Source: Anaerolineae bacterium
GTDB lineage: Bacteria > Chloroflexota > Anaerolineae > Aggregatilineales > Phototrophicaceae
DNA length: 35,563 nt
Direction: 5' to 3'
NCBI GenBank assembly: GCA_017303775.1
Contig: JAFLCH010000001.1
Span: forward strand, 1-35,563
Part shown: piece after piece, positions 1 to 35,563 of the stretch
Layout: each line of letters begins with the position of its first letter
Numbering within the stretch: position 1 is the stretch's first letter
Position numbers and translations under genes: made by a program
Notes under the pieces: model-generated
The model's input: only the letters and a program-made list of their open reading frames with translations
Databases searched by the model: none
Told to the model about the DNA's origin: nothing

Positions 1-995
1 GAAGTGCTCTGGTCGGCAATGGTTTGCCGAACGGCTGTTACTGCTTGATCGAGCGGTTGGAAGGCGGCGAGTGATGAATAGAGGCGTGCCGCTATGAGGA
101 GGTGGAGCGAGGCCGACAACGGGGCGGTGTTGGCAATGACCGCAGATACGCCTGCGCGGAGAAGGGATTGTGCCGCGAGTGTGGCAATGGTGGGAGAGGG
201 GTTTTCGAGGAAAAGTGAAACCAAGCGGGGCGTACCCGAATGCCCGATTTCAGCGGCGATTTGATGAAAGTCGATCGGGCGAGAACCTGAAGCGAGGCCG
301 TCGTCTTCAAAGACGAGCTGGACTGAAGCGGTTTGCTGGTCGAAGTGCGTGTGGGCAGCAACGTGAATGATGTGATTGTCCGCAGTCCGCAGAAGGCGAC
401 GGAGTTGATGCCAAGTGGGTGGCTTGAGAGGCGTGAAAGCGATGCCGGTTTGGGATGGGATGTTGAGCGGTTTGAGCGGCGGGTAATTGGGAGGGGAGGG
501 GTGGATTACGAGTATGTTTAAGTTCTGCGTGATGGGTACGAGGGGACGTGGTTGTAGGCCGGTGAATGACCTGATCAGGGATGTGCGGCGGGAGAGGGCG
601 AGGTGATTGCCTTCGTGGTCGCACAGTAATTCCCACGGGATGTGGTGTAGATGCGGTGTGTTGTCTAGATGCAGTTGAAGGATTAGCCCTTGATCCGGTT
701 GGCTGAGAGTTTGATTGTAGGCGGTTAGTATATCGGGGTGGTGAGCGATGAGAAAGTCGAAGATGCGCTGACCGGTTTGCCGTAAGGCATGGCGGAGGGT
801 AGGCGGTTGATTGGCGTCCGGGGGTATGAAACGAGATTGGCGCAATTCTGCCGCCGTAAAAGGGAATGCTGCGACCCCTGTGGCGTTGTGGTTAGGGGTT
901 CGCAGCTCAACAGCAGCCTGTTCGTCTGACAACTGGCGGACGAAAAGATCAAAGGTGTGATGTTGGAAGTGTGAAAGTGCAGGTTTTGTGACCAA
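1..995 (-). CDS. CHAT-domain protein, C-terminally cut by the window edge
   Basis: Translating the minus strand below prfB gives about 331 codons without a stop, running off the left edge. CHAT landmarks are clear: the strand and PWELL motif near residues 115-130 (IPWELLCD), then LALSRRTSLIRSF, a histidine in IIHVAAH near residue 215, and the late segment LAAQSLLRAGVSAVIA followed by the usual A.LY..L.....L..AV..R helix. CHAT domains are caspase-like peptidases, often tied to signalling or defence. The usual nucleophile segment (L.aCeSA) reads LFLENPSP, so the catalytic Cys appears to be missing. There is no ATG or GTG in frame. The first possible start is the TTG at 995-993, directly after the prfB stop and in the same frame. 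The N-terminal 100 residues are not recognised. Family call is firm; start and activity are uncertain. Confidence 0.8.
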   Translation of the reverse strand, partial: MVTKPALSHFQHHTFDLFVRQLSDEQAAVELRTPNHNATGVAAFPFTAAELRQSRFIPPDANQPPTLRHALRQTGQRIFDFLIAHHPDILTAYNQTLSQPDQGLILQLHLDNTPHLHHIPWELLCDHEGNHLALSRRTSLIRSFTGLQPRPLVPITQNLNILVIHPSPPNYPPLKPLNIPSQTGIAFTPLKPPTWHQLRRLLRTADNHIIHVAAHTHFDQQTASVQLVFEDDGLASGSRPIDFHQIAAEIGHSGTPRLVSLFLENPSPTIATLAAQSLLRAGVSAVIANTAPLSASLHLLIAARLYSSLAAFQPLDQAVTAVRQTIADQST

Positions 996-2099
996 TTACA
1001 CTTTTTCGGCTTGTCCTCGCTCTACCTGATAACGGAGATAGGCATCCATGAATTCGTTCAGACGACCGTCCAGAACCGCACCCGTGTTGCCGGTTTCATA
1101 ATCGGTGCGATGATCTTTGACCATCTGATAGGGATGCAGGACGTAAGAGCGAATTTGATTACCCCAACCCGCGTCAACGTTTTCACCTTTTAGGGACGCA
1201 AGCTGGGCTTCTTGCTTTTGACGTTCCATTTCGAAGAGGCGTGCTTTCAAGATTTGAGTGGCTCGTTCGCGGTTTTGCTTCTGGCTGCGTTCGTTCTGGC
1301 ACTGGACGACAATACCGGTTGGTATATGGGTGATGCGAACGGCGGTGTCGTTCTTCTGGACATTTTGCCCACCGGCACCACCGGCACGATAGGTATCGAC
1401 TTTGAGATCCTTTTCGCTGATTTCGATGTCGATGTCCCCTTGAATATCCGGCCAAAGCTCGGCTTTGGCGAACGAGGTGTGGCGGCGGTTGGCGGCGTCG
1501 AAGGGACTGAGGCGAACGAGGCGATGGACACCCTGTTCACTCTGGAGGTAGCCGTAAGCGTACTCGCCTTTGATGCTCATCATGACGGATTTGATGCCGG
1601 CTTCTTCACCATCACTGCGTTCGATGACTTCAACTTTGTAGCCATTTTGCTCGGCCCAGCGCATGTACATGCGTTCGAGCATAAGCGCCCAATCCTGCGC
1701 TTCCGTCCCACCTGCACCGGCGTGAATGGAGAAAATGGCATTTTCGTTGTCGTAGGGGCCAGAGAGCAGGGCTTGCAGTTCCATGCGCTGGACGAGTTCG
1801 GAAAGGCTGTTGGTTTCGGTGGTAAGATCATTGAGCAGGGAGTCGTCACCGAGTTGAGCGAGTTCCAAGGCATCATTGATGCGACTTGAAAGAGACTGCC
1901 AGCGTTCAACTTCTGCTTTGAGGCGGGCAATTTCCTGCATTACTTTTTGGGCGGCGTCGGAATTATTCCAGAAATCATCGACGGCGGCTTCTTCTTCTAG
2001 CCCAGCGATTTGTTCGGCTTTACCTGTGATGGCGAGGCGCTCCATCAGCCCATCAATACGAATTTTCATGCTCTTCAACAGGCTGATTAATTGTTCCAT
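996..2099 (-). CDS. prfB: Peptide chain release factor 2
   Basis: RF2 recognises UGA and UAA on the ribosome and triggers peptide release. The 367-residue product has the full layout: N-terminal helical domain, GGTEAQDWALMLERMYMRW, the SPF stop-codon recognition tripeptide in RLVRLSPFDAANRRHTSF, and the GGQ catalytic loop in AGGAGGQNVQKND. The length is normal and the N-terminus aligns with residue 1 onward of E. coli RF2. The reading frame is continuous across the place where many prfB genes carry a UGA-dependent +1 frameshift near codon 25, so that autoregulation is absent. A TAG lies in frame just before the ATG, which fixes the 5' limit; a GGGAGG sits about 16 bases upstream, rather far. 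It follows ftsY by 43 bases on the same strand. Confidence 0.97.
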   Translation of the reverse strand: MEQLISLLKSMKIRIDGLMERLAITGKAEQIAGLEEEAAVDDFWNNSDAAQKVMQEIARLKAEVERWQSLSSRINDALELAQLGDDSLLNDLTTETNSLSELVQRMELQALLSGPYDNENAIFSIHAGAGGTEAQDWALMLERMYMRWAEQNGYKVEVIERSDGEEAGIKSVMMSIKGEYAYGYLQSEQGVHRLVRLSPFDAANRRHTSFAKAELWPDIQGDIDIEISEKDLKVDTYRAGGAGGQNVQKNDTAVRITHIPTGIVVQCQNERSQKQNRERATQILKARLFEMERQKQEAQLASLKGENVDAGWGNQIRSYVLHPYQMVKDHRTDYETGNTGAVLDGRLNEFMDAYLRYQVERGQAEKV

Positions 2100-2142
2100 C
2101 TAATTTGTACCAAATCCTCCCTAACAGCGGTTTGGTTCCGCC

Positions 2143-3102
2143 TTAATTGTCTTCGAATAGGCTGTTGACAAAGTTGTCGGGATCGAAGAAGACCAGATTG
2201 GTGACGCCTTCTCCGAGACCGATGTAGTGAACGGGCAGTTTGAGTTCGTTGAAGATTGAAAAGACCATGCCACCTTTGGCTGTGCCGTCAAGTTTGGTGA
2301 CGATGACACCGGTGATGTTGACTAATTCGCGGAACTTTTTGGCCTGTTCGAGTGCGTTTTGGCCGGTGGTGCCATCCAACACTAACCAGACTTCGTGGGG
2401 GGCGTCCGGGACTACTTTGGCGGAAATCGCACGGATTTTGGCGAGTTCTTCCATGAGATTGAAGTTGGTGTGGAGGCGACCGGCTGTGTCGACAATGAGC
2501 ACATCACAACCACGCGCTTTGGCAGCGGTGGTGGCATCGAACACGACGGAGGCAGGGTCTGAGCCGGGTTTGTTGGCGATGACCGGCACACCGATGCGAC
2601 TGCCCCATGTTTGAAGCTGTTCGATGGCGGCGGCACGGAAGGTATCACCGGCGGCAAGCATGACTTTACGCCCGTTGTTGTTGAGGCGGTTAGCGATTTT
2701 GGCGATTGAAGTTGTTTTGCCCGAACCATTGACACCAACAATTAAGATGATGGATAGGGGACGACCACTGATGTTTGGGACGGGCGGTTCGGTGAGCAGT
2801 GAGCGGAGAACTTCTTTAAGCGCCTTGTTGAGCTGCTCGGTATTGGTAATGCCTTCACGCCGAACTTTGGCCTTTAATTCGGATAGAACATGTTGAGTGG
2901 TTGGAACCCCCAAATCTGCTTGAATCAGCAGGGCTTCCATGTCATCCCACGTGTCGTCATCGATGTTGGAACTGCCCAACATTTGTGAGATGCGCCCGAA
3001 GAATGACTGCCGTGTTTTTGAAAGGCCTGTGCGAAAAATGCTCAAGGGACTTTGTGCTCCCAGATGTATATGATTGCAATGATTTTTATGGATGCAAGAC
3101 AA
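2143..3102 (-). CDS. ftsY: Signal recognition particle receptor FtsY
   Basis: FtsY is the SRP-receptor GTPase that docks ribosome-nascent-chain complexes at the membrane. All GTPase motifs are present: GVNGSGKTTSIAKIA (G1), DTFRAAAIEQL (G2), DTAGRLH (G3), TKLDGTAKGG (G4) and the final GLGE. An NG domain is preceded by a short N-terminus with no long acidic A domain. The first ATG (3102) gives an odd His/Cys-rich leader. The TTG at 3045-3043 has GGGAG about 10 bases upstream and would start at SIFRTGLSKTRQSFFGRI, a typical FtsY N-terminus, so I consider 2143-3045 (301 codons including stop) the likelier gene. It heads the ftsY-prfB-CHAT unit and is divergent from moaC. Confidence 0.96.
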   Translation of the reverse strand: MSCIHKNHCNHIHLGAQSPLSIFRTGLSKTRQSFFGRISQMLGSSNIDDDTWDDMEALLIQADLGVPTTQHVLSELKAKVRREGITNTEQLNKALKEVLRSLLTEPPVPNISGRPLSIILIVGVNGSGKTTSIAKIANRLNNNGRKVMLAAGDTFRAAAIEQLQTWGSRIGVPVIANKPGSDPASVVFDATTAAKARGCDVLIVDTAGRLHTNFNLMEELAKIRAISAKVVPDAPHEVWLVLDGTTGQNALEQAKKFRELVNITGVIVTKLDGTAKGGMVFSIFNELKLPVHYIGLGEGVTNLVFFDPDNFVNSLFEDN

Positions 3103-3116
3103 TACGAAATATGACC

Positions 3117-3162
3117 GTGAAAGTATACAACACGCTGCGCTATAATTAAAGCCTCAGGGGGA
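3117..3162. promoter_or_regulatory. Divergent promoter region between ftsY and moaC
   Basis: On the plus strand TATAAT at 3141-3146 is a perfect -10 box; the matching -35 region (near 3117-3123, GTGAAAG) is poor. A strong ribosome site AGGGGGA lies at 3156-3162, three bases before the moaC ATG. On the minus strand TATACT (complement of 3122-3127) is a good -10 candidate for ftsY. The two promoters would overlap within about 40 bases. Inferred from motif spacing only. Confidence 0.5.
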
Positions 3163-3165
3163 GAT

Positions 3166-3657
3166 ATGACCGAAGAGAAACGATTGACACATGTTGATGA
3201 AACCGGGCGGGCGCGCATGGTGGACGTGGGAGGGAAGCCCGACAGCGAGCGCGTGGCGGTGGCCGAAGGTTATGTGTTTATGCAAGCGGAAACGCTGAAG
3301 CTGATCCGAGATGGGGCGCTCAAAAAAGGAGATGTGCTGACGACGGCACGTCTAGCGGGTATTATGGGGGCAAAGCGCACTTCTGAACTGATTCCGTTGT
3401 GCCACCCGATTCCGCTGACGCATCTGGAAATTGAGCTTGCGCTTGATGAAACAGAGCATAAGGTTATCATCCGAGCGAGCGCGCGAACGATTGGAAAGAC
3501 GGGTGTAGAGATGGAAGCACTGACGGCGGTTACAACGGCGGCACTCACTATTTATGATATGGCGAAGGCTGTTGACCGAGGGATGCGTATCGGAGACATC
3601 CGGTTATTGGAAAAGCGCGGCGGGCAACACGGTGATTATGTAGCAGAGGGCATGTGA
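3166..3657 (+). CDS. moaC: Cyclic pyranopterin monophosphate synthase MoaC
   Basis: MoaC converts the MoaA product (3',8-cyclo-7,8-dihydro-GTP) to cyclic pyranopterin monophosphate, the first stable intermediate of molybdenum cofactor synthesis, in the cytoplasm. The 163-residue protein is of normal length and shows [18 protein letters not shown] at the start, [34 protein letters not shown] in the middle, [22 protein letters not shown] and the late KRGGQHGDY (usually GGkSG). The start is supported by AGGGGGA just upstream. Its stop overlaps the start of the moaD-moaE fusion, so the two are translationally coupled. No moaA is in the window. Confidence 0.97.
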
Positions 3658-4409
3658 TGCAGATTAAGGTTTTGCTGTTTGCGACTCTGAAGGATCTGGC
3701 GGGTAACAACCGACTGACATTGACGCTGCCGGATGGTGTGATGACCGTGAGCGATGCGCGACAGGCATTGATCCGCCAATTTCCACATATGAAGGCGCAC
3801 GCGGAGGCGGCAATCGCGGCGGTGAACGAGGAATTTGCAGGCGCGACAGATGTGGTGAAGGATGGTGATGAGGTGGCGTTCTTCCCTCCGGTAAGCGGCG
3901 GAAGCGGGACCTATCCTGAAGTATTCTTGCTGGCCGATGAGCCTATTCAGACGGATGATTTGATTAAACAGATCACTGTAAAGGCGACTGGCGCAGTATG
4001 TGTTTTCAGCGGGATGGTGCGCGGGGAAACGCAACAGGACGGGATACGCCAAGAGACGCAGCATCTGGAATATGAAGCTTATGAGCCGATGGCGCTGCGG
4101 AAGATGGAACAAGTGGCGGCTGAAATCCGTGAGCGGTGGCCGCTGGTGCAAGGGATCGCGATTGTTCAGCGAGTAGGTAAACTGGATGTAGGGGACAATA
4201 CAATTTTGATCGCATGTTCGTCGGGGCATCGTGATCAGGGATGTTTTGAGGCAGCACGGTACGGGATTGACCGGCTGAAGGAGATTGTGCCGGTTTGGAA
4301 GAAAGAAGTGCGACCTAATGGGGAAGCGTGGGTGGAAGGGTATTATATGCCGACAAGCGCTGACCGACAGGATGGGTTGGACCAAGAATCCGTGACTGAT
4401 CAAGCGTGA
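3654..4409 (+). CDS. moaDE: MoaD-MoaE fusion (molybdopterin synthase, MoaX-like)
   Basis: Both subunits of molybdopterin synthase, which puts two dithiolene sulfurs into cyclic pyranopterin monophosphate, are in one chain. Residues 1-84 are MoaD with a ubiquitin-like fold ending in FFPPVSGG; residues about 88-240 are MoaE, with [24 protein letters not shown], the basic RVGKLDVGD segment and [14 protein letters not shown]. In separate proteins the MoaD C-terminal Gly-Gly must be free to carry the thiocarboxylate; here SGTY follows directly. M. tuberculosis MoaX is a known fusion of this type that is cleaved after the Gly-Gly, so cleavage is likely here too (inference). Start is GTG 3654 or ATG 3657 overlapping the moaC TGA. 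The last 15 residues are poorly conserved tail. Confidence 0.95.
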
Positions 4410-4454
4410 AACTGTTTTATTTGTCAGAGAAATTTTATTGTTGAGGAGCCGTTT

Positions 4455-5699
4455 ATGACGCGACGAGTAGTGGTGACTGGCCTAGGGATGGTGACGCCTC
4501 TGGGACATACTGTTGAAGAGACATGGGCCAATATCACCGCCGGAAAAAGCGGCATTGGGCCGATCACGCTGTTTGACCCGACGAATTACCTCGTCAAGAT
4601 CGCGGCAGAGGTGAAGAACTGGGATGCGACACAGTATATGCCAGCAAAAGAGGTGCGGCGACGTGACCGATACCAACACTTTTGCATTGCAGCAGCAAAA
4701 GAAGCGATGCAGCAATCCGGGCTGGAGGTCAATGATGGCAACCGGCGACGGATTGGCAGCATTATCGGGTCTTCGGTGGGTGGGGTAGGGAGCTATTACG
4801 AGCAAGCTGATTTGCTGTTTGAAACTAAAGACCCGCGCCGCATCACTCCATTCGGGATTCCGATGTTGATGGCAAACGGTGGGAGTGATCTGGTCAGCAT
4901 CGAGTACGGGGTTACCGGACCATCGGCGACGCCGACGTCGGCCTGTGCGACGGGCGCAGACTGCATCGGGCATGCATTTGATTTGATCCGATGGGGGCGG
5001 TTGGATGCTGCGTTGGCAGGATGTGGTGATGCGCCGATTATCCCGATTGGTATCGCAGCATTTGACCGAGTGGGCGCGTGTTCACGGGAGAATGACCAAC
5101 CGGAGCGGGCAATGCGACCGTTTGATAAGACCCGACCGGGCTTGGTGTTTAGTGAAGGCGCCGGTGTGATTGTGATGGAAGCGTTGGAATTTGCTGAGGC
5201 ACGCGGGGCGATTATTCTGGCGGAACTTGTGGGATTCGCGTCAACTTCGGACGCGTTCCATGTCACAGCTCCACAACCTGATGGCTTCGGGGCGAGCGAA
5301 GCGATTTCTCTGGCACTAGACGACGCTCAGTTGGTGCCAGAGGACATTCATTACATCAACGCGCATGGAACCGGTACTTCGCTGAATGATGTGATGGAAA
5401 CGCGGGCGGTGAAGCGGGTATTTGGTGAACAGGCTTATAAAGTTCCGTTGAGTTCGACGAAGAGTATGACGGGACATGGGATGGGGGCTACAGCCGCTAC
5501 GGAGGCGATTTTCTCGATTCTTGCGATTCGGGATCAACTTGTGCCACCGACGATTAATCTGCACGAAGCTGACCCAGATTGCGATTTAGATTATGTGCCG
5601 AATGTGGCGCGGGAGATGTCGGTTAGCTGTGTGATGAGCAACTCCTTCGGGTTTGGTGGTCATAATGTGTCGTTGATTTTCAAGGCATTTAAGTCGTAA
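4455..5699 (+). CDS. fabF: 3-oxoacyl-[acyl-carrier-protein] synthase II
   Basis: FabF condenses malonyl-ACP with acyl-ACP in fatty acid elongation. The 414-residue protein begins RRVVVTGLGMVTPLG, has the nucleophile Cys near residue 164 in TSACATGADCIGHAF, the two catalytic histidines in INAHGTGTSLND and SMTGHGMGATAATEAI, and ends NSFGFGGHNVSLIFK. GAGGAG lies about 7 bases before the ATG. It follows the moaDE gene by 45 bases and precedes rnc by 16, the familiar fab-rnc order seen in many bacteria. No acpP sits between them. Confidence 0.97.
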   Translation: MTRRVVVTGLGMVTPLGHTVEETWANITAGKSGIGPITLFDPTNYLVKIAAEVKNWDATQYMPAKEVRRRDRYQHFCIAAAKEAMQQSGLEVNDGNRRRIGSIIGSSVGGVGSYYEQADLLFETKDPRRITPFGIPMLMANGGSDLVSIEYGVTGPSATPTSACATGADCIGHAFDLIRWGRLDAALAGCGDAPIIPIGIAAFDRVGACSRENDQPERAMRPFDKTRPGLVFSEGAGVIVMEALEFAEARGAIILAELVGFASTSDAFHVTAPQPDGFGASEAISLALDDAQLVPEDIHYINAHGTGTSLNDVMETRAVKRVFGEQAYKVPLSSTKSMTGHGMGATAATEAIFSILAIRDQLVPPTINLHEADPDCDLDYVPNVAREMSVSCVMSNSFGFGGHNVSLIFKAFKS

Positions 5700-5715
5700 A
5701 GAGCGTTGGGCAGGA

Positions 5716-6432
5716 TTGTTGGAGCTGATGACTGATATAGGAACCTTACAAAGCAGCTTAGAACTGGCTTTTCATGATGAGGATCTGTTGCTGCAAGCAC
5801 TGACGCATCGATCGTTTCATAATGAGCATGGAACGACTGATGTTGGTGATAATGAGCGGTTGGAATTCCTCGGTGATGCGGTTTTGGATTTCATGGTTGG
5901 TGATATGTTATTCCGGCGTTACCCGGATATGCCGGAAGGTGATCTGACGCGACTGCGTGCTGCATTGGTACGGACGGAGTCGCTGGCGCGGGTGGCGCAG
6001 GAGATGTCGTTGGGAGTCCATCTGCGTATGGGTAGGGGCGAGGAAGGCACGGGGGGGCGAGAGCGGCAGACAAATTTGTGCGCTGCACTGGAGGCGGTGG
6101 TAGGGGCGTTGTATCTTGATCAGGGGGTCGAGGCGGTGCGTGTGTTCATTGCCCCCCGATTAGATGCGCTGCTGCAAGAGATTTTGAAAGAGTCGCTTGA
6201 CCGTGATGCGCGTAGTTCGCTGCAAGAATGGAGCCAAGCTGAGCTTAATCTGACACCTGTGTATCGTACTGTGTCTTCCAGTGGGCCTGATCATGAGAAA
6301 GAGTTTGTGGTGGAAGTGATGATCGGAGAGCAGGTGGCCGGACAAGGAACCGGACGCAGTAAGCAGGCTGGAGCACAGGCTGCTGCACGTGATGCACTGC
6401 GACGAGTGAACAACGGGGAGTTCTCAGTTTGA
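5716..6432 (+). CDS. rnc: Ribonuclease III
   Basis: RNase III cuts double-stranded RNA and matures rRNA precursors. The signature NERLEFLGDAVLDF lies near residues 46-59, the second catalytic acidic cluster is in CAALEAVVGALYLDQG, and the C-terminal 70 residues form a double-stranded RNA-binding domain (SSLQEWSQAELNLTPVYRT through GRSKQAGAQAAARDAL). The start is ambiguous: TTG 5716, TTG 5719 or ATG 5728 are in frame; the ATG gives MTDIGTLQSSLE. A terminator hairpin overlaps the stop codon, ending the moaC-moaDE-fabF-rnc unit. Confidence 0.97.
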   Translation: MLELMTDIGTLQSSLELAFHDEDLLLQALTHRSFHNEHGTTDVGDNERLEFLGDAVLDFMVGDMLFRRYPDMPEGDLTRLRAALVRTESLARVAQEMSLGVHLRMGRGEEGTGGRERQTNLCAALEAVVGALYLDQGVEAVRVFIAPRLDALLQEILKESLDRDARSSLQEWSQAELNLTPVYRTVSSSGPDHEKEFVVEVMIGEQVAGQGTGRSKQAGAQAAARDALRRVNNGEFSV

Positions 6433-6443
6433 TGACTCCCCGT
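6413..6443 (+). terminator. Hairpin at the 3' end of rnc
   Basis: A perfect 9-base inverted repeat (ACGGGGAGT at 6413-6421 and ACTCCCCGT at 6435-6443, loop 13) spans the rnc stop codon and is followed by ATTTCC. The U-tract is short, so strength is uncertain. The next gene is convergent and ends at 6457, so the hairpin separates two opposing transcripts. Confidence 0.6.
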
Positions 6444-6456
6444 ATTTCCTGCGATT

Positions 6457-8562
6457 TTACCCCTGAATAAAAGCTTCGATTACGACCATACGGTGATCTG
6501 AGGCCTGCGAGTTGACGGTGTTGGCTCCGATGGGAACCAATGAACGCCGCCAAAGCCAGAGATAATCCAATTGAACACGCGGTACGCCTGTGCGCCACAG
6601 TGTGGCGGATAGTTCCGATGGGAGACCTGTGCCAGCAAAGGGGTCAACAAAACCGGCTGCTCGCATCTGATCGGCGAGGGGGGAGTCGGGGATATTGTTA
6701 AATGTACCGCCGATGAGTAATCGTCCCAAGTTGCCATCCGGATATTGATTAGCAAGGATGGCAAAGATTTCGTTTATCTGGCGTTGTTGATCCTGCTCTT
6801 GTTGTTCTACGGTTCGGCCGTCCCCGACATCCAAGAGGTATTCAAGGCGAGTGTTGTAAATGTTAATTACCCCTTCGTCCGGTTGGATGCGGACGCGTTG
6901 GAGACCGGTTTGACTGCCTGAACTGGTTAGCTGTGTGCCATCTGACTCTATGATGAGCACACGGGATAAAACTGCTAAACCTTGCAAGCCTTCGTTGGTG
7001 GGGAAGAAGCGCACATCCATGCCCAAACGCCGCGCTAGCCATAAGGCTTGATCTACACCGTAGCTCGTCATTCGTCCGACTTCTACCTGTTGGAGCAGTA
7101 CGACATCCGCGCCACTCTGTTGAATGGTGCGGGCGATGGCTTCCATGTCAAAGTGATAGAACTCATTGAAACCGGCATGGATATTGTAGGTGCCGATGCG
7201 AATACTGTTGACGGGGTTTTGTTCGGTACTTAAGAGCAGGTTAATTTGGGGCGGACGTACTGCTACGGCTACGCCTATACTGGCTAGGGCTACAGCGGCA
7301 ATGCCCAGAATACTTTGCCACGACGTACCTGTCGTCCATGGTATGCGTCGCTGGGTTTGAATAACCGGGAGCGCAGCAAAAAACACCGCCAAAAGCAGAA
7401 CCCCAAGGCCGAAGCCACGAAAGGCGCGCAGAAATGGCGGGATGTACGGGTTGAGAAAGGCGAGATCGCCAGTGAGATTCTGGACATAACCGTATTCGTA
7501 GGTGAAGTTGTCGGCAGCGGTGAGTAAGACAAAGATGATGACGGAAACCAGAAGCCAGATCGCGGTAAACTGTCGTTCTTTTTCGGCACGAGGGCGAACC
7601 AACCACCACCAGAGCATACTTACGGTAAATTGAGCGATTACAAGTGAAGCTCCGGCTAGTATACCTTGAAAACGGGTTCCAAAGACGATGAGCAGGGCCA
7701 TGAGCAGCATCCACAGCCAACCGCGAGCATTACGGTCAAACAAGCCAACAAAGTAGGTGGCTTGATTGCGTACCCAAGGAATGATGGGCAGGAGCGTGGC
7801 TAGGGTGATGAAAGGTGCGAAGCTGGTATAGTCGACTGACGCCCGCCCCGCGACTGCGTTGGGAAGTGAAAGGAGCGAGAGTTCGAGAAACAGGAGTGCC
7901 CCGAGACCGACGCCACCCCATAATGGGATTAGGCCGCGATCCGGATTGACAGCGCTTTGTTCGGTAGCTTTTTGCCGGGTTTGAACGACGAGTGTGATTA
8001 ACGCGATTATGACCAAGACGGCTGATACTGTAATCTGGGTGTCTAGATAGGCTGTGGACAGCGTTGGGTCGAGTGTATTGCCTACCGCGCGCAAGATTTG
8101 GTCTGCCGCAATGCCGAAAACAAACATATAGGGAAGGATTTGCGCCCGGTGGCGCACAATCATAGCGATGTAGAGCAGACCACCGCCAAAAACAAGGGCA
8201 GCAGCAGTGACCGGTGTAACAACTGTCGAGGCCAGCATGAGAACACGCCCTACCGCAACCAGCAGAACACCAACAAGAGATAACCAACTTAAACGCCCCA
8301 GTATGATTGTTAGAAGCGGGATGGCAAGCATGTAGATTACGAAGCTGAATTCGTTGGTGACCGTTTCGGCATCGACTATGCCCGGTATCGAAGCCGGAAT
8401 GAGCGCAGGATCTAAGCTGAGTACAATCGAAGCACTGCCTGCTCTGCTGTAGAGGGAGGCAATTAAGAAGCGGGCGGCGCCGATAAACAGCATGCCGACC
8501 AAAGCCGCTTCTAGCAAATAAAGATGTTGTAAGCGTAAACGCAGGCGGTTACGCATGTTCAC
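6457..8562 (-). CDS. Polytopic membrane protein with C-terminal EEP-like domain, probably non-catalytic
   Basis: The N-terminal 430 residues hold about a dozen hydrophobic helices. Residues about 450-700 form an endonuclease/exonuclease/phosphatase (EEP) fold outside the membrane region: IRIGTYNIHAGF, VVLLQQVE (about 489), LQGLAVLSR, YNTRLEY (about 571), LIGGTFNN (about 619) and QASDHRMVVI (about 689). In active EEP enzymes these read LQEV, NTHL and GDFN; here the metal-binding Glu is Gln, the catalytic His is Arg and the Asp is Thr, while the final SDH is kept. The arrangement recalls CWH43/PGAP2-interacting proteins, where a membrane region carries an EEP-like tail. GAGGAG lies 6 bases before the ATG. 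Likely a pseudoenzyme or binding domain; substrate unknown. Confidence 0.8.
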   Translation of the reverse strand: MNMRNRLRLRLQHLYLLEAALVGMLFIGAARFLIASLYSRAGSASIVLSLDPALIPASIPGIVDAETVTNEFSFVIYMLAIPLLTIILGRLSWLSLVGVLLVAVGRVLMLASTVVTPVTAAALVFGGGLLYIAMIVRHRAQILPYMFVFGIAADQILRAVGNTLDPTLSTAYLDTQITVSAVLVIIALITLVVQTRQKATEQSAVNPDRGLIPLWGGVGLGALLFLELSLLSLPNAVAGRASVDYTSFAPFITLATLLPIIPWVRNQATYFVGLFDRNARGWLWMLLMALLIVFGTRFQGILAGASLVIAQFTVSMLWWWLVRPRAEKERQFTAIWLLVSVIIFVLLTAADNFTYEYGYVQNLTGDLAFLNPYIPPFLRAFRGFGLGVLLLAVFFAALPVIQTQRRIPWTTGTSWQSILGIAAVALASIGVAVAVRPPQINLLLSTEQNPVNSIRIGTYNIHAGFNEFYHFDMEAIARTIQQSGADVVLLQQVEVGRMTSYGVDQALWLARRLGMDVRFFPTNEGLQGLAVLSRVLIIESDGTQLTSSGSQTGLQRVRIQPDEGVINIYNTRLEYLLDVGDGRTVEQQEQDQQRQINEIFAILANQYPDGNLGRLLIGGTFNNIPDSPLADQMRAAGFVDPFAGTGLPSELSATLWRTGVPRVQLDYLWLWRRSLVPIGANTVNSQASDHRMVVIEAFIQG

Positions 8563-8585
8563 TCCTCAGGTAATATTGCTTTGAA

Positions 8586-8623
8586 CCTGTTCATACTAAA
8601 GATTCAGGTTTGATATGAACAGG
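8586..8623. promoter_or_regulatory. 10-bp perfect inverted repeat upstream of the EEP membrane protein
   Basis: CCTGTTCATA at 8586-8595 is mirrored exactly by TATGAACAGG at 8614-8623, with an 18-base spacer. It begins 24 bases upstream of the minus-strand start at 8562, where its promoter should lie. The half-site spacing of 28 bases centre to centre, close to three helical turns, would suit a dimeric or tetrameric regulator; a hairpin in the leader RNA is the alternative. Confidence 0.45.
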
Positions 8624-8724
8624 ATAATGTTCTAGATGCCAAAGAGGTATTCTAGCCTAATTCAGCCTGTCTTCACAAATAGACAGAAAGGTTTTATATA
8701 CAGGGGAAAACTAGGATCGGATCG

Positions 8725-8772
8725 CGCTGGCGCCAGCGGCCTGATTGAAAAACGTGTTGAGTATGTTATCCT
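8725..8772 (+). promoter_or_regulatory. Palindrome and putative promoter of the amidohydrolase-CYTH gene
   Basis: CGCTGGCGCCAGCG at 8725-8738 is a perfect 14-bp palindrome. Six bases after it is TTGAAA (8745-8750), a fair -35 box, followed after 16 bases by TATCCT (8767-8772) as a weak -10 box. The gene starts at 8843 behind a strong AGGAGG. The rest of the 280-base gap 8563-8842 shows only the inverted repeat listed separately and a short CTGTCT/AGACAG hairpin near 8666-8686. Confidence 0.4.
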
Positions 8773-8842
8773 TCTTCGCATTCGCTTGGGATGACTGTGA
8801 CGTGTGGGTCCGGCAGCATCTCTTTAGGAGGAGGCAAAACTC

Positions 8843-10822
8843 ATGGAACGAGCCAACACCATTTTATCTGGTGGAACTGTCGTCACCATGAATCAGCAGT
8901 TTGATATTGTCCGAGATGGAGCAGTGGTGATTTCCGGCAATAAAATCACTGCTGTTGGTGAGCGGGCGGCTATATTGAGCCAATATGAGGCTGATGAGAT
9001 TGTTGATTGCAGCGGGCAGTATATCTTACCCGGATTGGTGAACGCACATACTCATGTGCCGATGACGCTCCTGCGGGGGCTGGCAGATGATTTGCGGCTC
9101 GATGTGTGGCTGATGGGCTACTGCATGCCAACTGAGCGGGAATTCGTAACCCCGGAGTTTTGCCAATTGGGAACAGGGTTGGCTTGTGCGGAAATGATCC
9201 GCAGCGGCATCACATCGTTTGCGGACATGTATTATTTTGAAAAAGATGTCGCTCAGGCAACTGCATCTGCGGGGATGCGAGGGGTGCTGGGCGAGACGAT
9301 ATTAAAATTCCCCGCTCCTGACGCTGAGACTTATGAGCATAGTCTGGCGTATGCGGTGGAGTTTATCAAGGAATGGAAGGGGCACCCCCTTATTACACCG
9401 GCACTTGCACCGCATGCTCCTTATTCAACGACACAAGATATGCTGCGCGAATGTGTCAATGTGGCACTGGAGCATGATGTGCCGGTGCTGATTCACATCG
9501 CGGAGACTAAGCTAGAGCAGGATGACAGTGTGGCTATTCATGGTCAGACGGTTGTCCCATGGGTGGAAGAAACGGGATTGTTCAAAGCGAAGGTTCTCGC
9601 TGCGCATTGTGTACACATCAACCAAGGCGAGATGAGAATATTACGAGAGCACAAAACTACAGTTGCTCACTGCCCTACGAGTAATTTGAAATTGGCGGCC
9701 GGGATTGCGCCTGTTGCACAGATGTTGAATGAGCGGCTGACGGTAGGGATCGGGACTGATGGGCCAGCCAGCAACAATGATCTCGATATGATTGAGGAAG
9801 TCCGGTTGGCGGCGATATTGGCGAAAACGGCTGCTAACGATCCGACTGCCGTACCCGCACGTCAGGCGCTCCTGATGGCGACTCGAATGGGCGCAAAAGC
9901 TTTGTTTATGGATGATGTTGGCAGCCTCGAAAGTGGCAAGCTGGCTGATGTGATTACGATTGATGCAGGGCCAGTGCACAATATGCCGCAGTTTGACCGT
10001 GACCCTAATGCTATTTATTCGCGAATTGTTTACGCAAGCAAAAGCAGCGATGTTCGTCACGTGATTTGCAACGGAGATTGGTTGATGCGGGATCGCAATC
10101 TGCTGACGATTGATGAGGCGGCCTTGCTACAGGCTGCGGCTGAGTATGCAGTGAAGGTGGACGGCTTCCTTGCCGTGCGCGAAAAGGATATTTTGAGGAA
10201 GTTACTGGCAATTGGTGGACTAGAGCAGGGCGAGAGCTTTGAGGTGCAGGTCAAAGCGATTCTGAAGGATGAGCACGATTTGGAAAATTTGCTCCAGCAC
10301 AGCGATGTTGAGATCGTCAAATCGGTGCACTATCGACAATACGACACCTACTTTTTGTTTGATGATCCGGCAGCGGGACGTGTACGTTACCGTGAAGATG
10401 ATATGTTGGATGAACAGGGAAATGTAAAGTCGGTTCGTAGCCGATTGACTTATACCACGACGACAAAGGAACGCGACTTTCATTCGGCGGTAGTATTATC
10501 ACGATCTCGCTTTATTTCAAAGGCTGACCGCCCACTACGGTTTTATAGAGAGTACTTCCAACCACACCAAGAACGGGAACTGCAGAAAGATCGTCGCCGG
10601 TGGCACATTTTGTACCAAGGCGTGTTGTTCTATGTCAATCTAGACCGGGTGATTAAGCCTGATTTGAACGAGGTGTTTGTTGAGATCAAGAGCCGAACAT
10701 GGTCACTTTCTGACGCTGAGAATAAGGCAGACCGGATCAAGCGGATGCTCGATTTCATTGGTATCGGCGAGACGCAAATCATCCGTATGGAATATCTAGA
10801 GTTCCATAAAATGCACAGCTAA
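8843..10822 (+). CDS. MtaD/SsnA-type amidohydrolase fused to a CYTH-like domain
   Basis: Residues 1-440 are a metal-dependent amidohydrolase of the methylthioadenosine/S-adenosylhomocysteine deaminase type: LPGLVNAHTHVPMTLLRG with metal ligands H69 and H71, HIAET (His about 218), LAAHCVHI (His about 254), HCPTSNLKL, and GTDGPASNN (Asp about 305). This family deaminates adenosine or guanine-type compounds. Residues about 460-655 form a second domain resembling CYTH triphosphate tunnel enzymes: FEVQVKAIL near the start (the usual ExExK has Gln as its second acidic position), RVRYRE, SRLTYTT, and EVFVEIKSRTW near the end. CYTH proteins act on triphosphates such as ThTP, ATP or polyphosphate. Deaminases of this type normally end at about 440 residues. 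The AGGAGG before the ATG is strong. First domain is firm, second moderately so. Confidence 0.82.
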   Translation: MERANTILSGGTVVTMNQQFDIVRDGAVVISGNKITAVGERAAILSQYEADEIVDCSGQYILPGLVNAHTHVPMTLLRGLADDLRLDVWLMGYCMPTEREFVTPEFCQLGTGLACAEMIRSGITSFADMYYFEKDVAQATASAGMRGVLGETILKFPAPDAETYEHSLAYAVEFIKEWKGHPLITPALAPHAPYSTTQDMLRECVNVALEHDVPVLIHIAETKLEQDDSVAIHGQTVVPWVEETGLFKAKVLAAHCVHINQGEMRILREHKTTVAHCPTSNLKLAAGIAPVAQMLNERLTVGIGTDGPASNNDLDMIEEVRLAAILAKTAANDPTAVPARQALLMATRMGAKALFMDDVGSLESGKLADVITIDAGPVHNMPQFDRDPNAIYSRIVYASKSSDVRHVICNGDWLMRDRNLLTIDEAALLQAAAEYAVKVDGFLAVREKDILRKLLAIGGLEQGESFEVQVKAILKDEHDLENLLQHSDVEIVKSVHYRQYDTYFLFDDPAAGRVRYREDDMLDEQGNVKSVRSRLTYTTTTKERDFHSAVVLSRSRFISKADRPLRFYREYFQPHQERELQKDRRRWHILYQGVLFYVNLDRVIKPDLNEVFVEIKSRTWSLSDAENKADRIKRMLDFIGIGETQIIRMEYLEFHKMHS

Positions 10823-10837
10823 GTTCACTGAGAGCGA

Positions 10838-10879
10838 GCAGGAAGGTTTAATTAATGGGCGTTGAAGAAGCCTTCCTGC
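10838..10879. terminator. Possible hairpin between convergent genes
   Basis: GCAGGAAGG at 10838-10846 and CCTTCCTGC at 10871-10879 are perfect complements separated by 24 bases, between the amidohydrolase stop and the end of the convergent helicase gene. The right arm lies in the helicase coding end and there is no U-tract, so this may be coincidental. Confidence 0.25.
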
Positions 10880-13697
10880 GCCGCTGGAAACAGTTATCGC
10901 AGATCGCAAACTTGTGCTTTAAGGGTAAAGGCCGACCACAACGGGTGCAGCGTTTCATGGCATTGATCTTGTGGAGCAGGGCATGGTCAATCCGCATTGA
11001 CCAATCGGTTCGCATTTCTCGAACATCTCCCTCATAGGGCGCAAATTTGCTAAATTCGCGGCGCTGCGAGAGCCAAAGATAAATATCGGCACAAGCTACA
11101 CAATACTCAATGCTTTCCAGTTCAATGGTATCGGTGATCATTTTGGGCGCGACAGGGGGCAATGGCAATGCTTTGTCTGTGAGGATGTGCCGCGCACATT
11201 GATACCAGTATTCACGCGTGTTTTGGCGCGTGGGTGCATTGACAAGTTTTAAGGCTGCTTCTAAGCCTAGCAGACTGACTTCCCGGTCAGTCAACATGCT
11301 TGCGAGTTCGATACGCTCGGTCATGTCGGCTGTTTCGATAGCACCGCGCAGGGCATCGGGAATGGATTGCAGTGATGCCCATTGGGTGAGTTTGCTAGCG
11401 AGACTGCCGGGGATTAGTTCGAGATCTTCGACTGTGGGGGCTACGCGAGCATGTGTGAGCATGTCTGGCGGTTCGTCAAAGAGACGGCGGATTAACTTTA
11501 GATCCCGCTTACTGATGGCACCAACTTCACCAACGATAGAAAGGCCAAAGCGCCCAGCCCTGCCGCCGATTTGTTGAACTTCGGCGGGGGTTAGAACGCG
11601 CACATTGCGCCCATCAAACTTTTCGATTTCGTAGAAACAAACGTAGTCCGCAGGGAGATTCAGGCCCATTCCTACAGCGTCAGTCGCGATACATATTTCA
11701 GTTTCACCGTTAGCGAAGCGATCTGCTTGTTTTCTGCGTACTTCGGGCGGAAGGTTGCCGTAGACTACAGAGACTGTTCGTTTGAGTTTTTCGAGTTCGG
11801 TTTTGAGGTGGAGGACTGTCTGACGTGAAAAGGCGACCAAGATGGTACGTGGGGGCAGTTCGTGCAGCGGCCAACTGTGCTCGGCAATTTTGATGGGGGT
11901 GAGGCGTTGGTGTTCAACGATCTCGATCGGTATGGCAGCGGCAGCGGCCATTTGTTGAATGAGGCTGCGAACTGTTTCGGGGCCGATTACGTGAATATCG
12001 GGCGCTTCGGCCTCCATTAGGGCGCGAGTCCATGCCCAACCACGATCTGCATCAGCAAGCATTTGGGCTTCGTCAATCACTACGCAGCGACCACTGGCGG
12101 CAGGGTTAAACATCTCTACTGTAGCGGCAGTGATGGAAGCGTCGGCAACCGGGATATGTTCTTCTCCGGTGAGTAGGTTACAGAACACGCCACGTACATT
12201 AAGGCGGTCAAATATTTCAAAGGCTAGCAAGCGCAGAGGGGCGAGATACCAACCACTACCCGCTTCGGCAAGTGCTTCCAAGGCTGCATGTGTTTTGCCA
12301 CTGTTGGGAGGGCCGACATGCAGATAGATGCGCTGATCCGCGCGGCCCTCGTGCCGCCAAGTGGGAAAGGCTGCGACTAACCTCGCTCTGAGGGATGCGC
12401 GGCGTTCTCGTTCTGCGCGGCGTTCTTCCTCAAGTTGTGATTGGTTGGTAAGACGTTCAAGCTCCCGCTCCGCATTGGCGGAGACACGCTTTATTTCGAC
12501 GAGTTCGTGAAACTCACGATAAGTATCCGGTAATTCCAAACGACCTCTAATTTGCCCCCAGTGTGGATCATCCCTGCGAATTCCTAGGCGTTGAAGACGC
12601 CGCCGGACTGTGGCGTAATTGGCATCAATCACTAGCGCGATGTCGTGCAACCGAACTGGTTCGAAAGCTGTGATATGCTCGGCATATTCCGGATTGTCGA
12701 AGGCCGCTTCTACGGCATCGGCGGGTAATCTAAGGCGTCCCTCAGGATCTTCGAAGGCTAGAATACGATCTTCATTAATGGCTTTTTCCAGTGTTGGTTG
12801 GCGGACACCGATTCGTTGGGCAGCACTTGAAATTGTGTAGGTTCGCGCAATGACTTTCATACGGGCCATTTTGCCATCTCGCGCATCGGGTCGTAGAACC
12901 GCACCGCATTTTTCGAGTAATGACTCCCAAGAACTGCGGATTGTTTGGGTGGCTGCTTCACGGGCCAGTTGAGAGTCGGACTCTGCTAAGCGTACCCATG
13001 TGATGGAACGACTATGACGGCCATTATTCGAGATTTGAAACTGCTTTAGATCGGGAAATCCGAGTATGGTGTTGACGGCTTGACCGCCAAACATCTCGAT
13101 CAATTCGGAGAGAGTCGCAGTGTTCCCCGGTTTTTGAGAAAGGTGATTGTGAATACTCTGCCGGATTGGCGCCAGACGATAGAGGGAAGCGGCATGTTTC
13201 ATGCTGCGACTGCTGAGCTTTAGGGGATCGTAGATAAATTCATCAAATTTTTCGATGAACTGCTGTTGAATCAATTCGCCGATGATTGACGGATTGGGTA
13301 GTTGTTGTTGCAGCGTGGTGGTGAGTGAGAACCCATTATTCGTAGATAGATAGTCGAGCAGGTTTTGGGCTGCTACTGCATCCGAGGTGCTGGATAATTG
13401 TTGAGCACGTTCTTGTTCACGTTGAATGACCGGAGGTAATACAAAATCATCTTCCGGGGTTAGATCCGGGAAATACGGGCGCATCCATGCGCGGCGGTTC
13501 ATCAATTCTTGTTGAGTGAGGCGTGAAGTATCGTACCACCACTCTCCGTCACGACTGATATTGTCTTGAAGCAGTGAGTTGTTAATTCCTCGATCCAATC
13601 GAACACGCTGACAAAGGATGTCATAACGGATGCATGCTTCGGGAATGCGAACAATAATATCGCGAATCAATTCTGGAGTGGGTTCAAGTCGTGTCAT
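10848..13697 (-). CDS. SUV3-like DExH/D RNA helicase with N-terminal HTH region and C-terminal zinc ribbon
   Basis: The 949-residue protein carries a helicase core from about 455 to 790 resembling mitochondrial SUV3: Walker A GPPNSGKT (about 464), DEAQ box (about 541) in VVIDEAQMLAD, IATDAVGMGLNLPADYVCF, and motif VI QIGGRAGRFG (about 712). SUV3 unwinds RNA with ATP in RNA turnover. The first 450 residues are unlike SUV3: two segments (YTISSAAQRIGVRQPTLEKA and VRLHDIALVIDANYATVRRRL) look like helix-turn-helix units, followed by an Arg/Glu-rich helix. The C-terminus ends in a four-cysteine ribbon, CTRCG and CDNC, near residues 918-935. It overlaps the upstream decarboxylase gene by 14 bases and ends the long minus-strand run. 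Core assignment is strong; substrate unknown. Confidence 0.85.
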   Translation of the reverse strand: MTRLEPTPELIRDIIVRIPEACIRYDILCQRVRLDRGINNSLLQDNISRDGEWWYDTSRLTQQELMNRRAWMRPYFPDLTPEDDFVLPPVIQREQERAQQLSSTSDAVAAQNLLDYLSTNNGFSLTTTLQQQLPNPSIIGELIQQQFIEKFDEFIYDPLKLSSRSMKHAASLYRLAPIRQSIHNHLSQKPGNTATLSELIEMFGGQAVNTILGFPDLKQFQISNNGRHSRSITWVRLAESDSQLAREAATQTIRSSWESLLEKCGAVLRPDARDGKMARMKVIARTYTISSAAQRIGVRQPTLEKAINEDRILAFEDPEGRLRLPADAVEAAFDNPEYAEHITAFEPVRLHDIALVIDANYATVRRRLQRLGIRRDDPHWGQIRGRLELPDTYREFHELVEIKRVSANAERELERLTNQSQLEEERRAERERRASLRARLVAAFPTWRHEGRADQRIYLHVGPPNSGKTHAALEALAEAGSGWYLAPLRLLAFEIFDRLNVRGVFCNLLTGEEHIPVADASITAATVEMFNPAASGRCVVIDEAQMLADADRGWAWTRALMEAEAPDIHVIGPETVRSLIQQMAAAAAIPIEIVEHQRLTPIKIAEHSWPLHELPPRTILVAFSRQTVLHLKTELEKLKRTVSVVYGNLPPEVRRKQADRFANGETEICIATDAVGMGLNLPADYVCFYEIEKFDGRNVRVLTPAEVQQIGGRAGRFGLSIVGEVGAISKRDLKLIRRLFDEPPDMLTHARVAPTVEDLELIPGSLASKLTQWASLQSIPDALRGAIETADMTERIELASMLTDREVSLLGLEAALKLVNAPTRQNTREYWYQCARHILTDKALPLPPVAPKMITDTIELESIEYCVACADIYLWLSQRREFSKFAPYEGDVREMRTDWSMRIDHALLHKINAMKRCTRCGRPLPLKHKFAICDNCFQRRRKASSTPIN

Positions 13698-15003
13698 TTT
13701 GAGTCATTGTGATGTTGTCAGCCGGAATAGGATAGAACTGATCCGGCTTAAAGGATAATGTTGCAAAATAGTCTTCGGTTGTTTCTTGTCTTCGAATTAA
13801 GCTCACTGTGCCGTCTGGTTTGAGCAGAAGTTCTTTTGGGCGAAGACGTCCATTATAGTTGAAACCCATCGCATGACCATGCGCTCCCGTGTCATGAATG
13901 ATGATTAAATCTCCTACAATGGTTGCTGGTATTTGACGCTGGATAGCGAATTTATCATTGTTTTCGCAGAGAGAGCCTACTATATCTACACATTCTTGTT
14001 CATCTGCTTCTGTTTTTTCGAAGACTTCAATATGATGATATGCACCGTACATAGCGGGGCGCATGAGAGATGACATGGATGCATCAACACCAACATACTG
14101 GCGGTAGGTGTTTTTACGGTTGATGACTGTTGTGACCAAGACTCCACTCGGGCCGGTTATATAACGACCGCTTTCAAGATATAAGCGTGGTTCAAACCCA
14201 TTTGTTTGGCAGAAGGTGTGTAATTGTTCTGTGATTGCGTCAGCCATAGACTTTAGGTCTAGCGGGAAATCTTCAGGATGGTAAGGTATTCCTAGCCCTC
14301 CACCCATGTTGATGAATTCCAATTTAATACCTAGATCGCTCGATAGTTCCTGTGCTATTTCGAGGAGCATTTCCACAGTCTGAACCATATAGTTGTGGTT
14401 GCGTTCGTTGGAGATGATCATTGTGTGCAAGCCAAAACGGCTTATACCTGCTTCATGAGCAGCCCGATATGCGACTTCTATTTGATGATGGGTAATGCCG
14501 AATTTTGATTCGATCGGCTGCCCAATTATGCTGTTCCCAACCCTACGATCTCCCGGATTGTAGCGAAAACTTATCAGATCCGGTTTGTGGGGCAATCTGT
14601 TCAACATCGATAAATCATCAAGGTTAAGGATACACCCCCCATCCGCAAAGGCGACTTCAAGTTCGGCAGAACTTGTGTTGTTGGATGTAAACATGATGTC
14701 AGAACTAGCGGCGCCTGATTGCCTCGCTAGATGTAGTTCGGGGATCGAACTACAATCAAAACCGCAACCCATTTCAGAGATCAAGCTGAGTATGGAAGGA
14801 TTTGGGAGTGCTTTGACGGCAAAGTACTCTTTGAAGTCGGTTACATTCGAGAATGCCTCGATTAACTCCCGACATGTTTCCTTGATACCCACCTCATCAT
14901 AGATGTGAAAAGGTGTGCCATAATGTGCAGCGATTTGTGGTAATAGGGGGAGGAGGCGCTGCTTAAAACCGAGTGACATGGGCATAATGCGAAACCAATC
15001 CAC
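13684..15003 (-). CDS. lysA: Fold-III PLP decarboxylase, diaminopimelate decarboxylase-like
   Basis: The protein belongs to the alanine-racemase-fold decarboxylases; LysA makes L-lysine from meso-diaminopimelate. Visible are the PLP lysine K64 in YFAVKALPNPS, GFDCSSIPEL, LEFINMGGGLGIPY (phosphate-binding Gly loop near 232-238), LESGRYITGPSG, GSLCENNDKFA (the CExxD substrate motif of LysA as CENND) and HDTGAHGHAMGFNYNGRLRPKELLL. The usual HxGS motif is HTMIISN, resembling a divergent LysA branch. The first start is GTG 15003; ATG 14985 or 14979 would remove 6-8 residues; none has a clear ribosome site. It lies 35 bases after a lipoprotein gene and overlaps the helicase. A role in lysine synthesis or in supplying a building block to the neighbouring envelope cluster are both possible; substrate assignment is moderate. 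Confidence 0.75.
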   Translation of the reverse strand: MDWFRIMPMSLGFKQRLLPLLPQIAAHYGTPFHIYDEVGIKETCRELIEAFSNVTDFKEYFAVKALPNPSILSLISEMGCGFDCSSIPELHLARQSGAASSDIMFTSNNTSSAELEVAFADGGCILNLDDLSMLNRLPHKPDLISFRYNPGDRRVGNSIIGQPIESKFGITHHQIEVAYRAAHEAGISRFGLHTMIISNERNHNYMVQTVEMLLEIAQELSSDLGIKLEFINMGGGLGIPYHPEDFPLDLKSMADAITEQLHTFCQTNGFEPRLYLESGRYITGPSGVLVTTVINRKNTYRQYVGVDASMSSLMRPAMYGAYHHIEVFEKTEADEQECVDIVGSLCENNDKFAIQRQIPATIVGDLIIIHDTGAHGHAMGFNYNGRLRPKELLLKPDGTVSLIRRQETTEDYFATLSFKPDQFYPIPADNITMTQNDTT

Positions 15004-15038
15004 AAACGTTTGGCGGGATATAAGCCGATTTTGAATGG

Positions 15039-15422
15039 TTAGGGTGCCTCACCACACCACTTCCACTGGCCGTCTTCCTGTGTAACGGTGTAATTCACAA
15101 GCGGGAAATCTGTATTTTCTCCGTTGTAATCTGCAACGATTGCTCCACTACAGGTTACAACATTACTGTTCTCCGTATATTGACAGACCATATCATTGAT
15201 CTGTGCTTTTACACCGCTGAATGATAATGCTTCACGATCCAGATTGGCTTCTTGGATAGAGCAGATTAGACCCGCTAAGGTATCCCGGTCTCCTGCAACT
15301 TTGGCTTGCAGGTAGCGCTGCACGACATCTACTGGATCGGATGAAGCTGTTGGAGGACCTGTACCGCAGGCACTCATAAGAATGGTGGTGAGTATGATAA
15401 AAATGATGAATGACGCTTTCAT
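15039..15422 (-). CDS. Small lipoprotein, NTF2-like in layout
   Basis: A 127-residue protein with a lipoprotein signal: a charged start, hydrophobic helix and lipobox LMSAC with Cys19. The mature part reads VQRYLQAKVAGDRDTLAGLIC near its start and VNYTVTQEDGQWKWCG at its end, a layout reminiscent of DUF4878/NTF2-like lipoproteins, with several cysteines (ICS, VCQY, VTCSG, WCGE) that could form disulfides outside the cell. Its start overlaps the upstream SGNH gene by ATGA, so it is cotranslated with it. No function can be assigned. Confidence 0.75.
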   Translation of the reverse strand: MKASFIIFIILTTILMSACGTGPPTASSDPVDVVQRYLQAKVAGDRDTLAGLICSIQEANLDREALSFSGVKAQINDMVCQYTENSNVVTCSGAIVADYNGENTDFPLVNYTVTQEDGQWKWCGEAP

Positions 15423-16621
15423 TCATTAACCTCAACGTTCAATTTTTCGTATATCTGATTAAGCACACATATTGATAGCAGGTTATGTAGACTTACCCCA
15501 TAGAAGGCTTCATGCCCTGTGTCATATTTCAGGTAATCGAACCCACTCACCTTCAAATGTACTTTGTCCTGATCCAAACCAAAATCTGGCAGAATTCTCG
15601 CTGCTGCCCAAAGGTTAATTAAGGGTGTCTGATATTCTTCAGTTAATGCTACCAGTTTCAAGTTAAAGTTGATAGATTGCCAAAAAAATTCTTCATCGGG
15701 ATGCGCGCTGAAAGTCGAGATCACAGGAATTATACCGTGCGCTAGTGTGGCTTCGATTAGTGACCTCATCTGTGTTTCGTACTTGTCCTCTGTCATACTT
15801 CGGACATCATTTGGACCGAACATCAGAAAGGAGATCGCTGGTTTTTTTAACCGATATTCACAGTTAAGCGGTGATTCATTTGGCTGACATTGTTCTTTAT
15901 CCGCCCAGAGCGGATCGAAAACCGCATAGGTGCTAAGCCCGATTCGTGCTGCAACACTATCTGTGATACCTGCACGTGTGTAGAAGTCGAGCGCTGGAGC
16001 GAGATAGTCGTATGGGCCAAGTTCACGGCGGGTGTTTGCAAGAGGAATCAAGTATTGGTTAGACGCGCTGAGACTATCACCCACTTTGGTGATCACATGG
16101 CTCTGATTACCCAAGGACTGCCCCAAGTTGAAGATCTCAATCATTTCATCCGAGATGATAGGCAAAATGGGTGCTTGATAAAGCTTAGCCATGGATTGAC
16201 TGTTGACATTTGAAGGCTGGGAATCGAGTAAAGTGCTGTTGACCGGAATTGTGCTGAATTGAAGATCGGTATCACGGTTCAAGTATGCTGAGATAACCCA
16301 ACCATCTTGAACAACATTTTCGGCTTCATCGACACGTTGAATGCGCACCCAAATGCCGGTTTGATTTCTTTCGACAACACGAATTTCTAGACCGGGATTC
16401 AGGAAACCTGTTTGTTGAAAGGTATCTCCTGGGCCAGCATAAATAACTGCGCGGCGAAACGCTGTGGCGACCGAAATGGGCGATGGGGCGAGCAGAGGGG
16501 TGATTAAACCCGTGAATAAAAATGGTAGTGCTATGCAAAAGCCTATTTGCTTGAACACAATAAGCACCTTTAGCATTGAAGTGTTATTCTGCAATGTAAG
16601 TCTGCCATTCGAATTGTTCAT
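15419..16621 (-). CDS. Exported SGNH hydrolase with SH3-like domain
   Basis: An N-terminal hydrophobic segment (residues about 17-50) is a signal or anchor. Residues about 55-115 look like a bacterial SH3 domain (AVIYAGPGDTFQQTGFLNPG, WVRIQR, DGWVISAYL), usual for cell-wall or polymer binding. The rest is SGNH/GDSL-like: KVGDSLS with the candidate nucleophile Ser, FLMFGPNDV as block III, and DKVHLKVSG as the DxxH block. Such enzymes are extracytoplasmic esterases or acyl transferases. It overlaps the acyl ligase upstream (ATGA, 4 bases) and the lipoprotein downstream, so it belongs to the acylation operon and may hydrolyse or transfer the same acyl group. Confidence 0.8.
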   Translation of the reverse strand: MNNSNGRLTLQNNTSMLKVLIVFKQIGFCIALPFLFTGLITPLLAPSPISVATAFRRAVIYAGPGDTFQQTGFLNPGLEIRVVERNQTGIWVRIQRVDEAENVVQDGWVISAYLNRDTDLQFSTIPVNSTLLDSQPSNVNSQSMAKLYQAPILPIISDEMIEIFNLGQSLGNQSHVITKVGDSLSASNQYLIPLANTRRELGPYDYLAPALDFYTRAGITDSVAARIGLSTYAVFDPLWADKEQCQPNESPLNCEYRLKKPAISFLMFGPNDVRSMTEDKYETQMRSLIEATLAHGIIPVISTFSAHPDEEFFWQSINFNLKLVALTEEYQTPLINLWAAARILPDFGLDQDKVHLKVSGFDYLKYDTGHEAFYGVSLHNLLSICVLNQIYEKLNVEVNE

Positions 16622-18309
16622 GGGTCTTGTTTCATTTGCTTTTCAGCCATCCATTTTTCGCGGTTTTTACCACGGGCAATTTTGCCGCTGGATGTTTTGA
16701 TTAGCCAGCCTTTGTTCACCAAGGTGACAAAATTTACCGTGACGCTGCTTTGGCGCACAACTTGTTGGCGAATTGCCTGTGAGATTTGCTTTTGTGCTGT
16801 TTTGTCTGTAGTTTCGACCTCGGCAACAACCGCGATTAATTCCGTGCCTTCCGCTGCATCCGGTACACCGAACACGACTACCCGACCGGGATGTATTCCT
16901 TCGATGGTATTGACGACGGCTTCAATATCCTGCGGATAGATGTTTTTACCGGCATTAATGATGAGATCTTTGCTGCGACCGACAATATAGATTTCGCCAG
17001 CTGCAATATAACCCTGATCACCTGTTCGATACCAGCATTGATCATCGAACGGGTTGAGATCAGGACGTTTGAAGTACCCACTAAGCATAGAGTCGCTTCT
17101 TACCAGAACTTCCCCAATGTGACGATCCGGAAGCGTTTTACCATTGGCGTCCACTACTTTTACTTCAACGTTGGGGATGGGAGCACCGCAGGAGACTATG
17201 CTTGTGGTTGAATTGTTATCAGATTCTGTCGGAATGGCTTGTTTTTTTTGTCGCAAATTATCCAAGCTTATTGTATCGATTGCTGGATAATGCCCCGGTT
17301 TTGTTTGTGTAACGGCAAACGTGTTTTCGGCCATTGCATAGCTTACTGTAAACATGTCCATGCGTATCCGATTGGCGGCAAATCGTTCTGCAAACATGAG
17401 ATGACTTTCATGCTGAACAGGTTCGGAGCAATTGATGAAGGCACGGATAGTTGATAAATCTAATGAAGCTGTGTCACTTTGGCGAATGGCGCGTGTAGAG
17501 TGGTTGTAGGCAAAGTTAGGGAGCCAGCACAAAGTCGCACGATAGTCATGGATTGCTCTGAGAAGCATCGCTGGATGGCTTACCCAATCGAAGGGGGACA
17601 TTAACACGAGAGGGATGCCCTGTATCAGCGGTTGGAGAAATCCAGCAATTAAGCCCATATCATGATAAAGTGGCAGCCAACTCACAATGATGTCCTCTGA
17701 TGTTAACTTGAGGGCATCGGCGTAACTTGCCAATTGATTCAATATCGCTTTGTGCGAGAGTGCTACACCTTTTTGAAGCCCGGTTGTTCCACTTGAGTGT
17801 TGCAAGAGCGCGATATCAGAGGGTGAGCTTTTATAGGCGTGGGGTATTTGGGGTGCAGTGGATAGGAGAAGTTCCTCACTACTATATACGGGACATAGTA
17901 GTTTTGATTTAAGCCGGGACGCAAAGTGATCAGTCGTGAGTATTGCTTTCACCCCTGAGATGTGAACCAACTCACCTAAATCTCTCATATATATGTCAGG
18001 ATCCAGTTTCTCTGTGAGGGTGGGGAACATCGAAGGGATTGCTCCTAACCACAATGCTCCCCAAAAGGCATAAATACTCTCAAGGCTTTGTGTATGGGCG
18101 ATGATGACTAGATCACCAGCCGCGATGCCTAATTTTGCCATAGATGCGGCGTGGGTGAGTACATGCATCTTAAAATTATTGCGATTTACGGTGATTGGTT
18201 CTGCTGTGGTAGAGAGATAAATTATCGCAGGTAGAGATTCCGCGCCCGAATGTAGAGGGATAGCATCCAGCAGCGTATGGAAGTTGTTGCGAGTGGCTCC
18301 TGTCAGCAT
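16618..18309 (-). CDS. AMP-forming acyl ligase, fatty-acyl-AMP-ligase-like (DltA position)
   Basis: An ANL-superfamily enzyme of about 563 residues that would activate a carboxylic acid with ATP and load it on a carrier protein. Motifs are LLQHSSGTTGLQKGV (phosphate loop), SWLPLYHDMGLIAGFLQPL, PNFAYN, YAMAENTFAV, YRTGDQGYI, GRSKDLIINAGKNIYPQDIE and the C-terminal KTSSGKIARGK with the adenylation lysine. The LPLYHDMGLI and MSP...PNFAY pattern is that of fatty-acyl-AMP ligases rather than of D-alanine ligase DltA. The open frame extends upstream to 18462 but that would lie inside the acyl-carrier gene; the ATG at 18309, six bases after that gene, is the better start. Operon position corresponds to dltA. 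Acyl substrate unknown. Confidence 0.87.
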   Translation of the reverse strand: MLTGATRNNFHTLLDAIPLHSGAESLPAIIYLSTTAEPITVNRNNFKMHVLTHAASMAKLGIAAGDLVIIAHTQSLESIYAFWGALWLGAIPSMFPTLTEKLDPDIYMRDLGELVHISGVKAILTTDHFASRLKSKLLCPVYSSEELLLSTAPQIPHAYKSSPSDIALLQHSSGTTGLQKGVALSHKAILNQLASYADALKLTSEDIIVSWLPLYHDMGLIAGFLQPLIQGIPLVLMSPFDWVSHPAMLLRAIHDYRATLCWLPNFAYNHSTRAIRQSDTASLDLSTIRAFINCSEPVQHESHLMFAERFAANRIRMDMFTVSYAMAENTFAVTQTKPGHYPAIDTISLDNLRQKKQAIPTESDNNSTTSIVSCGAPIPNVEVKVVDANGKTLPDRHIGEVLVRSDSMLSGYFKRPDLNPFDDQCWYRTGDQGYIAAGEIYIVGRSKDLIINAGKNIYPQDIEAVVNTIEGIHPGRVVVFGVPDAAEGTELIAVVAEVETTDKTAQKQISQAIRQQVVRQSSVTVNFVTLVNKGWLIKTSSGKIARGKNREKWMAEKQMKQDP

Positions 18310-18313
18310 TTTG

Positions 18314-18565
18314 TTATTGAATGTCGCGAAGAATTCGAGCGACCATTTGGTTGAGTGTATCCATTTTTGCGACTGTGAGATCAGGATCGGGAATATAGAC
18401 TCCAAATGCCTGCTCGACAAATACTCCAATTTGAGCAAGGGAAAAAGAGTCGATGAGACCACCTGTTACAACACCTTCATCGTCCGCTAGATCATAATCA
18501 GGATCACGAATAAGATCCTTGACGATAAATGTGCGCAAATTTTCCCGAACTGTTTGCTCGTCCAT
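18314..18565 (-). CDS. Acyl carrier protein (DltC-like position)
   Basis: An 83-residue acidic four-helix carrier protein. The phosphopantetheine site is GGLIDSFSLAQI with Ser40 in the DS motif, followed by an F-V-E-Q-A-F-G-V segment and acidic helix III. It would receive the acyl group from the adjacent ligase as a thioester and present it to the MBOAT protein at the inner membrane face. The start lies one base after the stop of the SGNH gene, with AAGGA 11 bases upstream; the acyl ligase follows after 4 bases. This tight placement makes it the dedicated carrier of the cluster, distinct from the fatty-acid-synthesis ACP. Confidence 0.9.
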   Translation of the reverse strand: MDEQTVRENLRTFIVKDLIRDPDYDLADDEGVVTGGLIDSFSLAQIGVFVEQAFGVYIPDPDLTVAKMDTLNQMVARILRDIQ

Positions 18566-18566
18566 G

Positions 18567-19721
18567 TTAATTTGTATCCTTTAGTTCATTCAGAAAATTG
18601 TTGAGTACGATCATTACTTTTTCACTCAGCAATTGTGACCCAATTTCATCCATATGCACGGGACTATCGGTAAATCTTTCAGGCGGAATTTGGTTCCAGA
18701 GGTCAATGTAGTTCCATTGATTTTGCTCGGATTGTTGTTGAAGCATATCGCGGTATCGATCGTATGCCCACTGTGGATACCAAAAATTATAGTGCAGATC
18801 ACTATTAGCACCATCAGCTATGTAAATCGGCTCGTTGATGATGATGGTAGGGATTTGAGTTGGAAGTTTTTTGGAAGCGGATAGAACCGAAAAGGCTAAA
18901 TCTGCTTCGATGAATGGTTCATCGATGGTAAAGGTATGCCATTCAGTGTCTTGATCAAAATCATTACTGCGAGGTTCAAACCCCCTTATTTGTTGATCTA
19001 TGCCGGTATTGGACCAACCTATACCAAAGAGTTGTAATCTCCACCAATCTGCCAATGCACGTCGTTGACCCAATAGTGTTTTATCCCAGATATTAGGATG
19101 CACCAAGCGAGCATCATTCATATCTAAATCTAGTCCGTATTCTTCATGAAGGCGCTGAAGGTGCGAGACATTGTTTTGCAGAATTGGAGAGGCAAGTTGA
19201 TCAGATATCGGAAACGATTCTAAGGTGACTAGCCACAGTATCAGATCAGGTTGATATCGCGTGGCAAACTCCAAGAATATGAAGTCTTTTGTAAGGGATA
19301 GAGTGGGATAGCCAAGATTGTAGAAAACGATCTTTTTACCTTCGAATGTCAGAAGCTCTCTGTTTAGGTAGCCTGTTAGGGTGGATGGGTTAGTAAGTAG
19401 TACCCCCCACACCGCCGAATCCCCAATTACGGCTACACGGAACTCATCAGGGGCTTTAATACGTGCAATATTATGGGAGGCGAACATGGCATCAAGGTTG
19501 TAGAGACTTAAGTTATATGCTTCGGGAGATTCACCATAAGGGAGGCGTTCGCGCCCCGGTACGAGTATGTTGTAAATGCTTATGCGACCAATGATAGGTA
19601 GTGGCTGTAAGATCCAAAATATAAGGTTGACTAGCAGGAACAACAAACCAGCCTTAGCTATAACACGCACAATAAATGAGCGCGTGTAGTTGTAGCGTGT
19701 GAGCCATTCCCAGCCAATCAA
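18567..19721 (-). CDS. Membrane-anchored SGNH acyltransferase-like protein (DltD position)
   Basis: One N-terminal membrane helix (residues about 15-40) is followed by an extracytoplasmic domain. FRVAVIGDSAVWGVLL contains the GDS motif with the candidate nucleophile Ser, and DSPVHMDEIGSQLLSE near the C-terminus supplies the Asp-x-x-His pair. Proteins of the DltD/AlgX type take an acyl group from the MBOAT step and put it on a cell-envelope polymer. The open frame reaches upstream to 19883, deep into the MBOAT gene; the TTG at 19721 overlaps the MBOAT stop as TTGA and has GGGGTGG five bases before it, so this start (384 residues) is preferred. It is followed by the carrier protein after one base. 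Confidence 0.85.
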   Translation of the reverse strand: MIGWEWLTRYNYTRSFIVRVIAKAGLLFLLVNLIFWILQPLPIIGRISIYNILVPGRERLPYGESPEAYNLSLYNLDAMFASHNIARIKAPDEFRVAVIGDSAVWGVLLTNPSTLTGYLNRELLTFEGKKIVFYNLGYPTLSLTKDFIFLEFATRYQPDLILWLVTLESFPISDQLASPILQNNVSHLQRLHEEYGLDLDMNDARLVHPNIWDKTLLGQRRALADWWRLQLFGIGWSNTGIDQQIRGFEPRSNDFDQDTEWHTFTIDEPFIEADLAFSVLSASKKLPTQIPTIIINEPIYIADGANSDLHYNFWYPQWAYDRYRDMLQQQSEQNQWNYIDLWNQIPPERFTDSPVHMDEIGSQLLSEKVMIVLNNFLNELKDTN

Positions 19722-21166
19722 GGTGCCACCCCGAACAAGGCTAAAAATAAGCGAAATGCTGAGGATAGATCGGACGATACGAACCAAACCCATCCTAGCA
19801 CGACAAAATGAAACGTGAGGATAACACCTGTCCAGCGCCAAGCTGCATCCCGTCCGGGATGTTGACGTAGACGGCGTAACCAAGCCCTTGTATGATCACT
19901 CCATACCTTGTGTATGAAGAGACCTATACCATGCCATAATCCCCATACGATGAACGGTAAGGTGATTCCATGCCAGATGCCGATTGTTAACATGGTGGCC
20001 AATGTGGATATTAACAAGATTATATTTACATGATTTTTGTAGCGACTGCGAAGCAATTGGCGGGAAAGAGGGGAATAGACATATGTGCGTACCCATGAAC
20101 TGAGTGTCATGTGCCAACTTTGCCAAAAGGTGGTAATAGTGTTCTTTAGGTAGGGGCGATTGAAGTTTTCGGGCAGTTGTATGCCCCAAAGTATCCCTAT
20201 GCCTATGGCGATATCAGTATATCCGCTGAAATCGAAGAACAACCGTAATGCATATGCATAGAGCATCAGCCATAAGGCTGGTGCGGATAATGCTTGATCA
20301 ATGCTTGTGTGGCTTAGACTGATGATTGCTAGCGAATCCGCAATAAAGAATTTTTTGAATAATCCTATGCATATACGTGCTGCTGCTTCTGTAAAGCGAT
20401 TCGCTTCAAACGGATTGTATTTTTCTATGGCTCTAAAATCGTTCAAAAAGCGTTCAACACGATCGATTGGGCCGGCAGTAAATGCAGGGAAGAAAATAAC
20501 GTAGGTTATAAATTCTCTAAGTGATAAGTCTGGCAAGATACCTGTCTGCCAGTCCCGTATCGTATGAATTAGGCGGAATGCAACATAAGAGAATCCGAGC
20601 CACTGTATATCAATGACTGATGCAATTCCTGTATCTTGCCCGGTTTGCTGACGTAAAAACACACTCAAGTGAATGGATAGAACTTCGGACTTTATGATGA
20701 TCAGGAACGCTAAAATGATGAGTAATAGTAGTATGGCCGTCCAGCGGAAGCTAATCAAGTAAGAACCTAATGGCAGTATGATGATCAAGGCTATTATGAT
20801 AGTAATTACTTGCCAGATTTCCGGTGGGCGGGATGTTAGGGCTATTGGGAAATCGAAGTAGCGGGGAATGGTTAGAAGTAGAATGATGGCGAGTATGATT
20901 ACTAAGCTTGTACTGTCTTCGCGAGATAGGGCAGTAATGGGGGAAATCTTCTTTTCCCGCGAAGCCACTACCCACCATGTGATTACAGATATTCCAATAA
21001 TGATGCTCGGAAGTGTGTAATCAAGCCAGCGAATACTCAGCGATGGTTGCAACCAATAGATGATGATCAATGATATAACGAATAATACCCATTTACGCCA
21101 TTGGGAAGGCAGTAGGGCATTGACTAAGCTGATGACAACCAGAACCGCTATTTGCGCAATTTCCAC
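19718..21166 (-). CDS. MBOAT O-acyltransferase (DltB/AlgI family)
   Basis: A 482-residue polytopic membrane protein of about 11-12 helices. Family landmarks are FFPAFTAGPIDRVERFL, LRLFFDFSGYTDIAIGIGILWGI, NFNRPYLKNTITTFWQSWHMTLSSW and the catalytic-histidine segment GIWHGITLPFIVWGLWHG. DltB and AlgI move an acyl group across the membrane from a cytoplasmic thioester. In some systems the C-terminus of the MBOAT itself bears the acyl-shuttle peptide; this one ends LFGVAP and has none, consistent with the separate microprotein just upstream. Start is GTG 21166, three bases after the microprotein stop. Confidence 0.93.
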   Translation of the reverse strand: MEIAQIAVLVVISLVNALLPSQWRKWVLFVISLIIIYWLQPSLSIRWLDYTLPSIIIGISVITWWVVASREKKISPITALSREDSTSLVIILAIILLLTIPRYFDFPIALTSRPPEIWQVITIIIALIIILPLGSYLISFRWTAILLLLIILAFLIIIKSEVLSIHLSVFLRQQTGQDTGIASVIDIQWLGFSYVAFRLIHTIRDWQTGILPDLSLREFITYVIFFPAFTAGPIDRVERFLNDFRAIEKYNPFEANRFTEAAARICIGLFKKFFIADSLAIISLSHTSIDQALSAPALWLMLYAYALRLFFDFSGYTDIAIGIGILWGIQLPENFNRPYLKNTITTFWQSWHMTLSSWVRTYVYSPLSRQLLRSRYKNHVNIILLISTLATMLTIGIWHGITLPFIVWGLWHGIGLFIHKVWSDHTRAWLRRLRQHPGRDAAWRWTGVILTFHFVVLGWVWFVSSDLSSAFRLFLALFGVAP

Positions 21167-21169
21167 GCC

Positions 21170-21289
21170 TTAGAACCCTTGATATATCCATTGAGGCGCG
21201 GAGTCAGCAGTCATAATTAAAAGCAGAATGATTAACGCGGACAAAAAAAGAGCGAAGACGTTTTCACGAGTTATCATTCGTCGAAGCAT
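21170..21289 (-). CDS. 39-residue membrane microprotein with C-terminal WIYQGF (DltX-like)
   Basis: A small open frame between the FHA regulator and the MBOAT gene. It has a basic N-terminus (MLRRMITRE), one membrane helix (about residues 11-27) and a short tail, ADSAPQWIYQGF, on the presumed outer face. In Dlt systems the microprotein DltX ends in a conserved peptide containing YNEF, whose Tyr carries the acyl group from DltB to DltD; here the spacing aromatic-x-Tyr-x-x-Phe at the very C-terminus is the same. Position directly before the MBOAT gene, with a gap of three bases, supports the role. A start at ATG 21277 would give 35 residues. No good ribosome site is visible, so expression rests on coupling. 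Function is inferred. Confidence 0.7.
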   Translation of the reverse strand: MLRRMITRENVFALFLSALIILLLIMTADSAPQWIYQGF

Positions 21290-21309
21290 TATTGATTATT
21301 GGGATGGTG

Positions 21310-21972
21310 TTAACCGGGCGGATTGTCCAAACGGAAACCGTGACCCCGTACTGTGACGACATACTGTGTTTCAGGATCAAGTTCTGCAAGACGATCTCGC
21401 AGCCGCCTAACCAAAGCGTCGATTGCTTGTTCGCTCACACCTTCGCCCAATGCTTCTGGCCAAACTGTCTCGATGACATGATCTCGAGTGCAAATTCGAC
21501 CTGTATTGACATACAACAGTTCAAGCAGTCGATACTGCGGTAGGCTGAGCGGTGGATTAAGTTCAACCCCGCGGATGAATACTCGACGGGCTTCAGGGTC
21601 TAGGCGAAGCCGGCCTGTTATAAAAGCTGGTGCTTCGGTTGAAAGCGGGCTTGTCGCATCTGAGTCGATAAAGCGCAATCTCACTGCGAGTGCTACGTGA
21701 ATCTCATCTCCATCGTGTAACTCGCGAGATCCTTTTAGCTGCAGACCATTTACCCAAGTGCCATTTTTACTGTCAAGATCTTCTACAAAATATAATTCGC
21801 CCTGCCGATAAATTCGGATATGTTGGCGGGAAATTTGGCGAATGGGTAGTGGTAGATCACATTCTTCATCCCGTCCCAGAATGACATCATCTTTTGACAG
21901 CGGCCAGTGCCGGGGTGGTTGATTCTCATCCTGAATGATCAGGATGGGACGTTCAGAGTCAGCTCTGGACAT
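21310..21972 (-). CDS. FHA domain-winged helix transcription regulator
   Basis: Residues about 10-100 form an FHA domain: VILGRDEECDLPLP, QISRQHIRI, EDLDSKNGTWVNG, the Arg/Ser/Asn set that binds phosphothreonine. Residues about 120-218 form an OmpR/PhoB-type winged helix: LSLPQYRLLELLYVNTGRICTRDHVIETVW, SEQAIDALVRRLRDRLA, and YVVTVRGHGFRL. No receiver domain is present, so the likely input is a Ser/Thr kinase rather than a two-component phosphorelay. GGGAG is about 10 bases before the ATG. It ends 20 bases upstream of the microprotein and so may control, and be cotranscribed with, the acylation operon. Kinase partner is not in the window. Confidence 0.9.
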   Translation of the reverse strand: MSRADSERPILIIQDENQPPRHWPLSKDDVILGRDEECDLPLPIRQISRQHIRIYRQGELYFVEDLDSKNGTWVNGLQLKGSRELHDGDEIHVALAVRLRFIDSDATSPLSTEAPAFITGRLRLDPEARRVFIRGVELNPPLSLPQYRLLELLYVNTGRICTRDHVIETVWPEALGEGVSEQAIDALVRRLRDRLAELDPETQYVVTVRGHGFRLDNPPG

Positions 21973-22037
21973 GAATGTTCATCTCCCTTTGCAGATGATT
22001 CTTCCATACATAGTGTTGATGATAATATCAATCTTCA

Positions 22038-22715
22038 TTAACCGCCAGCGATTGGGATCGTGACTGCTTCGGACTGTACTATCCCAACCCACAAGCCCTG
22101 ATCTGCATAGATTGCTTGCCCTGATGTGCCAGTGACTTGCGCGATACCGGGAGAGGTGTTGCGATAATAGGCTTTGGCTGTATTGGCGCCTGCACCTAGA
22201 CCTAATTGTGGGATTTGCTCAAATGTCCATTCCGTGTGATGAACACAACTTTGTCTCGGGCCTAATAACTTAATATCCGATTCAGGTATAGTGCCGTTAT
22301 TTCCTGCTCCTTGTGCTTGATTGCCGGGAGCGTTAAAAACTAGTCCAAGTCCGCTGCTAACATTGTCATCTCCAAGCCGTACTTGAGCAGGATTATAGTA
22401 AATTGCTACTGTTCCAATTGAGTTGTTGGTAATTATTATCGTTACCCGTAATTTGTCTCCGGGCTGGCCGGGAAGCGCAGATGTTCTTACGCGCAATGAA
22501 AGAGGATTGGAGGTTGTTCGACCGATCATGGATTGGTGCGTTGCTCGATCTTCACCTGTTCGTAACCACGCGCAGAGTATGCTTTCGTCAGCTCCGGGTA
22601 TGATGGAGGGGAGCAAATTGGGCAACATGCCGGGGCCGACAAAGATGGCTAGCAAAACAAGCAGGAAGATTGCGACAAGCGCATTTGGATTCCCAGAGCG
22701 TCTGATGTAACGCAT
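22038..22715 (-). CDS. Membrane-anchored extracytoplasmic protein of unknown function
   Basis: A 225-residue protein: basic start (MRYIRRSG), one membrane helix at about 12-30, then an extracytoplasmic part with a likely beta-sandwich: LRVRTSALPGQPGDKLRVTIIITNNSIGTVAIYY looks like a DUF-type Ig-like strand pair, and the tail contains AIYADQGLWVGIVQSEAVTIPI. Two cysteines (ILCAW, SCVHH) could form a disulfide. I do not recognise the family. It starts three bases after miaA with AAAGGAG 12 bases upstream, and precedes the FHA regulator by 65 bases. Confidence 0.75.
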   Translation of the reverse strand: MRYIRRSGNPNALVAIFLLVLLAIFVGPGMLPNLLPSIIPGADESILCAWLRTGEDRATHQSMIGRTTSNPLSLRVRTSALPGQPGDKLRVTIIITNNSIGTVAIYYNPAQVRLGDDNVSSGLGLVFNAPGNQAQGAGNNGTIPESDIKLLGPRQSCVHHTEWTFEQIPQLGLGAGANTAKAYYRNTSPGIAQVTGTSGQAIYADQGLWVGIVQSEAVTIPIAGG

Positions 22716-22718
22716 TGC

Positions 22719-23666
22719 TCAGATTTGCTCCTTTACCCAATTTACCACGGATCGGGTTATTATTTCTGGCGGAGTTTTGGTCATGTCATGCCATTGTATT
22801 CCGGGATCATGACCCCGAAACCACGTATACTGACGTCGTATAAAATCATGCGTAATATTTTTTGTCTCGGTGACCATCTCGTCAAGAGCGCGATGATCGA
22901 GTAAATGTGCAGCTAGTTGGGCATATCCTAACCCGCTCATGGAAGGAAGCCGCCGCGAAAACCCCTGACCGAGTAATCGCTTGACCTCATCCAAGAACCC
23001 TAACTTCATCATTATATCAATACGGTGATCTGCGCGTTGGTAGAGGATTTCCCTATCAAGCGTTAGTCCAAGATGTAGGATGTTATAACCGGGTGGCGAT
23101 TTTTGCTGTAGTTGGCTGATCGGCTGTCCAGTTATGATGCAGACCTCAATTGCGCGAATGACGCGCCGGACATTGCGGTAATCGATGTTTGCGGCTGCCA
23201 CAGGATCATACGTTTGCAGCTGATTATGTAAATGTTCTGCGCCTTGTACCTTTGCGAGTTCTTCAAGTTCTGAACGCAGTTGAGGGTTTGGAGGGACTTC
23301 TGGAATTGACCAACCTTCTACGATTGCCGTTATGTATTGACCTGTACCTCCTACAAGGAGTGGAATCTTGTTATTTGATTGGATGCGGCGGATTGCGGTA
23401 TTAGCAAGTTTTTGATATTGAGCTAGGGAGAGATTTTCATCCGGATTGACGACATCTAATAAGTGGTGTTGGATTTTTTGCTGTTCGGCCTGTGTAGGTT
23501 TGGCGGTGCCAATATCCATGTGCCGATAAATTTGCCGACTATCAGCACTAACGATTTCAGCATCTATCTCCTGTGCTAATCCAATCGAAAACCCAGTTTT
23601 ACCAACGGCGGTTGGGCCGAGGATAACGATCAGTAGATTATGTCCAGCCAAGTGCATCCTCTGCAT
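22719..23666 (-). CDS. miaA: tRNA dimethylallyltransferase
   Basis: MiaA adds a dimethylallyl group to A37 of tRNAs that read codons starting with U. The P-loop GPTAVGKT lies near residue 18, then EIVSADSRQIYRHMDIGTAKPT, LLVGGTGQYI, and YRNVRRVIRAIEV. Length 315 is normal. The first ATG overlaps the end of yraN by 29 bases; the TTG at 23651, preceded by AGAGGA at 5 bases, is a likelier start and would leave the P-loop near residue 13. Its substrate, dimethylallyl diphosphate, would come from the isoprenoid pathway whose first steps are encoded about 7 kb away. Confidence 0.96.
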   Translation of the reverse strand: MQRMHLAGHNLLIVILGPTAVGKTGFSIGLAQEIDAEIVSADSRQIYRHMDIGTAKPTQAEQQKIQHHLLDVVNPDENLSLAQYQKLANTAIRRIQSNNKIPLLVGGTGQYITAIVEGWSIPEVPPNPQLRSELEELAKVQGAEHLHNQLQTYDPVAAANIDYRNVRRVIRAIEVCIITGQPISQLQQKSPPGYNILHLGLTLDREILYQRADHRIDIMMKLGFLDEVKRLLGQGFSRRLPSMSGLGYAQLAAHLLDHRALDEMVTETKNITHDFIRRQYTWFRGHDPGIQWHDMTKTPPEIITRSVVNWVKEQI

Positions 23667-24006
23667 GTTCTATGATGGTTTTGCCGTTGGGCAACACTGC
23701 AATCGCAATTACATCAATTCGCCAACTTTGGTTTTCTAGTTCATGCTGATTCAAGTAGGTTTCAGCGAGTGTTGCTAGTTTATCTTGCTTGCGTCGGGTG
23801 ATACTTTCAAAAGCCATATCGGGTGTAGGGGCATGACGAGTTCGGACTTCCACAAAAACCAATATTTGATCATATTGAGCGATTATATCAATTTCACCTA
23901 GTTGGCAGCGCCAATTGGTGTTCAAAATTGTATAACCTCGTGTCATGAGGTGATGTGCGGCCAATCGTTCACCATGCTTACCTAATGTGATTTTGGCTGA
24001 TGACAT
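23638..24006 (-). CDS. yraN: YraN-family (UPF0102) endonuclease-like protein
   Basis: About 122 residues: LGKHGERLAAHHLMTRGYTILNTNWRCQLGEIDIIAQYDQILVFVEVRTR has the Holliday-junction-resolvase-like GEIDII...VFVEVR core (metal-binding D, E and a basic residue, here VR instead of the usual VK). The family is widespread and its role is not settled. The open frame runs up to 24099, but the region above 24066 is the terminator of the upstream pyrophosphatase gene, and the family starts at MSSAKITLGK, so ATG 24006 is chosen. First gene of the 13-kb minus-strand run. Confidence 0.88.
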   Translation of the reverse strand: MSSAKITLGKHGERLAAHHLMTRGYTILNTNWRCQLGEIDIIAQYDQILVFVEVRTRHAPTPDMAFESITRRKQDKLATLAETYLNQHELENQSWRIDVIAIAVLPNGKTIIEHAEDALGWT

Positions 24007-24065
24007 CGCATTCAAGATTCTCCAATTTGAATTTGATGTTAGTCTAGCATAACCCCAGACAAATA

Positions 24066-24096
24066 AAATCCTCTCCCATTCATTGAGAGAGGATTT
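24066..24096 (-). terminator. Rho-independent terminator of the first hppA gene
   Basis: AAATCCTCTC at 24066-24075 pairs perfectly with GAGAGGATTT at 24087-24096 (10 bp, loop 11). Read on the minus strand it is followed by TATTT, immediately after the hppA stop at 24112. Confidence 0.75.
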
Positions 24097-24111
24097 CATT
24101 CGCGGACTATT

Positions 24112-26628
24112 TTATCTGGCTTTACTAACTACATCTACTAATTCTTGGTCATGCGGATCGGTTTTCTTACTTTTCAGTATTGCCCAGATGATTACACCTA
24201 GAAGGGCGATCATCACGATGATAACCGGCAACCGATTCGCTTCTGATCCCGGAGCTGCCATTGTTACGACCAAGGGTGCGGCCAAGAGCGCAACCAAGTT
24301 GACCACTTTAATCATAGGATTAAGAGCAGGGCCGGCAGTATCTTTGAATGGATCACCAACAGTGTCACCTACTACAGCAGCTTTGTGCGGATCAGACTTT
24401 TTTCCACCATAGTGACCTTCTTCAATGTACTTCTTTGCATTATCCCAAGCTCCCCCAGCATTGCTCATGAAAACTGCCATCAATTGACCTGCCAAGATGA
24501 TGCCAGCTAAGAATCCACCGAGCGCCGGCGCGCCGAGCAAGAAACCGACAACTATGGGCGTCAGCACGGCAATGATGCCGATGGGCAGTAGTTCGCGCTG
24601 GGCAGCCTGTGTTGAAACCCCTACACATTCAGCATAGTCGGGTGTTTTCGTGCCTTCCATGATTCCGGGAATGCGGAGTTGCTTGCGAACTACGCCGATC
24701 ATCTGGAACGCTGCACGATTAACCGAACGGATGAGGAGGCTGCTGAACAAGAAAATCAAACCACCTCCTAAGAGGAAACCGATAAACACTATCGGCTCAG
24801 CAATATTGATGCCCGTTCCGAATAGGGTTCGTTCTAGCGGAATGCCTAGACCAAGCTGGACAACACGCGTGTCTGTGAGGAATGAACCGAAGAGCGATAC
24901 TGCGGCGATCACCGCAGAGCCAATTGCCACCCCTTTGGTAATCGCTTTTGTAGTGTTGCCAACCGCATCAAGTGAATTGAGAATTTCACCACCCTGACCG
25001 CTACTCTCACCAGCTAGTTCGGCTACACCCTGAGCATTGTCTGAGATTGGACCGAAAGCATCCATTGACACATTGTTGCCTGTGAGCGTAAGCATTCCGA
25101 TCCCGGTCATGGCTACCCCATAGAGAACGGCTGTGAATGTATCAACAATTTGCACACCGCTTCCATCGGTGATAGGGAACAATCCGAAGATTGCTACACT
25201 TGCCAAAATGCTTCCGGCGATGACTACAATTGCCCAAACACTGCTTTCCATACCACTGGACAAGCCACTCAAGATAGTGGTGGCTGGCCCTGTCTGGGTA
25301 TTGCGGGCGATTTCTTTTACAGGCGGATGCTCGGTGTCGGTGAAATAGGCAGTTACTTTATCGATGACAATAGCAAGTGCTACACCAACCAGAACCGCAG
25401 CTAATGGCTGCCAGATGACTACTCCTTGATTGATGTTTGGATCTACCATATAGAAGAGCGTGAATAAACCAAACATGACAGCACTGATAGCAGCGGCGCT
25501 GTAGAATCCTCGTGTGATAGCCCCCAGTGCATCTTTGCCGCTGGTTGATTTGACCAAATAGGTGCTAATGATCGAGGAAAGCACACCGATACCTCGAACT
25601 ACCAGTGGGAACACGATCCAGATTGGGCTGCGGGTAACGGTAGCGAGGGCAAGCCCTAAGATTAAGCCGGAAACGATGGTTACTTCGTAGCTTTCAAAGA
25701 TGTCGGCTGCCATACCAGCGCAGTCGCCAACATTGTCTCCCACGAGGTCTGCGATCACAGCTGCGTTTCGCGGATCATCTTCAGGTAAATCTGCTTCAAC
25801 CTTACCGACCAAATCGGCACCTACATCTGCTGCTTTTGTGTAGATACCACCACCGACACGCATAAACAAAGCAAGTAAGGTTCCACCAAAGCCAAAGCCG
25901 AGCAGTGCATCGGGAGAAGCGATACCGAAGATAATAAAAAGGATGGTTCCTCCGAAAAGGCCTAAACCATCTGTCAACATTCCGGTAATTGTTCCGGAAC
26001 GGTATGCGATTCTTAGGGCGTCCCCATAGCCTCGTTTAGGATCAACGGCGGCCGCTGCTACACGGACGTTGCCTTGTACTGCCATATTCATGCCAACAAA
26101 ACCCACAGTGGCTGAGAAAATAGCTCCCATAAGGAATGCGCCTGCACGCCCTAAAGCAATGTTGATACGAGCGGAGTTGCAGGCCGACGCACCTTGTTGG
26201 ACGATGGTCGCTTCTTCGGCATAAACAACAGCATTTTCTTCGAGTAAGGCTAATTCTGCTGCTGGTAAAGTGGCGTTTTTGGCTACAACTTGTTCACGGA
26301 TGTTTTCTGCATTGATGCTTTGTCGCGCACTCTCAGCAATTTCAGGGCAGAAATGTTCTATAGCATATGGCGTTGGATTAACCACATAGACACTGAAAAA
26401 TAATACAACAACCAATATTGCAATTAGCACAACAATGATCCGAAACTGAGAACGCAAATAAGCGTTTGCTCCAGTGCGGATGTATCCCCATACCTCCTGC
26501 ATTTTGGCCGATCCTTTGTTTTCAGAAAGGATTTGCCTTGCCAATAACGCCGCATAAATCAAACCCGCAATTGCTATCCCTAAAACTATGAGAATAAGCA
26601 CATTTTCGGTTGAGTTTAACGCACGCAT
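24112..26628 (-). CDS. hppA: Membrane pyrophosphatase, K+-independent H+-pumping type, with extra loop
   Basis: Hydrolyses cytoplasmic pyrophosphate and pumps ions across the membrane. Motifs are [57 protein letters not shown], and [17 protein letters not shown]. The K+-site reads GNTTKAIT (24938-24961): Lys with Thr three residues on, the signature of K+-independent H+-PPases. At 838 residues it is about 130 longer than usual; an approximately 80-residue segment after helix 2 (from NPTPYAIEHFCPEI to GASACNSARIN) holds two cysteines and should face outside. The open frame extends up to 26808, but that leader is Lys/Arg-rich and lies in the divergent promoter region; ATG 26628 with GGAG 11 bases upstream is preferred. 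Divergent from the second hppA. Confidence 0.93.
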   Translation of the reverse strand: MRALNSTENVLILIVLGIAIAGLIYAALLARQILSENKGSAKMQEVWGYIRTGANAYLRSQFRIIVVLIAILVVVLFFSVYVVNPTPYAIEHFCPEIAESARQSINAENIREQVVAKNATLPAAELALLEENAVVYAEEATIVQQGASACNSARINIALGRAGAFLMGAIFSATVGFVGMNMAVQGNVRVAAAAVDPKRGYGDALRIAYRSGTITGMLTDGLGLFGGTILFIIFGIASPDALLGFGFGGTLLALFMRVGGGIYTKAADVGADLVGKVEADLPEDDPRNAAVIADLVGDNVGDCAGMAADIFESYEVTIVSGLILGLALATVTRSPIWIVFPLVVRGIGVLSSIISTYLVKSTSGKDALGAITRGFYSAAAISAVMFGLFTLFYMVDPNINQGVVIWQPLAAVLVGVALAIVIDKVTAYFTDTEHPPVKEIARNTQTGPATTILSGLSSGMESSVWAIVVIAGSILASVAIFGLFPITDGSGVQIVDTFTAVLYGVAMTGIGMLTLTGNNVSMDAFGPISDNAQGVAELAGESSGQGGEILNSLDAVGNTTKAITKGVAIGSAVIAAVSLFGSFLTDTRVVQLGLGIPLERTLFGTGINIAEPIVFIGFLLGGGLIFLFSSLLIRSVNRAAFQMIGVVRKQLRIPGIMEGTKTPDYAECVGVSTQAAQRELLPIGIIAVLTPIVVGFLLGAPALGGFLAGIILAGQLMAVFMSNAGGAWDNAKKYIEEGHYGGKKSDPHKAAVVGDTVGDPFKDTAGPALNPMIKVVNLVALLAAPLVVTMAAPGSEANRLPVIIVMIALLGVIIWAILKSKKTDPHDQELVDVVSKAR

Positions 26629-26855
26629 TTTTCGAACGTCTCCATTGAAATGTAGAAATCTAACAAACAACCGCACTAGTTTGTGAGAAAAATTTATCTT
26701 TCTTTCTTCTCCTCTTCTACTTATTCTTCTTCGGCTCAAGTTTAGCTCGATTTTGAAATAACCAGTAAATTTGCTTACCAGTTTATTTTTTTTTAATTTT
26801 CGATACAATTCTGCGTTCAGCAGATCAGATATATCTCAAGGAGTAGACATAGAAG
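26629..26855. promoter_or_regulatory. AT-rich divergent promoter region between the two hppA genes
   Basis: This 227-base gap is unusually AT-rich, with pyrimidine-rich and A/T runs (for instance TTTTTTTTTAATTTT near 26786-26800). TACAAT near 26804-26809 is a fair plus-strand -10 box, and AAGGAG stands about 12 bases before the ATG at 26856. No confident minus-strand promoter was identified. The long leaders leave space for shared control of the two pumps. Confidence 0.4.
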
Positions 26856-28985
26856 ATGGAATTTCTTATCGATAATGCAAGTTGGATTGCTCTTGTAGCA
26901 TCCATTATTGGCATTGGCTTTGCTCTGTATACGCGAAGCTGGATTTTGCAGCAGGATGCGGGCGACGCTAAGATGGCGAAAATCGCAGGCGCTATCCAGA
27001 AAGGTGCTCAGGCGTTTCTTTCAACAGAATATCGTTATATCGCGACGTTGGGCGCTGTAGTTGTTGTAGCACTTTTGATACTTAGCGCGATCCCCGGCTC
27101 AGGAATGAGTCCTTGGACAGCGGTTTGTTTCGTGGCTGGTGCGGGTGCTTCAACCTTAGCGGGTTATATTGGTATGAATGTCGCGGTACGAGCGAATGTG
27201 CGCACAACGATGGCTGCATCAAAAAGCTTGAACAGCGGTTTGCGGGTGGCTTTTGCCAGCGGCAGTGTCATGGGAACTATGGTGGTAGGACTTTCACTCT
27301 TGGGTGTCAGCATTCTATACATCGTACTCACAAAGGTTATTTATCCTGTTGGTGAAGATCCCTCAACGAGCCTTGTCAATATACGCGCTGCAGCGAGTGC
27401 TTTAGCAGGATTTGGATTTGGTGGCACTTCGGTTGCCATTTTCGCCCGCGTTGGTGGCGGTATTTTTACCAAGGCAGCAGATGTCGGCGCAGATCTGGTC
27501 GGCAAGACAGAGGCTGGTATTCCTGAAGATGATCCGCGTAATCCGGCTGTTATCGCTGATAATGTTGGGGATAACGTTGGTGATGTTGCTGGTATGGGTT
27601 CTGATTTGTTTGAAAGTTATGCTAGCTCTATCATTGCGGCGATTGCGATTGCCGGGTTAGGTGGGGCAGGGGTAGCAATTGAGAAAATTCCTGCGGCGGA
27701 AGCATTTCCTATTCTTGTTGCCGCATTTGGTTTGTTCATCAGCATGGGCTGCACATATCTTGTTCGAACAAAAGAAGATGCAACACAGGAGAGCTTGTTA
27801 GGCAGCCTGAGACTCGGTGTCTATAGTGCGAGTGTTCTGGTAGCCGTTGCGGTGGTTATCCTTGGCCTCGTCCTTGAGCTAGGATTTGGTGTGATTATTG
27901 CGACGATTAGCGGGTTGGTGGCTGGCGTCGCGATTGGATATATCACTGAATACTATACATCTGATATTTATCGCCCGACGCGGCAAATTGCTGACAGTTC
28001 AGTTAGTGGGCCAGCAATTGTGATCATTCGTGGTCTGGCAGTTGGAATGGAGAGCACCGCAGGCCCGGTTATCGTTGTCGTACTCGCGACGCTGGTCGCA
28101 ATTGGCTCGGCTGGACTATATGGTGTGGCTGTTGCGGCTGTCGGCATGTTGGCGACGTTGGGTATTACATTAGCAACCGATGCTTATGGGCCGGTAGCTG
28201 ATAATGCTGGTGGTATCGCCGAAATGTCGGGCTTGGGCGAAGAGGTACGGAATCGTACTGATGCTCTGGACAGCCTTGGTAATACAACGGCTGCCACCGG
28301 TAAAGGATTTGCAATCGGGAGTGCTGTGATGACGGCGCTCGCACTTATCTCTGCATTTGTTACTGCAACCGGGATTAATCCGCAAGTCAATATTCTTGAT
28401 CCCCATTTGCCTACGGGCATGATGATTGGCGCTATGTTACCGTTTGTTTTCAGCGCACTGACAATGGTGGCCGTGGGTAAGGCTGCACAGGAAATCGTTC
28501 TCGAAGTGCGGCGTCAATTCAAAGAAATCCCGGGGCTGATGGAAGGAAAGGCCGACCCTGACTATGAAGCTTGTGTTGGTATCAGCACCAAGAGCGCTAT
28601 TCGTCAGATGATCCTGCCGGGTGTGATTGCTGTTTCAGTTCCTATTTCAATTGCCATCCTAGTTGTTGCTGGACGAGGTAATGATCTGGCGCGGTATGTT
28701 GATGTTTATACGCTGGTCGGTGTATTACTTGGTTCTCTGATTTCCGCATTTACGTTGGCTGTAATGATGTCTAACGCAGGTGGTGCATGGGATAACGCCA
28801 AGAAGTATATTGAGCGCGGTCATCTGGGCGGTAAGAAGTCGGATGCTCATAAAGCAACGGTTGTGGGTGATACAGTGGGTGATCCGTTCAAGGACACTTC
28901 AGGGCCATCATTGAACATATTGCTGAAGCTTCTGGCAATTGTAGCGTTGGTGATTGCTCCGTTACTCGCGTCCGGCGCTGTCTAG
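26856..28985 (+). CDS. hppA: Membrane pyrophosphatase, K+-dependent type (H+ or Na+ pump)
   Basis: A 709-residue pyrophosphatase of typical length: [86 protein letters not shown] and [19 protein letters not shown]. The K+-site reads GNTTAATG (28279-28302): Ala with Gly three residues on, the signature of K+-dependent enzymes. Glu in DLFESY of helix 6 is the arrangement found in Na+-pumping members, but K+-dependent H+-pumps share parts of it, so the ion is undecided. Ends in front of a strong terminator. Confidence 0.95.
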
Positions 28986-29012
28986 AGTATAATCTACTCA
29001 ATCTGATTTTAT

Positions 29013-29043
29013 CAAAACGACGCTATACCATAGCGTCGTTTTG
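29013..29043. terminator. Strong hairpin terminator after the second hppA
   Basis: CAAAACGACGCTAT at 29013-29026 and ATAGCGTCGTTTTG at 29030-29043 pair perfectly over 14 bases with a three-base loop, and TTT follows. It lies 28 bases after hppA and 12 bases before the next start. Confidence 0.88.
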
Positions 29044-29055
29044 TTTGGGGGACTT

Positions 29056-29874
29056 ATGCCAAAGATTCGTGTTAATGGAACGGAACTCTATTACGAAGAT
29101 ACTGGCGGTAGTTCAAAAGAGACGATTTTCTTTTCGGCCGGGGTATTTGGAAGTTCACGCATTTTTGATGACCAAATTGGTGCTTTGAGCGGCCGCTACC
29201 GCTGCGTGGTTTATGATCATCGAGGACAAGGCGAAAGCGAGATTACTCAGAGCGGTTACGATATGGAAACGCTGTCTGAAGATGCAGCATTTCTGATTCA
29301 AGCTCTGGATTGTGCACCGGTTCATTTTGTTGGATTGTCCATGGGTGGTTTTGTGGGATTACGATTGGGTTCACGGCGGCAGAATCTGTTGAAATCACTT
29401 ATCCTACTGAATAGCTCGTCTGATATGGAAATTGAGCAAATTGCTAACCACTATAAGTCTATTGACAGAACTTTAAAATGGTTCGGTTCTAAGCGAGCTG
29501 CTTCCCAAATTGCCTCAGTACTCTTTGGTAAAAGCTTTCTCAATAACCCGATACATAAGTCACGACTTGAAGAAGCTGAAAAGATGTTTGGGATAGCACA
29601 ACGCGATGGCACTAGACGTTTGATTACAAGTGTATGCGAACGACGCAGCGTATATGAAGAGATCAATAGAATCACTGTTCCTGTATTGGTTGTTGCTGGA
29701 GACGAAGATGTATTGATCCCTCTAGAGCAAACAAAGCGGATTCATCACCAAATCGCGGATTCTAAATATGTACTGCTTGATCAAACTGGACATTATTCAG
29801 TTATTGAAAAGCCTGATACGATCAGTAATTTAATACAAGTGTTTTTGAATGGGCTACGGCAGTTTCAATCCTGA
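29056..29874 (+). CDS. Alpha/beta hydrolase
   Basis: A 272-residue alpha/beta-fold hydrolase. The oxyanion region is FSAGVFGSSRIFDDQI, followed by YDHRGQGES, the nucleophile elbow VGLSMGGFVGL (Ser near residue 107), the acidic residue in VAGDEDVLIP and the His in TGHYSVIEKP. This pattern resembles 3-oxoadipate enol-lactonase and related esterases, but the substrate cannot be set from sequence alone. The frame opens at TTG 29041 inside the terminator stem; ATG 29056, with GGGGGA four bases before it, is the start. It has its own terminator and no operon partner. Confidence 0.9.
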   Translation: MPKIRVNGTELYYEDTGGSSKETIFFSAGVFGSSRIFDDQIGALSGRYRCVVYDHRGQGESEITQSGYDMETLSEDAAFLIQALDCAPVHFVGLSMGGFVGLRLGSRRQNLLKSLILLNSSSDMEIEQIANHYKSIDRTLKWFGSKRAASQIASVLFGKSFLNNPIHKSRLEEAEKMFGIAQRDGTRRLITSVCERRSVYEEINRITVPVLVVAGDEDVLIPLEQTKRIHHQIADSKYVLLDQTGHYSVIEKPDTISNLIQVFLNGLRQFQS

Positions 29875-29878
29875 ATCA

Positions 29879-29906
29879 AAAACACGCTCACTTAGTAGCG
29901 TGTTTT
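29879..29906. terminator. Bidirectional hairpin between the hydrolase and the OB-fold gene
   Basis: AAAACACGCT at 29879-29888 pairs with AGCGTGTTTT at 29897-29906 (10 bp, loop 8). The A/T flanks give a U-tract on both strands, fitting two convergent genes that end at 29874 and 29928. Confidence 0.8.
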
Positions 29907-29927
29907 AAGATCATGTAATTGAATTGT

Positions 29928-30233
29928 TCATGAAGATCGTGAGAGAGTTTTACGGAATTTATAACCGTATACGATCATTCCGCGGTCACCCTCGCTGGTC
30001 AACCTTCGGGTGACCATTTCTACACGATCACCGATGGCAACAGGTTCGTCTATGTCTGTTAGTTGCGCCGTGATCATCGGGCCTTCATCAAGCTTGACCA
30101 ACGCGAGGGTATAAGGAGCTTGATCATCAAACCCTTCAGGTGTTTCCTGAAGGGTTGTAAAGCTGTATATCTCGCCTGTGCCAGAGAATGTAAACTGCTC
30201 ATATTGGACTTCGACTTGCTTACGCGAGGTCAT
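29928..30233 (-). CDS. DUF35 OB-fold protein (acyl-CoA-associated)
   Basis: A 101-residue OB-fold of the DUF35 family: FSGTGEIYSFTTLQETPEGFDDQAPYTLALVKLDEGPMITAQLTDID and VAIGDRVEMVTRRL. DUF35 proteins normally have a zinc ribbon before the OB-fold and act as scaffolds with thiolases; in archaea one bridges acetoacetyl-CoA thiolase and HMG-CoA synthase. Here the OB-fold stands alone, and the ribbon-like part is a separate gene ending 9 bases upstream. AGGA lies 7 bases before the ATG. The neighbouring thiolase and HMG-CoA synthase genes make a role in that complex likely (inference). Confidence 0.85.
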   Translation of the reverse strand: MTSRKQVEVQYEQFTFSGTGEIYSFTTLQETPEGFDDQAPYTLALVKLDEGPMITAQLTDIDEPVAIGDRVEMVTRRLTSEGDRGMIVYGYKFRKTLSRSS

Positions 30234-30242
30234 TGTTCATTC

Positions 30243-30413
30243 CTAACTGGCAGCTTTTAAGATGATTTTTTCGGCCACTTCTTTGCGAAGTGTTTGTTCT
30301 TGTGCGTTGGGAGGGGTTGGGCGAGTTTGCAGGCTGACTTCACCTGTTTCATAACGGATACCCTGCAAACGATAACGTTGTGAGTTGAGTCGCCAATGAC
30401 GTGAGATCTGCAT
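30243..30413 (-). CDS. 56-residue cysteine-free counterpart of the DUF35 N-terminal region
   Basis: A small open frame directly upstream of the OB-fold gene. Its opening RHWRLNSQRYRLQGIRYETGEV matches the usual lead-in of DUF35 proteins (an RYRL.G helix, then the C-x-x-C-G-E-V ribbon), but YETGEV replaces the cysteine pair and the protein has no cysteine at all. The second half is helical and charged. The ribosome site AGGAG, nine bases before the ATG, is strong, and the OB-fold gene follows after nine bases, so both are probably made together. Likely a thiolase-binding adaptor that lost zinc (inference). Confidence 0.72.
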   Translation of the reverse strand: MQISRHWRLNSQRYRLQGIRYETGEVSLQTRPTPPNAQEQTLRKEVAEKIILKAAS

Positions 30414-30458
30414 GGATGATAACTCCTATAAATAACTTGTGCTTTTCAGCACGAATTG

Positions 30459-30520
30459 AGGATAATCGTAATGGTTACGCTCTATCAAAACCTATCAGAC
30501 GGCTTGTGATAGCTCTCACG
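30459..30520 (-). promoter_or_regulatory. Promoter with direct repeat and CRP-like site for the DUF35 pair
   Basis: On the minus strand TTGATA (complement of 30483-30488) and TATCCT (complement of 30459-30464) are spaced by 18 bases. The -35 box lies inside the repeat CTGATAGGTTTTGATAG (complement of 30482-30498), which recurs upstream of two other genes. Just beyond it, TGTGA-N6-TCACG at 30505-30520 is one base away from the classical CRP consensus and is centred about 60 bases before the expected transcript start. Confidence 0.45.
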
Positions 30521-30532
30521 AACTCTCACAAA

Positions 30533-30562
30533 TACGGCTGTTTTGCACGCAAAACAGCCGTA
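30533..30562 (-). terminator. Hairpin terminator after the thiolase gene
   Basis: TACGGCTGTTTTGC at 30533-30546 and GCAAAACAGCCGTA at 30549-30562 pair perfectly over 14 bases with little loop, followed on the minus strand by TTTG. It lies 34 bases after the thiolase stop and divides the reductase-synthase-thiolase unit from the DUF35 pair. Confidence 0.7.
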
Positions 30563-30596
30563 AATGCACGCGTAGTAAGTGATGTAAGAGAAGACA

Positions 30597-31748
30597 TTAG
30601 ATTTGTAGAATATGACTCACTGCTGTGCTACCAAGTCCACCAAGATTCTGGATTAATGCGACTTTGGCATTGGGAACCTGATTGGAACCGGCTTGACCGC
30701 GGAGCTGCAAACATGCTTCTACGGCTTGATAGACACCCGTGGCTCCGCCCGGATTGCCTCTCGCTTTTAGACCCCCGAATGTGCTGATAGGGAGTGATCC
30801 ATTCAATCCGATAACAGATGGTTGAGCTAATTTCCAACCTTCACCCCGATTGGCAAAAGTTATTGCTTCTAAAGTGAGTGCCGTCAGGATGGTAAAAGCG
30901 TCATGGAGCTCGAATAAGTCAACAGCATCTTTTGTGACACCTGCTTTAGCGAAGGCTTTGTGTGCTGAAATATTGGACGCTTTTAAGTAGAGTGGATCAC
31001 TGCGATCTGCAAGCGCGAGTGTATCGGTGGCTACCGCACTTGCGGTTAAACGAACCGGCATTGGAACCATATCCACAGCCCGGTCTAAGCTGGTTATTAC
31101 TATAGCAGCGGCTCCATCCGCATCAGGGGCGTTGTCGAAAAGATTGATGGGTTCCGATATCATCGGAGCAGATGCAAAACGACCGGGCTTAATGAGGTTT
31201 TTAAACATTGCATTCTGGTTGCGATTGCCATTGGCGTGGGCATTAATGCTGAAACCTTCGAACGCATTCAGATCCAGATTGTATTCGTGCATGTAACGCC
31301 GCATGAGCATTGCTGCCATGGCTGTGAGCGTTGCGCCGTGGGCAGCTTCATAATCCGCATCCAAACTAACCGATCTTGCTTCTACCCGAGCACTAGCGAG
31401 CGTGTCGGTTGATTTTTCTACCCCAAGAACTAAGGCTGTTTCAATTGCGCCCGATGCTACCGCCAGATAAGCTGTGCGGATGGCCGCACCCCCAGATGCT
31501 TCGGCAGCCTCTACCGTGAAGGCTTCGATGTTTGCAAGACCAGCATGGTCAGCTATGAGTGCGCCAAGCTGAGTTTGGCTACTATAGCTACTGCCATAAG
31601 CATTACCTACATAAAGGGCATCGACCTGTTCAATACCCGCATCTTCAAGTGCGAGATAGATTGCTTCTGCGGCGAGTGTTCGTAAACCGCTTGTCCAATG
31701 TTCCCCAACAGGGATCTGCCCAATTCCGATTATCGCTAGGTCGCGCAT
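30597..31748 (-). CDS. SCPx/archaeal-type thiolase lacking the catalytic cysteine
   Basis: A 383-residue thiolase-fold protein like the archaeal acetoacetyl-CoA thiolase of the mevalonate pathway: MRDLAIIGIGQIPVGEH, ALVLGVEKSTD, LFELHDAFTI (H282), FGGLKARGNPGGATGVYQ and IQNLGGLGST. The nucleophile position, normally VE.ACASGG, is VEAAEASGG with Glu83 (codon GAA at 31502-31500), and the GHP histidine is Asn332 (codon AAT). The fold is otherwise well kept, including the second histidine, so this is not a decaying gene. It lies six bases after HMG-CoA synthase on the same strand. Classical Claisen condensation by the cysteine mechanism looks impossible; scaffold or decarboxylative roles are open. 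Confidence 0.88.
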   Translation of the reverse strand: MRDLAIIGIGQIPVGEHWTSGLRTLAAEAIYLALEDAGIEQVDALYVGNAYGSSYSSQTQLGALIADHAGLANIEAFTVEAAEASGGAAIRTAYLAVASGAIETALVLGVEKSTDTLASARVEARSVSLDADYEAAHGATLTAMAAMLMRRYMHEYNLDLNAFEGFSINAHANGNRNQNAMFKNLIKPGRFASAPMISEPINLFDNAPDADGAAAIVITSLDRAVDMVPMPVRLTASAVATDTLALADRSDPLYLKASNISAHKAFAKAGVTKDAVDLFELHDAFTILTALTLEAITFANRGEGWKLAQPSVIGLNGSLPISTFGGLKARGNPGGATGVYQAVEACLQLRGQAGSNQVPNAKVALIQNLGGLGSTAVSHILQI

Positions 31749-31754
31749 TTGTAT

Positions 31755-32837
31755 TTAGTCCTTGAGTTTGCCACGATATCTGCAATAGGTTGCGTAATCA
31801 ATCTGGGTACGCCGACGAAGGTAATCTTGAGTGAGGGGCGCACGGTTGCGCACAGCTTCAATTCGTTCAGTTACACGAATGTCAAATGCGTCGGAACCGG
31901 CTCCACTCCCGTAGCTCACCATAAGGATACGGTCGCCGGGTTTGGCTACGTCAAGTATAGCTGTAAGCCCCAACATGCAGGAGCCAGAATAAACATTACC
32001 GATCAGACCCGCTAAAAGACCCGGTTTGATTTGCTCATCATTGAACCCAAGCATTTCAGCCGCGCGACTGGGGAATTTTACATTCGGCTGATGGAACACC
32101 GCATAGGTGTAATCCGATGCTTTCGTTCCCATCATATCCATGAGCGATTGGGCGGCAGAGAGTACATGATTGAAATAGGCAGGTTCGCCTGTGAATCGAT
32201 CTCCATGACTGGGATAATTTTCGCCGGGACGCCGCCAGAAGTCGGGGGTGTCGGTTACATAGCTATAGCTTCCCTGATAGATTGCACATGCTTCTTCTGC
32301 TGGCCCGAGGAGGAAGGCTGCTCCACCGGAGGCGGCGGTATATTCCAACGCATCACCGGGACGACCTTGAGCCGTATCCATACCGATGCTGAGCGCATAG
32401 GCAGCCATGCCGCTGCCGATCAAGCCGATTGAAGCCTGGACGGCCTCAGTCCCTGCCTTACAGGCAAATTCCCAGTCGGCGGCTTGAATGTTGGGGGAAG
32501 TGCCGATACTTTCTGCAACAATAGTACTGGTTGGCTTGACCGCGTAGGGGTGGCTTTCGCTGCCAACCCAGACAGCTCGTATGAGCGTAGGATCGATAGC
32601 GGCACGGGCAAGAGCATTACGCGCGGCTTCGATGGACATGGTTGTAACATCTTCGTCCAATCCGGCAACCGCTTTTTCGACAATCGGGCTTCCGCCTAAG
32701 CCATTTGTCCAGATGCGAGCGACTTCTGTGCCGGGAAGCCGATAGCGAGGAATGTAAGCCCCGTATCCGACTAATCCTACTGGTCGATCAGGCCGCATTA
32801 AATTGGCGGCGTTCATATGGGTTCCGTTGAATGACAT
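31755..32837 (-). CDS. Hydroxymethylglutaryl-CoA synthase, archaeal type
   Basis: Makes HMG-CoA from acetoacetyl-CoA and acetyl-CoA. The 360-residue protein has the archaeal pattern [28 protein letters not shown] with catalytic Glu94, [15 protein letters not shown] with nucleophile Cys126, [36 protein letters not shown] with His249 and [13 protein letters not shown]. All catalytic residues are present. AAGGA is seven bases before ATG 32837; internal ATGs at codons 8 and 14 are possible. It lies between the reductase and the thiolase and, by analogy with the archaeal complex, may form a channel with the thiolase and DUF35 proteins. Confidence 0.95.
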
Positions 32838-32875
32838 CAGTTTATCCTTATGACCCTGTTTAAACTGTTTGAGGG

Positions 32876-34189
32876 TTAATCTGTTCCGGGAGCAGGACTT
32901 AGTGTGCTTCCTGTAATTTCTTGAACGAGCGATCTGGCACGTTCCAAACGTATGTTACCTTCTTTAATCATCGCTTGTACTACACGGGGGACAAGATCAC
33001 CTTGTGCACCAGCCGCGACAGCGAGTTGACGAGCATGCATACGCATGTGGCCACGCTGAATACCCTCGGTGGCAAGGGCTTTAATAGCGGCTAGATTTTG
33101 CGCTAGGCCGACTGCGGCAGCAACTTCCGAGAGTTCCCTAGCTGATGTTGTCCCCAATATTTTGAGTGCCAGCGACGCGGCGGGATGAACACGGGTTGCA
33201 CCACCAACTGTTCCTAAAGCAAGTGGAAGCTCGATTGAACCCCGTAAGTTACCTTCAGTGTCTTGCCACCACTTGGTTAAGCTGGTGTATTGACCACTAC
33301 GGGATGCGTAGGCATGTGCACCGGATTCGATTGCACGCCAATCATTCCCAGAAGCAATTACCACTGCATCGATACCATTCATGATGCCTTTATTATGGGT
33401 GGTGGCACGATAGGGATCTACTTCAGCAAAGACAGCGGCTTCGACAATGGCTGCAACTGCCTCTTCTCCGCTAAGGCCGTCAGTTGCAAGTTCATGAGCC
33501 GGGATTATTCCCTGTGCACGTGCCTTACGACGGTCGGTGAGGTTGCTGAGGATGCGGAGATTGACGCGACCGCCTGTGAGGGCTTCAAGGTGGGGAGCGA
33601 GATGCTCGACAGCAGTATTGATGGCATTTGCGCCCATCGCATCACGCGTGTCGTAGAGCAAGTGAACCACGAGCATTGGGCCGATTGATGTTGTGGGAAT
33701 GGGACGAACTTCGATATCGCGCGCCCCACCTCCATGACGGACGATGCTGCCACCAACTTTATCGGCTTCGGCAAGTAACAGCGATTTGTTGGCGAGTACA
33801 GCTTCGGCAGCATGATTGATGTCGGGTAGATCAAGTATCTGGATTTGACCGATCATCACAGGTTCGTCACTGGAGGTTGTGAAGCCGCCGCCTGCACGAA
33901 ACAATCGAGCGGCATTGCTCACTGCGGCGACCACTGAAGGTTCTTCAATTACCATCGGGATAAGGTAATCTTTATTGTTGATTTGAAAGTTGGTGGCTAT
34001 ACCGAGGGGGAGGGCATAGACGCCGATTGCATTCTCAATCATGTTATCGGCCTGAGAAGCAGTGAGACCGTGTGTACCGAGTAGGGTTTCCTGTTCTTCG
34101 TGTGAGAGATCTGCCCATTGGGCAACCATTGAGACACGTTCTGAGAGCGGCTTCTTGTAGAAGCCGGGTAATCGAGAGGATTGATTCAT
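32876..34189 (-). CDS. mvaA: Hydroxymethylglutaryl-CoA reductase, class II
   Basis: Reduces HMG-CoA to mevalonate. The 437-residue protein starts [16 protein letters not shown], has [18 protein letters not shown], catalytic Glu83 in [15 protein letters not shown] (183-192), Lys267 in THNKGIMNG, Asp283 in GNDWRAIE and His381 in [12 protein letters not shown]. These positions coincide with those known for the Pseudomonas mevalonii class II enzyme. First gene of the reductase-synthase-thiolase unit. The later pathway enzymes are not in the window. Confidence 0.97.
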
Positions 34190-34236
34190 TTTATGCTCTT
34201 TCAGTACAATCTGGTTGGAAGTTTATCAGCCGAGAG

Positions 34237-34314
34237 CTTTCAAAAACTATCAGGATGGTGAAAAAGAGAACAATAGGACTCGCGGACACCGTGATTTCCG
34301 ATAGGGTTTGATAG
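34237..34314. promoter_or_regulatory. Divergent control region of the reductase and deacetylase genes with repeat motif
   Basis: Two copies of a repeat face opposite ways. On the minus strand, CTGATAGTTTTTGAAAG (complement of 34237-34253) points to the reductase and includes TTGAAA as a -35 candidate. On the plus strand, GATAGGGTTTGATAG at 34300-34314 points to the deacetylase and lies 23 bases before its start. The first differs from the copy upstream of the DUF35 pair by two of 17 bases, the second by one of 15. Confidence 0.5.
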
Positions 34315-34336
34315 GTTTTAGGGTGGGAGTTTGCTG

Positions 34337-35176
34337 TTGCAGCGGTTGGGAATAGCAGCCTACAGTGGGTTGTTGATACGTTTTTTGTGGTGGATTAGTG
34401 TTCTATTGTGCATCGGTGCCGTGTCGTATGGGGATCGAGTATTCGCCGATGTTGAAGTGCGGACGACACCTGTTTGGGACGGAACACTGCGGCGGATTTT
34501 TGTCCCAATCCTGATGTATCACTATGTGAGCGAATTACCAGAAGACGCTGATGAAGTGCGAACTGATTTGACGGTTACGCCGGATATGTTCCGGGCGCAT
34601 ATGCGTTATTTGAGTGAGCAGGGGTATGAAACTGTTTCACTTTATGAATTAAACGACGCACTCGCATATGGAAAGGCGCTACCCGCGAAACCCGTGATCT
34701 TGACTTTTGATGATGGGTATATTGATCATTACACTAATGTGTTCCCGATTTTGGAAGCGCAGGGGTATACCGGCACATTTTTTATAATTACCAGCCGAGC
34801 GGATGCACAAGATCCTGCATATATGACGTGGGAACAAATTTCTGAGATGTCCGGGACCGGTATGAGCATGGAGTCGCACACCAAAACACACCCTGACCTA
34901 AGGGAGCGCAGTCGAGACTTCTTGATTTATGAGATACTTGGGAGCTACGAGAGCCTGAAGGCGTTCACAGGGGTTTCGAATCATATGTTTGCTTACCCTG
35001 TGGGACGTTACGACGCGATGACATTGCAAATTGTGGGGGAGCTTCCGATCTGGAGGGCGGTTACAACGCAGTCGGGAGCGCTGCAAACCACAGATAACCG
35101 ACTGGAAATGCCCCGGATGCGGATTCATGGAACCACCACGGTAGGTGGTTTAGCGGGACTGCTGCGGAGGGGATAA
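34337..35176 (+). CDS. Membrane-anchored polysaccharide deacetylase
   Basis: Removes N- or O-acetyl groups from polysaccharides. An N-terminal helix (about residues 10-30) anchors or exports the protein. The NodB domain follows: PILMYHYVSE, VILTFDDGYIDHY with the metal/catalytic Asp pair, SMESHTKTHPDL with the metal-binding His pair, and FAYPVGRYD. The frame opens at TTG 34331, but GGGAG sits one base before that codon and seven before TTG 34337, so the latter is preferred. Stands alone, divergent from mvaA, and followed by a terminator. Confidence 0.93.
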   Translation: MQRLGIAAYSGLLIRFLWWISVLLCIGAVSYGDRVFADVEVRTTPVWDGTLRRIFVPILMYHYVSELPEDADEVRTDLTVTPDMFRAHMRYLSEQGYETVSLYELNDALAYGKALPAKPVILTFDDGYIDHYTNVFPILEAQGYTGTFFIITSRADAQDPAYMTWEQISEMSGTGMSMESHTKTHPDLRERSRDFLIYEILGSYESLKAFTGVSNHMFAYPVGRYDAMTLQIVGELPIWRAVTTQSGALQTTDNRLEMPRMRIHGTTTVGGLAGLLRRG

Positions 35177-35182
35177 GCAAAA

Positions 35183-35201
35183 CCCGCTCGAAAGGAGCGG
35201 G
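35183..35201. terminator. Short GC-rich hairpin shared by convergent genes
   Basis: CCCGCTC at 35183-35189 and GAGCGGG at 35195-35201 form a 7-bp stem with a GAAAG loop. On the minus strand TTTTG follows, so it mainly ends the small membrane protein transcript; on the plus strand it lies seven bases after the deacetylase stop. Confidence 0.7.
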
Positions 35202-35234
35202 CTGATCGCATACTTGAGTTGTGTTCAGACCGAT

Positions 35235-35468
35235 TTAGTCCGGCAGAATTTTGGTGTCCATGAAGGCGTCGATCCACGTCACAAAGATGAGGCCGATGGG
35301 CACATAAGTGACGATGAAATAGCCGAAACCATACTCCTCAAGGGTCATGCCTGCGGCTTCTGGCTTGAGGATGGGGAAGCCAACCACCACTATCAAGTAG
35401 GTGACCACGAAACCCAGAGCAAATGATACCAGCCACACAATCAGTCTCTTAACATTCAATGAAGACAT
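35235..35468 (-). CDS. 77-residue protein with two membrane helices
   Basis: Residues about 8-32 (LIVWLVSFALGFVVTYLIVVVGF) and 48-66 (GYFIVTYVPIGLIFVTWI) are membrane helices joined by a polar loop, LKPEAAGMTLEEYG. The end is acidic and polar (DAFMDTKILPD). TAGGAGC lies about seven bases before the ATG. It follows another gene, of which only the C-terminus is visible, after 41 bases on the same strand and may be a subunit of a membrane complex encoded there. Not recognised. Confidence 0.75.
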   Translation of the reverse strand: MSSLNVKRLIVWLVSFALGFVVTYLIVVVGFPILKPEAAGMTLEEYGFGYFIVTYVPIGLIFVTWIDAFMDTKILPD

Positions 35469-35509
35469 GTAATGCTCCTACTTTTTGATCGCAGTGAATG
35501 GTGGTCATT

Positions 35510-35563
35510 TTAACGCTCAAAGCGGGTGGGACGCAAGTCTTTGTTGTTGATGAAGCGGACTCT
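35510..35563 (-). CDS. C-terminal end of a gene running off the right edge
   Basis: The minus strand opens at the right edge with 17 codons, ending FINNKDLRPTRFER and a TAA at 35512-35510. The residue mix is protein-like and the next gene follows at normal spacing. Too short to assign. Confidence 0.5.
   Translation of the reverse strand, partial: RVRFINNKDLRPTRFER

Follow-up and report, generated by a model that had tools for sequence, protein, structure and literature searches.

The Dlt system of the Firmicutes (DltX and DltA to DltD), which attaches D-alanine to teichoic acids, consists of an AMP ligase, a carrier protein, the MBOAT protein DltB, a separate microprotein with a C-terminal tyrosine and a membrane SGNH protein. 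No other system has been described in which a carrier protein goes together with a free-standing shuttle microprotein (PMC12148441). Acyl-tyrosine intermediates are carried by the FxYxxF tail of DltX and of PatA, and the MBOAT/SGNH pathways other than Dlt are said to lack a carrier and a microprotein (PMC12148441). The closest of these other pathways are PatA/PatB and AlgI/AlgJ/AlgX O-acetylation, in which an MBOAT and an SGNH protein likewise work with acyl-tyrosine shuttle chemistry; in PatA and AlgI the MBOAT itself carries the motif as a fusion, and PatA takes its acyl group from acetyl-CoA. The alginate system has two SGNH proteins. Stand-alone fatty acyl-AMP ligases (FAAL) with an adjoining gene for their cognate carrier are, on the other hand, known from polyketide and lipopeptide synthesis.

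The operon described here lies in an Anaerolineae bacterium, on contig JAFLCH010000001.1 of assembly GCA_017303775.1, of which a stretch of 35,563 nt was analysed as a whole (the window). All the components listed above for Dlt have their counterparts in it. It differs from Dlt, however, in having a FAAL-type ligase instead of DltA, a WxYxxF tail, a first SGNH protein (SGNH1) outside the DltD family and without the DxxH aspartate, and, in addition, a second SGNH protein (SGNH2) and a lipoprotein. Unlike in PatA and AlgI, the motif, the carrier and the ligase are encoded by separate genes. With the FAAL-carrier pairs it shares the stand-alone FAAL next to a carrier gene, but there is no synthase, the partner is a DltB-like MBOAT, and Trp and Ala are found at acyl-pocket positions. 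The operon is a counterexample to the statement on non-Dlt MBOAT/SGNH pathways cited above. No paper linking an MBOAT with a FAAL was found in the open-access literature. As judged from its sequence, the operon probably encodes a trans-envelope acylation machine with the architecture of Dlt and a FAAL-type front end. Profile matches do not place it within the Dlt families; that it works like Dlt is held with moderate to high confidence. With a second machine of this kind that has a different front-end ligase, the exporting core would prove to be modular and open to other acids. The machine would also offer a way into the surface chemistry of a large bacterial class, about which little is known, and its ligases would form a natural set with which to learn what acyl groups can travel by way of MBOAT and microprotein.

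Layout of the operon

Five minus-strand genes were listed in the preliminary description of this DNA: those of a microprotein, an MBOAT, an SGNH protein of the membrane, a carrier and an AMP-forming ligase, with no gap or overlap of more than four bases at any junction. All five are present in this order and the junctions hold once two starts are corrected: a gap of 3 bases between microprotein and MBOAT, a 4-base overlap (TTGA) between MBOAT and SGNH1, and gaps of 1 base between SGNH1 and carrier and of 4 bases between carrier and ligase. The corrected starts are those of SGNH1 (TTG 19721) and of the ligase (ATG 18309), which were re-set by alignment with relatives; the longer open reading frame of SGNH1 is an artefact, its true start lying inside the TTGA overlap. 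To call these five genes the complete operon was, however, an undercount. SGNH2 (15419–16621, minus strand) and the lipoprotein (15039–15422, minus strand) are also members, since the ligase and SGNH2 genes, and again the SGNH2 and lipoprotein genes, overlap by four bases (ATGA) and both additional genes recur in relatives. The lipoprotein (127 aa) has no Pfam family over the cut-off; in relatives its gene is a conserved neighbour of that of the microprotein. The minus strand shows no terminator-like site within the operon.

Microprotein, MBOAT and SGNH proteins

The DltX-like microprotein (21170–21289, minus strand) is a separate protein of 39 aa with one transmembrane stretch and an FxYxxF-type C-terminal tail, PQWIYQGF. 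The form of the tail is WxYxxF rather than the published FxYxxF: in the relatives, in which PxWIYQGF is near-invariant, the Pro, Ile, Tyr and Phe are kept in 84 of 84, and the first position is Trp instead of Phe in 83 of 84. That the tail is not due to chance follows from this invariance, from the third codon positions, which vary while the peptide stays constant, and from a pattern search, in which 21 of 301 genomes of the phylum had DNA encoding WIYQGF and a stop, and none had the reversed pattern used as a control. In sampled genomes the exact pattern adjoins the MBOAT gene; among the best 80 loci a tail lies immediately upstream of the MBOAT gene in 54, and in the remaining loci holding one it is mostly within about 2.5 kb. 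The profile search for the DltX family PF12459, which had been proposed as a check, gave no match to the microprotein, nor was there any other Pfam match in the search of the window, so that the identity of the microprotein rests on motif, size, the single transmembrane stretch and gene context.

The MBOAT (19718–21166, minus strand; 482 aa, GTG start) matches PF03062 with 95.7 bits and the DltB equivalog TIGR04091 with 228 bits (E = 2e-67), which is below the cut-off of 375. The only relatives of its family profile in the PDB are DltB structures (6bug, 8jem), which bears out its assignment as the DltB counterpart. His352 and His399 are invariant in the relatives and align to His289 and His336 of solved DltB, which are the catalytic residues there. 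None of the operon MBOATs carries a terminal F/WxYxxF fused to its C-terminus, whereas four ordinary MBOATs in the same loci (L044, L134, L137) end in a fused FIYFQF. The class to which the window belongs thus runs both shuttle layouts.

SGNH1 (18567–19721, minus strand; 384 aa, TTG start) is membrane-anchored and, in the window, scarcely recognised by Pfam; the GDSL model is weakly matched by 44 of 53 relatives. Its AlphaFold2 model (pLDDT 94.9) retrieved SGNH folds with Foldseek, DltD (7dxm, 3bma) among them. The top-ranked matches are esterases and the TM-scores are all modest; among the best matches DltD 7dxm gives the longest alignment (375 columns) and the highest query-normalised TM-score (0.40). 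Since the predicted fold matches DltD with most of the length aligned, the view of this protein as the DltD counterpart was upheld, with the proviso that only the fold is common to both: PF04914, the DltD family, was found in none of 41 genomes of the class. In a survey of 61 sequences the GDS motif, the His and the Asn of NEP are each present in all 61. The aspartate of DxxH is absent, Ser being found there in 53 of 61. SGNH enzymes usually have this aspartate, and catalysis by SGNH1 is therefore uncertain; SGNH2 may take part in the transfer or complete it, in the manner of the alginate system with its two SGNH proteins, or be an esterase. SGNH2 (400 aa) has an N-terminal transmembrane or signal segment, an SH3 domain (SH3_3) and an SGNH hydrolase fold (PF13472), and it is a conserved neighbour. 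Its AlphaFold2 model (pLDDT 91.8) leads with Foldseek to the standard SGNH fold and to SGNH esterases. In the window, GDS and DxxH are both present. In the family as a whole (n = 65) the nucleophile is Ser, as in the window, in 38 members and Cys in 27, and the His is kept in 64. Of 42 relatives 18 have an SH3 domain and 2 a LysM domain, which suggests the cell wall as the location and does not point to the acceptor itself.

Ligase, acyl group and acceptor

The carrier protein (18314–18565, minus strand; 83 aa) has the DSF phosphopantetheine site, which is invariant in 47 of 47 relatives. It reaches only 13.3 bits with DltC (TIGR01688; cut-off 52.35), and its best model is that of an ornithine-lipid acyl carrier protein (36 bits). 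The ligase (16618–18309, minus strand; 563 aa) scores 347 bits with the fatty acyl-AMP ligase model NF006624, below the cut-off of 600, and 351 bits with a sister model that bears the name long-chain CoA ligase. DltA is not among its best 25 models, so that the preliminary description was right in considering it not DltA-like. In the PDB it matches LpFAAL (3kxw, 349 bits) and also the FAAL 3pbk, and for 16 of 16 ligase relatives FAAL models rank best or second. The activating enzyme being different from that of Dlt, the chemical group that is attached and the surface polymer that receives it are probably different as well.

The following scheme is proposed from the gene set, the motifs, the predicted folds and the co-occurrence. 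The ligase would adenylate a carboxylic acid and attach it to the carrier's phosphopantetheine arm. On the cytoplasmic side the MBOAT would receive the acyl group from the carrier and pass it, via His352/His399, to the Tyr of WIYQGF outside, whereupon the tail of the microprotein would bring it to the active-site Ser of SGNH1. SGNH1 would then transfer it to a polymer on the outside, perhaps peptidoglycan or a polymer bound to it, and SGNH2 is probably a second transferase or a trimming esterase. Because the operon holds both a carrier and a microprotein, the most economical course would be from ligase to carrier, then to the Tyr of the microprotein and finally to the Ser of an SGNH protein.

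The acid itself is probably a short one and probably other than an amino acid; its short length is suggested by the residues at the acyl-pocket positions. At the position of the acyl-pocket Gly, which is present in all groups except the acetyl-CoA synthetases (PMC6122825), the ligase family has Ala in 65 of 66 members, and a Trp kept in 66 of 66 (in the window Trp262 counted from the ATG start, or Trp313 in the 614-aa open reading frame) lies two positions after a residue at the end of the FadD23 pocket and maps to the acyl tunnel; the pocket residues of FadD23 were taken from PMC9989471, and the mapping, by an ungapped numbering offset between two anchors, is deduced from sequence. It is against this Trp and Ala that a medium-chain or long-chain fatty acid must be weighed, in which case the ligase and carrier would serve to lipidate a surface polymer or a protein. 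Such acids are the usual substrates of FAALs (PMC11837247), and the ligase aligns with LpFAAL and EcFAAL through the FAAL-specific insertion region; nevertheless, we regard a longer acid as unlikely. Still less probable is the addition of D-alanine or another amino acid as in Dlt, with a ligase resembling FAALs in appearance only. The architecture of Dlt and the DltB-like MBOAT would agree with it, but the ligase, which has the fatty-acid ligase motif HDMG, scores much lower with the amino-acid adenylation model (119.5 bits) than with that of FAALs, and DltA (TIGR01734) is over the cut-off in 0 of the 41 class genomes, two control genomes being over it.

Canonical DltX is also absent from the class: PF12459 is over the cut-off in 0 of the 41 genomes, the controls B. 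subtilis and L. lactis being positive. TagF-type polymerases (PF04464) are found in 3 of the 41 and absent from 38. The earlier statement that Chloroflexota make no classical teichoic acids was looked at via DltA, DltD, DltX and TagF only, and it agrees with the first three and with most of the genomes for the fourth. It should be mentioned separately that one genome of the same class (G136, contig 25, 99829–103124) has a DltA-like ligase (215 bits) adjoining a distant MBOAT, possibly a true DltA-type operon. In its most specific form the preferred explanation is a widespread envelope modification of the Chloroflexota, in which a short non-amino acyl group, supplied by a FAAL and its carrier, is transferred by a DltX-type Tyr shuttle and a relay of two SGNH proteins to peptidoglycan or to a non-teichoic polymer bound to it; we give this form an even chance of being correct. 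If it is true, donor and acceptor would both be new to any Dlt or Pat system.

Distribution and linkage in the Chloroflexota

Close relatives of the MBOAT, defined as those over 300 bits, were found in 26 of the 301 phylum genomes searched, all of them of the class of the window. The usual gene order in these loci is lipoprotein, microprotein, MBOAT, SGNH1, SGNH2, carrier, FAAL. A scan of 84,980 species yielded 80 best loci, nearly all from genomes titled Chloroflexota and one from a Bacteroidetes MAG. As to the neighbourhood survey that the preliminary description had suggested, the gene set is conserved and the exact order of the window recurs in its nearest relatives (L060, L061, L109), but in many MBOAT loci the ligase and the carrier are not beside the MBOAT.

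Nevertheless, MBOAT and ligase occur together. Of the 26 MBOAT genomes 24 have a matching FAAL, the exceptions being G055 and G176, and one other genome of the class has the FAAL without the MBOAT (Fisher test within the class, p = 7e-7 with no correction for kinship). Relatives with the MBOAT and SGNH genes and no ligase, carrier and microprotein, which would have spoken against an operon of this type, are therefore not the pattern. In 33 genomes picked for an MBOAT locus without FAAL, a FAAL was found elsewhere in 30. The carrier gene adjoins 17 of these 30 unlinked FAAL genes and a microprotein gene adjoins four, and these four are genomes without a microprotein at the MBOAT locus. This displacement of the microprotein is the strongest evidence from sequence that microprotein, ligase and MBOAT probably share a function. 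That FAAL and carrier belong to another pathway, for example of lipids or polyketides, while MBOAT and SGNH proteins use acyl-CoA and the grouping is coincidental, would fit the many genomes in which they are unlinked, but is very improbable in view of the co-occurrence in 24 of 26, of the four displaced microproteins and of the same local gene set across many families.

The surroundings of the operon were also considered for clues to the acid and the polymer. In some relatives other genes are interspersed among those of the MBOAT, the carrier and the FAAL; they are mixed and without conservation, and the flanks differ among families, so that neither was informative. LysA, which is encoded 3' of the operon together with a SUV3-like RNA helicase with an S14-like tail (10848–15003), was rejected as part of the system, where it might have supplied lysine as the acyl group, because it matches the housekeeping equivalog above the cut-off and adjoins the operon only in the close relatives L060, L061 and L109, to which the LysA/helicase order is confined. 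Elsewhere in the window a ThiS-MoaE fusion adjoins MoaC (3166–4409), two genes for membrane proton pyrophosphatases (898 and 709 aa) are adjacent and divergent (24112–28985), and a thiolase, an HMG-CoA-synthase-like protein and an HMG-CoA reductase form a mevalonate-type block (30597–34189).
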